64,000 bases of DNA. Source: Flavobacteriaceae bacterium. Lineage in GTDB: Bacteria > Bacteroidota > Bacteroidia > Flavobacteriales > Flavobacteriaceae. The translations under genes were made by a program, and so were the position numbers. How positions within the stretch are numbered: the stretch's first letter is position 1; the number at the start of each line of letters is the position of its first letter. The notes beneath the pieces are model-generated. The model did not search any database. It was not told the DNA's origin and was given only the letters and a program-made list of their open reading frames with translations. Shown here in pieces: positions 1 to 64,000 of this stretch. The DNA lies in NCBI GenBank assembly GCA_013001285.1, contig JABDMU010000044.1, forward strand, positions 124,001 through 188,000, given 5' to 3'.

Positions 1-510
1 TCGGCCGTCAACAATATCTAAGGCGCCAAATCTTCCAGGAGGAAATGTTGCTGTTAGGGTAGCTTCTTTTCCGTGCGATTTATGAAATTCAATCAGTTCG
101 GTAATATCAATATCAGCAACTCCATCGCCATATGTAAAGCAAAAAAGTTCTTCATCTTTAAGGTAAGGTTCAACTCGCTTAAGTCTTCCACCTGTCATTG
201 AATCATCTCCCGTATCAACTAAGGTCACCGACCAGGGTTCAGCTCTTTTTTCATGAACGATCATTTCATTATCCCTCATATTAAAGGTAAGATCAGACTG
301 ATGATTAAAATAATTTGCAAAATATTCTTTGATGACATATCCTTTGTAACCACAACAAATAATAAAATCGTTTATTCCATAGTGTGAATACATTTTCATT
401 ATATGCCATAAAATAGGTTTGCCTCCGATTTCAACCATCGGTTTTGGCTTGGTCACTGTTTCTTCGCTTAATCTAGTGCCTAATCCTCCCGCTAAAATTA
501 CTGCCTTCAT
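1..510 (-). CDS. rfbF: Glucose-1-phosphate cytidylyltransferase, 3' part cut by window edge
   Basis: The first 170 codons are visible, from the ATG at 510 to the window edge, so the C-terminus is missing. The protein opens with the nucleotidyltransferase signature [17 protein letters not shown] and continues with [20 protein letters not shown], which is characteristic of RfbF rather than RfbA or GalU. The enzyme makes CDP-glucose from CTP and glucose-1-phosphate, the entry to CDP-linked deoxysugars. It is the last gene of the polysaccharide run seen here, 52 bp after the O-antigen-ligase-like gene. A CDP-glucose 4,6-dehydratase would be expected just outside the window (inference). Confidence 0.93.
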
Positions 511-562
511 TCTTGGTGTTTAATGTTACGAATATAGTTTTTTGATGGCAATCCTTTTGTGC

Positions 563-1798
563 CTAATCTAAATTCTTTTCTGTCTGAAAATTTTTAAATG
601 CAAAGAAATTAATAAAAAATGAGAAAAGTATAGCTCCGTTCTGTCTTTCTAAAACATTTTCGGTCATCATAGTAAAGAAAAATATAACCATAATAGATAC
701 ATGAACAAAATCTAGCCTGTTCAATGCCAGTTTAAAATTATAGAAGACCATAGCAAGAAGCGACAATATCCCTGCAATTCCAGCAGCCAACCAAGCACCA
801 AAAAATTGATTATGGGAATTGTAATACGCTCCTTGAAAAACATCTGGGCTTTGTTCGTAGCACAAACTCAAAACACCTTTAGCATCACCAATTCCGTAAC
901 CCCCAAAGGTGCTTTGTCTTATGGCATTAACAGTACAGTCATAGATGCTCAGCCTAATAGCGGTTGAGCCGCCTTTGTTAAGGTCTCCACTTAAAAATAC
1001 ATTTAGCATTTCTAAATACCTGTTTTTAAGATCAGGAATGTTATAGGTAATTGCCGCCAAAAGAATTGTGATGAAAGCATACAGTAGCAAATTGTGTTTT
1101 TGTTGCTTTCTTAAAAAATAAACCAAAAAGATTGAAAAAGTAACAGCAATTATACCTTTTCGTGTAAGTAGAACTAAAATTGTAGTCAAAAATAAAGCGC
1201 CTAATACGAGCAGTATCTTGTGTCTCTTTCGCTTTAAATAACCGTACAATGGAATTGTGAGGATGAGCGAAATACTCAAGTACAATGAAGCATAAATGGG
1301 ATGCATTGAATACTTCCCGTATTTAGAATTTAAGCGTTCACTATAATCTCTAAAAATAAATTCATTGAAATGATCGTTCAGATGATTTTGAATGAATACT
1401 GCAATAAAAAAGAGAATGGAAGATACAAAGAACAGCAAATAAAAAGGCTTTAATATTTTGGAGTAATTCAAATCGTATTTTGAATGAAATATGTAGAAGC
1501 TCACAGGTATGATAATAAGTGCAAGCATAACCACAATGCGTTTAATGCCATATTCTATATTGCTGGTATATACCATGCTTATTAACATCACAATAAAAAA
1601 GAACGAGTTATACACCAATATGCTCTTGTCTACTATAAAGCCTTTAGGGCCAAAAAGCAAACTCATAAAAGCAGCAACGGCAAAAGCTATTAAGGCTGCA
1701 TTTCTAAAGTTCTCAGGTAACAATAGGGAGACTCCAATTAAAAATAACCCAATATAAAACAGGGTTCTGACCCAATTATTTTTTAGGAATTCTAACAT
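563..1798 (-). CDS. O-antigen ligase/polymerase-like membrane protein
   Basis: A 411-residue polytopic membrane protein with about ten hydrophobic segments. A large hydrophilic loop (about residues 250-330) contains GGSTAIRLSIYDCTVNAIRQ, a GYGIGDAKG stretch and an SHNQFFGAWLAAG segment. This arrangement is typical of the Wzy_C/O-antigen ligase (WaaL-like) family, where the periplasmic loop with R and H residues joins or polymerises undecaprenyl-linked glycan. It follows the other polymerase-like gene by 3 bp. Whether it polymerises or transfers glycan to an acceptor cannot be told from sequence. Confidence 0.8.
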   Translation of the reverse strand: MLEFLKNNWVRTLFYIGLFLIGVSLLLPENFRNAALIAFAVAAFMSLLFGPKGFIVDKSILVYNSFFFIVMLISMVYTSNIEYGIKRIVVMLALIIIPVSFYIFHSKYDLNYSKILKPFYLLFFVSSILFFIAVFIQNHLNDHFNEFIFRDYSERLNSKYGKYSMHPIYASLYLSISLILTIPLYGYLKRKRHKILLVLGALFLTTILVLLTRKGIIAVTFSIFLVYFLRKQQKHNLLLYAFITILLAAITYNIPDLKNRYLEMLNVFLSGDLNKGGSTAIRLSIYDCTVNAIRQSTFGGYGIGDAKGVLSLCYEQSPDVFQGAYYNSHNQFFGAWLAAGIAGILSLLAMVFYNFKLALNRLDFVHVSIMVIFFFTMMTENVLERQNGAILFSFFINFFAFKNFQTEKNLD

Positions 1799-1801
1799 AT
1801 A

Positions 1802-3241
1802 TTAATCAGATTGACTTTGTTTGTGTTTTTTCTTAAAAGACATTTTTAAAAATTTATTGATCATTGAGGGAATGACCATTACTCCAAATAATGTTCCTAT
1901 ATAATATGAAAATCCGTTTGTAAAATCACCTCTTAACAAGAACAATAAATGAACTGCAAAGTAGAATCCCATAATACGCTTTAAGGGGCTTTCGGAATTC
2001 AACCAATTCATAAGTTTTATGATAAAAAATGCAAGGGCGAAGGCCATTATAACTACACCTATAATTCCAAAATTTATATAGCCTTCGGCAACCAAAGGAT
2101 TAGACAAATTACTATAAACAAATCCATAATCTTCAATGACATAATCTCCAATAACCTCACCTGTTGAATTCGGTTTAGACGCCCAAATGCTCCTTGGTAC
2201 AAAAAACAGTAAACCGCTAAGTAATTGATAGCCCCAAGTAAGTCCGTTTTTGAATACATAGTCAATTGTTGCCATTACATTAGCAAATGCATCATAATGA
2301 AGCGTATTAAAAGTAGTTATGAAGCCTTCATCACGATAATGATCTAAAATCAGTTCTGGGTTGTTCATGATCTCGCCTATTGAGGCATCTAAATGGGTGA
2401 GCCCTGAGACCAATGGAAACAAAATGACCATTGAAAAAAAAAGGAATAAGAAAGACTTGGTATTTGAATTAAGCAATTTCGGTGAAAACAAAAACAACAG
2501 TGTAATGTAAATAGGACCAATTGAGTTTCTCTTTTCGGTAAGTGGGTTTTTAAACACTATAAACATGGCAAATAAGACCATTAACAAAAGGAAAACATAA
2601 ATGCTATTATTTGTTATGATCTTTTTTCTTTTTAAATAATCATGACCTAAAACAATAGCGCCCAAAGGCATCATGTACAATACTTTTTTCAGCATCAACT
2701 GGCTTGAAACTGAAATTTCATAAATTTTATTACTTCTCCAGTGGGATTCACTAATTAGATTCAGCCAGTAATCATAGCTCATGATAAAGGTGACTATCCC
2801 AACAATCAAGATCACTATTAAGGTAAGCGGCGTAAATTTATTTGGAGGTAAAGCAGGACGTTTTGTCTTTTTATAATATCGTTTTTTAAAGAATAAATAA
2901 CCGAAGAAAAAAATGATGTGAAAAAGGAGAATGATGATGTTTGCATAAGTAACAGCGCTTTCAGAGTATGGAAAGCTATTGGGGAACAAACTTGAATCTT
3001 CAGAAAAGGCCTTGATCTGAACCATTGGAGCCAGCAAAAAAAACAAATAGCCGAAGGTGATGTATGCTGATAAAAATGGCGAGTAATTGCGTTCGATCTT
3101 TAAATGATATAAAAATATCACTGTTAAAAATAGCCAGTTCAAAAAGAAGGAACCCCACACTAAGATATTTTCAAAAAATGAAAGGAATAGTGTTGTACTA
3201 ATTAACAAATAAACCAATATTATAATGTTATTTAGTTTCAT
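1802..3241 (-). CDS. Wzy-type oligosaccharide repeat-unit polymerase
   Basis: A 479-residue integral membrane protein with about twelve predicted transmembrane segments and a long loop (about residues 280-370). The loop ends in GLLFFVPRSIWASKPNSTGE, a stretch resembling the conserved Wxx-KP segment of the O-antigen polymerase (oligosaccharide repeat unit polymerase) family. It should join flipped repeat units at the outer face of the inner membrane. It lies directly downstream of the flippase gene, the normal Wzx-Wzy arrangement. Low sequence conservation is usual for Wzy, so the assignment rests on topology, motif and context. Confidence 0.75.
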   Translation of the reverse strand: MKLNNIIILVYLLISTTLFLSFFENILVWGSFFLNWLFLTVIFLYHLKIERNYSPFLSAYITFGYLFFLLAPMVQIKAFSEDSSLFPNSFPYSESAVTYANIIILLFHIIFFFGYLFFKKRYYKKTKRPALPPNKFTPLTLIVILIVGIVTFIMSYDYWLNLISESHWRSNKIYEISVSSQLMLKKVLYMMPLGAIVLGHDYLKRKKIITNNSIYVFLLLMVLFAMFIVFKNPLTEKRNSIGPIYITLLFLFSPKLLNSNTKSFLFLFFSMVILFPLVSGLTHLDASIGEIMNNPELILDHYRDEGFITTFNTLHYDAFANVMATIDYVFKNGLTWGYQLLSGLLFFVPRSIWASKPNSTGEVIGDYVIEDYGFVYSNLSNPLVAEGYINFGIIGVVIMAFALAFFIIKLMNWLNSESPLKRIMGFYFAVHLLFLLRGDFTNGFSYYIGTLFGVMVIPSMINKFLKMSFKKKHKQSQSD

Positions 3242-3279
3242 ATAATTACCTAATGATCATTGTTTTTATGCATTAATAA

Positions 3280-4599
3280 CTAGCTTTTAAAACTTCCGAA
3301 AATTGACAAATTAACTTTATCCTTTTTATAAGCGATAAATAATCCCACAAGATTCCACATAGTAAAGGAAAATGCTGTACTTATGGCAGCTCCTATCATT
3401 TCATATTTCGGGATAAGCACTAAATTCATCACAATGTTAATCACCAATGCGATTAATAGCACTTTTTGAAACAAGTTTTGACGACCTGTCATGTTCAGAT
3501 ATAATCCAACCGGGCCACAAAGGGCGTTTATGATCTGTCCGAATAGTATGATATAAAGCGCTTGTTGTGCTAAAATATAATTGCTTCCGAAAAATGAAAG
3601 AATATAGTTTGAAAAAATAATAAGGAACAAAATTAATGGGATGGTAAGTATCACATTTAAAGTTGTTGCCTTTTTTATAACCTGTCTTAAATTTGACATT
3701 TCATCGGCAAAGAACAATTTTGAAATTTGAGGCGCTATTGTCGCATTTATCGAGGTCAAAATTATCCCAACTACCGCAGATATCTTTATGGCAATGCCGT
3801 AATACGCCACAGTTTTAAAAGAAAAGAACTTCTCTAATACGTAGATATCAAAACTTTGCATTATCAATAATGAGATCAAGCTAAAAGACATGGGAAAGGA
3901 TACTTTCAATATTTCCTTATAGCTGATATTATATGCATCCTTAACGGTTTTCAATCGGCGCATTTTGAAAACAATTAAAAATGTTGAATAGGCCGATAGC
4001 AACAAAAAAGATATAATAAATGCCTCTAACAAATAGTCAATGGCATTAAAATATACAAGTGCCAAAACAAATATGAGCAAAAGCCCAAATCTACCAACAT
4101 TTCTCAAAGCCTCAGAAGTATATAAGAGATCTAAGGCTCTAATAACCTCCAAGTTTAATAAGGTTAGTGTAAATGGAAACAGCACTATAAAGACCTTATT
4201 CAGAACAAATGCTACATCCTCTTCTTGAAAATACGCAATTTGAAAGACCTGAGACACAAGCAAATAGATCCCAAAAAACAAGAGAAACATTGCCGAAAGT
4301 AATTTGATCTTTTTCTTATAAAGGCTGACAATTCTATTGAATTCTCCTTTGGCATCCAAGCGTCCAGAAAATTGTAAAAAGGACGTGTTCATCCCAAGAA
4401 GGGTTATGGCACCTAATAAAATTATTGTGGAGTTAAAATAGTTATACTGACCAACAAGTTCTTCTCTGGCATTGTTGGTGATGATTAGAAGAACAGCGAT
4501 TTGAAGAATAGCTCCTAAAACCCTTAAAACAAGTACATTCAGACTTTTTTTAATCACAGAGTCTTTGAGTGAATGAACAAGTTTATAAATTAATTTCAT
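3280..4599 (-). CDS. Wzx-type oligosaccharide flippase (MOP superfamily)
   Basis: A 439-residue protein with 12-14 hydrophobic segments. The N-terminal half has the spacing of the polysaccharide_synt family (for example GQYNYFNSTIILLGAITLLG, with polar residues such as SFLQFSGR between helices). The C-terminal half includes the GPVGLYLNMTGRQ segment common in Wzx/MATE-like flippases. It should translocate undecaprenyl-PP-linked repeat units across the inner membrane. It sits between the sulfotransferase (17 bp upstream) and the polymerase (38 bp downstream). Confidence 0.88.
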   Translation of the reverse strand: MKLIYKLVHSLKDSVIKKSLNVLVLRVLGAILQIAVLLIITNNAREELVGQYNYFNSTIILLGAITLLGMNTSFLQFSGRLDAKGEFNRIVSLYKKKIKLLSAMFLLFFGIYLLVSQVFQIAYFQEEDVAFVLNKVFIVLFPFTLTLLNLEVIRALDLLYTSEALRNVGRFGLLLIFVLALVYFNAIDYLLEAFIISFLLLSAYSTFLIVFKMRRLKTVKDAYNISYKEILKVSFPMSFSLISLLIMQSFDIYVLEKFFSFKTVAYYGIAIKISAVVGIILTSINATIAPQISKLFFADEMSNLRQVIKKATTLNVILTIPLILFLIIFSNYILSFFGSNYILAQQALYIILFGQIINALCGPVGLYLNMTGRQNLFQKVLLIALVINIVMNLVLIPKYEMIGAAISTAFSFTMWNLVGLFIAYKKDKVNLSIFGSFKS

Positions 4600-4616
4600 A
4601 GTTCAGGATTTCCGGC

Positions 4617-5441
4617 CTACCATTTAAGGTCGCTTTCATAATTCATATCGATAAGCATCTGACCTGCATACTTTTTAAAAACTTCCTTAGCCTCATCGTT
4701 AAAGTAATTTTTCCAATCGCCTGAAATACCCTTTCTTAAAAAGCTATTGGTGTTTTCATCTCCTGGTTTCCTTTTTGTTTGGTTTTCAAAAGAATATGTG
4801 TTCACTACCTTTTTTAAATGTACTGGATCAACATTGATCTGAGGAACAGCCGCTTTTAATAATTTTTGAATTTCTCCATAGGTATCCTTTAACATGTCTT
4901 CATACTTTATGAGTGTGATGTTTTTTTGGTTATTCATAGCGGTCTGCCATTTTTCGTTAAAGTCCTTCCAATTTCCAGGATGATTGAAAAATACAAATTT
5001 CGATGGGTTGTCCTCAAATAAAAATTCGATATATCTGGCCAAATTGTTTTCAATATCCGAATAGTCTTTAAACTTTAATTTATTCCGATAGTAACTAACC
5101 AATTTGGGGTCCTTTTTGTTCTTATCGTTCCAGACTAAATGGTGAAAATAAGAGGAGACCATAATGTCTCGACCATCTCTTAATAACCAGATTATATGTT
5201 TGTTCTTATGAATTATAAATTTAGGCTGATAATGGCTATGATAAACAGCTCTTTTTAAAATTGGATATTTGTTTCTTGGAAATGGAAGTTCGAGACTTCC
5301 TGAAACCAGCTGGGCTAACCAAGTTCCCCCTGATTTAGGATATTCAACAATTAAAACGGAATCATTAATATGAGTCACAGAATTAATATAGGCCAACCTC
5401 GTGGCGTGTTCAAATTTCCCTAATATCTGTTTTACTTTCAT
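4617..5441 (-). CDS. PAPS-dependent sulfotransferase
   Basis: A 274-residue cytosolic protein with the complete sulfotransferase signature. The 5'-phosphosulfate loop is YPKSGGTWL (residues 34-42). The 3'-phosphate motif is RDGRDIMVSSYFHH (88-101). The C-terminal PAPS-contact motif is GISGDWKNY (238-246). It transfers sulfate from PAPS to a hydroxyl. Because it lies between CotH and wzx in a polysaccharide run that also encodes PAPS synthesis (cysDNC) and PAP removal (cysQ), the likely acceptor is the glycan repeat unit before flipping (inference). A lipid or other acceptor is possible. Confidence 0.9.
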   Translation of the reverse strand: MKVKQILGKFEHATRLAYINSVTHINDSVLIVEYPKSGGTWLAQLVSGSLELPFPRNKYPILKRAVYHSHYQPKFIIHKNKHIIWLLRDGRDIMVSSYFHHLVWNDKNKKDPKLVSYYRNKLKFKDYSDIENNLARYIEFLFEDNPSKFVFFNHPGNWKDFNEKWQTAMNNQKNITLIKYEDMLKDTYGEIQKLLKAAVPQINVDPVHLKKVVNTYSFENQTKRKPGDENTNSFLRKGISGDWKNYFNDEAKEVFKKYAGQMLIDMNYESDLKW

Positions 5442-5476
5442 TTTTTAAAATGTCGAATTCAGGCTGTTTCAAATAT

Positions 5477-7330
5477 TTAATTTTCCTTTATTTGAAGGCT
5501 TCTTGGATCTACATTAATCTCTACTTTTTGAGATGTAGAACCTTCCCAGTTTAAGGCTTTTTTAGAGGCATCGGTTGGCCCAAAAATAAAATTGACCTTA
5601 TTTAAATTTGATTTAGCTTGCAATGTACACAAATACCATTCACCATCTGCCTTTTTAATGCTTGCTTTCACATTTGAAAATTGGCCCTGATTAAAAGTTT
5701 CTTTTAATTTTCCCGAACTCAGATCAAAAATTGCATCAGCTCTATTTGGATATATCCCTTGAAGTCGCATTCCCATTAAACCCCCTTGCTTTCCTTTTTT
5801 GACCTTTATGGAAACTGTATTAGTGCTATTAAAATTAACATCTATATTTCCTATGCGCACAAATCCAGAATTGGTTGTTGTCGTTCTCTTGATAGTAACA
5901 ACTGTTGCTTTATTTTCGTTTGAATTATTGCCCACAAATTCCACACCATTCGGATTCCAATTCGTACGATTAGTAAGATCAATTTTAGTTTTATTTGAAG
6001 CATTTGCCGCCTGTGTTGAATCAAGGGCAACTTCTAAGGTTTTTAGGTTGTTTAAATTGAATTCATGTTTCAATATTTCCAATTCTGATCGCATAATATT
6101 TTGGTTAAACCTTAAATTTTCCATATCTAAAAAACTTCCTCTAAATTCACGTTTCAATTCAGTCGTTATTTCTTCAATTTCACTTTGATTCATTTTTAGT
6201 AATTGATCTAAATAGTCAGGAGATGCAACTTTGTTCAATGCGTGGGCTAAGGCTTTAAAATAGCTTGTGTCGCGTTCCTTCCCAGGATATACGAAATGTC
6301 TAAACTCGGTTAATTTAACCCCCGAATTACCATCAAAAGAAATAGGCTCAAGTTTAGATGTTATGGGGTTATAATAGTAACGAACATTTATTAAATATGT
6401 GCCGTGAATGGCTCCAAATAAATTCATAAGTGCCGTATCCATAGCAAGCTTTTCAACATCAAAGGCATCGCTTATATTGATGTTATTTGAACGAAGGTCT
6501 TCCAACAAGTTCTTCGCGATCTTAAAATAATTAGTCATGGTGGTATCAGCCAAAACTTTACTCTCAGAAAATGGAATTATCGGATATTTTACCTTCGAAA
6601 TCAAATCATAATTCATAAAATCATTATAATTCAATCCGAAATCATCAGCAATGGCCTTACTTTTGCGCACCTCTGCCCACCAATAATCTTCAGAAAATTT
6701 TATGATAACACTTTCCTTTCTGCCATTGCTTTCAATGGTCCGCTTATCAAAGGTTTCTTCAATAGCGTAAATGCCAACATCCTTATTAAGATAATTCTTA
6801 TGGTCCATTTTGACATGGATCTTGCCTTCAACAAATCCGTATCTCAGACCCATTAAACCTTCCTTCTTCATGGCACGATGATATAGCCACTCATTCAAAT
6901 AACGCCTTGTACTAGGGTGGTGTAGCGAGAATTTCCGCATCCCTAATATGGTTTTATCATCTTTAAGTTTTATACGAAAAGACCATTTATCTTCTTCAAG
7001 ATGGATTGTCCAATCGCCTTTTAGTCTAACTTCGGCATTGTAATCATTCCCGTTAAAAGTAATTGTAGCAGGCACAAAATCTGAATCTTCAGCTTCAAGA
7101 ATCCCTACGCTTACGGCCTTATTCCTTTTCTTTTTTAATTTTCTATAAGCCTTTTCGTTAAGGCTGATTTGAACAAGATCAAGTGTTGTTGTTTGCTCTG
7201 TTAAAGGCGTAATGGGATACTTCGAGGCCTTCTTTTTGCTCGTTGTTTGAAGCAGCCAAAGCATCCCGGCCAAAATAACCAGGATGAAAAGAAAAAGAAA
7301 TGGGAACTTATTTGAAGATTTTACCCGCAT
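5477..7330 (-). CDS. CotH-family kinase-like protein, membrane anchored
   Basis: A 617-residue protein with an N-terminal membrane anchor (about residues 9-29) followed by a CotH domain (about 95-345). The family pattern AEVRLKGDW...WSFRIKLK is followed by MRKFSLHHPSTRRYLNEWLY and the late strand LEPISFDGNSG. The C-terminal ~150 residues look like an extra beta-rich domain. CotH proteins of spore-formers are atypical protein kinases. The usual acidic pair near the WD-x-D position reads FDGN here, so activity is uncertain. Start: a TTG three bases upstream is in frame, but the ATG at 7330 is preferred. It is 6 bp after DUF4956, in the recurrent CotH/VTC/DUF4956 grouping. Confidence 0.85.
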   Translation of the reverse strand: MRVKSSNKFPFLFLFILVILAGMLWLLQTTSKKKASKYPITPLTEQTTTLDLVQISLNEKAYRKLKKKRNKAVSVGILEAEDSDFVPATITFNGNDYNAEVRLKGDWTIHLEEDKWSFRIKLKDDKTILGMRKFSLHHPSTRRYLNEWLYHRAMKKEGLMGLRYGFVEGKIHVKMDHKNYLNKDVGIYAIEETFDKRTIESNGRKESVIIKFSEDYWWAEVRKSKAIADDFGLNYNDFMNYDLISKVKYPIIPFSESKVLADTTMTNYFKIAKNLLEDLRSNNINISDAFDVEKLAMDTALMNLFGAIHGTYLINVRYYYNPITSKLEPISFDGNSGVKLTEFRHFVYPGKERDTSYFKALAHALNKVASPDYLDQLLKMNQSEIEEITTELKREFRGSFLDMENLRFNQNIMRSELEILKHEFNLNNLKTLEVALDSTQAANASNKTKIDLTNRTNWNPNGVEFVGNNSNENKATVVTIKRTTTTNSGFVRIGNIDVNFNSTNTVSIKVKKGKQGGLMGMRLQGIYPNRADAIFDLSSGKLKETFNQGQFSNVKASIKKADGEWYLCTLQAKSNLNKVNFIFGPTDASKKALNWEGSTSQKVEINVDPRSLQIKEN

Positions 7331-7336
7331 CAATAA

Positions 7337-8014
7337 TTAATAGTTTTCTAAAAAGCTAAATTGAATGTTACCCAATGACTTAAGCTCATTTTTTGCATTA
7401 ATAATATTTTCAAAATTATCGAATTCAACATTTAAGGTTAATTCTGTTGTGTCTCCCGTTTCATCTAGTCGACGAAGATCAATTTTTGAACAATGCTTTT
7501 TTAATAAGTCCAAGATTTTGTTTTCATCAAGATCTGATTTTGTTGTATTCGTAATTGATAGGATCAAATTTTGTTGTACTGCACTTTTTACAGCATTCAT
7601 GTTTTGAATGACGATATATAAAATTATAACCACTGCACCTACCAGGGTTACTAAACGTTGATTTGCGCCCATTCCAAGGCCTAAAGCTATGGCCACAAAA
7701 AAGTAAACTAACTCTTCGGGTTCTTTAATTGCTGTTCTAAATCTCACAATAGAAAGTGCTCCCACCAAACCTAAGGAAAGCGCCAGAGAGGATTTTACAA
7801 TGGAAATCACCAGCATTACCGTCACCGCTATAAGCACAAACGTTTGCATGAGCTTTTTCCGATTAGACAAGGAATTACCATACTTAGAATAAATAAGACC
7901 CATGATATAGGCTAAAACAATAGTGATTAAAATATTGATAAAGAAATCGACTATTGAAGATTCACTAGAGCCAAACTGATTGGCAAGGTCGGTTAAAAAG
8001 GATTGTTCTTGCAT
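7337..8014 (-). CDS. DUF4956 family membrane protein
   Basis: A 225-residue protein with four hydrophobic helices in the first ~140 residues. The conserved segment LGLVGALSIVRFRTAIKEPE is the hallmark of DUF4956. A soluble C-terminal ferredoxin-like tail (about 150-225) follows. The RFRTAIK stretch is charged and sits between membrane helices. The family has no known function. It often neighbours VTC-domain and CotH genes, as here (11 bp after the VTC gene, 6 bp before cotH), so it may be the membrane partner of that module (inference). Confidence 0.9.
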   Translation of the reverse strand: MQEQSFLTDLANQFGSSESSIVDFFINILITIVLAYIMGLIYSKYGNSLSNRKKLMQTFVLIAVTVMLVISIVKSSLALSLGLVGALSIVRFRTAIKEPEELVYFFVAIALGLGMGANQRLVTLVGAVVIILYIVIQNMNAVKSAVQQNLILSITNTTKSDLDENKILDLLKKHCSKIDLRRLDETGDTTELTLNVEFDNFENIINAKNELKSLGNIQFSFLENY

Positions 8015-8025
8015 TGTTGTTTAAG

Positions 8026-8781
8026 TTATTGTGGAAATTGTTTTATCGTATTTACGCCATTGACGTATTTTGAGTTTTTATTTAATCTGAATGGAAACAT
8101 GGTAGATATTTGATTTGCCATATCATCATCTTCCAAAGCATATTTAAGTTCTACTATTTTATTTGGATCTGTTTCAGGTTGCCTTTTAAAATTATTAAAT
8201 CGCTTATCGATCCTATGGTAAAGTAAGCTGTAATCAAGTGTAACCCTATACTTATTGTTGGCCGACAAAAAGTAGCGTCTTGAATACGAGTTTAATAAGG
8301 TTGGTGTTACCATTTTTACAGACTCTAAAATGGAAGCTGGTAAATCAGAAGCCTCAAAAATAGATTGTATATAGCTGTTTGTAAAATCATTATTTAAGGT
8401 GAAAGGCTTTAATTTATAGGACCATTTATCGCCAACCAATCCTTTTTTTATTTTTATTTCTAGTACAGGCTTTGCGATCTCACCAAATGTATCGCCGTAC
8501 CATCTGATTCTAATTTTTTTTCGGTTTGCCACACCTAAAACATTATCAAAATAATCGGTAAAGCCTAAGGTGTCAAAATAGATGTTATTGACCTGTCGTT
8601 CATGAAAAACTTCTCGAAACAAAAATCTGTTGGTATGCACCACATGCTCTATTTCCGTAAAACTATAACTATCAGGCACTGTGAATTTTCGCTCAAACCT
8701 GTAGTTATGCTTTTTTTCAATGAAATGAAAGCCATCTTCTTGAGACAGTTCTTTTAGCTGTGATTTTAATGCGTCTATCAT
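8026..8781 (-). CDS. VTC-domain polyphosphate polymerase-like protein
   Basis: A 251-residue soluble protein matching the VTC (vacuolar transporter chaperone) catalytic domain. It shows RFERKF (28-33), NNIYFDT (65-71), RKKIRIRWYG (87-96) and LEIKIKKG (107-114), the basic strands and acidic residues that line the tunnel in this triphosphate-tunnel fold. Eukaryotic Vtc4 makes polyphosphate from ATP. Bacterial homologues are annotated as polyphosphate polymerase domain proteins, mostly without biochemical proof. The ATG overlaps the stop of the upstream beta-helix gene (ATGA), which suggests coupled translation. Confidence 0.88.
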   Translation of the reverse strand: MIDALKSQLKELSQEDGFHFIEKKHNYRFERKFTVPDSYSFTEIEHVVHTNRFLFREVFHERQVNNIYFDTLGFTDYFDNVLGVANRKKIRIRWYGDTFGEIAKPVLEIKIKKGLVGDKWSYKLKPFTLNNDFTNSYIQSIFEASDLPASILESVKMVTPTLLNSYSRRYFLSANNKYRVTLDYSLLYHRIDKRFNNFKRQPETDPNKIVELKYALEDDDMANQISTMFPFRLNKNSKYVNGVNTIKQFPQ

Positions 8782-11375
8782 TGTTGCGAACCATTTCTTG
8801 TTTCCGAACTACTCACCCCAAATTCTACACCATACATTCGATCTTTAACATTTTGAGAGGTTTCTATTTTTTTGCCTTCGACCATTAGTCTTGAGGTGTT
8901 TTCGATCAAATATTTAGTTTCTACATCTTCTAATTCTAAGTCGATGACCGTAATACTTGATGGTCCGAACTCAGGTTTTTTCTGAAATGCAGTAAATGCT
9001 AACTTGGTGTTTTTAATGCTGATATTTCGAATGTGAACTACGGAAAGGTCCTTCCCCGCCACAGCAATTTCACTATCAAATATCTTTGTATTTCTTATAG
9101 TCATCTTACTATCTTCTCCTGCACTTAAACCCTTGTCGCCAGCATTATAAACCATTACATTTTTTATGGTGATGTCTGATCCTGATACGTCAATGGCATC
9201 ATTGCCAAGATTTCGAAAAGTACAATTAATGATCTCTCCATTGACAAAATCACCATCAAAGGCATCCGATTGGGTGTCAGAGATGGTACATTGGTTCATC
9301 GTAAAGTTCGTGCGGATGATATTTAATGCGTCTTCGCAATGATTGTTTGTAATCGTGACATTAGAAAGTTGTACAGGCGATTCATAAAATGAAACCGCTC
9401 CAGTCACATTCCACGCACCGTGTTTCGGATTAGTCAAGCCATCAAAGGTTACAAAATTAAGAGTTGATTTTGTTTTGGCGCTTAAAACGATCAAACCTTC
9501 ACCCTTTTTATCTTCGGAATAGATCTTTATTGGATTTTGTTTTGTTCCTCTAAATTCAATTTGAGCGTAGGAAATAATTTTACCGCCTTTTACCAAATTC
9601 ACTTGTGCGCCCGGCCTTAGTAGAAACTTATAGTTCTGAGGAATGATAAGTGCTGATGCTATAGTCACAGAATCCTTTTTAAAGGAAATGGTTTTGTTGA
9701 TTTCATTGACCACAATTTCCTTATGATCATTAATAGCTTCCTTAGTTCTAAAAATGTCTTTTGTGATCATTTCCTTCTCCTGGAATGGAATTATACTTTG
9801 ATACTGAAACTCATCAGAGCCAAAGGTCCTGTAGGTTATAAAAAGTTCACTCATGTGCTTATGCACCAAGAACCCTGTCACTTTTTTCTTTTTGCTGACG
9901 AATAAATTTTCAAAGCTTCTTGGAAGGTCAATAGTAATTGTATCTCGATCTCCGTTTAAAATTTGACGTCTTGGGTTTAAAGAAATAATTTCCTTTTTTC
10001 GTTCATGATTCAGTCCGACTATTTCAACAGGATAATACGAATAATTTTCTATGCTCAAGGTCATTCTATCATCGCTCATTGAGATCAATTCAGCTTTGAT
10101 CGCAATCGATTGTTCAAGGTTTTTTTTAATCTTTAGCTGATTGACCTTTAAAAAGTCCAGGTTAAAAATATTATCCGGGTAATAACTATTGATCAGTTTT
10201 ATGTGATTTATGAGAGATTCATCTTCTTGAAGTTCTAATTTTAAATCTAAATTAGCATATGCCTTTAATCGCGACCCTGCATTTTGAATAAACTCAGGAT
10301 CTTGTGTTGGCATTCTGTCAACATATTTTGAAGTCTTTCCAACACAAGCATCGTAATGAAAAAAGGGCTCTAGTCGATTGGTTTCTTCGTTGAAAATAAA
10401 CAGTAATTTTTCATTTGAACATTCATCTGTAAACAGATTTAAAATACTTACAAAGTGAGCTAATTTATCGACATCGAATACAGCATTGAAGTCAATGTTT
10501 TTTTCTATGTATTGTTGAAATAGACTTTTCGCTTTATTTACTGAAGGCCCTTGATAAATGCATAAATCAATTAAGTTGTCTTCATGATTATTTATTGCCC
10601 TCCAGAACCTGCTAGTATTTTTAACTGTTACAATTGTAGCACTAGCATCCTTAATGAATTTCTCCTTTGTTTTTTTGATCTCAAATAGAGAGTCATTTAT
10701 TATCTTGTAATCATGATCTATAAATGTAATTTCCGCCTTCCTTAACAATGAATTCATGAATGGTCTATAAATATTGGGGATTTTTCGTTGCCCAGAAACA
10801 GTGGTCTTATTTTTTGTGATAGTTAACTTTGGGAAAGGGTTGGCTAAAGTAGTTTGCCAGGGCTTGAGTTTTTTATTTCTATGCACTTGCGTTACCGAAA
10901 GAGAATCCATGTCAATTAATGGCACCACAAACTTAAAGGCTCCATATTCAACGCCTGCGTGGTTATATATCTTCGCATTATTTACCAGATTGAATTGATA
11001 GCCTTTCCTGTTCTGTGGAAGTCTTTTCTTTTCTGAAGGATACACTTCAATTTTAAAATCATTACTCAATTCCTCTTTCTTGGGCTGTGCTATAAGAACA
11101 ATTAATTCTCTTTGAAAATTATTATCTATAAAAAAAGTAATGAATTTTTTGACTTCAAAACTGTCATTTTTCTTATTCTTAAATTTAAGTTCTTTTTGTT
11201 GTAGGGCCTCTAAATAGGCTTCTGGCATCGTTTGGCGGTAAGGATTTAATTCGGCCAGCTCAGTTAATGGAGGGTTATCATTTTTTAAAAAGAATATTGA
11301 AATAAACAATAATAGAATCGGCACACCTATTAGAAAGATGGAGGAAGATTTAATATGACTTCGATTATTGCTCAT
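8778..11375 (-). CDS. Membrane-anchored protein with degenerate CotH-like region and right-handed beta-helix
   Basis: An 865-residue protein with an N-terminal membrane anchor (about 12-31). Residues 297-347 (FDVDKLAHFVSILNLFTDEC, then ETNRLEPFFHYDACVGK) align by eye with the CotH core of the gene two positions downstream (DVEKLAMDTALMNLF, then ITSKLEPISFDGNSG). The N-terminal half is therefore a divergent CotH paralogue. Residues about 565-830 form a parallel right-handed beta-helix with repeated NDAIDVSGSDI-like turns, as in pectate-lyase or epimerase-type folds. It overlaps the VTC gene by 4 bp. Function is unknown; the beta-helix suggests glycan or surface binding in the periplasm (inference). 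Confidence 0.75.
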   Translation of the reverse strand: MSNNRSHIKSSSIFLIGVPILLLFISIFFLKNDNPPLTELAELNPYRQTMPEAYLEALQQKELKFKNKKNDSFEVKKFITFFIDNNFQRELIVLIAQPKKEELSNDFKIEVYPSEKKRLPQNRKGYQFNLVNNAKIYNHAGVEYGAFKFVVPLIDMDSLSVTQVHRNKKLKPWQTTLANPFPKLTITKNKTTVSGQRKIPNIYRPFMNSLLRKAEITFIDHDYKIINDSLFEIKKTKEKFIKDASATIVTVKNTSRFWRAINNHEDNLIDLCIYQGPSVNKAKSLFQQYIEKNIDFNAVFDVDKLAHFVSILNLFTDECSNEKLLFIFNEETNRLEPFFHYDACVGKTSKYVDRMPTQDPEFIQNAGSRLKAYANLDLKLELQEDESLINHIKLINSYYPDNIFNLDFLKVNQLKIKKNLEQSIAIKAELISMSDDRMTLSIENYSYYPVEIVGLNHERKKEIISLNPRRQILNGDRDTITIDLPRSFENLFVSKKKKVTGFLVHKHMSELFITYRTFGSDEFQYQSIIPFQEKEMITKDIFRTKEAINDHKEIVVNEINKTISFKKDSVTIASALIIPQNYKFLLRPGAQVNLVKGGKIISYAQIEFRGTKQNPIKIYSEDKKGEGLIVLSAKTKSTLNFVTFDGLTNPKHGAWNVTGAVSFYESPVQLSNVTITNNHCEDALNIIRTNFTMNQCTISDTQSDAFDGDFVNGEIINCTFRNLGNDAIDVSGSDITIKNVMVYNAGDKGLSAGEDSKMTIRNTKIFDSEIAVAGKDLSVVHIRNISIKNTKLAFTAFQKKPEFGPSSITVIDLELEDVETKYLIENTSRLMVEGKKIETSQNVKDRMYGVEFGVSSSETRNGSQQ

Positions 11376-11435
11376 TTTTACGGTTCTTTTAGAACGTCTA
11401 CAAATTTAAATATTTTAGTTTTTTTATGATATGAT

Positions 11436-12320
11436 CTAGTTGACGAAATTAGGATCGATATAATCCTTTAATTCACCCAGGCCATTTGGATCATCACCAT
11501 TTAAATGAATAAGTCTTAATTTAACTGAACCATCGGTAAAAACATCAGCAATAATGAGGTTGTCTCTTACGCCTCCACCCATTCCGGAGGCAATAAAACT
11601 TAAATTATCATAATTGTGATAGTAATATTCAATAATGTGATCCTTTTTCCTGTATTCTTTTGAAAAGGCACCAATATCTCCTGCAAAAAGATAAACTGGT
11701 TTATTTACACTTCTCAACAAGGGTTCTATTTTACTCCAAAAATTCGTGTTCTTGGCGCGCCCACTTGTTGCATTTGGAAATGGTTTTGAGAACTTTGTAG
11801 GGCTATACCAAAGTAAATGATGTGTGAAAATGAAAACATTATTAACATCATTGGTATCATTTCTTAAACTATTCTTTAAAAAGATAAGTTGATCGCCCGA
11901 TATGTTCCAATTATCAATATTTGAATCAAGAATTATAAAAAGGTCATTTTTAAAAATATACTTCTTATAAGATTCTCCAAAAAGATCTTTAAAATTTTTT
12001 AATCCTCCATCATGATTCCCTCTTGCAACCTCAACAGGAATTCCAATCTTTTCAATATCCTTAATAGCCTCAGGCCAATATTTTGGTTGCCAAACCACAT
12101 CACCCAGTAAAAAGCCTTTAGACATTTTTTCTTGCTTTTTTAAGAAGTCGATCTTATCCATAAATGGCGGGTGTAATCCTTGAAGATCGGTAGTGCCTTT
12201 ACCTTTTTCTAAAGAGCTGCCATATGTGTGACCGGCTACAAAAAAAGAGTAGGATTTCTTCGGCTCTTGATTGCAGCCTAACATCAAAGAAATACAAAAA
12301 ACGATACTTATTTTTCTCAT
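11436..12320 (-). CDS. Divergent calcineurin-like phosphoesterase lipoprotein
   Basis: A 294-residue protein with a lipoprotein signal (LMLGC, Cys16). The metallophosphatase blocks are recognisable but altered: AGHTYG (29-34) in place of DxH, GDVVW (73-77) in place of GDxxD, intact GNHDG (101-105), FTHH (165-168), and AGDIG (213-217) in place of GHxH. Only part of the usual binuclear metal site is kept, so it may bind one metal or act on a special substrate. It is translationally coupled (ATGA overlap) to the upstream pyrophosphatase lipoprotein gene. Periplasmic or outer-membrane attachment is expected. Confidence 0.75.
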   Translation of the reverse strand: MRKISIVFCISLMLGCNQEPKKSYSFFVAGHTYGSSLEKGKGTTDLQGLHPPFMDKIDFLKKQEKMSKGFLLGDVVWQPKYWPEAIKDIEKIGIPVEVARGNHDGGLKNFKDLFGESYKKYIFKNDLFIILDSNIDNWNISGDQLIFLKNSLRNDTNDVNNVFIFTHHLLWYSPTKFSKPFPNATSGRAKNTNFWSKIEPLLRSVNKPVYLFAGDIGAFSKEYRKKDHIIEYYYHNYDNLSFIASGMGGGVRDNLIIADVFTDGSVKLRLIHLNGDDPNGLGELKDYIDPNFVN

Positions 12321-12919
12321 TTCACAATATTATTATTGATCTCAATTAAGGCTTCCGTTTCATCTGCCCATCCTTCTATTTTAGTCACATCATCTGAATT
12401 ATAATTCGTGAACCATAATTCAATAATAGTCATGATCTCAGGATAATTCTTGCTTAGTTCATCAAAATTTTTAGCTTTCATGACCTGAGTGTTGACATTT
12501 GCGAGGTTGGCAATGATTTTGTAATCTAATTCCCCGTTATCAATAAGCTTCAACATCCCAATTGGAATGATCTCAACTAGGCTTCCTATTGGCAAAGATT
12601 CCGATAAGATCAAAACATCTAGAGCATCACCATCACCGCCTTGTTTTGGATCAGAAAATGTTGAAGGAATAAACCCGTAATTGCCAACATAAGGCAAAAA
12701 GTCAATCCGTCTTTCCTTGCCATTTTTTTTGTCAATCTCAAAAGATTGAGATTGAACATTAAATTCATATTTTTTATTTGTTCCGGCTGGTATTTCAACT
12801 ACAGCATGCAATATATTGTCCTTAGAAAAGGCAGGTGTTTTATAGTGGTTTATTGTATCCTTACACGATAGCAAAACCAAGACTGTGCCTGCCAAAATTG
12901 CCTTGTTGAATGCTTTCAA
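12317..12919 (-). CDS. Family I inorganic pyrophosphatase, predicted lipoprotein
   Basis: A 200-residue protein with the soluble family I pyrophosphatase fold: VEIPAGTNKKYEF (about 41-53), YGFIPST (81-87) and the metal site DGDALDV (96-102). The last keeps D96, D98 and D101 but has Ala where the usual signature has Pro. Unusually, it starts with a lipoprotein signal peptide (VLLSC, Cys19), so it should act outside the cytoplasm. It lies 1 bp after an unknown lipoprotein and overlaps the phosphoesterase gene. Cytosolic removal of PPi made by CysDN would need a non-lipidated form, so the predicted location is puzzling. Confidence 0.87.
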   Translation of the reverse strand: MKAFNKAILAGTVLVLLSCKDTINHYKTPAFSKDNILHAVVEIPAGTNKKYEFNVQSQSFEIDKKNGKERRIDFLPYVGNYGFIPSTFSDPKQGGDGDALDVLILSESLPIGSLVEIIPIGMLKLIDNGELDYKIIANLANVNTQVMKAKNFDELSKNYPEIMTIIELWFTNYNSDDVTKIEGWADETEALIEINNNIVK

Positions 12920-12920
12920 A

Positions 12921-13445
12921 TTACTGCATTAATGAATTGATGTGTTTTCTTTTTAAAATAATTGTAGGAATGTGTTTGCCATCTATTCTCTTTGTTTTGA
13001 TTGTTTGGCTCACCGAATCGAAGTCTACATATTTATTCGTTGAAAAGTACTCTGATAAATTTGAGCCATCAACCGCAAGGCTATTCTGTCCATATGAAAT
13101 TTGTACTGCACTAATTTCTATTGACTTTTCTTCCTTATTTCCCAAATTAATATGCAATGTCTTAGAAATGTTATTAGCACCAAATGATGCTGTCATCTCG
13201 TCGCTACCTGAAGTAGGCGCTACTTTTTCAATAATGTGAATGTTTTTACGTTGAAATTCATCGACTTCAACATTATTCAGCATCAGCCTGAATTCATCTG
13301 CTTTATCGGTCTTGAAATTCATGGCAATTTTTAATTCTTTAGCCGTGTCCTCCACAACTTCAATAGGTTGTACTTTTTCAGTTGTATTTGGTTCATTTTT
13401 ACACGCTAAAGTAGCAATGAGTAGTATAACGATTACTTTTTTCAT
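12921..13445 (-). CDS. Hypothetical lipoprotein
   Basis: A 174-residue protein with a clear lipobox (ATLAC, Cys15). The mature part is beta-rich, beginning with an acidic linker and ending in a basic strand (TIILKRKHI). No known family was recognised. It is 15 bp downstream of cysN and 1 bp upstream of the pyrophosphatase gene, the first of three consecutive lipoproteins inserted between the sulfate-activation genes and the CotH/VTC module. A role linked to one of those is inferred from position only. Confidence 0.7.
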   Translation of the reverse strand: MKKVIVILLIATLACKNEPNTTEKVQPIEVVEDTAKELKIAMNFKTDKADEFRLMLNNVEVDEFQRKNIHIIEKVAPTSGSDEMTASFGANNISKTLHINLGNKEEKSIEISAVQISYGQNSLAVDGSNLSEYFSTNKYVDFDSVSQTIKTKRIDGKHIPTIILKRKHINSLMQ

Positions 13446-13460
13446 TTTTATTTTTTATTG

Positions 13461-14714
13461 TTAAACAATCATTCCTGCCGCAACCGTTTCGTTGGTTGTG
13501 TCGTCAATAAGAATGATACTTCCTGTTGTTCTATTTTCTCTATATGAATCGATCATTAATGGTTTAGTTGTGCGAATCTTAACCTTAGAAATATCATTCA
13601 TATTTAGTTCTTTGTCCTCTGTATTTCTTTTAAAGGTATTAATGTCAAACTTGTACACGATCTCCTTTATCATTGCTTTTTGAGTATTGGAGGTATGCTG
13701 AATACTATATTTCGCTCTTGGTCTTGCTGGGTTGTCATGTAACCAGCAGAGCATCATTTCAATATCTTGAGTGGCCTCAGGTTTGTTATTCGATCTTACG
13801 ATCATATCGCCACGGCTAATATCGATATCGTCCTCTAATGTCATCGAGATTGACATAGGAGCATAGGCTACGTCTAATTCCTCGTCAAAAGTATCAATGC
13901 TTTTTATTTTGGAAGTAAAACCTGATGGAAGCACAGTTACCTCATCACCAACTCTAAAGATCCCGCTAGAAACGCGTCCAGCATAACCTCTATAATCGCG
14001 ATGGGATTCGTTTTGTGGACGGAGTACCGTTTGCACAGGAAATCGGCCATCAATTTTATTGATGTCACTACTTATATGCATTGTTTCTAAAGTATGCAAT
14101 AATGGTGCGCCTTGATACCAATTCATTTTACTTGATCTATTCACTACATTATCACCTTCTAAAGCACTAATTGGAATAAAACGTATGTCTTTTACAAGTA
14201 ATTTGGAAGAGAATTCCTCAAATTGATCGATGACAACATTATAGGCTTTTTCCTGATAGTCTACAAGATCCATTTTATTAATACACACAATAATGTGAGG
14301 TATTTGTAATAAAGAAGCAATAAAGGCGTGCCGTCTTGTTTGTTCTATTACTCCATGACGTGCATCAACTAAAATAATTGCAGCATTTGCAGTGGAGGCG
14401 CCCGTGACCATGTTCCGTGTATATTGAATATGACCAGGAGTATCCGCTATTATAAATTTGCGTTTGGGTGTTGTGAAATAGCGATAGGCCACATCAATTG
14501 TAATGCCCTGCTCTCTTTCAGCCCTCAATCCATCGGTGAATAAAGCCAGATCAACACCATCATGTCCTTTCTTTCGACTGGTATTTTCTATGGCTTCCAG
14601 TTGGTCTTCAAAGATTGATTTAGAATCGTAAAGGAGCCGACCGATCAAGGTGCTTTTACCGTCATCAACGCTTCCTGCCGTTGTAAATCGTAATAATTGA
14701 TTATTGTCTAACAT
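13461..14714 (-). CDS. cysN: Sulfate adenylyltransferase, GTPase subunit 1
   Basis: A 417-residue EF-Tu-like GTPase with P-loop TAGSVDDGKSTLIGRLL (about 11-27), switch region GITIDVAYRYF, DTPGH and NKMD (G4), followed by two beta-barrel domains. It energises CysD-catalysed formation of APS from ATP and sulfate. The length fits stand-alone CysN without a fused APS kinase, which is encoded separately as cysC. It follows cysD by 18 bp. No sulfite-producing reductase genes are nearby, which points to PAPS for sulfation. Confidence 0.96.
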   Translation of the reverse strand: MLDNNQLLRFTTAGSVDDGKSTLIGRLLYDSKSIFEDQLEAIENTSRKKGHDGVDLALFTDGLRAEREQGITIDVAYRYFTTPKRKFIIADTPGHIQYTRNMVTGASTANAAIILVDARHGVIEQTRRHAFIASLLQIPHIIVCINKMDLVDYQEKAYNVVIDQFEEFSSKLLVKDIRFIPISALEGDNVVNRSSKMNWYQGAPLLHTLETMHISSDINKIDGRFPVQTVLRPQNESHRDYRGYAGRVSSGIFRVGDEVTVLPSGFTSKIKSIDTFDEELDVAYAPMSISMTLEDDIDISRGDMIVRSNNKPEATQDIEMMLCWLHDNPARPRAKYSIQHTSNTQKAMIKEIVYKFDINTFKRNTEDKELNMNDISKVKIRTTKPLMIDSYRENRTTGSIILIDDTTNETVAAGMIV

Positions 14715-14732
14715 TTTTGTCGTTTTAAGATC

Positions 14733-15638
14733 CTAAAAATAGCCTTGACGCTTTCTGTCTTCCATCGCTGTTTCAGAGCGCTTGTCATCACTTCTGTTAC
14801 CGCGTTCAGTTTGTCGCATTGCTGAAACTTCCTGCGTAATTTTTTCTAAAGTGTCTGCATTAGATTCAATGCCTCCTGTAATAGTGATATCACCTAAGGT
14901 TCTAAAACGAATTTTTTTAGTAACTATTTCCTCATTGTCTTCTAAAACTAAAAATTCAGAATATGGGATCCAGGAATTGCTTCGCCACACGACCTTTCGT
15001 TCATGTGCATAATACAAGGATGGTATTTCTATCTTTTCTCGCTTTATATAATTCCAGACATCCATTTCTGTCCAATTACTTATTGGGAAAGCTCTAAAGT
15101 GTTCGCCTTCAAAGTGATTTCCGTTGAATAAGTTCCAGAGTTCAGGCCGTTGATTTTTAGGATCCCACTGTCCGAAATCATCGCGATGGCTAAAAAAACG
15201 TTCTTTAGCTCTTGCCTTTTCTTCGTCACGTCTGCCTCCGCCAATGGCACAATCAACATTATTGGATTCAATAGCGTCCAAAAGTGTTGTAATTTGAAGA
15301 GCGTTTCGCGTTGCGTTCTTTCCTTTTTCTTCAGCAACTCTTCCATCATCAATGGACTCTTGAACTGAACCAACAATAAGGTTTACCCCTAGATCTTTTA
15401 TAAGATCATCTCTGAATTTTATAGTTTCAGGAAAATTATGTCCTGTGTCAACATGCATTAAGGCAAATGGAATTCGTGCTGGATAAAAGGCCTTCTTAGC
15501 TAAATGAGTGATGACGATAGAGTCTTTACCTCCAGAAAACAGAATAACTGGGTTCTGAAATTGGGCCCAAACCTCTCTTAAAATGAAGATGGCCTCACTT
15601 TCTAATTCATCTAAGTAGTTTAAGTAATATTTACTCAT
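14733..15638 (-). CDS. cysD: Sulfate adenylyltransferase subunit 2
   Basis: A 301-residue PAPS-reductase-fold (N-type ATP pyrophosphatase) protein. The PP-loop is LFSGGKDSIVITHLA, and LMHVDTGHNFPET, AIGGGRRDEEKARAKER and the C-terminal DDKRSETAMEDRKRQGYF tail follow, as in CysD. With CysN it converts sulfate and ATP to APS and PPi. Its start overlaps the end of cysC by 8 bp, so the two are co-translated. It is part of a sulfation-oriented cassette. Confidence 0.96.
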   Translation of the reverse strand: MSKYYLNYLDELESEAIFILREVWAQFQNPVILFSGGKDSIVITHLAKKAFYPARIPFALMHVDTGHNFPETIKFRDDLIKDLGVNLIVGSVQESIDDGRVAEEKGKNATRNALQITTLLDAIESNNVDCAIGGGRRDEEKARAKERFFSHRDDFGQWDPKNQRPELWNLFNGNHFEGEHFRAFPISNWTEMDVWNYIKREKIEIPSLYYAHERKVVWRSNSWIPYSEFLVLEDNEEIVTKKIRFRTLGDITITGGIESNADTLEKITQEVSAMRQTERGNRSDDKRSETAMEDRKRQGYF

Positions 15639-16233
15639 TTTTGAGGTTTAATCTTGGTTCAATAAATTTTAATATTCGCGCAACCGCTTCTTCTACAGAC
15701 TCGGTTTCCGTTTTAATTTCAACATCAGGATTAATCGGCGCTTCATAAGGGGCAGATATACCCGTCATGTTTTTAATTTCACCTGTACGCGCTTTTTGAT
15801 ATAATCCTTTTACATCACGACGCTCACATTCACCAATACTTGTGTTTACGAAAATCTCGACAAAGTTAACATCTTTAACGATATTGCGTATGTTATCGCG
15901 ATCTTTTTTATAAGGCGAAACAAAGGCTGCTAGTACAACCAACCCCGCATCAATCATAAGATTAGAGATCTCGGCAATTCGACGAATGTTCTCTGTTCTG
16001 TCTTCAGGTGAGAATGATAGATCTTTATTTATTCCCTTTCGTACATTATCGCCATCGAGAGAATAGGTTTTAATGCCTTGACGTTGTAGCTCAATTTCAA
16101 CAGCATTTGCAATGGTTGATTTGCCAGATCCTGAGAGTCCCGTAAACCATAGTAAAAATGAGTTGTGCTGATTGGCTGCCCGCCTGTCGTCAACAGAGGT
16201 CTTATATGTATGAGGCTTTATATTTTTTTGCAT
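15631..16233 (-). CDS. cysC: Adenylylsulfate (APS) kinase
   Basis: A 200-residue kinase with Walker A motif GLSGSGKST (about 33-41), the LDGDNVRKGINKDLSFSPED segment, and the VSPYKKDRDNIR lid, all typical of CysC. It phosphorylates APS at the 3' position to give PAPS, the donor for the sulfotransferase about 10 kb downstream. It directly abuts the DUF2061 gene upstream (no gap) and overlaps cysD downstream. Confidence 0.96.
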   Translation of the reverse strand: MQKNIKPHTYKTSVDDRRAANQHNSFLLWFTGLSGSGKSTIANAVEIELQRQGIKTYSLDGDNVRKGINKDLSFSPEDRTENIRRIAEISNLMIDAGLVVLAAFVSPYKKDRDNIRNIVKDVNFVEIFVNTSIGECERRDVKGLYQKARTGEIKNMTGISAPYEAPINPDVEIKTETESVEEAVARILKFIEPRLNLKNE

Positions 16234-16689
16234 TTATCCTTTACTTCCTAGAATAAAACTTCTCACCTTTCCTAAGGGAAGTTTTAACCACAAACGTTCG
16301 TGTAAATAATATAATGCAAATTTCGTAAATAATTCTGTAAGTGCAATATATAATGCGACTTCATTAAAAGTCTCCAAAATGGCTCCTGAAATTATAAACG
16401 TAGTTGTTGTAGCGATCACTCGCCAGGTTAAGGTTTTATAAAAAGTCTCTTTTTTGGTGACGACGCCGTCTTTATAGGCAACTTGCCATAAACGTTCATG
16501 TAAATAGTAAATTCCAAGTTTGATCACAAATTCAATGAGACCAATTGTAATGGCTTGTTCAATGCTGCATTGACCCGTAAGACAAGTAATTAAAAGAACA
16601 ATTAAAATAGTGGCCGTCGTAGCCGTAATGCGCCAAGAGATGCCCTTGATTACACTTCGTAAATGAGATTCTTTTTTAAATTTTGCCAT
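16234..16689 (-). CDS. Tandem DUF2061 membrane protein
   Basis: A 151-residue protein made of two copies of the DUF2061 unit. Each copy opens with a W-R-[IV]-[IT]-A-T-T motif (ISWRITATTATIL, about 18-30; LTWRVIATTTTFI, second half) and closes with YYLHERLW or a near-identical copy. About four short hydrophobic helices are predicted. The family is often found beside cysC/cysN in bacteria and its role is unknown. Here it separates cysQ (4 bp) from cysC (0 bp), which supports a role in sulfate activation or sulfur ion handling (inference). Confidence 0.88.
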   Translation of the reverse strand: MAKFKKESHLRSVIKGISWRITATTATILIVLLITCLTGQCSIEQAITIGLIEFVIKLGIYYLHERLWQVAYKDGVVTKKETFYKTLTWRVIATTTTFIISGAILETFNEVALYIALTELFTKFALYYLHERLWLKLPLGKVRSFILGSKG

Positions 16690-16693
16690 GCCT

Positions 16694-17500
16694 TCAGTTT
16701 CTTGAAACTAAAAACCATGGGTTTAAAAGATTTTCCTTGTTATATGCTAAAGGCTTAAGGGTGTCTTGAGAAATTACATTGACCCCTACAGCATTGCAAA
16801 TCGCCTGGCCTGCGGCTGTATCCCATTCCATTGTAGGCGCAAATCGCGGGTAAATATCAGCGTTACCTTCAGCAATTAAACAAAACTTTAAAGAGCTTCC
16901 TTTAGAAACAATTTCAACGTTTTTACCTTCTGCCTTTAGGTCTTCAACAAAACTTAAGGTTTCATCGTTCATATGTGATCGACTTCCTACAACTTGCAGA
17001 TCATTTGTGTCATTTTGTTTGGGCTGTAATTCTTTACTTAGGTTCTTAATTGTATCTACTGAAGCGCCGTGCGATTCTAATTGGGCTTTAAACGCAGAGC
17101 CTTGTGCAACATCTGCATAATAAAGCACCTTTGTGGCAGGTACATAAATGACACCTAAAACAGGCTTTCCTTTGGCTACTAAAGCAATATTTACAGTAAA
17201 TTCCCCATTGCGTTTTACAAATTCTTTAGTGCCATCAACCGGGTCAACAACCCAGCAACTATGCCATTGCTTTCGTTCTTGAAAATGGATTTGCTTATTT
17301 TCCTCACTAATAATTGGGAATTCTGTGTTTACTAAGTGGGCATTAATAATATCATTAGCCTGTTTATCTGCCTGAGTAAGAGGTGAATTATCATCTTTAT
17401 ATTCCACTTCAAATATGGTATCATATACCTTCATTATGGCTGCACCAGCCTCAACACTCGCCATTAATGCGATCTTTAGTTCCTTAGATATTTTTAACAT
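16694..17500 (-). CDS. cysQ: 3'(2'),5'-bisphosphate nucleotidase
   Basis: A 268-residue inositol-monophosphatase-fold protein. Metal-binding motifs are [26 protein letters not shown] (DPxDGT) and the late [16 protein letters not shown] (WDxAAG). It hydrolyses PAP, the inhibitory by-product of sulfotransferases, to AMP and phosphate. Placement between fucose synthesis and cysCDN, in a run with a sulfotransferase, fits PAP recycling. It overlaps the 3' end of fcl by 17 bp. Confidence 0.94.
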
Positions 17501-18533
17501 ACCAGGTATACATTTTTTTGATTCCTTCTTTCAATTCAACTTTATGTTTCCAACCAAGGGCGTTAAGTTTTGAAACATCAGTGAGTTTTCTTAAAGTGCC
17601 ATCTGGTTTGTCCGAATTAAAAACCAAATCACCATTAAATCCAACAATTTCTTTGATTGTTTCTGCCAATTCCTTAATTGAAATATCTATTCCGGTTCCA
17701 ATATTGATATGGGTATTTCGTATTTCTTTCTGTCCTTTTTCAAAAGTGTCTTCGAAGTCACGATTCTCCATAATAAAAACACAAGCATCCGCCATATCTT
17801 TCGACCATAAAAATTCTCGTCTCGGTTTCCCTGTTCCCCAAATTTCAACACTGTTTTCGGTCACACCAAATTTCGACAAATAAGCTTTAGCTTCATCAAT
17901 CTTAGCATACTTTGTGTCTTCTAAAACTTCTTTTATCCTTGATTCTTTAAGTAATTTTGCAAGGTGTATTTTTCTGATCAAAGCTGGAAGTACGTGTGAT
18001 TTTTCAAGATCGAAATTGTCATTAGGGCCATATAAATTGGTGGGCATTACAGAAATGAAATTTGTTCCATATTGAAGATTATAACTTTCACACATTTTAA
18101 TACCTGCAATTTTTGCAATGGCATAAGGTTCATTCGTGTATTCTAAAGTGTCAGTAAGCAAGGCGTCCTCACGCATGGGTTGGTTTGCATTTTTTGGATA
18201 AATGCATGTGCTTCCCAGAAATAGTAATTTTTTAACGCCTTGTTCATAACTTTGATGGATCACATTGTTCTGGATCATGAGGTTCTCATAAATGAAATCG
18301 GCGCGATAGACATTATTAGCTACGATGCCTCCTACTTTTGCAGCAGCCAAAAATACGTATTCTGGTTTTTCAGATTGAAAAAATTCTGAAACGGCATCCT
18401 GATTGGTGAGGTCAAGTTGCTCATGTGTTCTCGTAATGAAGTTAGAATAGCCTTTTTGCTGAAGGTTTTCAAGAATAGCGCTTCCTACAAGACCTCTATG
18501 TCCTGCAATATATATTTTGGAGTCTTTTTTCAT
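17484..18533 (-). CDS. fcl: GDP-L-fucose synthase
   Basis: A 349-residue short-chain dehydrogenase/epimerase with nucleotide-binding [18 protein letters not shown], the SCIYP segment and the catalytic YAIAK. It converts GDP-4-keto-6-deoxymannose to GDP-L-fucose. It is longer than the ~320 residues of E. coli WcaG because of an insertion around residues 190-225 that is seen in several Bacteroidota homologues. It lies 5 bp downstream of gmd and overlaps cysQ. Confidence 0.95.
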
Positions 18534-18538
18534 ATAGT

Positions 18539-19657
18539 CTACTCAAAATAATTTTTAATCCTGTATCCGCTTTGCTGTAAGAACTGTTGTTTTTGCATGA
18601 GTTTCAGATCGCTTGTCATCATATCGTCAACTAATGCCTGGAGATCGTATTCAGGGACCCAACCCAGTTTTTCTCTTGCTTTGGTGGCGTCACCAATTAA
18701 TAGCTCAACCTCGGTTGGTCTATAATATGATTTATCAACAGCTACAACCTCTTTCCCTATTTCTAGTTGGAATTCTGGATTGTTACAGGCCTTAATGAAT
18801 CCTTTTTCTTCAGCATCTTTCCCGCGAAATTCAAGTTCAATTCCAATGTGTTCAAATGACATTCTTACAAAATCTCTAACCGATGTTGTTTTCCCAGTTG
18901 CAATGACCCAGTCTTCGGCTTCGTCTGCCTGAAGAATCATCCACATCATTCTAACATAGTCTTTTGCATGACCCCAATCGCGTTTCGCATCTAAATTTCC
19001 AAGATAAATTTTGTCTTGAAGACCTAATGCAATTCGTGACGTTGCTCTAGTTATTTTTCTGGTAACAAATGTTTCTCCTCTTATTGGTGATTCATGATTG
19101 AATAAAATTCCGTTACATGCATAAATACCATAAGCTTCTCTATAATTTACGGTAATCCAATAGGCGTACATCTTTGCTACGGCATAAGGGCTTCTTGGGT
19201 AAAAAGGTGTTGTTTCGGTTTGGGGTATTTCTTGAACTTTACCATAAAGCTCAGAGGTGGATGCTTGATAAATTCTTGTCTTTTTCTCCATGCCTAGAAT
19301 CTTTACAGCTTCAAGAATTCTCAGGGTCCCTAAGGCATCAGCGTTAGCCGTATATTCTGGCATTTCAAACGACACATGAACATGGCTCATGGCTGCTAGG
19401 TTATAAATTTCTTGAGGTTGAACTTCTTGAATGATCCTAATGAGGTTTGTACTATCTGTTAGATCCCCATAATGAAGGAAAAAGTTGCGATTTTCAATAT
19501 GTGGGTCTTGATACAAATGATCGATACGGTCTGTATTAAATAAAGACGATCTTCTTTTTACGCCATGAACTTCATATCCTTTTTTCAATAGAAATTCACT
19601 TAAGTAAGCTCCATCTTGTCCTGTGACTCCGGTAATTAAAGCAACCTTTTTACTCAT
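18539..19657 (-). CDS. gmd: GDP-mannose 4,6-dehydratase
   Basis: A 372-residue extended SDR enzyme: [19 protein letters not shown] at the N-terminus, then [32 protein letters not shown] and the active-site [10 protein letters not shown]. It forms GDP-4-keto-6-deoxy-D-mannose, the substrate of the fcl product encoded next. It is the first gene after a 103-bp gap with a good Bacteroidota promoter, so it probably heads the long sulfation/export operon. Confidence 0.97.
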
Positions 19658-19701
19658 TTTAAATATTTTAAGGAGGTTTTATTCTGTTTAATAGTTGTTG
19701 G

Positions 19702-19731
19702 CAAATGTAAGGTTTTTGAACAGGAATTCAA
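19702..19731 (-). promoter_or_regulatory. Bacteroidota-type promoter for gmd operon
   Basis: On the minus strand the -7 element TACATTTG (19702-19709) matches TAnnTTTG, and a TTG -33 element (19729-19731) lies 19 bp upstream of it. Both match the established flavobacterial consensus. Transcription would start about 40 nt before the gmd ATG at 19657. This is the only two-element match I found in the large gap of the polysaccharide run. Confidence 0.7.
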
Positions 19732-19760
19732 TAGAACCAAGACGTTAATCTAATGGTCAT

Positions 19761-20624
19761 TTAGGACTCCAATAATACTCCCATAATCTCGTCGACGCCT
19801 GCTTCCCATTGCATAAAATCTGGATAGATCTTTTCGGTTTTATCAATTGCAAGAACACTGTTTGTTGGTCTTTTTGCCTTTGATATAAATTCTGAAACCG
19901 GTTTTAAATCTGATGATTTATAATCAGGATAAAAGGAGCTAATGTATTGCGCAAAACCAAACCATGTGGTGTAATTTTTTGCTGCAAAATGATAGGTTCC
20001 AAATTCTATGTCATGATGTCCAATTATAAAATGAATAAACCTTGCCAGTTCAAAACAACTCGTAGGTGATCCTTTTTGAGTGTCCACAACTTTTAAGGCG
20101 GTTTGATTCTTAATTAGGTTTGACATGGTTTTTAAGAAATTCTTCCCGTATGGCGAATATAGCCAGGAGGCTCGTATAATGTAATGTTTGCTTGTGGTTT
20201 GTTGAAGGATTTTTTCACCTTTCAATTTTGAAGCACCATAGACATTAATAGGATTCGTTTCATCGGTTTCAGAATATGCTCCTTCCTTTTTTCCGTCGAA
20301 AACATAATCGGTTGAAATATGAATAAGGACCATTTCATATTCATTGCAATATTTTGCTAAATATTCAACCGCTTTAGCGTTTGATAAAAATGCCGATTCA
20401 GGATCGTCTTCTGCACCGTCTACATTCGTGTAAGCAGCACAATTAACTACGTAATCATATTGATTAGTTTTAAAATGCGCTTTTAAACGTTCTTGTTGAG
20501 TTATGTCTAATACTGTTCTATTTGCAAAAAAATAAAAGATATTTTCTTCGTTTGCTTCAAATAGCCTTTTGATACTTTGGGCAAGTTGCCCATTGGCGCC
20601 TGTAACTAATACACGAGTTCTCAT
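19761..20624 (-). CDS. rfbD: dTDP-4-dehydrorhamnose reductase
   Basis: A 287-residue SDR protein with VLVTGANGQLAQSIK at the N-terminus, the STDYVFDG motif typical of RfbD/RmlD, and the catalytic YGASK. It performs the final NADPH-dependent step to dTDP-L-rhamnose. The start overlaps the end of rfbC by 4 bp. It ends the rfbBACD set, 103 bp before gmd. Confidence 0.95.
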   Translation of the reverse strand: MRTRVLVTGANGQLAQSIKRLFEANEENIFYFFANRTVLDITQQERLKAHFKTNQYDYVVNCAAYTNVDGAEDDPESAFLSNAKAVEYLAKYCNEYEMVLIHISTDYVFDGKKEGAYSETDETNPINVYGASKLKGEKILQQTTSKHYIIRASWLYSPYGKNFLKTMSNLIKNQTALKVVDTQKGSPTSCFELARFIHFIIGHHDIEFGTYHFAAKNYTTWFGFAQYISSFYPDYKSSDLKPVSEFISKAKRPTNSVLAIDKTEKIYPDFMQWEAGVDEIMGVLLES

Positions 20625-21166
20625 TTAAAAAGGGTCTCAAAGGATTCAAGTTGTTCGTCCTTTTCTGATAAAATAAGATCTTTATTTGGAAAGTTCCAAT
20701 TGATATTCAAGGTTGGATCGTTATATATGATCCCAGATTCAGCTGATTTATTATAAAAATTATCACACTTATAACTAAAAATGGTTTTGTCTTCTAGAAC
20801 TAAAAATCCATGAGCAAAACCGCGCGGTACAAACAATTGATTGTTGTCCTCTCCATTTAAAATAATTGAAAAGCTTTTCTTAAATGTCTTAGAATTTGGA
20901 CGAAGATCTACACATACGTCTAGAACACTTCCTTGAATAACTCTAACTAATTTAGCTTGAGCGTGTTCTCCAGTTTGATAATGCAAGCCCCTTAAGACCC
21001 CACGATCCGACTGAGATTGATTATCTTGAACAAAGCTAATATCTATGCCTGTTAATGCCTTGAACTCACGCTGATTGAAACTTTCAAAGAAGTAGCCACG
21101 CTGATCTTTAAACACTTTTGGAGAAATGATAAAGCAACCACTTAAATATGTTTCTTCTACTGTCAT
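20621..21166 (-). CDS. rfbC: dTDP-4-dehydrorhamnose 3,5-epimerase
   Basis: A 181-residue cupin epimerase. It contains FFESFNQREF, the FVQDNQSQSDRGVLRGLHYQ segment with catalytic His, and the VPRGFAHGFLVLED block conserved in RmlC. It epimerises C3 and C5 of dTDP-4-keto-6-deoxyglucose. The gene is 2 bp downstream of rfbA and overlaps rfbD. Confidence 0.96.
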   Translation of the reverse strand: MTVEETYLSGCFIISPKVFKDQRGYFFESFNQREFKALTGIDISFVQDNQSQSDRGVLRGLHYQTGEHAQAKLVRVIQGSVLDVCVDLRPNSKTFKKSFSIILNGEDNNQLFVPRGFAHGFLVLEDKTIFSYKCDNFYNKSAESGIIYNDPTLNINWNFPNKDLILSEKDEQLESFETLFK

Positions 21167-21168
21167 AA

Positions 21169-22026
21169 TTATCTCAAATGTTGAAGATATTCGCCATAAC
21201 CACTTTTTAACAGTGGTTTTGCCAAATCGAGTAATTGTGATCTATCGATGTAGCCCATTTTATAAGCCACTTCTTCGGGGCATCCAATCTTTTGACCTTG
21301 ACGTTTTTCAATCACTTGTACAAATTGAGATGCTTGCATTAAGGAATCAAAAGTGCCAGTATCCAACCAAGCGGTACCTTTATCCAGGATCTGAACATTA
21401 AGTTTTCCTTGATTCAAATAGGCCTTATTGACGTCGGTAATTTCAAGTTCACCGCGATGGCTTGGCTTAATGTTCTTGGCGATCTTAACGACCTCATTAT
21501 CGTAAAAATAAATACCCGGAACAGCAAAATTTGATTTAGGAACCTTAGGTTTTTCTTCTATGGATATGGCTTTATTGTTGGCATCAAACTCCACCACTCC
21601 ATAGCGTTGAGGATCCTGAACATGATAGGCGAAAATTACACCGCCATCGGTTTGTTTACTGTCATTTAGTGTTTTTTCTAATCCTGATCCATAAAAAATA
21701 TTATCGCCTAAAATTAAAGCGACTTTGTCATCTCCAATAAATTCTTCTCCAATAATAAATGCCTCTGCTAGACCATTTGGGTGTTCTTGAACAGCATATT
21801 TAAAAATGCATCCAAATTTCTCACCATCACCCAATAGATCTTTAAACTTCGGGGTATCCTTAGGTGTTGAAATGATTAGAATCTCATTGATTCCTGAGGA
21901 CATCAGCGTTGTTAACGGATAATAGATCATTGGTTTATCATAAATAGGCATAAGTTGCTTACTAACCACTTGGGTTAATGGGTGCAATCTTGTGCCTGAA
22001 CCGCCAGCTAGAATAATTCCTTTCAT
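21169..22026 (-). CDS. rfbA: Glucose-1-phosphate thymidylyltransferase
   Basis: A 285-residue nucleotidyltransferase with [36 protein letters not shown] and [10 protein letters not shown], diagnostic of RmlA. It makes dTDP-glucose, the precursor of dTDP-L-rhamnose. The start codon overlaps the rfbB stop (TAATG), so translation is likely coupled. Confidence 0.97.
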
Positions 22027-23045
22027 TACAGAGCTTTATATTTTCTAATATACCAATTTATAGTTTTTCTGATACCTGATTCGAAGTTTTCATTGGCCTG
22101 CCATTGCAATTCACCTTCAATTTTTGATGCATCTATGGCATATCTAAAATCATGGCCAGGACGATCTTTTACAAATGTTATTTGATTCTTATATGGTTCG
22201 GGTTTGGGCATAACCTCATCAAGTATTTCGCAAATGGTGTTGGCAATATATAGATTGTTCCGTTCATTTTTCCCGCCAATATTATAGGTTTCTCCAGACT
22301 GACCATTCTGAAATGTAAGGTCAATGCCTGAGCAATGATCTTCAACATATAACCAGTCTCTTATGTTCAGTCCGTCGCCATAAATAGGGATATTCTCACC
22401 GCTTATGGCCTTTCTGATTATGGTAGGAATCAGCTTTTCATCATGTTGTTTTGGGCCGTAATTATTACTACAATTTGTAGTGACGACATTCATGCCGTAT
22501 GTATGGAAATAGCTTCGTACAATAAAATCAGAGGATGCTTTAGACGCGCTATAAGGACTATTTGGTGCATAAGGTGTTTCCTCGGTGAATAAACCTGTTT
22601 CGCCTAAAGTGCCATAAACCTCATCGGTTGAAATATGGTGAAATCTATTTGATGTTTTGCCTTTTTTAAATTTAAACGGACCATCCATCCAGTGGTTTTT
22701 TGCCACATCTAAAACATTAAATGTTCCAAAAATATTAGTACGAATAAATTCATCTGGAGCCTCAATAGAATTATCGACATGTGACTCTGCAGCAAAATGA
22801 ATGACGCCATCAAAATCATAGGAATTGAATAACGATTCAATGATTTGTCTATCGCATATATCCCCTTTTATAAAGGTATAGCGATCATTAGAGGCGATCT
22901 CATCTAAATTAGAAAGCTCACCGGCATAAGTGAGCTTGTCTATATTTACGATCTTTACAGTTGAATAGGTTTTCAGTAAATAAATAATATAATTCGAGCC
23001 AATAAAACCTGCTCCACCGGTAACTAGTAATACCTTATCCTTCAT
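22026..23045 (-). CDS. rfbB: dTDP-glucose 4,6-dehydratase
   Basis: A 339-residue extended SDR with [19 protein letters not shown] at the N-terminus, the [12 protein letters not shown] motif, [10 protein letters not shown] and the active-site [10 protein letters not shown]. It catalyses the first step from dTDP-glucose towards dTDP-L-rhamnose. The gene overlaps the upstream Wzz-like gene by 11 bp, so chain-length control and sugar supply are co-expressed. Confidence 0.97.
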
Positions 23046-24093
23046 AGTTTTTTACGAACTTAATATAGTTCTTTGTTAAATACCCTAAGCATAAAAATAA
23101 AAAGGCCAAAGTTGGAAACAGTAATTTATACATTGACCAAAAGTCATCGACTTTATTTCCAACCTCTTGAAAGGTTGAAATAATTTCATAAAACTCATTA
23201 TGTTCGATCTTTTCTTCATCAAGTTTTCTTAAAGTATCTCTTAGCTCGATCTCTTTATTTAATAATTGATATTCTTTTGTTGTTGTTTTTTCTTGTTGTA
23301 ATGGAAAGCCATCACCGAGACTAATTCGAGCTTTAGTGACCTGTGATTCTTCAGAAAGCACATTGATATAAATTTTTTGAAGTGAATCTATTTCTCGAAT
23401 GGATTCCAAAATATTCTCTCGCCTTACTGCAAGCATAGAGTCTCTTTCCTCCATTTTTTTTATGGAATACAAGTTGTTAAAAGACTTTATAATACCAGGT
23501 TCTAATTTTTTAAATATATCCTTGGTTTTAGATTCAACTCTAATTTCATAAATACTTCCTGAAATATCATCACGATTATTAATATAATCTTCGAAGGTTA
23601 TATCTTGTGCTCGAATACTATCTATGGTTTGTATAAAGCGATCATATTGAACAATTTTATCGTTTTCAGATTCAGGTCCAGGCTTAATTTCAAATTCAAC
23701 TATTTGTTTAATGAATTCTTCATCAATTTCAAAAATCCCTTTTAAAACTTCATAATTCTCGTCATTCAACAAGGCATTATAATAATTTAGATTGGTATGG
23801 AGTTGGTATTTAGTATCGAAGAAGGTTCGAACTAACATCGTTGAATCATATCTTTCTTTTCTGATCTTCTCAAAGCCAAATCCTGCTGCTGCTGCTATAA
23901 TTAATACTAAAGCGATTAACTTAAAATTTTCAATTATAGCTTTCGATCCATAAATAAAGATGTTGAAAATAAACTTAAAAATAGAGGCTATGAAATTATA
24001 AAGTCGCTCAAAAAGCTTCCCAATGGCGTCAAATAACTGACCAAGATCTACTTCTTCATTTTGAGATGGTTGAGGTAATGAATCTTTACTCAT
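23035..24093 (-). CDS. Wzz-like chain-length determinant
   Basis: A 352-residue protein with the co-polymerase architecture: a transmembrane helix at about 60-80 (IALVLIIAAAAGFGFEKI), a long periplasmic coiled/helical region, and a second helix near the C-terminus (LLFPTLAFLFLCLGYL). An unusual amphipathic N-terminal stretch precedes the first helix. No kinase domain is present. It probably sets glycan chain length together with Wzy. Sequence similarity to classical Wzz is weak, so the call rests on topology and on its place before rfbB. Confidence 0.6.
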   Translation of the reverse strand: MSKDSLPQPSQNEEVDLGQLFDAIGKLFERLYNFIASIFKFIFNIFIYGSKAIIENFKLIALVLIIAAAAGFGFEKIRKERYDSTMLVRTFFDTKYQLHTNLNYYNALLNDENYEVLKGIFEIDEEFIKQIVEFEIKPGPESENDKIVQYDRFIQTIDSIRAQDITFEDYINNRDDISGSIYEIRVESKTKDIFKKLEPGIIKSFNNLYSIKKMEERDSMLAVRRENILESIREIDSLQKIYINVLSEESQVTKARISLGDGFPLQQEKTTTKEYQLLNKEIELRDTLRKLDEEKIEHNEFYEIISTFQEVGNKVDDFWSMYKLLFPTLAFLFLCLGYLTKNYIKFVKNYEG

Positions 24094-24099
24094 ACTTTT

Positions 24100-25797
24100 T
24101 TATTGGTTAAATATATGTTCTAAAATTTTTCTTGTTATCAAATAGGTTGGTCTAACACCGCTTGTGCCCAAGCCTCCCGATGCTAATGTACTTCCTGTTT
24201 CTAGCGGATTATCACTTGCATAATAGGCATATCTTACTTTTACTTCTGGATTAATACTACGCCTTACTTTTGAGGCCGCTTGAATCGCTTTCTGATAATG
24301 TGCCCCTTCCATTTCCAGACCAATAACATGCCATGTAGAATCATGAAAGAATTTCAAAAGCTCCTTGTTTTGAAGTGACGTACCTAATACTGTAATCATC
24401 GATCCTTCATAAATATCAACGCCTTGCCCTTCAAGCTCTTCTTTCTTTAATTCATTCTCAAAAGGGTAATTATCGGCTGTTCCTTCAAAAATATGTGCCG
24501 AAGGAATCATAATATCGCCTTTTCCTCCTTCTAGAATCCCAGCTTTACCCATTATTGAAACCGATTCAATATTCAAGTGTGTGCTCTCACCCTTTTTCCC
24601 ATATGGTTTGAGAAGTTCATCAATAGTTTCATAGGCCTGCTCACCAAATGCATAATCCATAACTAATATAATAGGATTTTCTGAATCTTTGGCTTTTTTG
24701 CTTATGTTTAGATCAGAACTTTTTAAATCTATTTTCGAAGTGTCAAATAGCTGAACATCAATGTTGGTTCCTGATTTGTCCTTTATGAAAATCATGCCTT
24801 CCTTTAACGCCAGCTGATTGATTTTATTTCGCAGGTCTGAATTTGCTTCATTACTCAGTTTTTCATAAACCGTAAAGATCTCATGCTTACGCACCAAGGC
24901 GCCTAAAGCTTTAGGTGTAAATAAGGTGTTCATTACACTGTGTAAATTCGCACTTATTATATGAGTTGGTCTATGGATCAAATCGTTATCCACAAGGACA
25001 TTTTTGATGTTTTCCGCCCACGCTTCCCCATGAATATGATGACCTAATCTCTCCCTTAAAACCGGACTAAAGGTCACCGTTCGTTTCGTGTTTTTAATCA
25101 CCTCTTCAATAGCCAATTTTCCAAGCCAGTAAATTACATGAAGTAAGCGATCGGGTTGCGCCTTGGTAGCGAATTTTGGATAGATCGCATTGAGTTCTTC
25201 AAAGGTTCTTCCTAATATGTTACCAGTATGTGTAATTGCAACTTCACGTTCTTTTTGATTTAATTTTGTAGTCGAAGTAACCGCTTTTTCCAACTTTATC
25301 CAGTCTCTTGTAGTGTCTCCCTTTTCGTTCATAAGAACGCGTTTGCTAATTTTATGTGATTCAATAAAAAGAAAGGTGAGGTGTGTTAAAATATCGTAGA
25401 TTTCAGAACGCCCTCTGGTGATCTCAATATTCATTTGTTCTTCATCAATTCTATAGCAATTACGCCTTCTTTTTGCTGGAATAATAACCTCAAAGTGAGA
25501 GCTTCCATAGCCTTCATCACTTGTAAGATTGATAAAACGGCATTCTTCAATGCCAATTGGAAGACGATCTATGACATAGATCAATCCATTTAGTTCCGCT
25601 TTTTCTTCGGCAATAGATCCATAAATCTCAGGTCGTAGCAACAATAAGCTTTCCCTCAGTGTTTCTCCAGAAACACCCATGGGCTTATAGAATCCTCTAT
25701 TGAATAAATGTCGCATTGTAATGTACATTTTTTCAATGGCGCTTGTACTTTCCTGCGCACGATTCCTTCCTTGATGCTTTTTACTCATATGACTCAT
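24100..25797 (-). CDS. DUF6909-like protein with nucleosidase-like C-terminal half
   Basis: A 565-residue soluble protein of a Bacteroidota-restricted family that I recall as DUF6909 (from memory). The N-terminal half is mixed alpha/beta. The C-terminal half contains ITVLGTSLQNKELL, GLEMEGAHYQKAIQ and YYASDNPLETG, which resemble the Glu-Met-Glu and Asp motifs of nucleoside phosphorylases and AMP nucleosidases. Substrate is unknown. A second in-frame ATG at 25788 is a possible start, and the predicted promoter is very close to the first ATG. It is 6 bp before the Wzz-like gene. Confidence 0.6.
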   Translation of the reverse strand: MSHMSKKHQGRNRAQESTSAIEKMYITMRHLFNRGFYKPMGVSGETLRESLLLLRPEIYGSIAEEKAELNGLIYVIDRLPIGIEECRFINLTSDEGYGSSHFEVIIPAKRRRNCYRIDEEQMNIEITRGRSEIYDILTHLTFLFIESHKISKRVLMNEKGDTTRDWIKLEKAVTSTTKLNQKEREVAITHTGNILGRTFEELNAIYPKFATKAQPDRLLHVIYWLGKLAIEEVIKNTKRTVTFSPVLRERLGHHIHGEAWAENIKNVLVDNDLIHRPTHIISANLHSVMNTLFTPKALGALVRKHEIFTVYEKLSNEANSDLRNKINQLALKEGMIFIKDKSGTNIDVQLFDTSKIDLKSSDLNISKKAKDSENPIILVMDYAFGEQAYETIDELLKPYGKKGESTHLNIESVSIMGKAGILEGGKGDIMIPSAHIFEGTADNYPFENELKKEELEGQGVDIYEGSMITVLGTSLQNKELLKFFHDSTWHVIGLEMEGAHYQKAIQAASKVRRSINPEVKVRYAYYASDNPLETGSTLASGGLGTSGVRPTYLITRKILEHIFNQ

Positions 25798-25804
25798 TTA
25801 ACGT

Positions 25805-25833
25805 GCAAAGATACATTAATTCACTAAATTCAA
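25805..25833 (-). promoter_or_regulatory. Possible promoter before the DUF6909-like gene
   Basis: A minus-strand TATCTTTG (25805-25812) matches the TAnnTTTG -7 element and a TTG (25831-25833) lies 18 bp upstream. It sits in the 18-bp gap and the end of the GH3 gene. The leader would be very short, which favours the second ATG at 25788. Confidence 0.45.
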
Positions 25834-27333
25834 TGAATATAAGCTGTCCGCAATTTTTCGATCATTTGACAACCTTGGAATTTTATTCTGACCACCTAGT
25901 TTTCCTTGCGATCTCATATAGGTGTTAAAACCATCTTTTTTGATAGTGCTGATCTTTAAGGGACGTAAGATCTTACCTTGAATTAAGTCTAAATAATAGC
26001 TATTCTGTTCCTGAAGCGAACGATCAATGTTGATGGCGAAACTCGCCATGGATTCGGGTTCTTTCTCAAATTCAATAAACCACTCATGGTACGGTAAATC
26101 AACATCCGGATTGATTTGAGGTGCAACTGTAAATTCTGAAATTATGGCTTCATTGTGATGCAGTGCTTCTTCTAATGCTTGTTCTACCTCCTTACCAATA
26201 ACATGTTCACCAAAAGCAGAGATAAAATGTTTTATTCTGCCTGTAACGACAACCCGGAAAGGATCTAAGGATGTGAATTCCACTGTGTCTCCTACATTAT
26301 AAGCCCATAAACCTGCATTTGTTGAAATGATCATCACGTAATTAGTGCTGAGTTTTACATGTTCTAAAGTTAGTCTAGCTGGGGCTTCGTCAAAGAATTC
26401 ATCGGCTTTAATAAATTCATAAAATATGCCCGAGGCCAGTTGAAGCAACATGCCTTTTTCGTTTTGTTTGTCTTGGAATGCAAAAAAACCTTCGCTGGCA
26501 GGGTAAAGCTCAATACTATCAACTCGGCGGCCTATCATTTCTTCAAATTTAGCGCGATAGGGTTCATAATTTACACCGCCAAAAATGAAAAGATCAAAAT
26601 TCGGAAAAACATCACCTATTTTCTTTCCAGTTCTTTCTATAAGTTTTTCAAAATACATTTGAACCCAAGATGGAATGCCACTAATAATGGTCATGTCCTC
26701 ATTGACAGTTTCCTCAACAATAGCATCTACCTTGGTTTCCCAATCGTCAATGCAATTCGTTTCAAGGCTCGGGAGGCGGTTTTTTTGCAGATATTTCGGA
26801 ACGTAATGTGCTACGATTCCTGATAAGCGTCCTAACTTGATGCCATTTTTTTCTTTTAATATCGGACTCCCTTGCAGAAAGATCATTTTTCCGGATACAA
26901 AATTGCTTTTCCCAGTTTCGGCCACATACATTAAAATAGCATTTCTTGCTGCTTCTACATGGCTAGGCATACTTTCCTTTGTGATGGGGATAAACTTTGA
27001 TCCAGAAGTCGTTCCTGATGTTTTTGCAAAGTAAATGGGTTTGCCTTTCCAAAGAATATTTTGTTCGCCACTAACAACGCGATCTACGTATGGCCTTAAG
27101 GCTTCGTAATCTCTTACTGGAACTCGTTCCTGAAAGTCTTTATAGCTATTAATGCTTATAAAATCATGGTCTTTTCCAAATTGAGTCAATGCGCCAACAG
27201 AGATCAAATCCTCAAATACCTTTTGTTGAGTGTCAAACGGTTTACTAGCCCAGTTGTTTATTTTTAACTGAATGATCTTAGCAAATGGCTTAGCGATCAA
27301 TGCCTTTAATGACGTTATTTTGGATAGTTTCAT
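25816..27333 (-). CDS. GH3 auxin-responsive promoter family protein
   Basis: A 505-residue acyl-adenylate-forming enzyme of the GH3 family. It shows the AMP-binding motif FAKTSGTTSGSKFIP (P-loop-like), ELYPASEGFFAFQD and the YNVGDTVEF motif. In plants GH3 enzymes conjugate acids to amino acids. The bacterial role is unknown. It abuts the M23 peptidase gene upstream with no gap. Confidence 0.92.
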   Translation of the reverse strand: MKLSKITSLKALIAKPFAKIIQLKINNWASKPFDTQQKVFEDLISVGALTQFGKDHDFISINSYKDFQERVPVRDYEALRPYVDRVVSGEQNILWKGKPIYFAKTSGTTSGSKFIPITKESMPSHVEAARNAILMYVAETGKSNFVSGKMIFLQGSPILKEKNGIKLGRLSGIVAHYVPKYLQKNRLPSLETNCIDDWETKVDAIVEETVNEDMTIISGIPSWVQMYFEKLIERTGKKIGDVFPNFDLFIFGGVNYEPYRAKFEEMIGRRVDSIELYPASEGFFAFQDKQNEKGMLLQLASGIFYEFIKADEFFDEAPARLTLEHVKLSTNYVMIISTNAGLWAYNVGDTVEFTSLDPFRVVVTGRIKHFISAFGEHVIGKEVEQALEEALHHNEAIISEFTVAPQINPDVDLPYHEWFIEFEKEPESMASFAINIDRSLQEQNSYYLDLIQGKILRPLKISTIKKDGFNTYMRSQGKLGGQNKIPRLSNDRKIADSLYSLNLVN

Positions 27334-28203
27334 TTATTCGAAATCAATAAATGTTGTTGGATCAACCGGGTAGCCGTTGCTCCATATTTCAAAATGTAAA
27401 TGCGGTCCAGTAGTCAATTCTCCTGTATTCCCGGAAATGGCAATAACCTCTCCTGCTTTTACAAGATCACCTTGTTCTTTCGTTAATGAAGCGTTATGCT
27501 TGTAAACAGAAAGCAGTCCGTCACTATGTTCTAACAAAATTACGTAACCGGTTTGTGAAGTCCATTCTGCAAAAATAACTGTTCCATCAGCTGTTGCCTT
27601 AACTGGTGTGTCCTTAGGCACCACAAGATCTACGGCAAAATGTTTTGATCCTGGATCATAGGTCTGACTCAAGGTGCCAGTTACTGGAGGAAAAAGCACG
27701 AAGTTTACTTTAGATGTCGCAGATTCAAAAAGACTATACTTGTCTTCTTTATCTACTTTTTCTCTTAACAACAAATCTTCTTTAGAAGGTGATAAACTTA
27801 ATTCGCTTAGGTCTTTTTCGGCAGCATCAATAATAGAATCCTTATTAAATTCAACCATGCTCACATCTCCTGAAAGCACACGTTTGATCGATTCATAATA
27901 GCGTTCGTTCATTGCTAATACGCGTTGCAGTGAATCGGTTTTAAAATTCAATTCGGTGGCTTGCTTTTTTAATGCCGTTGACGAATAGCCTGGGATGTAT
28001 TCTTTTAAAGTTGTAAATGAAATTAAAAGAATAGTCCCTACAATTAAGAATATAGCGGTAAGCGATCCTAGAACAAATACATTTAATCGCGTTAATTTAA
28101 TAGCGAAGCGCTCTTCAAAAGTGTCTTCATTCAATATTACCAGGCGGTATTTATGAAGTAACTTTCTAGCAAATTTCTTTTTCTCTTTCTTTCGTGCTGT
28201 CAT
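27334..28203 (-). CDS. M23 family metallopeptidase, membrane anchored
   Basis: A 289-residue protein with a short cytosolic tail, one transmembrane helix (about 44-68), a coiled region and a C-terminal LytM domain. Zinc ligands are visible in HFAVDLVVPKDTPV (HxxxD) and GPHLHFEIWSNG (HxH). It should cleave peptidoglycan cross-link peptides or activate amidases in the periplasm. It is divergent to tatA and probably heads a transcript through GH3. Confidence 0.92.
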   Translation of the reverse strand: MTARKKEKKKFARKLLHKYRLVILNEDTFEERFAIKLTRLNVFVLGSLTAIFLIVGTILLISFTTLKEYIPGYSSTALKKQATELNFKTDSLQRVLAMNERYYESIKRVLSGDVSMVEFNKDSIIDAAEKDLSELSLSPSKEDLLLREKVDKEDKYSLFESATSKVNFVLFPPVTGTLSQTYDPGSKHFAVDLVVPKDTPVKATADGTVIFAEWTSQTGYVILLEHSDGLLSVYKHNASLTKEQGDLVKAGEVIAISGNTGELTTGPHLHFEIWSNGYPVDPTTFIDFE

Positions 28204-28315
28204 AAGGCTATAAAATTAACTAAAATCGAATCGATTTTTTATAAATACTAAAGTTTTCTGATAAACGCTTTTTTTCAAGTTTAATTATTAACTTTGTAAG
28301 CTAAACGAAATACCT

Positions 28316-28504
28316 ATGATTTTTTCAAACATATTTTTGGCTCTTGGACCATGGCAAATCGTTCTTATTGTAGTGGTTGTGCTCTTGTTATTTGGAGGAA
28401 AGAAAATTCCTGAATTAATGCGTGGGCTTGGTAGTGGCATCAAGGAATTCAAGGATGCCAGTAAAGAAGATGACACTCTGGAAAAAACAGATAAACAAGA
28501 TTAA
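28316..28504 (+). CDS. tatA: Sec-independent translocase TatA/TatE
   Basis: A 62-residue protein with an N-terminal membrane helix containing [19 protein letters not shown], the conserved [14 protein letters not shown] hinge and an amphipathic helix, then an acidic tail. It forms the pore component of the twin-arginine pathway. A TAnnTTTG match (TAACTTTG, 28289-28296) lies 20 bp before the ATG. It is transcribed alone and followed by a strong terminator. Confidence 0.95.
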
Positions 28505-28525
28505 ATTGAATCTATTTAAAATATG

Positions 28526-28554
28526 AACCAACGCTGAAGCGTTGGTTTTTTTTT
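28526..28554 (+). terminator. Rho-independent terminator of tatA
   Basis: A perfect 9-bp stem AACCAACGC/GCGTTGGTT with a TGAA tetraloop is followed by a run of at least seven T. The other strand lacks a matching U-tract, so it serves tatA only. Confidence 0.92.
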
Positions 28555-29524
28555 ATCTGATCTTTAAGGATTGAATGATCGCTTCCAATTCAAACATATG
28601 ATCTCTTTTTTCAACAGAAGGCGCAAACGTAAATCCTTCTGCCACTATTAGTCTGTTGTTGATCTCGTCCTTAATAATATAATTGATGAATGGTCCGGCC
28701 ATAAAGGCGTTCTCAACTTCCCATGTGCTTTTAGTAAGTAATGCTGGTTTATTGTCAATAATGGTCTTTGTTAAAAAGGGGGTATAGGAAGCTTCTGTGA
28801 TCATATAGGATCCATCAACTGGTCCTGGAATATAGGCTTTGCCAATTGAATCTCTCATTTTAATAATATCATTGATGGCGTTTTCCCCTTCAGAAATTGA
28901 TCCCCATGGCATCTCATATACCATGAGGTTCATGGTGCCTGTTTTGATGTCTTTGCGTATCCAATAAAAATTATCTGTTTCTTTCGCTATTCTATATACA
29001 GAAGGAAAATTCATCGTTATGCCAAGCTTTTCTTCAAGAGAATTGTTCTTATGAAGACTTATCCTAATTCGTCTTTGCTTTTCCTTGAGTTCTGCATTCT
29101 TAAACGCCGAAACAATTCGCTTTGCATTTTCATTTATTTCATTTATGATCTCTTCGGAAGAATTTCCAGTTACCAAAATTAAAACTTGAGGCTTTGCATA
29201 CACATCTTTTAAAAATTTGGTGCCGGCTTCTTTTCCTGTTTCAACTTTAAACACGGTTCTGTTCTTTGTTGCAAAATCCGTAAAAACCTGTGGTGGCATT
29301 TGGCGCATAGTGAAAAGCGGTTCTTCCTGTGGAAGACCATAAATTGGTGCCGCTAAAACAGATCTTGCTGCCTCACCTACGCTTCCTTCCCATAATTCGT
29401 TATCAATAACAACCGATAAGCTATTGATGTTACCTGAAGAGCTGGAAAGCATTCGTGAGCCATTTGTAGGTTCGCAGGCATAGAAAAGAATAAGGGCTAT
29501 TGCTATTGCAAGAGAATTTTTCAT
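28553..29524 (-). CDS. DUF4837 family lipoprotein
   Basis: A 323-residue Bacteroidota-specific lipoprotein (lipobox ILFYAC). The mature protein begins with a low-complexity Ser-rich stretch and then the conserved VVIDNELWEGSVGEAARSVL segment of DUF4837, with a second alpha/beta unit (IRKDIKTGTMNLMVYEMPW). Function is unknown; it is predicted to be envelope-attached. It follows the MltD-like gene by 23 bp, so a shared transcript is likely. Confidence 0.88.
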   Translation of the reverse strand: MKNSLAIAIALILFYACEPTNGSRMLSSSSGNINSLSVVIDNELWEGSVGEAARSVLAAPIYGLPQEEPLFTMRQMPPQVFTDFATKNRTVFKVETGKEAGTKFLKDVYAKPQVLILVTGNSSEEIINEINENAKRIVSAFKNAELKEKQRRIRISLHKNNSLEEKLGITMNFPSVYRIAKETDNFYWIRKDIKTGTMNLMVYEMPWGSISEGENAINDIIKMRDSIGKAYIPGPVDGSYMITEASYTPFLTKTIIDNKPALLTKSTWEVENAFMAGPFINYIIKDEINNRLIVAEGFTFAPSVEKRDHMFELEAIIQSLKIR

Positions 29525-29547
29525 AAGATCGATTTTTTTGTGTGCAT

Positions 29548-31095
29548 TTACTTTGAAACAACAAGAACCATTCCTGGTTTTAATTTACTACCACTAATAC
29601 CGTTCCAATCTCGAATATTTTGAATAGAAACTCCAGGAAATTTTTGTGATATGCTCCATAAAGAATCCCCTTTCTTCACCTCATATGTTTTAGCATTAGG
29701 ATTTACGGCGACTTTCTTTTTAGCCGGAGTTGAAGTTGAAGCTACTGTAGATGAGTTCCTTGGGTAAATCACTAGCCGCTGTCCAATTTTTAATTTATTA
29801 CTTCTCAGACCATTCCATTGCTTGATCTGACTTACCCTAACTCCATATTTTCGCGCAATCTTTCCAAGATAATCGCCTGATCGAACACGGTACTGCACTT
29901 TGGAGTCTGCATTAAACAATTTCGGCAATGGTTTCTCTTTGTTGTTGAATTCTTTAGAAGCGAAAGCGTATATTTTTTCTTCATTACTTACAAAGACACC
30001 TATGTGTTCTCTTGGTAATCTTAGCGTGTAATTTTCTTTTTCTATATAAGGAATCACATCAAGTTTATACGAAGGGTTTAAAAACTGAAGCTCTTCCATG
30101 TTGATCCCTGTCAATTCTGAAACCTGATCTAAGGAGATCATTGCCTTTACTCTAACCGTATCGGTTTCTATATAGGTGAATTGTGGTTTTTTAGACTGAA
30201 AGCCATGTTCTTCAGCATATTCAAAAATATAAGCGGTTGCTAAAAATGCCGGTAAATATCCAGCTGTTTCTCTTGGAAGGTTTGATCTAATATTCCAATA
30301 ATTCCTATAGCCGCCAGAACGTCTTATGGCCTTCGTAACATTTCCTGGTCCGGAATTATAGGCTGCCAAAGCAAGGTCCCAATCACCAAATATTCTATAT
30401 AAATTAGCTAAATATTTACAGGCCGCTTCGGTAGATTTAATCGGATCACTGCGTTCATCAACATAACTACTAACATCCAAACCAAATTGTTTTCCGGTAG
30501 GATACATAAATTGCCATAATCCGGTTGCACCAACCCTTGATTTTGCTCTTGGTTTTAAAGCAGATTCTACAATTGCCAAATACTTTAACTCAAGTGGTAT
30601 GTTGTGATTGTCTAATTCCTTCTCAAACATAGGGAAATAATAGGCGCTCAATCCCATGAGTCTTTCTAGAGAACCGCGGCGATTCTTTAAATAGCCTTTT
30701 ATGACACTTTCTAGCGAGGGGTTGTATTCGATATTAAATGGTGTTCTAGCATTTAATTCAGCCAATCTTTTTTTAAGTGTATCGGTAGGCAATTCTGGAT
30801 AGTATACCTCTTTATAGTCTAATTCTGTTACAAATTTATTGATCGTATCATAAAGCGAAGTGCTATACAATTCGTTTAGCCATTTCTGATCCAGCTCAGC
30901 AGCCAGCTTGTGATCTACCAGTTGCTTGGTCGAGCTGCTGTCTTTAACTGGTTCAACCACTTTAACTGATTGAGATCTCCCATCAATAAGCGTATCCTTT
31001 ATGGTTTTCTGAATAACCGGAATGCTATCTTGAGCTTGAGCAAACCCAAAATTCACGATACCTATAAGTAGTATGGCTTTAATAAATTTCATCAT
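29548..31095 (-). CDS. MltD-like lytic transglycosylase with two LysM domains
   Basis: A 515-residue secreted protein. After a signal peptide (about 1-21) comes an SLT domain (about 150-290) with catalytic Glu in IVESALKPRAKSRVGATGLW and the AAYNSGPGNV motif. It ends with two LysM repeats (RSGDYLGKIARKYGV, about 400-445, and KKGDSLWSISQKF, about 468-514) separated by a Ser/Lys linker. It cleaves peptidoglycan strands. Two adjacent ATG codons are possible starts (31095 and 31092). Confidence 0.93.
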   Translation of the reverse strand: MMKFIKAILLIGIVNFGFAQAQDSIPVIQKTIKDTLIDGRSQSVKVVEPVKDSSSTKQLVDHKLAAELDQKWLNELYSTSLYDTINKFVTELDYKEVYYPELPTDTLKKRLAELNARTPFNIEYNPSLESVIKGYLKNRRGSLERLMGLSAYYFPMFEKELDNHNIPLELKYLAIVESALKPRAKSRVGATGLWQFMYPTGKQFGLDVSSYVDERSDPIKSTEAACKYLANLYRIFGDWDLALAAYNSGPGNVTKAIRRSGGYRNYWNIRSNLPRETAGYLPAFLATAYIFEYAEEHGFQSKKPQFTYIETDTVRVKAMISLDQVSELTGINMEELQFLNPSYKLDVIPYIEKENYTLRLPREHIGVFVSNEEKIYAFASKEFNNKEKPLPKLFNADSKVQYRVRSGDYLGKIARKYGVRVSQIKQWNGLRSNKLKIGQRLVIYPRNSSTVASTSTPAKKKVAVNPNAKTYEVKKGDSLWSISQKFPGVSIQNIRDWNGISGSKLKPGMVLVVSK

Positions 31096-31167
31096 AACAT
31101 CTGTTCAGTGGAACGCAATTCTGGCTAAAATCGTATTTTTTAATCTAATTTGAAAACAATTTAACAG

Positions 31168-32361
31168 CTAATCTTCGTCAAGAATTGCGGCAATACCAGG
31201 TAGTGTCTTGCCTTCAAGGCTTTCTAACATAGCGCCTCCCCCTGTACTCACATAGCTTACTTTATCTTCAAATCCGAACTGCTTAACGGCTGCTACGGAG
31301 TCGCCGCCACCAACTAAAGAAAAGCTTCCGTTTTTGGTTGCATTGGCTATAGCTTCGCCTATGGCTATTGTGCCTTTCGAAAAAGGCGGCATTTCAAATA
31401 CCCCTAGTGGTCCGTTCCACAGAATGGTTTTTGAACCCTCAATAACTTTAGCAAACAATTCGTTAGTTTCTGGACCAACATCCAATCCCATCCACCCATC
31501 TGGGATGTCGTTAATGCTGACTGTTTTGGTATTAGCGGTCTCCGAAAAAGCATCTGCCGCTATGGCATCTAATGGAAGATGTACATCAACATTTTTCTCC
31601 TTCGCTAACTCTAATATCTCCAAGGCAAGTGTTTGTTTATCCTCTTCAACCAATGAGTCTCCTATAGAACCGCCCAATGCTTTAATAAAAGTAAAGGTCA
31701 TGCCTCCACCAATGATCAAATGGTCAATTTTATCTAAAATATTATCAATAATCGTTATTTTTGACGAGACTTTGGCGCCTCCAAGTATGGCTGTAATAGG
31801 TCGCTCTCCAGTTTCCATTACTTTTTTAATGCTTTCAATCTCTTTGGAAAGTAAGGCTCCGAAACATTTATTGTCTGGGAAAAACTGTGCTATAGTTGTA
31901 GTAGACGCATGTGCTCTATGCGCTGTACCAAAGGCGTCATTGACGTATATATCGCCCAATTTTGAAAGTGCCTTAGCAAATTCAAAATCTCCTGACTTTT
32001 CTTCTTCGTGAAAACGCAAATTCTCCAATATTAAAATATGTCCCGGTTTCAATGCCTGAGATGCCGCTTCGGCTTCTTCTCCAATACAATCTGGAACGTA
32101 CTTCACCTCAACGCCAAATGCATCTTCAACAGGGTTAACTAAATGTTTTAATGAATAGCGTTCTTCAATACCATTGGGTCTGCCTAAATGCGACATTAAA
32201 ATACAGCTGCCTCCATCTTCAAGAATCTTTATGATTGTTGGTTTGGCAGCTTCTATTCTTGTGGTATCGGTAACCTCAAAATTCTCATTAAGTGGTACAT
32301 TAAAATCCACTCTGATGAGTGCTTTTTTATTTTTAAAATTTATATCAAATAGTGATTTCAT
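31168..32361 (-). CDS. pgk: Phosphoglycerate kinase
   Basis: A 397-residue glycolytic enzyme with the signature RVDFNVPLNENFEVTDTTRI near the N-terminus, LMSHLGRPNG, LENLRFHEEE and the C-terminal SLVGGGDSVAAVKQFG nucleotide-binding motif. It transfers phosphate from 1,3-bisphosphoglycerate to ADP. It begins 6 bp after the surface-protein gene upstream, an unusual partner, so part of its expression may come from that transcript. Confidence 0.98.
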   Translation of the reverse strand: MKSLFDINFKNKKALIRVDFNVPLNENFEVTDTTRIEAAKPTIIKILEDGGSCILMSHLGRPNGIEERYSLKHLVNPVEDAFGVEVKYVPDCIGEEAEAASQALKPGHILILENLRFHEEEKSGDFEFAKALSKLGDIYVNDAFGTAHRAHASTTTIAQFFPDNKCFGALLSKEIESIKKVMETGERPITAILGGAKVSSKITIIDNILDKIDHLIIGGGMTFTFIKALGGSIGDSLVEEDKQTLALEILELAKEKNVDVHLPLDAIAADAFSETANTKTVSINDIPDGWMGLDVGPETNELFAKVIEGSKTILWNGPLGVFEMPPFSKGTIAIGEAIANATKNGSFSLVGGGDSVAAVKQFGFEDKVSYVSTGGGAMLESLEGKTLPGIAAILDED

Positions 32362-32367
32362 GCAATG

Positions 32368-33855
32368 TTATTTCATATTTATTTTATAGACCCAAATGTC
32401 TTTAAATATTTCTAAGTTTTCTAATTCCTGATGTTTTTTGTAAACTTCATGGAGGCTTTCATTATTATATACCGAAACATAATGCCAGCGATTTTTAGGA
32501 TTCATGAAAGTCGTTGGCGTATACCCCTTGGTTTTAAGAAATTCTTCCCATTTAACAGCGTTGCTGCTTCGAGAAAAAACGTTTGTAATTAAATAGTAAC
32601 CTTTGCCTATCTGGGGAATTTTAAGGTCAACTTTTTTCAGCTCGGTTTCCATTTCGCTCTCAGAAATAACGGTTTCTGTTGTCTCTGTTTTCGTTATGTC
32701 TGTTGCGCTCTCCTCTTCATCAATCGAAACTTCTTCTGGAGTCACTGCCAAAACAGGTTCGGGCTCAACAAACTCTTCGCCTAATTCAACACTAAATGCC
32801 GTAAAAAAGAGATAAAACCTGTCGGCATGTGTTCCGAGTCTCAATGACGTTTCTGTTTGATTGTTTTGCAATGCGCTTCTGGGAATTTGCATTTGAAGCA
32901 GATCGAATCCTAAAGTGTTTGTGCTATTAGGTTTCCGGTCTGTAAAAAACGAATTGTTGATACTAATTTTGCTGTTGAAGAAATTCTTTGGTGAACGCAA
33001 GGAATTCTTTAATGGAATATAAGCACCATCTGAAGGTCTTTTGATTTCACACTGATCTCTTGATAATTTACTGTCTCCTTCGAGGGTTGCAACAAAAATT
33101 GAGCTGTCTATAAGGCCTTTGGCTTTAGATTTAAAACCATCAAACTTGAATTCAACAGCATTATCATTCAACCCAGCAAAACCATGATACGACGTGATAT
33201 ATTTCTCGGGTTTTTCTTCGGTTTCATAAACAATAAATAAGAACCATCCCGCAGCGCTTCCACCTGAAGCGTAGCCTTGAGTTGCTCGAATATTAGCAAC
33301 TGTATATTCACCGTTTAACACATTGCCCTGCATCTCTGAGGTTACATCGGCAAAGCAGATATAAGGTGCGCTTAATAAATACGTTTCGTTGCCATAACCA
33401 TCAAAAATAAGGTTGCCTGTAATCGATTTATACTTAGAATTTGGACGCTTGAACTTTATGGTATTAAAATCATCTTGCCTCGTATCGTTGCCTTCATAGT
33501 ATACTTCTTCGCCTCGTTCTTTTATGACGCCACGATCATAGGGGTATACCCCAGCCCAGTAAAGTGTTGCTTTTTTAACTTTTGCATCTTTAAATGGAAT
33601 ATTTAACGTGGCTGAACTCGAACTGAATGTAGATCCATCTCTGTCAATATCTACATAAACCATTTTAATTTGATCATTGATCAAAGAGAAGTCGTTATAG
33701 GGTCTTTTTTCATGTTTGCTTACGCTATTATTTCCAATAACGGTTGCATCGCCTTTTATATAGAACTCAAGATTTTTGCTAAACTGAGTTTGCTCCTGAG
33801 CAGCGATATTTAAGGTGATTAGAAGGCAAACAATGGCGTGAATTTTAGTATACAT
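32368..33855 (-). CDS. Secreted protein with DUF3344-like beta domain and SPOR-like C-terminus
   Basis: A 495-residue secreted protein (signal peptide ending near AAQ). It carries a beta-sandwich region (about 40-355) with VKKATLYWAG and GYASGGSAAGWFLFIVYE, as in large Bacteroidota surface proteins. A Thr/Glu-rich linker (about 365-410) follows, then a compact C-terminal domain (IGKGYYLITNVFSRSSNAVK to YVSVYNNESLHE) resembling SPOR peptidoglycan-binding repeats. No type IX sorting signal is visible. The ATG at 33855 is chosen over an in-frame TTG three bases upstream. Confidence 0.65.
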   Translation of the reverse strand: MYTKIHAIVCLLITLNIAAQEQTQFSKNLEFYIKGDATVIGNNSVSKHEKRPYNDFSLINDQIKMVYVDIDRDGSTFSSSSATLNIPFKDAKVKKATLYWAGVYPYDRGVIKERGEEVYYEGNDTRQDDFNTIKFKRPNSKYKSITGNLIFDGYGNETYLLSAPYICFADVTSEMQGNVLNGEYTVANIRATQGYASGGSAAGWFLFIVYETEEKPEKYITSYHGFAGLNDNAVEFKFDGFKSKAKGLIDSSIFVATLEGDSKLSRDQCEIKRPSDGAYIPLKNSLRSPKNFFNSKISINNSFFTDRKPNSTNTLGFDLLQMQIPRSALQNNQTETSLRLGTHADRFYLFFTAFSVELGEEFVEPEPVLAVTPEEVSIDEEESATDITKTETTETVISESEMETELKKVDLKIPQIGKGYYLITNVFSRSSNAVKWEEFLKTKGYTPTTFMNPKNRWHYVSVYNNESLHEVYKKHQELENLEIFKDIWVYKINMK

Positions 33856-33941
33856 CAAGAATAGGTGCTTTTGTTTGGGTTTAATGCAAATATAATTTAT
33901 TCCTTTTAGAGTTAGGAATTGAATTCTGTTATCTTTGTTGC

Positions 33942-35096
33942 ATGCTATTTTCAGAAGTTTTAGGACAGGTTCATTTAAAAAAACATCTCACGCATAGTGT
34001 GGATAATGGGCGTATCCCTCATGCTCAGTTATTTGTTGGTCCTGAAGGATCTGGCACGCTGCCCATGGCAATTGCCTACGCACAATATGTCCTGTGTAAC
34101 AACGCCAATGGAGAAAACAATAATGGCAATGAAGCCTGTAACTTAAAATTTGATCATTTTTCACATCCTGACCTACATTTTGTTTATCCTGTAGCTACAA
34201 ATGAAAGTGTGAAAAGCCGTCCTATTTCTAAGCTTTTTTTTGAAGATTGGCGGAAATTATTAAAGGAGCAGCCTTATTGTAATTTGTTTGATTGGTACAA
34301 ACAATTGGGTGTCGACAATAAACAGGGGCAAATTGGTGTTGATGAAGCGCATGATATTGTTAAATCTCTCTCATTAAAAGCCTATGAAGGTGGATTTAAG
34401 GTTATGATCATTTGGATGGCTGATAAAATGAACACCTCTTGTGCAAATAAACTTTTAAAGCTCATTGAAGAACCACCAAATAAAACCGTTTTTATTTTAA
34501 TTACAGAAGACGAGGAAGCCGTGATCTCTACTATAAAGTCCAGGTGTCAGATTTTACATTTTCCACCGTTATCAGAAGATGTTGTAAAACAAGCCTTACT
34601 CGATAAGTTTGGCCTAGACGAAACGGTCGCTTCTAAAATTGCGCATCAAGCCAATGGTAATTATAATAAAGCGGCTGATCTTGTTTACCAGGACAGTGAA
34701 GATCTTCAATTTGAAAGCTGGTTTGTTTTCTGGATCAGAAGTGCATTCAAAGCAAAAGGAAATAAAGCAGGGATTCATGATCTCATTTCCTGGAGCGAAG
34801 AAATTTCAAGAACCGGTAGAGAAACTCAAAAACAATTTCTGCATTTTTGTCTTGACTTTTTTAGGCAAGCCATGTTGCTAAATTATAATGTCGATGGTCT
34901 TGTATTTATGGAGCCGAAAACAGAGGGGTTTGAACTCAGTAAATTTGCGCCTTTCATTCATGAAAACAATATCCGGGATATTAGCGATGAATTGCAAGAT
35001 GCCATTTATCATATTGAACGTAATGGGAATTCGAAGATCATTCTAACAGATCTTTCTATTAAACTAACCCGACTCCTACATAAAAAATCGGCCTAG
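33942..35096 (+). CDS. holB: DNA polymerase III delta-prime subunit
   Basis: A 384-residue clamp-loader protein. It has HLTHSVDNGRIPHAQLFVGP, a degenerate P-loop (GPEGSGTLPMA, no Lys, as usual for delta-prime), the CxxxxxC-like zinc module region, MNTSCANKLLKLIEEPP and the sensor STIKSRCQ. It forms part of the replisome clamp loader. The stop is 2 bp before the lipid-kinase gene. Confidence 0.93.
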   Translation: MLFSEVLGQVHLKKHLTHSVDNGRIPHAQLFVGPEGSGTLPMAIAYAQYVLCNNANGENNNGNEACNLKFDHFSHPDLHFVYPVATNESVKSRPISKLFFEDWRKLLKEQPYCNLFDWYKQLGVDNKQGQIGVDEAHDIVKSLSLKAYEGGFKVMIIWMADKMNTSCANKLLKLIEEPPNKTVFILITEDEEAVISTIKSRCQILHFPPLSEDVVKQALLDKFGLDETVASKIAHQANGNYNKAADLVYQDSEDLQFESWFVFWIRSAFKAKGNKAGIHDLISWSEEISRTGRETQKQFLHFCLDFFRQAMLLNYNVDGLVFMEPKTEGFELSKFAPFIHENNIRDISDELQDAIYHIERNGNSKIILTDLSIKLTRLLHKKSA

Positions 35097-35098
35097 TC

Positions 35099-36022
35099 AT
35101 GGCGTCTAAAACTAAATGGCTCGTCATCATTAATCCAACCTCTGGCAATGGTTCTAGCAAAAAAAAGTGGCCCGAGATTCAAAGACTACTCCAAGTACAT
35201 GGATTTGATTACGACCATGTCTTTACATCATATCCCAATCACAGCATCCTATTAACCCAAACAGCTGTTAATCAGGGGTATACTAGGATTATTTGTGTGG
35301 GAGGAGATGGAACAATTCATAATATTGTTAATGGCATCATGTCGCAAACCGCAAGTGATATCAGTAAGGTTACACTAGGTGTAATTCCTATTGGAACAGG
35401 CAACGATTGGGTGAAAACGCATGGCATTTCAAAAGACATATCAAAGGCAATTGAAACCATTAAAAAAGGCAGAACATCAATTCAAGATGTCGGAAAAATA
35501 GATTTAGATGTTCAGGGCACAGGTCCGATTTACTTTAATAATTTGGCAGGAATTGGCTTTGATGCTTTTGTGGTAAAAAAGGTGAAAGCTTATAAACATT
35601 TAGGCGCGATTGCTTATTTTCTGGGTGCGATTATTGGGTTGTTTAATTTTAAAATTTTTAAAGCATGGATTCGTTTTAATTCGGAAGAAAGAGAGGTCAA
35701 TGCCTTAATGATACTAATTGGTTTGTGTCAATATTCTGGAGGTGGGATGCAGCTCACAGAATCTCCAGATCCCAGCGATGGTCTTTTCGATCTTAGTATC
35801 ACAAACAATTTTGGGCGTTTTGATGTGTTAAGAAATATGGTGAATTTGTTTAATGGAAAGGTCACTTCGTCTCAAAAAATTGAAACAGTAAAAACAAAAG
35901 AAATCGAAGTCAAGGTTGATGCGCCAAAGCCCTATATTCAGGCTGATGGGGAACTCATTGGACGTGGAAATTTTAAAGTGACTATTATTCCAAAAGCGCT
36001 TCGTTTCTATTCAGAAAACTAA
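35099..36022 (+). CDS. Diacylglycerol/lipid kinase (YegS-like)
   Basis: A 307-residue DAGK_cat protein with INPTSGNGSSKKKW, the nucleotide-binding GGDGTIHNIVNG, IGVIPIGTGNDW-type motif and the late FDLSITNNFGRF and QADGELIGRG segments. It phosphorylates a lipid alcohol or sphingolipid-like base at the membrane; the substrate cannot be read from sequence. It is co-transcribed with holB and followed by a bidirectional terminator. Confidence 0.93.
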   Translation: MASKTKWLVIINPTSGNGSSKKKWPEIQRLLQVHGFDYDHVFTSYPNHSILLTQTAVNQGYTRIICVGGDGTIHNIVNGIMSQTASDISKVTLGVIPIGTGNDWVKTHGISKDISKAIETIKKGRTSIQDVGKIDLDVQGTGPIYFNNLAGIGFDAFVVKKVKAYKHLGAIAYFLGAIIGLFNFKIFKAWIRFNSEEREVNALMILIGLCQYSGGGMQLTESPDPSDGLFDLSITNNFGRFDVLRNMVNLFNGKVTSSQKIETVKTKEIEVKVDAPKPYIQADGELIGRGNFKVTIIPKALRFYSEN

Positions 36023-36050
36023 AATTGCCAGACTTTATCTGGCAATTTTT
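36021..36050. terminator. Bidirectional terminator between lipid kinase and ompH
   Basis: A perfect 12-bp stem AAAATTGCCAGA/TCTGGCAATTTT with a CTTTA loop has A- and T-rich flanks in both directions, between two converging genes. Confidence 0.93.
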
Positions 36051-36073
36051 AAATGTTGTTATTTAAGATTAGT

Positions 36074-36592
36074 CTATTCTTTTTTAAAATCCTCGTTCAA
36101 GGCTTTAATAATTTCATCTGTTAAATCATTTTCCTCGGTACCATACATCACACTGCTAGACGCATTTGAGGTTCCTAAGATAAATGTGTAGCCATTTTTA
36201 GAACCATAATCTTTTACAAAGGCCTTTACTTTTGCAATTACAGAATCGATCTCTGTGCCAAATGCTTGCTGTATTTGTTGTTGTTCGAATTGAATTTGTT
36301 GTTGAAGCAGCTGTTGCTTTTGCCCTAACTCTTCATACTTCGCTTGTGCTTTTGAAGCAGACATGGTTTTTGATTTCACCTGGAAATCCTGAGCCTCTAA
36401 TTGAAAAGCTTGGCCAATACTATCAGTGCGTTTAGTAAAAGCATCTTCTTTTATTTTATATTTTGCTTCAATGTCTATTTTCTCTTGATACTCATTGATC
36501 ACTTTTCCATTATCGATGAATCCAATTTTTTGTTGTTGCTGACACGCCGCTAAAAACAGCGCCATCAAAATGATTAAACTAAGGTTCTTCAT
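36074..36592 (-). CDS. OmpH/Skp-family lipoprotein
   Basis: A 172-residue protein with a lipoprotein signal (FLAAC) followed by an OmpH (Skp) domain: KIGFIDNGKVINEYQE near the mature N-terminus, a long Gln-rich coiled coil (about 60-125) and a C-terminal strand region. Skp proteins chaperone outer-membrane proteins in the periplasm. Lipidation and Q-richness are common in Bacteroidota members. A minus-strand TATTTTTG (36616-36623) could be its -7 element. Confidence 0.88.
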   Translation of the reverse strand: MKNLSLIILMALFLAACQQQQKIGFIDNGKVINEYQEKIDIEAKYKIKEDAFTKRTDSIGQAFQLEAQDFQVKSKTMSASKAQAKYEELGQKQQLLQQQIQFEQQQIQQAFGTEIDSVIAKVKAFVKDYGSKNGYTFILGTSNASSSVMYGTEENDLTDEIIKALNEDFKKE

Positions 36593-36818
36593 AATTCATA
36601 TTTTTTATATCAGCGCAAAAATAAAAAAGTAATCAAGATTATTGTAAAATATTCACATTTTAAATAAATAAAGAAAATCTATTGTGCGGCTAATCGATTA
36701 TTATTAAAATTTATAGAAAATGGACTTAAATAAAGCGATTTAAGAGCTGTTTCTTTATCGCTAATACAAAGTGTCGTTTCTTGAGCAGAAGCTGATCTCT
36801 GTATGATTAAAATCAAAA

Positions 36819-37670
36819 TTAGCTGTTTTTAATGATATAGATGAGCGATGAATATTCTCCGGAGCGCGATGCTTTTAAATTAGATCTTGATCCAATAAAA
36901 AATGCCGAGAAAAAATTCATCCAGCCATTTTTATATTTTTCAGAAAGTAGACTCACATAGTAGGCGTCGAATTTTAAGGGTTTGGATTGCTCTACTTCCA
37001 TGCCAACCGTATAAAATAATTTTGAAATAGCCGTTCTGGAAAAATGCCAAATGTGACGTGGGACATCATAGGCTGCCCAAAACGATTTATAATATCTGGC
37101 ATCAAAACTTTTGTAATTAGGTACGGCAATAATTAATCGTCCATTGGGTTTTAAAAGTCTTTTCAATAGTTCAATATGTTCTTGAAGTTTGGGTAGATGC
37201 TCTAAAACATGCCAAAGTGTGATCACGTCAAATGAATGTGCTTCTAATGTATTGAGATGCTCAACTTCAAAGACCTGATGGTTTGTTTTTTCATTTGCAA
37301 TTTTTCGAGCTTTCTCGTTGGGTTCAATTCCTGTAACTCGCCATTCGTTTTTTAAAGCAGCTTGCAGAAAATCACCTGTACCACATCCTATATCTAATAA
37401 GGTTTTGGAATCCTCGGAAAATGTATTGATCAATTTCAGCTTTCGCTTTAAAGCCACCTGACGAATAACATGATATGCTTTTTCGAAAAGGTTGCGACTT
37501 GCGTCTGTATGCGAAATATAATCGTCGCTTTTATAATAAGACGGAAGGGTGTCAAGTGAAGGCTGCGGACTTGTTTTTAAAAGCTCAAATTCTTCATCAT
37601 AAATCAGCTGAAATTCTTCTCCCGAAACCGAATGATCCTTTACTTTTAAAAACATGTTCTTATTATTCAT
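36819..37670 (-). CDS. Class I SAM-dependent methyltransferase
   Basis: A 283-residue Methyltransf_23-type protein. The SAM motif LLDIGCGTGDFLQAAL (motif I) is followed by VTGIEPNEKARKIA and a VITLWHVLEHLP stretch (motif post-II). The N-terminal ~90 residues contain no zinc-binding cysteines. The substrate is unknown. It lies 32 bp downstream of mnmG across a parS site and may be co-transcribed with it. Confidence 0.88.
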   Translation of the reverse strand: MNNKNMFLKVKDHSVSGEEFQLIYDEEFELLKTSPQPSLDTLPSYYKSDDYISHTDASRNLFEKAYHVIRQVALKRKLKLINTFSEDSKTLLDIGCGTGDFLQAALKNEWRVTGIEPNEKARKIANEKTNHQVFEVEHLNTLEAHSFDVITLWHVLEHLPKLQEHIELLKRLLKPNGRLIIAVPNYKSFDARYYKSFWAAYDVPRHIWHFSRTAISKLFYTVGMEVEQSKPLKFDAYYVSLLSEKYKNGWMNFFSAFFIGSRSNLKASRSGEYSSLIYIIKNS

Positions 37671-37678
37671 AGCCTAAT

Positions 37679-37694
37679 TGTTCCACGTGGAACA
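37679..37694. other. parS: parS-like centromere site 1
   Basis: The 16-bp perfect palindrome TGTTCCACGTGGAACA matches the bacterial parS consensus TGTTnCACGTGnAACA recognised by ParB. It lies in the 32-bp gap between the methyltransferase gene and mnmG, 8 bp past the mnmG stop. A second identical copy is at 39584-39599. ParB is not encoded in the window. Confidence 0.9.
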
Positions 37695-37702
37695 TTGAGA
37701 AA

Positions 37703-39580
37703 TTAACGTCCCATATAAACAAGTAATACCGAAATGTCATTAGGAGAAACACCACTTATCCGGGAAGCTTGTGAGATAGATGTTGGCTGGATTGCTCTAA
37801 GTTTTTCTCTAGCTTCAAAACTCATCGACTTGATTAAAGAATAATCAAAATCATGGGGAATTTTTACATCTTCCAACCTGTTTAATTTATCCGCATTATT
37901 CTTTTCTTTTGCTATATATCCAGAATATTTAACCTGTATTTCTGTTTGTTCAATGACTTCAGTATCAAGATCATGTTCTGAAATATAGGCTTCCACCGCA
38001 TTAAACTTCCTTACGTCTTCTATGCCTATATTTGGGCGAGAAAATATTTTGAACATTTTATCGGATTGTTTCATCGGAGAAGAGTTCTTGCTCTCCAAAA
38101 TAGGATTTGCTTCTTCAGGCAAAACACTTGTTTCTTTAAAAAATTGAACAAATTCAGCAGCTTTATCACGTTTTTCCTCCATGCGCTTAAGTCTTTCAAC
38201 TTTAGCAAGCCCTAATTCGTATCCTTTAGGCGTTAATCTTAAATCGGCATTATCCTGCCTCAATAGTGTTCTGTATTCGGCTCTTGATGTAAACATACGG
38301 TAGGGTTCTTCTGTACCTTTAGTTATAAGATCATCAATTAAAACACCTATATACGCTTCATTACGTTTTAAGGTAAAAGGGTCGCGTTCCTGAACTTTTA
38401 AACTTGCATTTATCCCAGCCATTAATCCTTGCGAAGCCGCTTCTTCATAGCCTGTCGTGCCGTTTATCTGACCCGCAAAATATAGTCCGTCCACCAGTTT
38501 GGTTTCCAGCGTGTGTTTTAACTGGGTTGGTGGGAAATAATCATATTCAATCGCGTATCCCGGTCTAAAGAACTTCACATTCTCAAAACCAGCAACCGAT
38601 CGCAAGGCCTTAAACTGCACATCCTCTGGAAGCGATGTTGAAAAACCATTGACATAAACCTCAACGGTATTCCAGCCTTCAGGTTCAACAAACAATTGAT
38701 GCCGTTCCTTATCAGCAAATCTATTGATCTTATCTTCTATAGAAGGACAGTATCTAGGACCAATACTTTTGATGCGTCCATTAAACATAGGAGAGCGTTC
38801 AAAGCCGTCTCTTAGCAAATCATGAACTTCCAAATTGGTGTAGGTCATATGGCAAGAACGTTGTTCTTTTAGAGGTTTCGTTATGTCGGAATACGAGAAT
38901 TTCTCAGGGAATTCATCTCCTGGTTGTTCAATCATTTTAGAAAAATCTAAAGATCTGCCATCAACTCGAGGTGGTGTACCGGTTTTCATACGTCCAGAAT
39001 CAAAACCTAAAGCCACAAGTTGTTCCGTAATACCCGTTGCTGCACGTTCACCAGCTCTTCCACCGCCAAAGTTTTTCTCACCAATATGAATCAGTCCATT
39101 TAAAAAGGTTCCATTGGTCAAAACAACCGTTTTGGCCTTTATTTCAATACCTAAGGATGTTGTAACACCAACTACTTTATCGCCCTCAAGCAACAGGCCA
39201 TTAACCATTTCCTGATAGAAATCTAAATTTGGGGTTTGTTCTAAAAGTAGTCGCCAATCTTCTGCGAAACGCATGCGGTCGCTTTGAACACGTGGGCTCC
39301 ACATTGCGGGTCCTTTAGATTTGTTCAACATCTTGAATTGTATGGCCGAGGTGTCGCTTACAATGCCACTGTAGCCTCCAAGGGCATCTATTTCACGTAC
39401 GATCTGCCCTTTAGCGATTCCTCCCATAGCCGGATTACAACTCATCTGAGCAATATTCTGCAGGTTCATGGTCACCAATAGGGTTTTACTGCCCATGTTG
39501 GCAGCAGCGGCAGCAGCCTCACTTCCTGCGTGGCCGCCTCCAACTACTATGACGTCATATGTATTTTCAAACAAACTCAT
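37703..39580 (-). CDS. mnmG: tRNA uridine-5-carboxymethylaminomethyl modification enzyme MnmG
   Basis: A 625-residue FAD protein with N-terminal VIVVGGGHAGSEAAAAAANM, QMSCNPAMGGIAKGQ, GLYFAGQINGTTGYEEAASQ and a C-terminal helical domain ending SGVSPNDISVLLVYMGR. With MnmE it installs the wobble-uridine modification. Both ends of the gene are bordered by identical parS palindromes, and its promoter lies just upstream. The gene is frequently origin-proximal in bacteria. Confidence 0.98.
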   Translation of the reverse strand: MSLFENTYDVIVVGGGHAGSEAAAAAANMGSKTLLVTMNLQNIAQMSCNPAMGGIAKGQIVREIDALGGYSGIVSDTSAIQFKMLNKSKGPAMWSPRVQSDRMRFAEDWRLLLEQTPNLDFYQEMVNGLLLEGDKVVGVTTSLGIEIKAKTVVLTNGTFLNGLIHIGEKNFGGGRAGERAATGITEQLVALGFDSGRMKTGTPPRVDGRSLDFSKMIEQPGDEFPEKFSYSDITKPLKEQRSCHMTYTNLEVHDLLRDGFERSPMFNGRIKSIGPRYCPSIEDKINRFADKERHQLFVEPEGWNTVEVYVNGFSTSLPEDVQFKALRSVAGFENVKFFRPGYAIEYDYFPPTQLKHTLETKLVDGLYFAGQINGTTGYEEAASQGLMAGINASLKVQERDPFTLKRNEAYIGVLIDDLITKGTEEPYRMFTSRAEYRTLLRQDNADLRLTPKGYELGLAKVERLKRMEEKRDKAAEFVQFFKETSVLPEEANPILESKNSSPMKQSDKMFKIFSRPNIGIEDVRKFNAVEAYISEHDLDTEVIEQTEIQVKYSGYIAKEKNNADKLNRLEDVKIPHDFDYSLIKSMSFEAREKLRAIQPTSISQASRISGVSPNDISVLLVYMGR

Positions 39581-39583
39581 AAG

Positions 39584-39599
39584 TGTTCCACGTGGAACA
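39584..39599. other. parS: parS-like centromere site 2
   Basis: A second exact copy of TGTTCCACGTGGAACA lies 3 bp upstream of the mnmG ATG and downstream of the predicted mnmG promoter, i.e. within the mRNA leader. It is identical in all 16 bases to the site at 37679-37694. Confidence 0.9.
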
Positions 39600-39626
39600 A
39601 TTTTAAATTATACAATTTTGCGCCTG

Positions 39627-39656
39627 CAAATATACGTCGAATCTATGAAATTTCAA
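39627..39656 (-). promoter_or_regulatory. Promoter of mnmG
   Basis: Minus-strand TATATTTG (39627-39634) fits TAnnTTTG and a TTG (39654-39656) lies exactly 19 bp upstream. The -33 element falls inside the end of ybeY. The start point would be near 39620, so the parS palindrome is in the transcribed leader. Confidence 0.72.
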
Positions 39657-40062
39657 CAAGGCTATTGAGATAGTGATTTTCCTTGTTGCGCATTGTACTG
39701 GCCTCTTCTTCAGATTTGTCTTTATAGCCGCAGAAATGTAAAATACCATGTACCATAACACGGCGTAGCTCTTCCTTGAAATCAACCTTGAACTCCAAAG
39801 CATTGTCTTTAACGCGTTCAACCGAGATAAACACATCTCCATGTAGCGTTTTTCCTACTCTCTCATCAAAGCTAATAATGTCTGTATAGGTGTCATGATT
39901 TAAAAATTCGACATTCAGTTTGTACAAATATTCATCATTACAAAAGATATAATTGATGTCGCCCAATTTTAAGTTTTCAGAGGCAATTACTTGAGATAAC
40001 CAATTGCTAATACGCTCTTCGTTATTTAATTTGAAATCGGTTTCGTAGTTAAAACTGATCAT
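39643..40062 (-). CDS. ybeY: Endoribonuclease YbeY (rRNA maturation factor)
   Basis: A 139-residue UPF0054 protein. It has a SFDERVG segment and the zinc motif HGILHFCGYKDKSEEE. The first two His are present, but the third ligand position of the classical HGxLHLxGYDH reads KD, a variant that appears common in Bacteroidota (from memory). The role is 16S rRNA 3' processing and ribosome quality control. The start overlaps the DUF4175 gene by 14 bp. Confidence 0.92.
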   Translation of the reverse strand: MISFNYETDFKLNNEERISNWLSQVIASENLKLGDINYIFCNDEYLYKLNVEFLNHDTYTDIISFDERVGKTLHGDVFISVERVKDNALEFKVDFKEELRRVMVHGILHFCGYKDKSEEEASTMRNKENHYLNSLVEIS

Positions 40063-43000
40063 TTTTCTTTTTAAAGTATTCTTGAACTTTTTTCTTATAA
40101 ACTTGTTGCAAAGGTAGTGCTTGTCGATTTAAAATTTCAGTAGTATTAAAATAACGTTTCGCATCAGGGGTCTGATTGTTTGTGGTATTATTAAATCTAT
40201 TTTCATTTGTTTTAGACTTCCGCTTTTCCTCTTCGCCTTGCTGAAATGCTGCATTCTCTAATTTCAGTAATTGATGCTGTAGTTGCATCATTTTCTCAAG
40301 GGTTCTATCGGTAAAACCTTTATTCAAAAGGTCTTTTTCAATATTTTCCATTTTCCGTAATAGATCTTTTCCACTTCCCTGAGACCCTTCTTTTCCTAAT
40401 TTATCTTCCAGCGCTTGCCTCAATTGTTGCTGACGTTTATAGATCTCGTAGAGTTCGCCATTCATTTCTTCGCTATTGCCTTCACCTTCACTTTGCTGAC
40501 CACCTTCTTTTTCCCCTTGTTTTTTGTCTCCTTTCTCGCCTTCATTTTTCTGACCTTCCTTCTCGCCTTCTTGCTCTCCTTTTTGTTTTTCCATACCTTC
40601 CTTCATCATCTCATTCAGCTGTTCCTGACTCATAATGATGTCTGGTAGTTGCATATCGCCTTCTCCTTGACCAGGCGATGGATTCATTTGCATTTCCATC
40701 TGATCTAAGACGTCACTTAGGAAGCTAGCTAGGGCATTTGCCGAAGTAACCGTATACTGCTGAGCTGCTACGCCCTGATAAAGCCGGTTTTCGGAAAACT
40801 GTGCTAAGGACTTATCAATGTTAAAAAACACTTCTGTAATTTCCTTATTGATCCTTTCTGAAATCTTTGGCTGCCGCAGGGAAAGTGCAAATAAACTATC
40901 GTCAACATGTTCAAAATGCTCGCGTAAACCACTCTGCTTTTTTAAATAATTGGCATACTCGTTATGATTGATCTGTATCCCTTTAAACTTCTCCATCAGA
41001 TCTTCTTGATCAAAAGAAAAGAGCACCAAATTATCTAATATCTGCCGTAACATCTCAATATCCTCAGACATCTGATCGCCACCGCCGCCGCCGCCCATTG
41101 GCATCTTCATCATTTCACTCAGTTGTTGCATTTTCTGTGCTGCTTTCTTCTGATTCTTTTTAGCCTTACTCTTATTTTCTTGTTGCTCCTCTTGGTCTTG
41201 AGACTCTTCTTTTTGTTCTAGATTTTCACTAGCCTCTTGTTGTTCCTTTTTTATATCATTTTCTTTCTTCTTATCACTTGGAACATCCATTGGTTCGCGA
41301 AGTTTCTGGTTTTCTTTACGCAGCTCGTCCAATTCTTTTTGAAAATCTTCAAATTTCTTATTTATTTTATCCTGCTCTTCTTTAGTGTTCTTCTCATCAC
41401 TTTCTTCGGAAAGCTTTTCTTGCTCTTTTGCTAATTCCTCAAGTTCTGATCTCAACTTCTCCGTTTTTTGAGCAACATAAAAACGTTTTGTAAGCTCAAG
41501 AAGCTGCTCTAGACTTCGTTTTTTATTTTTATTTTGCTTTGCTAATTCTTCCAATTTCTGGGCTAATTCTTCTTTATTGATCTTATCAGCCATCTTTTCA
41601 AGCTCCTTTAAAAGCTCCTCATCTTTCTTAAGTTGTTCCTGGTTTTCTTCTAGTCGCTCTTTAAGATCCTCCTTGAATTTGTCTTCTTCATTTTCATTCT
41701 GAAACTCCTCAAGATTATCCTTGAGTTTCTTGTTGAAATTCTCCATCATTTCATCTTGCTCGCGCTGGCGTTTTAGAAAATTCTCAAGCTTCTTTTTGTC
41801 ATTGAAATTAAGTTCTGATTTTTCTTTTTGAGTTTTAGAAAGTTCTTTCAATTCATTCTCACGTTCTTCAAATTTTTCCAAGGAATTATTGAGGTCTTCA
41901 ATCGTCTCGCTTTGTTCTTGTAATTGATTGTCCTCCTTCTCTTTTTTAGTTAGTTTTCGGAATGAATACACATTACTTTTTGTACTTTTAAACTTATTAA
42001 CAGCATCATTATCAGATACTTCAAAATATAATTGATACGGGATTCCTTCTTCAAGGTCTAACTGATCAGGAAATGTTTTTACAAACTCATCAAAAGCGCC
42101 ATTTGAAATAGGAATGGCTTCTTTTTGTGCTTTTGTTTCGTCATTAGACGGATAGTAGATCAATTGAAGGCTTCTTAGCCCATAATCATCACTGGCTTGT
42201 CCATAAAAATATAGAGTTTCATTGTCTAAAGAATCCTGCTGCATTTGAATATTTAGCTCAGGGTATTCATCTCTGATCACATCAATGGCAAATGAAAGTC
42301 TTTCGTAATCTTTTAATTCCGAATTACTGGTGTTAAGGTCATACTCTAAGGACCTATAAAGTCGTTTTGTGAGCACGAAATTTTCTTTGTCAAGCTCAAA
42401 ACTTAAAAGCGTATCCTTTGTGCTCATAGTCACAGCGTCTGTAGACTTGGTTCTTAAGTTCCATGTGATCTTTGTGCCCTGAGGCACCGAAGCATTTCCT
42501 GTGCTTTTTAAGGTTTCATCTCTTTTTTTGGTGTGCGCAGGATAATCTAAGACCATGTCAAAGCTTAAAAGTGTTGGTACCTTAACCACCTCCAGCGTGT
42601 AGGGTTTCGAACTGACATTATTAGCGAATAAATTAAAAACTATGTCTGTCTTGGGTTGCGAGAATACATATTCGAATTCGCCTGGAGCTATTTGTTTTAG
42701 GAAATAGGTTTCGTTATTATACGTGATTTGCACGTCCTCTGGGATAAGCTCGCCTTGTGTACTAACTAGTAAACTAAATGCCTTGTTTTCAATGGCTTGC
42801 AGGCTATTATTGCCAAGAAAGAATTGAAAGGGTGCTGGCGGTTCATAGGCGGTTTGGTAATTGACCATGCGATCGTAGCTATCGCTAAACCAATTGAATT
42901 TTCCCGAAATAAAGGATGCCAGCAAAATAACTATAGGAATAGCAGCGTATTTCAAATACTTTGTGTTCTTTTTTAAATTAATGGCCAACTTAAATGGAAT

Positions 43001-43411
43001 GGGTTTCAGCTCGGCTGATTTTTGTTCAATACTAGCTAACAGTAATTCAGTGCTTTTTGAATTTTCTTTAAGCTGCAATACATTCAGAAGCTTGTCATTT
43101 ACCTGCGGAAAATGATTTCCAATGATCTTAGAGGCAATTTCATAATTTATGCCTTTCTGGAGTTTGAATAATTTGGCCAGCGGAATTGCTATGAATTTTA
43201 CAAACAACCCAAGCTCAACAGCAATAAAAATCCAGAATAAAATTGTTCGACCAGTTGGATTCAGCCAGAGCATATATTCAATAAAAAGGATCAATAGAAA
43301 ATAAAGCAGGCCTATTGCAAAAAACAATATCGCACCCTTTAGCAATTCATTTGTATAATAGCGTTTAATGAATTGTTCAAGCTTTTGTTGTATGGTTTCG
43401 AAATTGCTCAA
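40049..43411 (-). CDS. DUF4175 family giant membrane/coiled-coil protein
   Basis: A 1120-residue protein. Two membrane helices lie near the N-terminus (about 22-44 and 55-75) and a third at about 152-170. A beta-rich extracytoplasmic part (about 180-470) follows. Then comes a long, highly charged Glu/Lys/Gln coiled coil (about 480-760), a Gly-rich spacer, a helical block, and a Gly/Glu/Lys low-complexity stretch (about 935-985). It matches the DUF4175 family of Bacteroidota; the function is unknown, perhaps envelope-spanning structural. It overlaps ybeY by 14 bp. Confidence 0.87.
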   Translation of the reverse strand: MSNFETIQQKLEQFIKRYYTNELLKGAILFFAIGLLYFLLILFIEYMLWLNPTGRTILFWIFIAVELGLFVKFIAIPLAKLFKLQKGINYEIASKIIGNHFPQVNDKLLNVLQLKENSKSTELLLASIEQKSAELKPIPFKLAINLKKNTKYLKYAAIPIVILLASFISGKFNWFSDSYDRMVNYQTAYEPPAPFQFFLGNNSLQAIENKAFSLLVSTQGELIPEDVQITYNNETYFLKQIAPGEFEYVFSQPKTDIVFNLFANNVSSKPYTLEVVKVPTLLSFDMVLDYPAHTKKRDETLKSTGNASVPQGTKITWNLRTKSTDAVTMSTKDTLLSFELDKENFVLTKRLYRSLEYDLNTSNSELKDYERLSFAIDVIRDEYPELNIQMQQDSLDNETLYFYGQASDDYGLRSLQLIYYPSNDETKAQKEAIPISNGAFDEFVKTFPDQLDLEEGIPYQLYFEVSDNDAVNKFKSTKSNVYSFRKLTKKEKEDNQLQEQSETIEDLNNSLEKFEERENELKELSKTQKEKSELNFNDKKKLENFLKRQREQDEMMENFNKKLKDNLEEFQNENEEDKFKEDLKERLEENQEQLKKDEELLKELEKMADKINKEELAQKLEELAKQNKNKKRSLEQLLELTKRFYVAQKTEKLRSELEELAKEQEKLSEESDEKNTKEEQDKINKKFEDFQKELDELRKENQKLREPMDVPSDKKKENDIKKEQQEASENLEQKEESQDQEEQQENKSKAKKNQKKAAQKMQQLSEMMKMPMGGGGGGDQMSEDIEMLRQILDNLVLFSFDQEDLMEKFKGIQINHNEYANYLKKQSGLREHFEHVDDSLFALSLRQPKISERINKEITEVFFNIDKSLAQFSENRLYQGVAAQQYTVTSANALASFLSDVLDQMEMQMNPSPGQGEGDMQLPDIIMSQEQLNEMMKEGMEKQKGEQEGEKEGQKNEGEKGDKKQGEKEGGQQSEGEGNSEEMNGELYEIYKRQQQLRQALEDKLGKEGSQGSGKDLLRKMENIEKDLLNKGFTDRTLEKMMQLQHQLLKLENAAFQQGEEEKRKSKTNENRFNNTTNNQTPDAKRYFNTTEILNRQALPLQQVYKKKVQEYFKKKNDQF

Positions 43412-43541
43412 GTTCGTATTTTAGGGTTATAACCACTAAATCTACAATTTTATTTTATTTTGTAAATCACTAAATTTGGTAAGATTCTGTTAAAGTCGAG
43501 GAACAACCTGTGTTCTTCGGTTAACTGAAGTTAAAAAATAT

Positions 43542-44585
43542 ATGAAAGATTTAAAGTATTTAGCTGCCTTTTCAATTCCAGTAGTCGCTTTTATCGGTGT
43601 CTATTTTCAAGGGTATTTCGTTTTTCTTACACCCATTTTCCTTTTTGGATTTCTTCCTTTTCTAGAACATTTGCTACGACTAGATACAGCTAATTTGGAT
43701 GACTCCGAAGTTGCTAACAAGTCAAAAAACAAGTTTTTCGATTGGTTATTATACGTAAACCTTCCTTTGGTTTATGGAATTCTCATATATGCCTTAATTA
43801 TTGTTTCTACACAAGACTTAACGGTATACGAGATCATCGGACTCATATTAACCATAGGCATGCTCTTAGGCGCAAATGGTATTAACGTGGCTCATGAACT
43901 CGGACACCGGCAGGCGTCAAAAGAGCGCTTCCTCGGAAAGGCTTTGTTATTGCCTTCTCTCTACATGCATTTTTACATCGAACATAATTTTGGTCATCAT
44001 TTGCATGCCGCAACTCCCGAAGATCCTGCAACTGCGCGTTATAACCAGTCCGTTTATTCCTTTTGGTTCACTTCAACCGTTAGACAATATATCAATGCCT
44101 GGCGCATTCAGAAAAATCTTTTAGATAACTATAATTTAACTGTCTTTTCTTTCAGAAATGACATGCTGTGGTATCTTATCCTACAAATGGCTTATTTGGG
44201 AATCGTATTTGCGTTTTTCGGAATTCTTGGGCTCGTCTTTGCTGTGAGTGTGGCTGTTGTTGGATTTTTATTGCTTGAAACTGTAAATTATATCGAACAT
44301 TATGGTTTGCTAAGACTTAAACTGCCTTCTGGACGTTACGAACGTGTCAAAGAGATCCATTCTTGGAATTCGAATCACATCATTGGTCGAATTGTGCTTT
44401 ACGAACTCACGCGCCATAGTGATCACCATTATAAATCTTCCAAAAAATATCAGCTATTAGATTGCCATGAAGATAGTCCGCAAATGCCTTTTGGATATCC
44501 AACTTCAATGTTGTTTTCCCTGTTTCCACCTTTATGGTTCAAGATCATGAATAAACGTGTGCCTTCTGAAATGATTTCTGCCTAA
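43542..44585 (+). CDS. AlkB-type alkane 1-monooxygenase (membrane di-iron)
   Basis: A 347-residue membrane hydroxylase with all canonical histidine boxes: HELGHR, EHNFGHHLHAATPEDPATAR, NYIEHYGLLR and LTRHSDHHYKSSKKYQLL. Six transmembrane helices are predicted. AlkB enzymes oxidise the terminal carbon of medium-chain alkanes or related lipids at a di-iron site, using electrons from a rubredoxin. No rubredoxin or reductase gene is nearby. A plus-strand TAAATTTG (43471-43478) may be a -7 element. Confidence 0.93.
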   Translation: MKDLKYLAAFSIPVVAFIGVYFQGYFVFLTPIFLFGFLPFLEHLLRLDTANLDDSEVANKSKNKFFDWLLYVNLPLVYGILIYALIIVSTQDLTVYEIIGLILTIGMLLGANGINVAHELGHRQASKERFLGKALLLPSLYMHFYIEHNFGHHLHAATPEDPATARYNQSVYSFWFTSTVRQYINAWRIQKNLLDNYNLTVFSFRNDMLWYLILQMAYLGIVFAFFGILGLVFAVSVAVVGFLLLETVNYIEHYGLLRLKLPSGRYERVKEIHSWNSNHIIGRIVLYELTRHSDHHYKSSKKYQLLDCHEDSPQMPFGYPTSMLFSLFPPLWFKIMNKRVPSEMISA

Positions 44586-44616
44586 ATCATTTTATATTTG
44601 CTGAAAATTCCAGTTT

Positions 44617-46131
44617 ATGAGCCAGAATATTCGTGTGCGTTTTGCTCCCAGTCCAACCGGACCCTTACATATTGGTGGTGTGCGCACTGCGCTTTTTAAT
44701 TATTTGTTCGCAAAACAGCAGAAAGGCACCTTTGTGCTCCGCATTGAAGATACTGATCAAAACCGTTACGTAGAAGGCGCCGAAGACTATATTATTGAAG
44801 CTCTAAACTGGTGTGGGATTCCATTTGATGAAGGCCCAGGGAAAGACGGCGGATTTGGTCCGTACAGACAAAGTGAGCGTAAGCATTTATATAAACAATA
44901 TGCCGATGAACTTGTGGCCAAACACAAAGCGTATTATGCCTTTGATACTTCCGAGGAACTAGATGCCTTAAGGAAAGAGCGAGAAGCTGAAGGGAATACC
45001 TTTATTTACAATTGGCACAACCGTAACCGATTAAATAATTCTCTAGCACTTTCTAGAGAAGAAGTACAATCGAAAATAAATAATGGAGATGACTATGTCA
45101 TTCGATTTTTAAGTCCACAAGATCAAACTCTAGAACTTAATGATAGTATAAGGGGGGAAATGTCAATTGATACCAACGTACTTGACGATAAGGTCTTGTT
45201 TAAAAGCGATGGCATGCCAACTTATCATTTAGCGAATATCGTAGATGACCATCTTATGCAAATTACACATGTGATTCGTGGAGAAGAATGGTTGCCTTCT
45301 TTAGCGCTTCATCAACAACTTTATGATGCCTTTGAATGGACTGCTCCGCAATTCGCTCATTTACCTCTAATCCTAAAACCAACAGGAAAAGGGAAATTGA
45401 GCAAGCGTGATGGCGATAAACTTGGGTTTCCTGTATTCCTTTTAGAATGGCAGGATCCAAGAACCCAGGAAATATCTAAGGGCTATAAAGAAGAGGGGTA
45501 TTTCCCAGAAGCAGTTATTAATTTTTTAGCATTTCTTGGCTGGAATCCCGGCACAGAACAAGAACTCTTTAGCCTTGAACAGCTGGTGGAGCATTTTGAT
45601 CTTGAACGCGTCCATAAGGCAGGAGCCCGATTTGATCCGGATAAAACAAAATGGTTCAATCATCATTATATGCAGGATCAAAATGATGAAAAGCTGGCTC
45701 AAGCATTTCAAAATTATCAAAAGGAATTATCAGAAATCGACATCAATTATATCACCATGGTGGTCGGGCTGATAAAGGAGCGTGCAACTTTCATAAGTGA
45801 TTTCTGGAAATTAAGTCATTATTTCTTTGTGGCACCAGCTGCGTATGATGAGAAAGCTACAAAAAAGGCCTTTAAAGAAGATACGGCTGATATTTTGGAA
45901 AAAGTAGCTGATATCATCGTGCACACCAAAGAATTTACCGTTCAAAATCTGCAAGCAAAAATAAAGGGATGGATCACAGAGAATGAGATCGGATTTGGAA
46001 AGGTAATGATGCCGCTGCGGTTGTCTCTCGTGGGTGAATTACAGGGTCCTGATGTTTTTGAGATCATGTTTATGATAGGCAAGAACGAAAGTATTAACAG
46101 AATCAAAAAGGCTATTAGTGAGCTTTCTTAA
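44617..46131 (+). CDS. gltX: Glutamyl-tRNA synthetase
   Basis: A 504-residue class I synthetase with RFAPSPTGPLHIGGVRTALF (HIGH motif), RIEDTDQNRYV and the KGKLSKRDGD KMSKS-type loop, plus the C-terminal anticodon-binding helices. It loads Glu on tRNA-Glu. A TATATTTG (44593-44600) lies 16 bp before the ATG. The stop overlaps the convergent beta-barrel gene by 4 bp. A separate GlnRS is present at 47.9 kb. Confidence 0.98.
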   Translation: MSQNIRVRFAPSPTGPLHIGGVRTALFNYLFAKQQKGTFVLRIEDTDQNRYVEGAEDYIIEALNWCGIPFDEGPGKDGGFGPYRQSERKHLYKQYADELVAKHKAYYAFDTSEELDALRKEREAEGNTFIYNWHNRNRLNNSLALSREEVQSKINNGDDYVIRFLSPQDQTLELNDSIRGEMSIDTNVLDDKVLFKSDGMPTYHLANIVDDHLMQITHVIRGEEWLPSLALHQQLYDAFEWTAPQFAHLPLILKPTGKGKLSKRDGDKLGFPVFLLEWQDPRTQEISKGYKEEGYFPEAVINFLAFLGWNPGTEQELFSLEQLVEHFDLERVHKAGARFDPDKTKWFNHHYMQDQNDEKLAQAFQNYQKELSEIDINYITMVVGLIKERATFISDFWKLSHYFFVAPAAYDEKATKKAFKEDTADILEKVADIIVHTKEFTVQNLQAKIKGWITENEIGFGKVMMPLRLSLVGELQGPDVFEIMFMIGKNESINRIKKAISELS

Positions 46132-46808
46132 AAGGTAATAAACGCGCCAAAAGTAAACATGCTTTGATTACCTTTAAATTGAGTTATCCCGTCTGTATTT
46201 AGATTTTGACCGTTCAGCTTTTCAAACGAGTTCAAAACACCATAGATATATTGCGCCCTTAATTTAAAAGCACCGTATCCCGCCGTAAGACCAGCCATGC
46301 CATTGATGTTAAAATTAGAAATTTCCGTAATATCCATGACACCTAAAGCATCATAGCCATTTAAAAAATAACTTTCTTGGGTGTCATCAGTTAATTCTAA
46401 GCCACTGTTATACTGTAATTGAGGACCTAAATCAAGTGTAAAAAACGATTGTATGAGCTTTATGTGGAACACTAAGCCAGCTTGAACCGCAAAAAGTTTG
46501 TACTCTACAGCTTCTTCCCCTGCAACATCATCGGTCATTCTTCCTGAAAATTCAACCTTATTCTCAGATAATTGCATGCTATAGCTAATATTAAACCACT
46601 TGTGAGGCAAATCCCCACTTAGGCCTGCCGATATGAACCATCCGTTGCCAGGTTTGGTTTCAAAATTCTCTGATGTAATATCATATTGTGTCAGTCCACC
46701 GCCCAACATAATCCCATTTCTGATCTCATAATTTCTGGGTTGGGAATGACTTTTTGTAACGAAACATATGCATAGTGCTACTAATAAAATGTAAGATCTA
46801 ATTTGCAT
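46128..46808 (-). CDS. Outer-membrane beta-barrel protein (PorT-like)
   Basis: A 226-residue protein with a signal peptide (ending near SHS) and a run of alternating amphipathic strands with Gly- and Tyr-rich turns (GIMLGGGLTQYDI, GWFISAGLSGDL), ending in the aromatic C-terminal FGAFITF typical of beta-barrel proteins. About eight strands are likely. It resembles the PorT/OMP_b-brl families of Bacteroidota. The specific role is unknown. Confidence 0.75.
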   Translation of the reverse strand: MQIRSYILLVALCICFVTKSHSQPRNYEIRNGIMLGGGLTQYDITSENFETKPGNGWFISAGLSGDLPHKWFNISYSMQLSENKVEFSGRMTDDVAGEEAVEYKLFAVQAGLVFHIKLIQSFFTLDLGPQLQYNSGLELTDDTQESYFLNGYDALGVMDITEISNFNINGMAGLTAGYGAFKLRAQYIYGVLNSFEKLNGQNLNTDGITQFKGNQSMFTFGAFITF

Positions 46809-46886
46809 GGTTATTTTTGGTGTGAGTGCGACAAATATAACTTAAATTAGTATGATTTATTTTTCTAACCCTTTTATTTATTAGTT

Positions 46887-47813
46887 ATGGCAAACTTTTT
46901 TTTCATTCCAGTAATTTTTTTCGGATTACTTATTCTTATTTCTTCATTTTTTATTGTAAAACAGCAAACCGCAGCCATTATTGAGCGATTTGGTAAATAC
47001 CACAGTATTCGTCAGTCTGGATTGCAGCTTAAAATCCCATTGGTTGACCGTATCGCAGGAAAGCTGAGTTTAAAAATTCAGCAATTAGATGTAATCATAG
47101 AAACCAAAACCTTGGATGACGTATTTGTGCGATTAAAAGTCTCGGTTCAATACAAAGTGATTAAAGATAAAGTTTATGATGCTTTTTATAAATTAGACTA
47201 TCCTCATGACCAGATCACTTCTTATGTATTTGATGTGGTTCGTGCCGAAGTCCCAAAAATGAAACTTGATGATGTTTTTGTTAAGAAAGATGATATCGCT
47301 TTAGCAGTAAAAGCCGAATTGAATGACGCTATGTCTGGTTACGGATTTGACATCATAAAAACACTTGTAACTGATATTGATCCAGATGCTCAGGTAAAAC
47401 AAGCGATGAACCGAATTAACGCTTCTGAGCGTGAAAAGATTGCGGCGCAATTTGAAGGAGACGCCGCCCGTATTTTAATTGTTGAAAAAGCAAAAGCTGA
47501 GGCTGAAAGTAAGCGACTTCAGGGTCAGGGTATTGCCGATCAACGACGGGAAATTGCCCGCGGTTTAGAGGAGTCGGTTGAAGTTTTGAATAAGGTTGGT
47601 ATTAACTCTCAAGAAGCTTCTGCTCTTATTGTTGTTACCCAACATTACGATACGCTTCAAGCTATTGGTAGTGAAACCAATACTAATTTGATCTTGTTAC
47701 CAAATTCGCCTCAGGCAGGAAGTAATATGTTGAATGATATGGTGGCTAGTTTTACGGCTTCCAATCAAATTGGGGAGGCCATGAAAAACTCAAATAGAAC
47801 TAAAGAAGAATAG
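46887..47813 (+). CDS. SPFH/stomatin-like membrane protein
   Basis: A 308-residue protein with an N-terminal hydrophobic hairpin (about 1-25), then the SPFH domain (VKQQTAAIIERFGKYHSI through about residue 190), and a coiled coil (AKAEAESKRLQGQGIADQRR) before a disordered tail. This is the stomatin/prohibitin arrangement used for membrane scaffolds. No partner NfeD gene is adjacent. Confidence 0.92.
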   Translation: MANFFFIPVIFFGLLILISSFFIVKQQTAAIIERFGKYHSIRQSGLQLKIPLVDRIAGKLSLKIQQLDVIIETKTLDDVFVRLKVSVQYKVIKDKVYDAFYKLDYPHDQITSYVFDVVRAEVPKMKLDDVFVKKDDIALAVKAELNDAMSGYGFDIIKTLVTDIDPDAQVKQAMNRINASEREKIAAQFEGDAARILIVEKAKAEAESKRLQGQGIADQRREIARGLEESVEVLNKVGINSQEASALIVVTQHYDTLQAIGSETNTNLILLPNSPQAGSNMLNDMVASFTASNQIGEAMKNSNRTKEE

Positions 47814-47828
47814 AAACTCTATTCATTG

Positions 47829-47864
47829 AAAACCTAAGCCTCTGATCTTATGGTCCGGGGTTTT
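47829..47864 (+). terminator. Weak terminator candidate after the SPFH gene
   Basis: AAAACC (47829-47834) can pair with GGTTTT (47859-47864), and TAAG (47835-47838) with CTTA (47847-47850), with a large internal loop and a following T-rich tract. The stem is imperfect. It lies in the 54-bp gap between converging genes. Confidence 0.35.
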
Positions 47865-47867
47865 TAT

Positions 47868-49871
47868 TTATATTCGTGAAGCTTCTTCCGCCAGGATCGC
47901 GTTCTTGTCTTCTTTAGCCTTTTCAATAAACAAATTAATAGCGTCATTGCGCTCTAAGCCATGTTTGAGTAGCTCTCCCAGGCTTATCATCGTAGCAATA
48001 CGTGTTCCTGCTTTCTTTACTGCCGTTCCAAAAAGTGGCTCAAGGTCTTCGTACGAAACCTTTTTAGACAATTCAATAATTTCAGCTTTAACTTTTTGCT
48101 GTTTCTCAGATGGTAAGTTGGTGTATTTTTTGCCCAATTGCTTGATCACATCAATAGGCTTTCGCTGCGATTGCTGCTGGTTCTTTTGTTGTTTAGGATG
48201 ATCATTTTTTGGCTTCTGTTTCGCCCAAGTATCTCTTAGCCCAACTGTTTTATTAAAGACCTTTTTGTTGTCTTGACTGTCCTCATCAACACAAAAATAC
48301 CCTAGTCTTTGAAATTGAAAGCGATCTCCTGGTTGAGCGGATTTAAGGCTTGGTTCTGCATAAGCTTCAACTATTCTCAAGGAATTCGGATTGATGAATT
48401 CCATAAAGTCTTTATCGGCATGGCTATCCGGTGCTTCATCATTAAAAAGGCGGTCATACTCACGAACTTCGACTTTTATAGCATGATCAATAGACACCCA
48501 ATGCAGTGTGCCTTTGACTTTTTTAGAAGTGTCTTTTGAATATGTACAGTGAATTTCTTCAATTTCACCCTTAGTATTTTTAATGACCTTCTCCCCTTTT
48601 ATAATGTAGGCGTTTTTTAATCGCACCTCCTTACCTAATGTCAATCTGAAAAACTTGCTGCTCGCCTCTTCCTTAAAATCCTCCTTTTCAATAAATAATT
48701 CTCTAGAAAACGGAATTTCTCTATATCCAGCCGAAGCATCCTCAGGATTGTTTTCTGCTTTAAGCCATTCGACCTTATCTTCGGGGTAATTGGTGATCAC
48801 GAGCTTAACCGGATTCATTACCGCCATCACTCTCGGTGCTGATTTATTCAGATCTTCGCGTATACAGAATTCCAACAAGGACACATCTATAACATTCTCC
48901 CGTTTTGCAACACCAACTGTTTCTACAAATTTCTTAATTGAAGCCGGCGTATAGCCACGTCTTCGTAGTCCTGAAATTGTTGGCATCCGTGGATCATCCC
49001 AGCCAGATACAATATTCTCTTCCACCAATTTAAGCAGTTTTCGCTTGCTCATAATGGTATAGCTCAAATTTAGCCTTGCAAATTCACGTTGTTTGGGTGG
49101 TAAGGGTAGCTGCTCTTTATCATATTCATACACCTGATCCCTAAACCAGTCGTAAAGCTTTCTGTGTGGCTTAAACTCTAAAGAGCATAAGGAGTGTGAG
49201 ACTTGTTCTATATAATCGCTTTCGCCATGAGTCCAATCATACATTGGGTAAATGCACCATGCGTTACCAGTGCGATGGTGATGGGCATGCATAACACGAT
49301 ACATGATAGGGTCTCGCATAAGCATATTTGGATCTTCCATATCAATTTTAGCACGTAGTACATGTTCTCCAGCTTTAAACTCACCGTTTTTCATGCGTTC
49401 GAACAAATCTAGATTCTCAGATACGCTCCTATCTCTAAACGGACTGTTAGTTCCTACTTGAGTTGGTGTTCCTTTTTGCTCAGCAATAGCTTCAGAAGTT
49501 TGACTATCGACGTAAGCTTTGCCATCTTTTATTAATAATACGGCCCAATCATATAGTTTCTGAAAATAATCTGAAGAATATAATTCCTTATCCCATTTGT
49601 AGCCAAGCCATGCAATGTCTCGTTTGATCGCGTCAACATATTCTTGTTCTTCCTTGGCGGGATTGGTATCATCAAAGCGTAAATTAACTGGTGCTCCGTA
49701 CTTTTCGCCTAAACCGAAGCTAATGCCGATGGCTTTGGTGTGGCCAATATGCAAATAACCATTGGGCTCTGGTGGAAATCGAAATCGCAATTCGTTCCTG
49801 TTCATGCCATTAGCCAGGTCTTCTTCAATGATATGCTCTATAAAATTGAGCGATTTAGTTTCTTCAGACAT
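47868..49871 (-). CDS. glnS: Glutaminyl-tRNA synthetase with C-terminal extension
   Basis: A 667-residue class I synthetase. It shows FPPEPNGYLHIGHTKA (HIGH) and TIMSKRKLLKLV (KMSKS), followed by the two beta-barrels of GlnRS ending at VGLRDTWAK (about residue 551). An extra ~116 residues follow: a Gln/Lys-rich linker and a helical domain. That is longer than the ~550-residue E. coli enzyme. The ATG at 49871 (MSEETKSLNF) was chosen over an upstream frame extension lacking conservation. Confidence 0.97.
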   Translation of the reverse strand: MSEETKSLNFIEHIIEEDLANGMNRNELRFRFPPEPNGYLHIGHTKAIGISFGLGEKYGAPVNLRFDDTNPAKEEQEYVDAIKRDIAWLGYKWDKELYSSDYFQKLYDWAVLLIKDGKAYVDSQTSEAIAEQKGTPTQVGTNSPFRDRSVSENLDLFERMKNGEFKAGEHVLRAKIDMEDPNMLMRDPIMYRVMHAHHHRTGNAWCIYPMYDWTHGESDYIEQVSHSLCSLEFKPHRKLYDWFRDQVYEYDKEQLPLPPKQREFARLNLSYTIMSKRKLLKLVEENIVSGWDDPRMPTISGLRRRGYTPASIKKFVETVGVAKRENVIDVSLLEFCIREDLNKSAPRVMAVMNPVKLVITNYPEDKVEWLKAENNPEDASAGYREIPFSRELFIEKEDFKEEASSKFFRLTLGKEVRLKNAYIIKGEKVIKNTKGEIEEIHCTYSKDTSKKVKGTLHWVSIDHAIKVEVREYDRLFNDEAPDSHADKDFMEFINPNSLRIVEAYAEPSLKSAQPGDRFQFQRLGYFCVDEDSQDNKKVFNKTVGLRDTWAKQKPKNDHPKQQKNQQQSQRKPIDVIKQLGKKYTNLPSEKQQKVKAEIIELSKKVSYEDLEPLFGTAVKKAGTRIATMISLGELLKHGLERNDAINLFIEKAKEDKNAILAEEASRI

Positions 49872-49977
49872 AAATGAATAGGCAAATTTTAAATTGAATC
49901 GCAAAATTACGGAAATATACACTTCCATCTTAACAAAACTTTACATAGAATCACTATTTTTAGAAAAAATTTATTCT

Positions 49978-50187
49978 ATGCAAAATTTGAATTATACTTG
50001 TTCTAAATGCCGCAATCGAACTTATACTGTTAGCCAAATGCGAGCTACTGGTGGAACACTATCAAAGATTTTTGATGTACAAAACAAAAAGTTTTCATCA
50101 GTAACCTGCGAGCGCTGCAGTTATACCGAATTTTATAAGGCTAAAACTAGCGCATTGAGTAACATTTTTGATCTCTTTACGAGCTAA
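49978..50187 (+). CDS. Zinc-ribbon nucleic-acid-binding protein (DUF2082-like)
   Basis: A 69-residue protein with two CxxC knuckles, CSKC and CERC, flanking the conserved MRATGGTLSKIFDVQNKKF segment and a final YTEFYK. This matches the DUF2082 zinc-ribbon family. The ATG at 49978 starts just before the first knuckle. The stop overlaps the folB start by one base (TAATG). Function is unknown. Confidence 0.85.
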   Translation: MQNLNYTCSKCRNRTYTVSQMRATGGTLSKIFDVQNKKFSSVTCERCSYTEFYKAKTSALSNIFDLFTS

Positions 50188-50555
50188 TGGGTGTAATTAA
50201 AGTTGAAAACATCAGGGTTTTTGCTTATCATGGCTGTTTATCCGAAGAGAAGAAAATAGGCAGTGATTATAGTGTCGATCTTGAGGTTCGGGCTAATTTA
50301 AGACCGTCAGCAAAATCAGATCAACTACGTGACACCGTAGATTATGTATTTTTGAACAAGATTATAAAAGAAGAAATGCTGAAGCCTTCACATTTACTTG
50401 AAACTGTTGCGCAACGTATATTAAACAGGATTTTTAATGAAGATCAACTTGTTGATCAAGCAACGGTTTGGGTCAGTAAACTCAACCCGCCTATTGGAGG
50501 TGATGTTGAAAAGGTGACGATAAAAATGACTGAAAATCGAAAAAACCAAGGCTAA
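50187..50555 (+). CDS. folB: Dihydroneopterin aldolase
   Basis: A 122-residue T-fold enzyme with the FolB pattern: IRVFAYHGCLSEEKKIG near the start, the RDTVDYVFLNKII segment, the LLETVAQRIL helix and the closing VWVSKLNPPIGGDVEKVTI. It splits dihydroneopterin in folate synthesis. It is translationally coupled to the zinc-ribbon gene and precedes tRNA-Cys. Confidence 0.94.
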   Translation: MGVIKVENIRVFAYHGCLSEEKKIGSDYSVDLEVRANLRPSAKSDQLRDTVDYVFLNKIIKEEMLKPSHLLETVAQRILNRIFNEDQLVDQATVWVSKLNPPIGGDVEKVTIKMTENRKNQG

Positions 50556-50599
50556 ATAGTGTAGAAATCTAAATTTTGTTACATTTGTCGTCCTTAAAT

Positions 50600-50670
50600 G
50601 GCGTCTTGGCCGAGTGGCTAGGCAGAGGTCTGCAAAACCTTTTACAGCGGTTCGAATCCGCTAGACGCCT
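50600..50670 (+). tRNA. tRNA-Cys (anticodon GCA)
   Basis: A 71-nt cloverleaf: acceptor GGCGTCT/AGACGCC, a short D arm, anticodon stem GAGGT/ACCTT around the loop CTGCAAA (GCA, Cys), T arm AGCGG-TTCGAAT-CCGCT, and discriminator T. The CCA end is not encoded. A TACATTTG -7 element (50580-50587) lies 12 bp upstream and a terminator follows. Confidence 0.96.
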
Positions 50671-50674
50671 CAAT

Positions 50675-50705
50675 AAACCTTCAGCTGTTGCTGGAGGTTT
50701 TTTTT
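50675..50705 (+). terminator. Terminator of folB/tRNA-Cys unit
   Basis: An 11-bp stem AAACCTTCAGC/GCTGGAGGTTT (one G-T pair) with a TGTT loop is followed by eight T, ending at the stop of the convergent LysE gene. Confidence 0.9.
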
Positions 50706-51393
50706 ATTCATTTTCTTTATTTGGATTCATCTGCTCTATTTTTTCTTTCAAGAGTTCTTTCTCTTCAGGAAAAAAGCCCTGAACCAATAATAAAACACCA
50801 AAACCAAGAATAGCTAAGGCAATGATTTTTTTTGTTTTAAAAATAAGTCGCGGCGTGAGTTTGTTCTTCAAGCGTTTCGCAATAGCAATTTTAAAAAGAT
50901 CGGTAATAAAATACACCACTAACATGGTCACAATAAATACAATAACTCCGTTTTCTGAAGATGTAATCGAGCTGCCAATAACAATAAAACCCAGCCAACC
51001 CAAAAGCACGCCTATATTGATAAAATTAAGTAAAAAGCCTTTGATGAACAGCTTTCCGAAATTCTTTTTAATTTCAACCCGATGATATTCTTTTACAATT
51101 GCTCGAAATGACTTTGAGGTCTTCATAAAAGCTATTACGCCATAGGCAACCAATAAAACGCCGCCAAAAACCAAAAAATTTGGGTCGTCTTTAACCTTAT
51201 CGATTAAGCGATTCGTACTAAAAAAAGCAACAACAATAAATAAGATATCTGCAAAAATAACACCGAGGTCAAATATGAGAGCGCTCTTAAAGCCTTTGGT
51301 CGCACTTGTTTCAAGTAGAACGAAAAAAACCGGACCAATGGTAAAAGCAAGAATGATCCCGAATGGTATGGCCGCTAAGACATCATCTAACAT
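50704..51393 (-). CDS. LysE/RhtB-family amino-acid exporter
   Basis: A 229-residue polytopic protein with about six helices. The N-terminal AIPFGIILAFTIGPVFFVLL carries the conserved GP motif of LysE-type exporters. The family exports amino acids or related small molecules; the substrate is undetermined. It begins 95 bp from rnr, both on the minus strand. Confidence 0.85.
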   Translation of the reverse strand: MLDDVLAAIPFGIILAFTIGPVFFVLLETSATKGFKSALIFDLGVIFADILFIVVAFFSTNRLIDKVKDDPNFLVFGGVLLVAYGVIAFMKTSKSFRAIVKEYHRVEIKKNFGKLFIKGFLLNFINIGVLLGWLGFIVIGSSITSSENGVIVFIVTMLVVYFITDLFKIAIAKRLKNKLTPRLIFKTKKIIALAILGFGVLLLVQGFFPEEKELLKEKIEQMNPNKENE

Positions 51394-51488
51394 GGTTTCT
51401 TTGTGTTTCCACTAAAATAAAAAAAAGAAGGTTTCAAGCTAAAATTACATGGGCTAAATTGCGGAATAAAACATATGGTCATCCTTTT

Positions 51489-53684
51489 TTATTGATCACC
51501 CTCTTTTTTTCCAATCAGAATAAAATCGAGGTGTTTTCTAACTAGATCTGCTTGTTTTACTTTTACAACAACCTCATCTCCTAATTGATACATGGTTTTA
51601 GAGGCGTCGCCAACAAGTGCATATTGCTGTTGATCAAAGGTATAATAATCATCTTTAATGTCTCTAATTCTCACCATACCTTCACATTTATTCTTTATGA
51701 TCTCAACATAAATACCCCAATCGGTAACACCAGAAATTACGCCTTCAAATTCTTCATCTTTATGATCTTGCATGAATTTAACTTGCATGTACTTTATACT
51801 GTCACGTTCGGCCTTTGTTGCTAAATATTCCATTTTTGATGAATGATTACAGCGTTCCTCATACTGTTCTTCATTAGCCGACTTTTGACCATCTATATAG
51901 CGCTGCAACAAGCGATGCGCCATGACATCAGGATAACGTCTTATAGGCGAAGTGAAATGGCTGTAATAACTAAATGCTAATCCGTAATGACCAATATTAT
52001 GCACGGAATATTCAGCTTTACTCATTGTTCTTATCGCTAAGGTATCAACCAGGTTTTGTTCTTTTTTACCAGCAACATCCTTTAAGAGTTCATTTAATGA
52101 TGCTGTGGTACTCTTTCTGTCTTTAAAATTCACTTTATATCCAAATCTAGAAACGATATTCTTTAGATCGGCTAATTTTTGATCATCTGGTTCATCATGA
52201 ATTCTATATATAAAGGTCTTTTTAGGGTTCTGCTTTCCAATAAATTCAGCCACTTTTCTATTGGCTAGAAGCATAAATTCTTCGATCAGCTTATTAGCAT
52301 CTTTACTTGTTTTAAAGAACACGCCAGTTGGATTATTATTGTCATCAAGATTGAACTTCACTTCTACTTTATCAAAAGAGATGGCTCCACTTCGCATGCG
52401 CTTAGCTCGTAATATTTTAGCTAGTTTATCAAGTTTTAATACAGCATCAGCAATGTTCTGGTCGGCTTGATAAGATTCACCCGTTAACGAAATCTCTTTT
52501 GAAATCGTGTTAGCACCTGTTTCTATGATCTCTTGCGCCTCTTCGTAAGCAAATCGAGCATCACTATAGGTAACTGTACGACCAAACCACTGTCCTTTTA
52601 ATTCGGCTTTATCATTTAATTCAAAGACAGCCGAAAAGGTATATTTTTCTTCATGGGGCCTAAGCGAACAGGCATTATTTGAAAGGATCTCAGGTAACAT
52701 TGGTACCACACGATCAACAAGATAGACCGATGTAGCGCGATCATAAGCTTCATCATCTAAAATCGTTCCTTCCTTAAGGTAATGTGATACGTCAGCAATA
52801 TGAATACCTATCTCATAATTTCCATTTTCCAAGACTTTAAAGGAAAGTGCATCATCAAAATCTTTAGCATCTTTTGGATCAATGGTAAACGTGAGATCCT
52901 TCCGCATATCGCGACGCTTTTTAATCTCATCCGCAGTAATTGAAGTATCTATCTTATTTGCATAATCCTCAACATTTGGTGGAAACTCATAAGGCAAGCC
53001 GTATTCCGCTAAAATTGAATGAATTTCAGTATTGTGTTCACCTGGTTTTCCAAGAACATCAATAACTCTCCCTATTGGTGAATCAGCTTTGTCAGGCCAT
53101 TCTTCAATTTTAACTAGAACTTTGTATCCATCTTCGGCTTTTTTCGTTTTGTTTATTGGAACAAAAACATCGGCATACATTTTTGGAGAATCAGGAATAA
53201 CAAAGGCAAAGTTTTTATTGATTTGGATCACGCCAACGAACTCAGACTTAGCACGTTTGATAATTTGGGTGATCTCGCCTTCTAGTCGTCCGCGTTTTCG
53301 ACGTTTAAATACATAAAGTTCTACTTCATCACCATCCAGTGCTTTATTGAGATTGTTAGATGCTATAAAAATGTCTTCATCAAAATCATCACATATCACA
53401 TATCCTGTTTCTTTACTGTTTACTTCAATAAATCCGGTGTGATAATCTGTACTAATTATTGCTTTAAATTTTCCACGATCAACTTCTTCAATTTCTTGTT
53501 TTGCTTTAAGTTTATGAAGGATTTTAATGATCTGGTTACGGCTGCTGGCATCATTTACTCCTAACTTGCCTGCAATTTGTTTATAGTTGTAAGATTTATT
53601 CTTGTCAGCTTTGAGTATTTTAAGAATACTATTGTTGAGGTTTTGAATTTTATTGGAGCGTTTTTTCTTCTTCTTTCTTGTCAT
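51489..53684 (-). CDS. rnr: Ribonuclease R
   Basis: A 731-residue RNase II/R exonuclease. It has a basic N-terminus and a winged-helix start, cold-shock domains, the catalytic block FTIDPKDAKDFDDALSF with its Asp cluster, GIHIADVSHYL, and the SPIRRYPDVMAHRLL segment, then an S1 domain (FEGVISGVTDWGIYVEI). It degrades structured RNA 3' to 5'. It is divergent from rpiB across the candidate origin. A TAGTTTTG (53703-53710, minus strand) could be its -7 element. Confidence 0.97.
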   Translation of the reverse strand: MTRKKKKKRSNKIQNLNNSILKILKADKNKSYNYKQIAGKLGVNDASSRNQIIKILHKLKAKQEIEEVDRGKFKAIISTDYHTGFIEVNSKETGYVICDDFDEDIFIASNNLNKALDGDEVELYVFKRRKRGRLEGEITQIIKRAKSEFVGVIQINKNFAFVIPDSPKMYADVFVPINKTKKAEDGYKVLVKIEEWPDKADSPIGRVIDVLGKPGEHNTEIHSILAEYGLPYEFPPNVEDYANKIDTSITADEIKKRRDMRKDLTFTIDPKDAKDFDDALSFKVLENGNYEIGIHIADVSHYLKEGTILDDEAYDRATSVYLVDRVVPMLPEILSNNACSLRPHEEKYTFSAVFELNDKAELKGQWFGRTVTYSDARFAYEEAQEIIETGANTISKEISLTGESYQADQNIADAVLKLDKLAKILRAKRMRSGAISFDKVEVKFNLDDNNNPTGVFFKTSKDANKLIEEFMLLANRKVAEFIGKQNPKKTFIYRIHDEPDDQKLADLKNIVSRFGYKVNFKDRKSTTASLNELLKDVAGKKEQNLVDTLAIRTMSKAEYSVHNIGHYGLAFSYYSHFTSPIRRYPDVMAHRLLQRYIDGQKSANEEQYEERCNHSSKMEYLATKAERDSIKYMQVKFMQDHKDEEFEGVISGVTDWGIYVEIIKNKCEGMVRIRDIKDDYYTFDQQQYALVGDASKTMYQLGDEVVVKVKQADLVRKHLDFILIGKKEGDQ

Positions 53685-54234
53685 CTTCTATTTTATTGTG
53701 AACAAAACTACATCTTAAAATTTTAATTTTTCATCATCCTCGATAAGTTTATTCACATTTAATATTAACATAATAATGTTTTAATTTAAATTTTAAAAAA
53801 GAAATGATGATGATAATGGTGTGTTAATTTGTAACATAACTTTTTTTGATTTCGTTTTGATATGTAGTTCTTATCATTTTATCCACAGTAATTAACAATT
53901 GAAAAGCTTATTAAATGTTTAGTTTTTAAGTGAAAAAACAAACCTATTAACATCTGTTCATAAAACCTATTCACCAACAATATTGAATATTTTTTTATAG
54001 GATTTCTGTTTATAAGCCTATAATTTTGTTTGATAATTATACGTTCGATTTAGATAAAATAATTTGGATGTTAAGATTTCATTTCATGATGATCATTTTT
54101 TTGATATTTACAAAATTTAGTTATTAAAATCATTCATCAGATATTAACAACTTATAAATATTGAAGCTAACAAAAGCAGTATTTCTCAATGTTAATTTCG
54201 TAATTTTATAACTTAATATTTTAAAGGATAAGCA
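53685..54234. other. oriC: Candidate replication origin (AT-rich, gene-free, DnaA-box matches)
   Basis: This 550-bp gap between divergent rnr and rpiB holds no gene. It has long A/T runs, a perfect TTATCCACA (53879-53887), TTATTCACA (53749-53757), a near match TGTGAACAA (53697-53705) and a direct repeat AACCTATT (53941-53948, 53964-53971). Two parS copies lie 14-16 kb to the left, and gene orientation changes here from mostly minus to mixed. Perfect DnaA-box words also occur twice in coding sequence, so the boxes alone are weak evidence. Promoters for both genes must lie here as well. Confidence 0.45.
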
Positions 54235-54669
54235 ATGAAAATATCTATTGGTAATGATCATGCTGGAACTGCCTATAAATTTGACGTGATCAAACATCTT
54301 GAATCTAAAGGAATTAAGGTTACAAACTATGGCACAGACACAATTGAAAGTGTAGATTACCCAGATTTCGTACATCCTGTTGCAGATGATGTTGATTCTA
54401 ATGAATCTGATTTTGGTATAATTATCTGTGGTAGTGGTAATGGCGCAAATATGACGGCTAATAAACACCAAAATGTTAGATCTGCATTATGTTGGAACAA
54501 GGAGATCACAGCACTAGCACGGCAACATAATAATGCTAATATTTTGAGCATCCCGGCACGCTTTACTGCACTTCCCCAAGTTCTTGAAATGGTTGATACT
54601 TTTCTGAATACAGAATTTGAAGGTGGACGGCATGAACGACGTGTTGAAAAAATCCCATGTACTTGTTAA
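54235..54669 (+). CDS. rpiB: Ribose-5-phosphate isomerase B
   Basis: A 144-residue LacAB_rpiB protein: ISIGNDHAGTAYK at the start, the FGIIICGSGNGANMTANKH catalytic region, and the NANILSIPARFTAL segment. It interconverts ribose-5-phosphate and ribulose-5-phosphate. It is directly followed by the CDF gene (stop TAA, then ATG with no gap). Confidence 0.95.
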   Translation: MKISIGNDHAGTAYKFDVIKHLESKGIKVTNYGTDTIESVDYPDFVHPVADDVDSNESDFGIIICGSGNGANMTANKHQNVRSALCWNKEITALARQHNNANILSIPARFTALPQVLEMVDTFLNTEFEGGRHERRVEKIPCTC

Positions 54670-55584
54670 ATGGGGTATTCACATTCACACTCTCATAGTC
54701 ATGGTGATGATTTGAAATGTCGAAACCTTCTGATCTCAATTGTTTTAAACATCATTATTACCACGGCTCAAGTTATAGGTGGATTTATTTCTGGCAGCCT
54801 CTCACTTCTCAGTGATGCACTTCACAATTTATCTGATGTAATTTCATTGGTCATAAGTTTTATTGCGGCAAAATTATCCAGAAAAAGTGCTTCGTTACAA
54901 AAAACATTTGGGTATAAACGTGCCGAAATCTTAGCAGCTTTTGTTAATGCAGCAACTTTAGTTGTTATTGCTATATTTTTAATAAAAGAGGCCATCGAGC
55001 GTTTTCAAAACCCTCAAGAGATTGAATCCACCCTCGTAATTTGGTTGTCATTGATCGCGATTTTAGGTAATGGTTTTAGTGTCTTATTATTGAGAAAGGA
55101 CTCCAAAAAAAACATGAACATGAAAAGCGCTTATTTACATTTGTTTTCTGACATGATGGCTAGTGTTGCTGTTTTAATAGGTGGTTTACTAATGAAATTT
55201 TACGAGTTCTACTGGGTAGATAGCGCCTTAACATTAGCCATAGCACTGTATTTAATTTTTATGGGATATGACCTCCTTAAAGAGTCTTATAAAGTGCTCA
55301 TGCTTTTTACCCCTGAAGAGATCCAAATCAAGGCGATTGTTGAGGAAATTCAAAGCATACCAATTATTAAAAACGTGCATCATGTACATGTTTGGCAATT
55401 GAATGAACAAGAAACCCATTTAGAGGCTCATATCGATTTCGAAAAAGACATAACCTTGTCAGAATTTGATACGATCCTTCAAAAAGTTGAAAAGCTTTTA
55501 TTCGACAAATTTCAAATAAACCATATTAATATTCAACCCGAATATGGTAAATGCGGTGCAAAAGATGTCATTGTACAAGATTAA
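54670..55584 (+). CDS. Cation diffusion facilitator (CzcD/ZitB-like)
   Basis: A 304-residue metal/H+ antiporter with a His-rich N-terminus (HSHSHSHG), six transmembrane helices, and the metal motifs SLLSDALHNLSDV (HxxxD type) and HLFSDMMAS, plus a C-terminal cytoplasmic domain (HHVHVWQLNEQETHLEAHI). It exports Zn or related divalent metals. It is probably co-transcribed with rpiB. Confidence 0.95.
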   Translation: MGYSHSHSHSHGDDLKCRNLLISIVLNIIITTAQVIGGFISGSLSLLSDALHNLSDVISLVISFIAAKLSRKSASLQKTFGYKRAEILAAFVNAATLVVIAIFLIKEAIERFQNPQEIESTLVIWLSLIAILGNGFSVLLLRKDSKKNMNMKSAYLHLFSDMMASVAVLIGGLLMKFYEFYWVDSALTLAIALYLIFMGYDLLKESYKVLMLFTPEEIQIKAIVEEIQSIPIIKNVHHVHVWQLNEQETHLEAHIDFEKDITLSEFDTILQKVEKLLFDKFQINHINIQPEYGKCGAKDVIVQD

Positions 55585-55586
55585 TT

Positions 55587-56030
55587 ATGCTAAATATAAA
55601 AGTCAAGAATTATAATGAACTCACTTTAGATGAGCTTCATGATATATTTCAATTACGAAGTGAGGTTTTTGTAGTTGAACAAGATTGTGTGTATCAAGAT
55701 ATAGATGGAAAAGACAGAAAAGCCCTTCATATAATGGGTTTTAAAGACAACAACCTCATTGCCTACACTAGAGCATTTCAACCAAACGATTATTTTGAAA
55801 TGGCGAGTATAGGTCGGGTGGTAGTGTCTGCTTCAGAGCGCGATCATAAATATGGTTATGACATTATGAAAGCTTCAATTAAAGCTATAGAAGATAGATT
55901 TCGAGTGAAAATCATAAAAGTTTCAGCTCAGACCTATCTTAAGCGTTTTTACAATAATTTAGGATTTAAAGAAGTAGGAGAGGGGTATCTAGAAGATGGT
56001 ATTCCACATATAGGGATGATAAGAAATTAG
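55587..56030 (+). CDS. GNAT N-acetyltransferase (ElaA-like)
   Basis: A 147-residue acetyltransferase. The N-terminal LYDIFQLRSEVFVVEQDCVYQ-type block (LDELHDIFQLRSEVFVVEQ here) is the ElaA pattern, and IGRVVVSASERDHKYGYDIM provides the acetyl-CoA loop. The ATG at 55587 was chosen because the conserved core begins there; an upstream frame extension overlaps the CDF gene. The substrate is unknown. Confidence 0.88.
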   Translation: MLNIKVKNYNELTLDELHDIFQLRSEVFVVEQDCVYQDIDGKDRKALHIMGFKDNNLIAYTRAFQPNDYFEMASIGRVVVSASERDHKYGYDIMKASIKAIEDRFRVKIIKVSAQTYLKRFYNNLGFKEVGEGYLEDGIPHIGMIRN

Positions 56031-56857
56031 TTTTTATTAGCAACGTAGGTGATTTCAATTTCTACCCGCCTATCAAATTTTTTATCACCACCCAGAGGAT
56101 ATTTACGCCTTAAGCCAACATATTTCATTCGTTTTTTATCAACGCCCTGCTTTAAAAGATAGGTGTAGATAAATTTTGCTCTGGCAACAGAAAGATTTCT
56201 TTTATTAGTTTTTCTATCTATAGCATCATAAGTATCATGTGTGCAACACACATGTCCTTGCACAGTAAAATAAATGTCCTTCCGATCGACCAATATTTTG
56301 GCAATTTCTTTTAGGGTAGGGATAGATTCAGGAACAATAGTACTAAATCCAGTCTTAAAATAAATGTTTTTTAGCCGCACCTTATCACCTATATTTAGCT
56401 CTCCACTTAATATTTCCTGTGCCGTTGGAATCTCAATAGAATCTTTTCCTTTTGTCAATTGATTTGTAGTAACCAAAATTTCAACACGTCTGTTGATCTG
56501 ACGAGTACTAAACACATCTTTTGGTTTTAATGAATCTAAAGCTACCTCACCTTTTCCATCTATTATTGTAATAAGATCATCGGAAAACTCATGATCAGAA
56601 AAATGCCATTTTACACGTTTAGCACGCATTTTTGAAAGCCAAAGATTATATGCATCGGTACCGCGATCGTCGCAAAACCCAAAAATAGTGATCTTATCTA
56701 TGGCTACAGAATCTAATTTAGATATAAAATTATTGAACTTCTTTTCCTCTTCGAAAGAAACGGTGTATTTATCGGTGTCAAAATACACGTTATGCGTAAA
56801 TTCTTGAGCATAAGAACACGCAGACACAAAAAGAATAAAGTAGATTAGGCGTAACAT
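56027..56857 (-). CDS. Secreted protein with tandem OmpA-like domains
   Basis: A 276-residue protein with a signal peptide (about 1-17) and two OmpA_C-like units. The first (about 20-130) contains FDTDKYTVSFEEEKKFNNF and NRRVEILV. The second (about 155-272) contains IYFKTGFSTIVPESIPTL, VQGHVCCTHDTYD and RRVEIEITY. Each unit resembles the peptidoglycan-binding fold. No barrel precedes them, so it is probably periplasmic and wall-bound. The end overlaps the convergent GNAT gene by 4 bp. Confidence 0.85.
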   Translation of the reverse strand: MLRLIYFILFVSACSYAQEFTHNVYFDTDKYTVSFEEEKKFNNFISKLDSVAIDKITIFGFCDDRGTDAYNLWLSKMRAKRVKWHFSDHEFSDDLITIIDGKGEVALDSLKPKDVFSTRQINRRVEILVTTNQLTKGKDSIEIPTAQEILSGELNIGDKVRLKNIYFKTGFSTIVPESIPTLKEIAKILVDRKDIYFTVQGHVCCTHDTYDAIDRKTNKRNLSVARAKFIYTYLLKQGVDKKRMKYVGLRRKYPLGGDKKFDRRVEIEITYVANKN

Positions 56858-56920
56858 AGTTATATGTTATTCTGGCTTAAATATAAGTTTTATTTTTTAA
56901 AAGTGTTAAAATAGCGTGGT

Positions 56921-58546
56921 TTATGGCTTAAGATATGAACCGTATTTGCCTGGATTTGAGAGTATTTCATTTGCTTTTGTGATCTCTTGATTATTAGCAA
57001 GATAGAACTCATGAAGCCCTTCCCTATAAAAATAGCGCTTGATAATCTCATTCTCCAAAAGCGAGGTCAATTGCGCCTTATTAGCATCGATTGCTCTGTT
57101 TTTATATGTGGTAAGATCATTGATCAATTGTGCATAACTCTTAGCTAATTCATCATCTAATCCTTCTTCATTCGCCACAAGCAAGGCCTTATTAAGAGCC
57201 ACTTCCGTTTTAGTTTCGAAATCAAACTTTTTTGAACTTAAAAAGGCTTTAAAATTATTAAAATCTGAATCATTGAAATCAAATGTTTTAATATCATCTA
57301 CTGAATTTTCATAGTAGAATTTAGTAGCATAATCAAAAATGTAATCATTAGCCAAAATAGCCTTAGTTATTGTTGATAGTTTAGCATCGGCAATATCGAC
57401 ATCAGGCTGCACGCCACCACCATCAAACACAGAACGCCCATTTTTGGTTTTGAACTCATTATAGTTCTTTTGGTCTACTCTTACTGCATTTCCTTTTTCG
57501 TCACGATTCCAGTAGTCTAGAGCCTGAATACAACGTCCAGATGGGGTATAGTATCTAGAAATAGTTACTTTCAATTGCGTACCATATGTTAATTGCTTTG
57601 GCCGTTGTACCAATCCTTTTCCAAAACTACGCGTCCCTAAGATCACCGCTCTATCAAGATCTTGCAATGAACCCGAAACAATCTCACTTGCTGATGCACT
57701 TCCACCATCGATCAAAACGACTATTGGTATTTCAGTATCGATAGGATTTTTTTGTGTGACATAGGTTCTATTGTACTTCTCCACTTTCGACTTGGTGGTT
57801 ACGACCAATTGATCTTTTGGCACAAAGAAATTCACTATAGCAATAGCCTCACGCAATAAGCCTCCAGGATTACCTCTAAGATCAAGAATCAACCTTTCTG
57901 CACCATCCGCCTTTAATTCTTTTAATGCGTTTGAAGTCTCAAGGGATGCTGTTGCCGTAAATTTGGATAAAGCAATGTATCCTGTCTTATCATCAACCAT
58001 TTCATATAAAGGCACAGCCTTAACTTCGACCTCTTGTCTTGTAATTTCGGCATTATAGGTTTTCCCCTGTCTTACATAGGTTACTTTTACAGTAGACCCA
58101 GGAGATCCCCTTAAGAGATCACCTGCATTTTCTTTAAAATCAGCAACCACAAAATCTTCTATTTTTATGATTTCATCTCCAGCCTTTAATCCAGCCTCAT
58201 CAGCAGGATAATCTTTATAGGGTTCAATAATGACCAACTTATCCTTTAAAGTTTTAACACTCGCACCAATTCCTGTAAAATCTCCTGTATTGTTAATGCG
58301 AGCCGACTCAATATCCTGCTCATTCATGAATACGGTATACGGATCTAAGTCGTTCAACATGTTCTTAATTGCCGTATCCATAAGATCGCCGGGGTTGGTC
58401 TCATCGACATAATTCATATTGATCTCCTTAAAAAGTGTCGTAAAGATTTCAATCTGCTTGGCGATTTCAAAAAAATCATTTTTAAACGCGGTACCCGTAA
58501 AGAGTATGGTTAATGCCAATATTGGAATTAGGATTTTCTTTTTCAT
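56921..58546 (-). CDS. S41-family C-terminal processing protease
   Basis: A 541-residue exported protease. A signal/anchor helix is followed by a PDZ domain (GIGASVKTLKDKLVIIEPYK, about 95-165) and the S41 core with RLILDLRGNPGG, catalytic Ser in IDGGSASASEIVSGSL and catalytic Lys in SFGKGLVQ. It carries an extra C-terminal region of ~150 residues. It processes or degrades envelope proteins. It is 13 bp after rnpA. Confidence 0.95.
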   Translation of the reverse strand: MKKKILIPILALTILFTGTAFKNDFFEIAKQIEIFTTLFKEINMNYVDETNPGDLMDTAIKNMLNDLDPYTVFMNEQDIESARINNTGDFTGIGASVKTLKDKLVIIEPYKDYPADEAGLKAGDEIIKIEDFVVADFKENAGDLLRGSPGSTVKVTYVRQGKTYNAEITRQEVEVKAVPLYEMVDDKTGYIALSKFTATASLETSNALKELKADGAERLILDLRGNPGGLLREAIAIVNFFVPKDQLVVTTKSKVEKYNRTYVTQKNPIDTEIPIVVLIDGGSASASEIVSGSLQDLDRAVILGTRSFGKGLVQRPKQLTYGTQLKVTISRYYTPSGRCIQALDYWNRDEKGNAVRVDQKNYNEFKTKNGRSVFDGGGVQPDVDIADAKLSTITKAILANDYIFDYATKFYYENSVDDIKTFDFNDSDFNNFKAFLSSKKFDFETKTEVALNKALLVANEEGLDDELAKSYAQLINDLTTYKNRAIDANKAQLTSLLENEIIKRYFYREGLHEFYLANNQEITKANEILSNPGKYGSYLKP

Positions 58547-58559
58547 ATCAGTTCTTTTT

Positions 58560-58934
58560 TCATTGAGGGTTTTTGTCTGAAAATTTTTTCAACAACAAAA
58601 GCATTGCCTTTTCAACTTGTGAAAATGAAGGCATATCATTTCCAATGTACAAAATCATCAACGCATAATGTGTTGTTATGTTGTTAAAAAACGCGTTTTT
58701 ATGAAGTCGATACGCCTCACGTAAAAGCCGCTTAATTCGGTTGCGATCGACTGCTTTTTTAAAATGCTTCTTGCTTACAGAAACACCTGTTTTAACCGGG
58801 AAATTGTCTTCATTTGTAGTTGACATATATACCAAACGTAAAGGAAAGGACGAAATTGAACTGCCTTCAGCAAACAATTGTTCAATTTGTTTCTTACTTT
58901 TTAGCTTTTCTTTAGTGGTGTATGATGCCTTCAT
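58560..58934 (-). CDS. rnpA: Ribonuclease P protein component
   Basis: A 124-residue basic protein with the RnpA RNR-type helix: VSVSKKHFKKAVDRNRIKRLLREAYR spans the core, in pieces SVSKKHFKKAVDRNRIKRLL and REAYR. It binds the RNase P RNA for tRNA 5' maturation. rpmH is not adjacent here, unlike many bacteria. A minus-strand TATTTTTG (58942-58949) may be its -7 element. Confidence 0.94.
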   Translation of the reverse strand: MKASYTTKEKLKSKKQIEQLFAEGSSISSFPLRLVYMSTTNEDNFPVKTGVSVSKKHFKKAVDRNRIKRLLREAYRLHKNAFFNNITTHYALMILYIGNDMPSFSQVEKAMLLLLKKFSDKNPQ

Positions 58935-59040
58935 GATTGTACAAAAATAGAAATTACACCAAATAGCGCATGATAAATATCATTTTTTAGCTGAGAGGGT
59001 CTCATTAACTTGAAATTCGTTAAATCGACATACTTTTAAT

Positions 59041-60891
59041 ATGGGAGTACTCAAAGTTATTAAGTTAAGCGGAAAAAAGGATAAAGCCGATTATATTCAC
59101 CAATTAATTAAGGATATTGAAGCGCTGGACAAAATGATCAAGGATGGTTTGGTTGAAAAATCTCCGATTAGAATTGGCGCTGAACAAGAATTTTGTTTGG
59201 TAAATGACAAATTCAACCCAAGCCATAATTCATTGGACGTATTAAAAACCATTGACGACGATCATTTTACTACCGAAATAGGAAACTTCAATTTGGAGAT
59301 CAATTTAGATCCATTTGAATTAACAGGTGATTGTTTTTCAAAACTGGCTGATCAGTTAAAATCATTACTTAAAAAGGCTAAAGAAGCTGCTTCTAAACAC
59401 GATTCAAAAGTTTTATTAACAGGAATCTTACCAACGCTTTCCTTAAATCACATTAACATTGATAATATGACAAAAGTTGAGCGCTATTTTGTGCTTAATG
59501 ATGCCATCAGGGAATCAAGAAAAGATAATTTTGAGATACATATAAAAGGCGTTGACGAACTCAATTTATTACACGATTCCGTCATGCTGGAAGGGTGTAA
59601 CACTAGTTTTCAAATGCACCTTCAAATTAATCCTGACGAATTTGTAGACAGCTATAACTGGGCCCAGGCCATTTCTGGTCCAATTCTTAGCATTTGTACA
59701 AATTCTCCCATTATATTTGGAAAAGAATTGTGGAGTGAATCCAGAATTGCCTTGTTCACTCAAAGTGTAGATACGCGCGCGAATTCATTTCTATTAAATG
59801 AAAAGCAATCACGCGTGAGCTTTGGTAGCGAATGGACTTCAGGCTCTGTAACAGATATTTTTAAAGACAATATATCCAGATTCCGAAGCTTGGTAACCTC
59901 TGAATTTATTAAAGATAGTGTTGAAATGCTTGAACAAGGTGTCATCCCTAAATTACGAGCACTTAACCTGCACAACGGAACTGTTTACAGATGGAATCGC
60001 GCTTGCTATGGTGTTGGAAATGGAAAGCCACATTTGCGCATTGAAAATAGATACATTCCATCAGGACCAACCGTTGTAGATGAAATTGCAAATATGATGT
60101 TCTGGGTGGGCGTTATGATTGGAAAGCCTAAAAAATTTGATAATATTAGCGAGAAAATGGATTTTAAAGACGCCAAGGCTAATTTCTTTAATGCAGCGAG
60201 ATACGGTATGGCAACACAATTTTATTGGGATGGCTCGTTTATACCAAGTCATCAATTAATTCTGGATCAATTATTACCAATGGCATACAAAGGGTTGTAC
60301 AGCGCAGGAGTTTCGCCTAAGGATGCAGAACATTATCTTACCATAATTGAGAACCGAGTGAAATCGCATTCTGGTTCGCAATGGATGACTTCTAGTTATA
60401 GAAACCTAAAAACTCTTCAAAAACGCTATGAAGCTCTAGAATCACTCACTGCAAAATTATACGAGAAACAAGAGAAAGGTTATCCGGTGTCATCATGGCG
60501 AATTCTAGAGGAACAAACGTCTAACATTCCATTGGAAGACCGACTTGTTAAACATCATATGAGTTCAGAGATTTTTTCGGTTGATGAGAGAGATAGTCTT
60601 GAGTTAGTGATCAAAATAATGGAGTGGAAAAATATTCATCACATGCCGGTTATTAATGTGAAAAAGAAATTGATTGGCCTTTTGTCGTGGGAAGATGTAA
60701 AAAACTTCACCCCAAATGATCCCCAGGTTCAAAAAGCAGTAAGCACAGTTATGACTAAAGAAGTCATAACAATTTCTGAAAACGATAAATTAGATAAAGC
60801 AAAAGCCATGATGAAAAAACACAATATTGATTCTCTTCCTGTAGTTAAGAATGAGAAACTCATTGGAATTATCACCTCAAAAGACATGTAA
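59041..60891 (+). CDS. Glutamate-cysteine ligase-like enzyme fused to CBS pair
   Basis: A 616-residue protein. The catalytic part (about 1-480) has PIRIGAEQEFCLVNDKF, TTEIGNFNLEINLDPFEL and HNGTVYRWNRACYG, recognised as a GCS2-type glutamate-cysteine ligase-like fold with the usual acidic residues. The C-terminal part (about 505-616) is a CBS domain pair (two GIL/GIIT-type ends, MTKEVITISENDKL). This fusion suggests adenosyl-ligand control. The substrate amide is unknown; an AstE-like partner follows at 3 bp. Confidence 0.85.
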   Translation: MGVLKVIKLSGKKDKADYIHQLIKDIEALDKMIKDGLVEKSPIRIGAEQEFCLVNDKFNPSHNSLDVLKTIDDDHFTTEIGNFNLEINLDPFELTGDCFSKLADQLKSLLKKAKEAASKHDSKVLLTGILPTLSLNHINIDNMTKVERYFVLNDAIRESRKDNFEIHIKGVDELNLLHDSVMLEGCNTSFQMHLQINPDEFVDSYNWAQAISGPILSICTNSPIIFGKELWSESRIALFTQSVDTRANSFLLNEKQSRVSFGSEWTSGSVTDIFKDNISRFRSLVTSEFIKDSVEMLEQGVIPKLRALNLHNGTVYRWNRACYGVGNGKPHLRIENRYIPSGPTVVDEIANMMFWVGVMIGKPKKFDNISEKMDFKDAKANFFNAARYGMATQFYWDGSFIPSHQLILDQLLPMAYKGLYSAGVSPKDAEHYLTIIENRVKSHSGSQWMTSSYRNLKTLQKRYEALESLTAKLYEKQEKGYPVSSWRILEEQTSNIPLEDRLVKHHMSSEIFSVDERDSLELVIKIMEWKNIHHMPVINVKKKLIGLLSWEDVKNFTPNDPQVQKAVSTVMTKEVITISENDKLDKAKAMMKKHNIDSLPVVKNEKLIGIITSKDM

Positions 60892-60894
60892 TCA

Positions 60895-62106
60895 ATGGTA
60901 GATGTGAAAAGTAAAGCCCTAAATCAAACAATCTCCGTAGACCGCATTATTTGGAAAATAAACTCCAAAATCACTGGACCTACAGTGATTTTTATTGGCG
61001 GGATGCATGGAAATGAAACGGCAGGCGTGTTTGCACTGAAGCACGTTTATAAGAATATTCAGAAAGACAAGGTTAAAGGAAACATCTATGCCATTTCAGG
61101 AAATTTATCGGCCTTAAAACAAAATCAGCGCTTCATACATTCCGACCTTAATAGGATGTGGACTTATGAATTATTAAAAAATCTTGAAACGAAGACTTCA
61201 TTAAGTGCGGAGGAAGAGGAGCAAGTTGTTCTTTATGAATTGCTGAAAAACATAATTAACGATCATAGTGGACCTTTTTATTTTATTGATCTGCATACAA
61301 CATCAAGCCAATCCCTTCCTTTTATAACCATAAATGATGCACTGATCAACCGTAACTTTTCTAGGCAATTTCCAGTTCCAATAGTTTTAGGAATTGAGGA
61401 ATATTTAGAAGGACCGCTCTTGAGCTATATCAATACACTTGGCTATGTTTGCTTGGGATTTGAATCTGGGCAACATGATGATATAAATGCCGTAACTAAT
61501 GGCATTTCGTTTGTCAATCTTGCCTTAGTTGCAACGGCATCAATAGACAAAAACGATATAGATGATCTGCTTTCACATTACCAGCAGTTAAATCAGAATA
61601 CAAAACATCTTGATGAAGTGTTTGAGGTGACTCATCTTTATAGAATATATAATGGCGAAGACTTTAAAATGAGGCCTAATTTTTCAAGTTTTCAAAAAAT
61701 TAAAAAAGGCACCATACTTGCAGAAAGCGACGGGAGAGATGTAGCCGCTCCTGATTCGGCAAGATTATTTATGCCCTTATATCAAAATCGCGGAAAAGAA
61801 GGCTTTTTTATTATAAAGCGCATCGCTCCTTTTTTTATGGGTCTTTCTTCTTTACTGAGACGCTGGCGCTTAGATAATTTACTTGTCTTGTTCCCCGGCA
61901 TATCATGGGACGACAAGGAAAAGGGTGTCCTTAAGGTAAATCTGAAGATCACTAGATTTTTTGCCAAGCAACTTTTTCACTTATTTGGTTATCGAAACAA
62001 ACAGGTTGACAGCACGCATTTGCGATTATATAACAGAGAACGTGTATCTAAAATAGACAGCTACAAAGAATTACCCTGGTTCAAAGGGAGAATAAGTATG
62101 AACTAA
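60895..62106 (+). CDS. AstE/aspartoacylase-like zinc carboxypeptidase
   Basis: A 403-residue M14-like hydrolase. Zinc ligands appear in IFIGGMHGNETAGVFALK (HxxE type) and IDLHTTSSQSLPF. It continues with a GFESGQHDD segment. Succinylglutamate desuccinylase and aspartoacylase families cleave N-acyl amino acids. Its fixed partner here is a ligase-like protein, so it may remove an acyl or amino-acid group made by that enzyme (inference). The extra ~100 C-terminal residues are unassigned. Confidence 0.85.
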   Translation: MVDVKSKALNQTISVDRIIWKINSKITGPTVIFIGGMHGNETAGVFALKHVYKNIQKDKVKGNIYAISGNLSALKQNQRFIHSDLNRMWTYELLKNLETKTSLSAEEEEQVVLYELLKNIINDHSGPFYFIDLHTTSSQSLPFITINDALINRNFSRQFPVPIVLGIEEYLEGPLLSYINTLGYVCLGFESGQHDDINAVTNGISFVNLALVATASIDKNDIDDLLSHYQQLNQNTKHLDEVFEVTHLYRIYNGEDFKMRPNFSSFQKIKKGTILAESDGRDVAAPDSARLFMPLYQNRGKEGFFIIKRIAPFFMGLSSLLRRWRLDNLLVLFPGISWDDKEKGVLKVNLKITRFFAKQLFHLFGYRNKQVDSTHLRLYNRERVSKIDSYKELPWFKGRISMN

Positions 62107-62111
62107 AAGTC

Positions 62112-63986
62112 TTAGTCTTTTTCGTTTGTTTCACGATCAATTGTTAATGTGTTGTTCACTCTATTGATATCGGCCATAAACTCATTCGGATCAATTGAAA
62201 CCGATACTACTTCACCTTTGGAATCGTCAATTTCAAAACTATATGTCGGATATGCCCAGGGCCAATCTTTGAGTATAATTACATCATCATCTGTTGGTTT
62301 TTCACCACGCATCATTTGTAGAGGAATGTAAAATAATTCTTTTGAACCATCAATATAAGTCACTTCAATATCCAGAGGCATTGGCATCAAACCAATTCGT
62401 TCTAAATTTAAAGTTGTTACTTTTTCTTCGGCAACTATTTTTGAAACACCATAGTCTATCGTATTTGTAGTTCGTGTCCAATCTGTTAAATACCAATCAA
62501 GCTCTAATCCAGATACCTTCTCTGCAACGCGTATAAAATCGTTCGGAGTTGGGTGTTTGAATGCCCAGTCTTGAAAATATTTTTTCAGAGTTTTCTCAAG
62601 ATTTTCTTCCCCAATCACATAACCCAGTTGAGCTAAAAACACGGCACCTTTACTATAGGCTGCGGTACTATAAAGAATGTTCAGCGTATATCTGTCGGCA
62701 TGAGTAGTCTGAGGCTGCTCTATGCCAGACAAAGCCAGATTAGTATAAGCTCTATATAATTGCTCAAATGGATTGGATTTGTTGCGATTCATAATGGTGT
62801 TCAGCGCAAGGCTCTCAATATAACTTGCGAACCCTTCATCCATCCACTCATGTTTTGCCTCGTTGTTTGCTAATAAAAACTGAAACCAAGTATGTGCAAG
62901 TTCATGTGCAATAACTCCAGTTATCATACCATTATAAGTACCCTCACCCAGCATTAAAGTGCACATACCATATTCCATTCCGCCATCTCCTCCTTGAATT
63001 AATGAGTATTGCTTGTATGGATATTTCCCAACATATTCACTAAAGAACTGCATCAGCTCAACTGTTTTGGGCTGAATGTCCTTCCAGTTCTGAAGGTTTA
63101 TTGAAGGCATTGTTTTTTTATAAAAGAAATGCAACGTTGGTCCATCAGGCACCTGCATTTTATCATGAATATATTCAGGGTCAGCCGCCCATGTAAAATC
63201 ATGAACCATTGGGGCCTTAAAATGCCAGGTCAATTTTTTTCCTTCAGGTCTTTTAACTACGCCAGTTTCATACCCATAGCCAATTTCGTTTGGGTTTTGA
63301 AGATAACCGGTCCCCCCCAGGATATAATTCCTATCAATACTAATTTTAACATCAAAATCACCCCAGACACCATGAAATTCTCGCCCGATATAAGGGTCGG
63401 CATGCCAACCTTCGAAATCATATTCAGCCATTTTGGGATACCATTGCGCCATTGAGAAGACCACACCTTCTTGATTATTTCTACCAGAACGTCTGATCTG
63501 GACCGGCACTTGAGCGTCAAAATCCATTTCAAAAGTTGTTTTTTGACCAGGTAGAATAGGTTGATGCAGCTCAACTTCTAAAATAGTACCAACGGTTTCA
63601 AAGTTTAATTTAGTACCGTTTTGTTTTAGTGAATTCACCTTAATAAACCCAATCTCATCAGGTTTTAGCTTACTGATGCGATCTCTCACTCGACGATCAG
63701 GGTCGGCAATGGTTCGTGACCGCACATCCATTTCACTTCCTGGCTGAAAGGCATTAAAATATAAATGATAAAAAACACGATCTAAAACATCAGGTGAATT
63801 GTTGGTATATACCAGTGTTTGCTGGCCTTTATATTGATAGTTTTTTACATCAACATCAATTTTCATTTTATAGTCAACATGTTGTTGCCAATACCCAGGA
63901 TTGCTTTGTGATTGCCCCAATACACTATTGGAAAACACAAACAGTGTGAGTAGGCATAAGTAGGTAATAAATTTGAAGCTATTCAT
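62112..63986 (-). CDS. M1 family aminopeptidase
   Basis: A 624-residue secreted metallopeptidase (signal peptide about 1-23). The zinc site is HELAHTWFQ with the downstream Glu in HEWMDEGFASYIES, and the exopeptidase motif is GGMEYG (variant of GxMEN). The N-terminal beta domain and helical catalytic domain are intact. It lies 5 bp from the convergent AstE-like gene, without a clear terminator in between. Confidence 0.95.
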   Translation of the reverse strand: MNSFKFITYLCLLTLFVFSNSVLGQSQSNPGYWQQHVDYKMKIDVDVKNYQYKGQQTLVYTNNSPDVLDRVFYHLYFNAFQPGSEMDVRSRTIADPDRRVRDRISKLKPDEIGFIKVNSLKQNGTKLNFETVGTILEVELHQPILPGQKTTFEMDFDAQVPVQIRRSGRNNQEGVVFSMAQWYPKMAEYDFEGWHADPYIGREFHGVWGDFDVKISIDRNYILGGTGYLQNPNEIGYGYETGVVKRPEGKKLTWHFKAPMVHDFTWAADPEYIHDKMQVPDGPTLHFFYKKTMPSINLQNWKDIQPKTVELMQFFSEYVGKYPYKQYSLIQGGDGGMEYGMCTLMLGEGTYNGMITGVIAHELAHTWFQFLLANNEAKHEWMDEGFASYIESLALNTIMNRNKSNPFEQLYRAYTNLALSGIEQPQTTHADRYTLNILYSTAAYSKGAVFLAQLGYVIGEENLEKTLKKYFQDWAFKHPTPNDFIRVAEKVSGLELDWYLTDWTRTTNTIDYGVSKIVAEEKVTTLNLERIGLMPMPLDIEVTYIDGSKELFYIPLQMMRGEKPTDDDVIILKDWPWAYPTYSFEIDDSKGEVVSVSIDPNEFMADINRVNNTLTIDRETNEKD

Positions 63987-64000
63987 AATATTATTTTTTT

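Follow-up and report, generated by a model that had tools for sequence, protein, structure and literature searches.

Comparison across genomes shows that the VTC-domain gene and the DUF4956 gene of a flavobacterial glycan locus, as named from their predicted products, form a conserved pair with CotH kinases as the usual third partner. The locus lies in the window, a stretch of 64,000 nucleotides from a Flavobacteriaceae bacterium (GCA_013001285.1, contig JABDMU010000044.1). In the same comparison, genes for a predicted exported pyrophosphatase and metallophosphoesterase recur as accessories, though most loci lack them. The genes are tentatively read as one trans-envelope phosphate module, in which polyphosphate would be made inside, passed out and used by the CotH kinase, and we place the likelihood of this reading somewhat below even.

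Gene run and its context

On the window's minus strand, a single gene run encodes a beta-helix protein that retains part of a CotH domain, together with a VTC protein, a DUF4956 protein and a divergent CotH-fold kinase (Table 1). The original prediction described four tightly spaced or overlapping genes, and all four ORFs are in place on this strand, with the kinase gene bounded at 5477 and an overlap of 4 nt between the 865-aa and 251-aa ORFs. Phosphate-related lipoproteins adjoin the run on one side and sulfotransferase, flippase and polymerase genes on the other. The flanking lipoproteins had been noticed before and are indeed present, but the metallophosphoesterase and pyrophosphatase among them had been left unlinked to the module. 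The genes at 563..5441 and 13461..16233 probably provide a glycan and glycan-sulfation context, with a surface sugar that is probably sulfated. The small lipoprotein-like protein gave no Pfam match at E 1 and, having no relative among the loci, was dropped as a module part.

Table 1 Features of the gene run and its neighbours in the window
Feature	Position	Strand	Basis
O-antigen ligase family	563-1798	-	PF04932 2.3e-16
Repeat-unit polymerase-like	1802-3241	-	TIGR04370 1.8e-6, under its cut-off
MatE/MurJ-type flippase	3280-4599	-	PF01554 1.6e-13
Sulfotransferase	4617-5441	-	PF00685 2.2e-22
Divergent CotH-fold kinase (predicted), 618 aa, N-terminal membrane anchor	5477..7333	-	Window-free profile, 5jd9 match
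DUF4956 membrane protein, 225 aa, MgtC-like layout	7337..8014	-	PF16316, structure model
VTC-domain protein, predicted polyphosphate polymerase, 251 aa	8026..8781	-	PF09359, Vtc4 alignment
865-aa protein: N-terminal membrane anchor, CotH kinase-domain remnant, C-terminal right-handed beta-helix	8778..11375	-	PF13229, window-free CotH profile
Calcineurin-type metallophosphoesterase, predicted exported (lipobox-like start, by eye)	11436..12320	-	PF00149
Family I inorganic pyrophosphatase, predicted exported (lipobox-like start, by eye)	12317..12919	-	PF00719
Small lipoprotein-like protein, within the same gene run	12921..13445	-	Without Pfam match
Presumed CysN, CysD and CysC type genes (sulfate activation to PAPS)	13461..16233	-	Named from translations

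Recurrence of the gene set

The recurrence of CotH, VTC and DUF4956 genes, which the original prediction had stated and for which it had proposed a survey across genomes, is borne out both within the window's order and in many phyla, at frequencies far above chance, and is partly in print already. Among 196 genomes of the order, DUF4956 lies within 500 nt of VTC in 50 of the 53 genomes with a VTC gene, as counted by eye from listings. The three exceptions comprise one genome with the genes on separate contigs (G136) and two in which VTC stands at a contig end (known for G169, probable for G170). Conversely, 12 of the 63 DUF4956 genomes gave no VTC match. The wider set, drawn from many phyla, consists of 80 DUF4956 loci, of which 45 are flank-complete, with 4.5 kb of sequence to either side. 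In this subset VTC lies no more than 4.5 kb from DUF4956 in 41 loci, CotH in 36 and both in 32, while 4 lack VTC and 9 lack CotH at this distance. The HMMs behind these counts, and those behind the counts of accessory relatives below, came from iterative rounds on the loci themselves, which biases their E-values upward.

Gene order varies among the 49 sets (48 loci and the window) that contain the full trio within 7.5 kb at sufficient length: 25 are arranged DCV, 14 CDV, 6 DVC and 2 VDC, with 2 on mixed strands (C, CotH; D, DUF4956; V, VTC). Such variation would suit the view that the genes lie side by side by chance in a gene-rich polysaccharide island and share no function. Yet the adjacency counts (50/53 and 41/45), on which this explanation was rejected as highly improbable, speak against it, as does the correlation between VTC and DUF4956 distances (Mantel r 0.45, a value reached in 1 of 2000 permutations; the remaining two values were 0.22 with 37/2000 and 0.25 with 12/2000). 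Glycan genes occur in the window and among the operon-mates of some loci, and the neighbours differ greatly between loci; family scans covered 181 of 202 operon-mates, the 21 omitted being near-duplicates (L069, L129) or long, overlapping or odd ORFs, and the tables give the first 25 families. A phage origin was considered and rejected: when viral contigs were scanned with the DUF4956 alignment, 1 locus was confirmed, which gives no sign of a viral module.

The VTC-domain protein

The label "VTC polymerase-like" is supported by a PF09359 match of the 251-aa protein at E 1.3e-26 and 94.1 bits (curated cut-off 23), its sole match above cut-off, with neither an SPX domain nor a fused transmembrane domain; inspection of the translation by eye likewise revealed no signal or transmembrane stretch. 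Alignment A3 and a match to yeast Vtc4 (3g3q) at E 4.8e-12 place R91/R93 on Vtc4 R264/R266, arginine residues whose mutation inactivates Vtc4. Both are invariant in 23/23 rows; the numbering follows the printed alignment, which does not include the counterpart of E426. On this basis the protein is predicted to make polyphosphate from ATP. The same genome also has a PPK1-type gene, so that the VTC protein would be dispensable for storage polyphosphate.

Alternatively, the VTC-like protein could be a tunnel-fold phosphohydrolase or nucleotide-processing enzyme, with DUF4956 moving something else. Diverse enzyme reactions are described for the tunnel fold (PMC4641920), and a search of the open-access PMC literature (preprints excluded) found no report of an assay of a bacterial VTC, nor of activity or transport for a bacterial VTC or DUF4956 protein. 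Still, Pfam and PDB searches return VTC and no CYTH match (all 10 PDB sequences at E 1 or better are Vtc2, Vtc3 or Vtc4), which together with the invariant arginine pair makes a non-polymerase quite improbable.

The DUF4956 membrane protein

The DUF4956 label is likewise upheld, with a PF16316 match of the 225-aa protein at E 7.6e-22 and 78.3 bits (curated cut-off 30.6). The structure model (pLDDT 86) contains five predicted long helices followed by an ACT-like domain. ACT/ferredoxin-like matches were obtained with VIA-align for residues 145-225, the rows spanning residues from about 141 on and not the membrane part, while Foldseek with the whole model returned nothing at E 0.001 or better, so that no fold is assigned to the membrane part. 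A block, VKSSxALSLGLVGALSIxRxRxxxKxPEE, is nearly invariant across 25 rows, an invariance that is partly selected because the loci were picked by patterns inside it.

A transmembrane block followed by a C-terminal ACT-like domain is also the layout of MgtC membrane proteins, but the sequence link stays sub-threshold. The window protein has no PF02308 match in the Pfam search, one DUF4956 relative (L059) reaches 8.1e-5 and 23.4 bits, under the cut-off of 31.4, and hhalign gives a probability of 3% against an MgtC alignment of 4 rows. To our knowledge MgtC has neither a channel function nor a link to polyphosphate. In another relative (L077) the DUF4956 part is preceded by a domain of exported type (PF06439, 3.4e-9), and the protein begins with a signal-like stretch; because of this the best reading of the topology is a predicted outside N-terminus with the ACT-like domain inside. 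Four further long forms exist besides L077, one member of the long forms having been family-tested.

CotH-type proteins

The original prediction of two CotH-like proteins holds for the 618-aa protein, with a full CotH fold, and holds in part for the 865-aa protein, which contains a beta-helix and a kinase remnant only. Neither has a Pfam CotH match, and PF08757 matches nothing genome-wide. A 22-row CotH profile, from which six relatives matching, or taken to be, Pfam CotH were omitted, has Bacillus CotH (5jd9) as its sole PDB match (E 3.6e-17). Structural comparison of the 618-aa model with 5jd9 yields Z 26.2 across 321 residues (17% identity in the alignment), and the window-free CotH profile scores 373 bits across the kinase domain. 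In the absence of a PF08757 match, the 618-aa protein is therefore called a divergent CotH-fold kinase, predicted over the full kinase domain, and not a Pfam CotH member. It shares its fold with the Bacillus spore-coat kinase (5jd9/5jda) and differs in being membrane-anchored, under Pfam detection and encoded beside a polyphosphate-polymerase-like gene. Its C-terminal domain, modelled at low confidence, resembles phage spike domains: residues 456-591 match NF048003 (1.3e-9), and the top matches of a single-sequence PDB search are phage structural proteins over this part (E 0.0041). Among CotH relatives the expected Asp is missing in some, being E in 5/28 rows and G in 1/28.

A hydrophobic N-terminal anchor is found on both proteins, with hydrophobic windows starting at residues 6-15 in the 865-aa protein. 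The latter scores 26 bits with the window-free profile over residues 277-347 only, a C-lobe remnant, and matches PF13229 at 2.1e-7; the A4 alignment contains no RLKGD-like motif for it, and its kinase domain is incomplete. Many loci elsewhere have CotH and helix joined: of 25 listed, 19 match the helix profile over at least 90%, although part of the CotH C-lobe is shared by this profile. L082 and L111 have a Pfam Beta_helix match, whereas L101 and L116 gave none. Here two proteins replace the CotH plus beta-helix protein common in other loci, namely a predicted kinase that has no helix and a helix protein that keeps a remnant of the kinase.

Exported phosphatase-type accessories

The pyrophosphatase matches PF00719 at 4.6e-31 and 108.1 bits (cut-off 23.5), and E42, K50, E52, R70, Y81, D96, D98, D101, D127, D132 and K134, which we take to be a catalytic-type set, are identical in 7/7 relatives. 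Relatives occur in 6 of 80 DUF4956 loci. A PF00719 search of 36 genomes gave 26 matches, 6 of them inside DUF4956 loci versus about 0.1 expected by area, and 5 of these 6 lie at most 3 kb from VTC. The 36 genomes were chosen mainly for long flanks, and the short loci L086, L094, L096 and L121 were added after the accessory gene had been seen; without L094, the sole late addition with an in-locus pyrophosphatase, the count is 5/24.

The metallophosphoesterase matches PF00149 at 1.5e-5 and 26 bits (cut-off 21.5). Its relatives occur in 20 of 80 loci, on the DUF4956 strand in 18 of the 20, with none in the 30 loci L031-L060. The usual first motif of metallophosphoesterases is DxH; this family has xGH instead, rendering its activity uncertain. 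The genome-wide control for this family suffers from circularity in the 10 non-window rows from which alignment A10 was built, so that the independent count rests on PF00719.

Exported phosphatases and the VTC-DUF4956 pairing would also fit a structural or chelating surface polyphosphate, with VTC and DUF4956 exporting a capsule or matrix polymer that CotH and the phosphatases attach or remodel, no donor use being involved. The joining of helix to CotH in many loci, and the glycan genes of the window and of some operon-mates, agree with such a polymer. We nevertheless consider it unlikely, as it gives no reason for a kinase fold to be the exported partner that recurs most constantly, and it meets the silence of a polymerase deletion (see below) equally.

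Comparison with known systems

The trio is known from print as accessory genes of Pel loci, where cotH, polyphosphate polymerase, DUF4956 and DUF4832 accompany Gram-positive pel genes according to PMC7112168. The counterpart set in S. intermedius is SIR_1594-1591 (PMC12345266), in which SIR_1592 presumably encodes DUF4956. Deletion of SIR_1592 raised and deletion of SIR_1594 lowered Pel; loss of the CotH gene or of the presumed DUF4956 gene thus changed the Pel level, and it altered aggregation too, whereas no effect is reported for deletion of the polymerase gene (PMC12345266). A 2025 paper sought the trio outside Pel loci without finding any. The pel set resembles the window in its three adjacent core families, a secreted CotH, a transmembrane protein with an ACT domain and a polysaccharide locus nearby. 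It differs in that CotH is elsewhere joined to, or in the window replaced by, a beta-helix protein, that an exported pyrophosphatase and metallophosphoesterase adjoin, and that the locus is probably one for a sulfated glycan. A search for PelG alone gave no match in 37 genomes with these loci (the window's and 36 others, many of them incomplete assemblies), and a Pel link of the window's module was rejected.

The Pel phenotypes would be explained by a regulatory module, in which a protein of the surface or envelope is the substrate of CotH, phosphate or ATP homeostasis is influenced by DUF4956 in the manner of MgtC, and VTC tunes local polyphosphate, so that the three jointly adjust how much of the neighbouring polysaccharide is made. 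The Pel papers suggest something near to this, and the ACT-like domain and the sub-threshold MgtC match of a DUF4956 relative are in line with it. However, the varied neighbours and the 37 genomes without PelG match indicate that the module does not serve one polysaccharide, and the exported pyrophosphatase and metallophosphoesterase are left unexplained; we assign this explanation a low probability.

In eukaryotes, polyphosphatases and a pyrophosphatase act on the far side of the membrane, and an acidocalcisomal pyrophosphatase is among the PDB matches. The eukaryotic VTC complex (Vtc1/3/4) is similar to the window set (PMC9911596 for the complex) in its VTC tunnel domain with a catalytic arginine pair and in the pairing of the polymerase with a membrane protein bearing conserved basic residues. 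In contrast, the window protein lacks SPX and a fused transmembrane domain and has a different, MgtC-like membrane partner, and the proposed direction is out of the cell.

Proposed mechanism and significance

For the trans-envelope phosphate module, we infer polyphosphate synthesis, membrane passage and a donor role. VTC would build polyphosphate from ATP in the cytosol, and DUF4956 would substitute for the membrane portion that the VTC complex has in eukaryotes, coupling synthesis to inner-membrane passage, its cytosolic ACT-like domain possibly serving as control site. A CotH kinase in the periplasm or at the surface would draw phosphate from the exported chain, which is proposed as donor because no ATP pool is expected outside the cytoplasm; its target may be the locus's glycan or a glycan-bound protein. 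The beta-helix protein could hold glycan or polymer, and the metallophosphoesterase and pyrophosphatase would trim leftover chains and pyrophosphate. The surface polyphosphate or phosphoryl-transfer system originally proposed thus gains from the conserved VTC arginine pair, the exported accessories and the envelope partners of other DUF4956 subfamilies, and loses from the silent S. intermedius polymerase deletion, which counts against a strict model of VTC feeding CotH.

A broader version, a general extracytoplasmic phosphorylation system running on exported polyphosphate and not on ATP in many phyla including Pelagibacteraceae, appears doubtful at present; VTC would be its polymerase, DUF4956 the conduit and CotH a polyphosphate-using surface kinase, with the exported pyrophosphatase and metallophosphoesterase closing the cycle. 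The source of ATP for CotH, if acting after spore release, is called unanswered in PMC7821199. If polyphosphate is the donor, a single module would explain extracytoplasmic phosphorylation of glycans or proteins without an ATP pool in many phyla. Bacteria would then also have a second polyphosphate-polymerase family beside PPK; a 2026 paper places VTC4 under microbial eukarya (PMC13318637). The counts and the cultured relatives make the idea directly testable.

On the opposite side of the balance for the module stand the reported use of ATP by known CotH in vitro, the loci with no VTC or CotH near DUF4956 and the minority of loci with accessory genes. The outer-membrane and HlyD-like partners, too, were found with other DUF4956 subfamilies and not in the window. 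Those subfamilies pair with outer-membrane-barrel-like or HlyD-like genes: a cluster whose one family-tested member is DUF2490 occurs in 20 of the 30 loci L031-L060, and HlyD-like genes occur in 5.

Conservation of the VTC, DUF4956 and CotH genes

Comparison across loci shows one conserved unit, comprising a predicted polyphosphate polymerase (VTC), a conserved membrane partner (DUF4956) and, judging from sequence, exported proteins of phosphate-bond families. Among 196 genomes of the window's order, VTC was found in 53 and DUF4956 in 63, and the two are neighbours in 50 of the 53 VTC genomes. In the other three, the pair is divided between contigs (G136), VTC lies where a contig ends (G169), or the VTC match is truncated and probably borders a contig end (G170). 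Searching genome contigs with a DUF4956 alignment gave at least 587 stretches, of which at least 571 were confirmed; the best 80 were kept. These best 80 loci derive from Bacteroidota groups, Planctomycetota, Verrucomicrobia, Anaerolineae and Chloroflexi, Myxococcota, Calditrichaeota, Nitrospina, Thermoanaerobaculia, Campylobacterota, Marinamargulisbacteria and Pelagibacteraceae single cells; individual assignments may be erroneous because many of the records are MAGs. For the 45 of the best 80 with at least 4.5 kb on each side, VTC lies within 4.5 kb of DUF4956 in 41 and CotH in 36; 32 loci have both. Distances of VTC and DUF4956 are correlated over 49 complete sets (Mantel r 0.45, as high in 1 of 2000 permutations), and each correlates less with CotH (0.22 and 0.25). 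In one genome a VTC reading with several stop codons adjoins an unbroken DUF4956 reading (G070:C1:422546-423077), and one contig carries two opposed VTC, DUF4956 and CotH-type sets in about 11.5 kb (L090:9216-20653). Among cultured relatives, Dokdonia pacifica DSM 25597 (L101) and Pareuzebyella sediminis (L097) carry such a set.

According to excerpts of an earlier study, cotH, a polyphosphate polymerase, DUF4956 and DUF4832 accompany the pel loci of streptococci and clostridia as accessory genes, for which regulation through CotH was proposed (PMC7112168). A Clostridium perfringens locus contains VTC, CotH and a "tubulin/FtsZ" protein of DUF4956 size (excerpts of PMC2879425), which we infer to be DUF4956. 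Excerpts of a third paper state that its authors did not find the same synteny outside Pel loci (PMC12345266). Window-type sets occur in genomes without a PelG match: PelG was matched in 0 of 37 genomes carrying such loci and VTC in 37 of 37 (32 of the 36 non-window genomes belong to the 49 complete sets). Thus, the module has no fixed link to Pel.

Gene run in the window

The window's genome amounts to 2.88 Mb in 88 contigs. Intergenic gaps in the run are at most 60 nt, and 4-nt overlaps occur in two pairs (865-aa protein/VTC and metallophosphoesterase/pyrophosphatase). The module is therefore probably part of one transcription unit with a putative sulfated-glycan locus.

Features of the window, the gene run being listed in transcription order
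Feature	Position	Strand	Remark
CysC/D/N type sulfate-activation genes		minus	first in order; named from translations
Small lipoprotein	12921-13445	minus	
Pyrophosphatase	12317-12919	minus	
Metallophosphoesterase	11436-12320	minus	
865-aa beta-helix protein	8778-11375	minus	
VTC	8026-8781	minus	251 aa
DUF4956	7337-8014	minus	225 aa
618-aa CotH-fold kinase	5477-7333	minus	
Sulfotransferase, MatE/MurJ-type flippase, two polymerase-like proteins		minus	downstream of 618-aa protein
GH3-family protein	25816-27333		PF03321, 2.7e-42; between DUF6909 protein and M23 peptidase

Predicted polymerase and membrane partner

The window VTC protein matches PF09359 with 94.1 bits. Across 23 aligned rows, 24 columns are invariant, including R28, K32, R91, R93, E108, K110, K119, R168, R179, D183, E211, K213 and K238. 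A PDB search with the VTC profile retrieved Vtc4, Vtc2 and Vtc3 only (10 distinct sequences at E ≤ 1, best 4.8e-12). R91 and R93 align on the RLRWYG motif of Vtc4, which by counting along the alignment contains R264 and R266; the printed alignment does not cover the E426 counterpart. R264, R266 and E426 were substituted to inactivate yeast VTC (excerpts of PMC9911596). VTC is not the sole polyphosphate enzyme of the window's genome, which has a PPK1-type gene as well (PF02503, 6e-48).

DUF4956 carries an almost invariant block, VKSSxALSLGLVGALSIxRxRxxxKxPEE, in a 25-row alignment, its invariance being partly selected as the locus-scan patterns lie inside it. The AlphaFold model of the window protein (mean pLDDT 86, pTM 0.67) shows long helices at 19-45, 52-72, 75-91, 99-116 and 120-144; after these comes an ACT-like domain resembling ACT-type and ribosomal-S6-type folds (Z about 9 to 10.6). 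In five relatives from Anaerolineae-type records, additional N-terminal sequence extends the protein to 448-527 aa, with a signal-like start in four; the one long form tested, L077, has a 3-keto-disaccharide-hydrolase-type domain in front (PF06439, 3.4e-9). Given a cytosolic ACT domain, these long forms indicate an N-out, C-in topology. The ACT domain of Streptococcus intermedius SIR_1592, presumably a DUF4956 protein, is predicted to be intracellular (excerpts of PMC12345266). Against the MgtC model, relative L059 scored 8.1e-5, under the cut-off, and profile-profile comparison gave a probability of 3% against an MgtC alignment of 4 rows only. The channel of yeast VTC is lined by basic TM1 residues (excerpts of PMC9911596); in DUF4956, R91, R93 and K97 are invariant and K74 nearly so, near the ends of the third helix, and they may line a pore.

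CotH-type proteins

Neither the 618-aa nor the 865-aa protein has a Pfam CotH match. Their closest CotH relatives belong to Dokdonia, Pareuzebyella and Bacteroidota, which suggests Flavobacteriales as the source of the genome. A 22-row profile, leaving out six relatives matching or taken to be Pfam CotH, matched a single PDB protein, CotH 5jd9 (E 3.6e-17). In the 618-aa model, from an alignment including some Pfam-positive rows, the kinase part (residues about 50-425) is predicted with confidence, against values below 50 for 426-618, and superimposes on 5jd9 over 321 residues (Z 26.2, rmsd 3.3); PI4K and Fam20C score far lower (Z 10.8 and 9.9). A window-free CotH profile scored 373 bits over the domain of the 618-aa protein and 26 bits on the 865-aa protein, at residues 277-347 only. 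The presumed metal-binding Asp position, read by eye, is D in 22, E in 5 and G in 1 of 28 rows. One ORF matches both kinase and helix profiles in 19 of 25 listed loci, the helix profile over at least 90%; in the window the two regions are split over two proteins. Both have a hydrophobic N-terminal anchor and no lipobox by eye, and the kinase should therefore face the periplasm. Residues 456-591 of the 618-aa kinase match a phage head-spike domain (NF048003, 1.3e-9), and a PDB search relates its C-terminal part to structural proteins of phages (E 0.0041); this spike-like domain is possibly glycan-binding. In L062, the neighbours of DUF4956 and VTC include another CotH, which is Pfam-positive (1.4e-47), and a protein of the O-antigen ligase family (L062:11398-13167 and L062:13218-14534).

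Proposed mechanism

The original prediction was a cell-surface polyphosphate or phosphoryl-transfer system; in the mechanism proposed here, VTC would synthesize polyphosphate, which would pass across the membrane and serve the CotH kinase as donor. We regard this full mechanism as tentative, somewhat more apt to fail than to hold; its boldest form, a general extracytoplasmic phosphorylation system of bacteria running on exported polyphosphate instead of ATP, appears unlikely. The strongest result against the mechanism comes from S. intermedius, where, in the excerpts of PMC12345266, no change is reported upon deletion of the polymerase (SIR_1593). Deletion of SIR_1592 (TM plus ACT) raised Pel, that of SIR_1594 (CotH) lowered it, and in one medium each deletion reduced aggregation to less than half (same excerpts). 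Another polyphosphate source could mask the polymerase deletion.

Envelope and phosphatase partners

In 20 of the 30 loci L031-L060, mostly other DUF4956 subfamilies, a cluster adjoins DUF4956 whose tested member is DUF2490 (PF10677 1.4e-27; OMP_b-brl 4.6e-7), an outer-membrane-barrel-like family. A HlyD-like gene precedes VTC in L031 (no Pfam match at E 1), L032 and L051 (HlyD_D23 2.2e-5, under the cut-off). Another lies beside DUF4956 in L059 (HlyD_3 over the cut-off) and L060 (Biotin_lipoyl over it, HlyD_3 not), from genomes without a VTC match. These partners, absent from the window, are compatible with export. A VTC-less subfamily adjoins a protein with a signal-like start (L056:8054-9931, L055:10498-12381; same cluster in L057 and L058); in the one tested, from L056, a domain search identified PPDK_N (pyruvate phosphate dikinase ATP-binding; 1.5e-24), so that a phosphotransfer-type protein, probably exported, again lies beside DUF4956.

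Of 202 operon-mates, 181 were scanned for families: 7 are metallophosphoesterases and 5 inorganic pyrophosphatases, and glycosyltransferases and sugar epimerases are also present. In 20 of the best 80 loci there is a relative of the window metallophosphoesterase, encoded on the DUF4956 strand in 18; the 30 loci L031-L060 have none. Pyrophosphatase relatives occur in 6 of the best 80 (5 on the DUF4956 strand); those examined by eye have signal or lipobox-like starts. Eleven catalytic-type residues, which we take to be catalytic, are identical in 7 of 7. PF00719 gave 26 matches in 36 mainly long-flanked genomes, 6 inside DUF4956 loci where about 0.1 is expected by area; four short loci (L086, L094, L096 and L121) were added after an accessory gene had been seen in them, and without L094, which alone of the four has a pyrophosphatase there, the count is 5 of 24. 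By a separate VTC search, five of the six are less than 3 kb from VTC, and for the remaining one the distance is about 12 kb. In Dokdonia pacifica (L101:15057-16812), sensor-kinase-like and LytTR-type-regulator-like genes, as read from translation starts, separate VTC from the exported pyrophosphatase.
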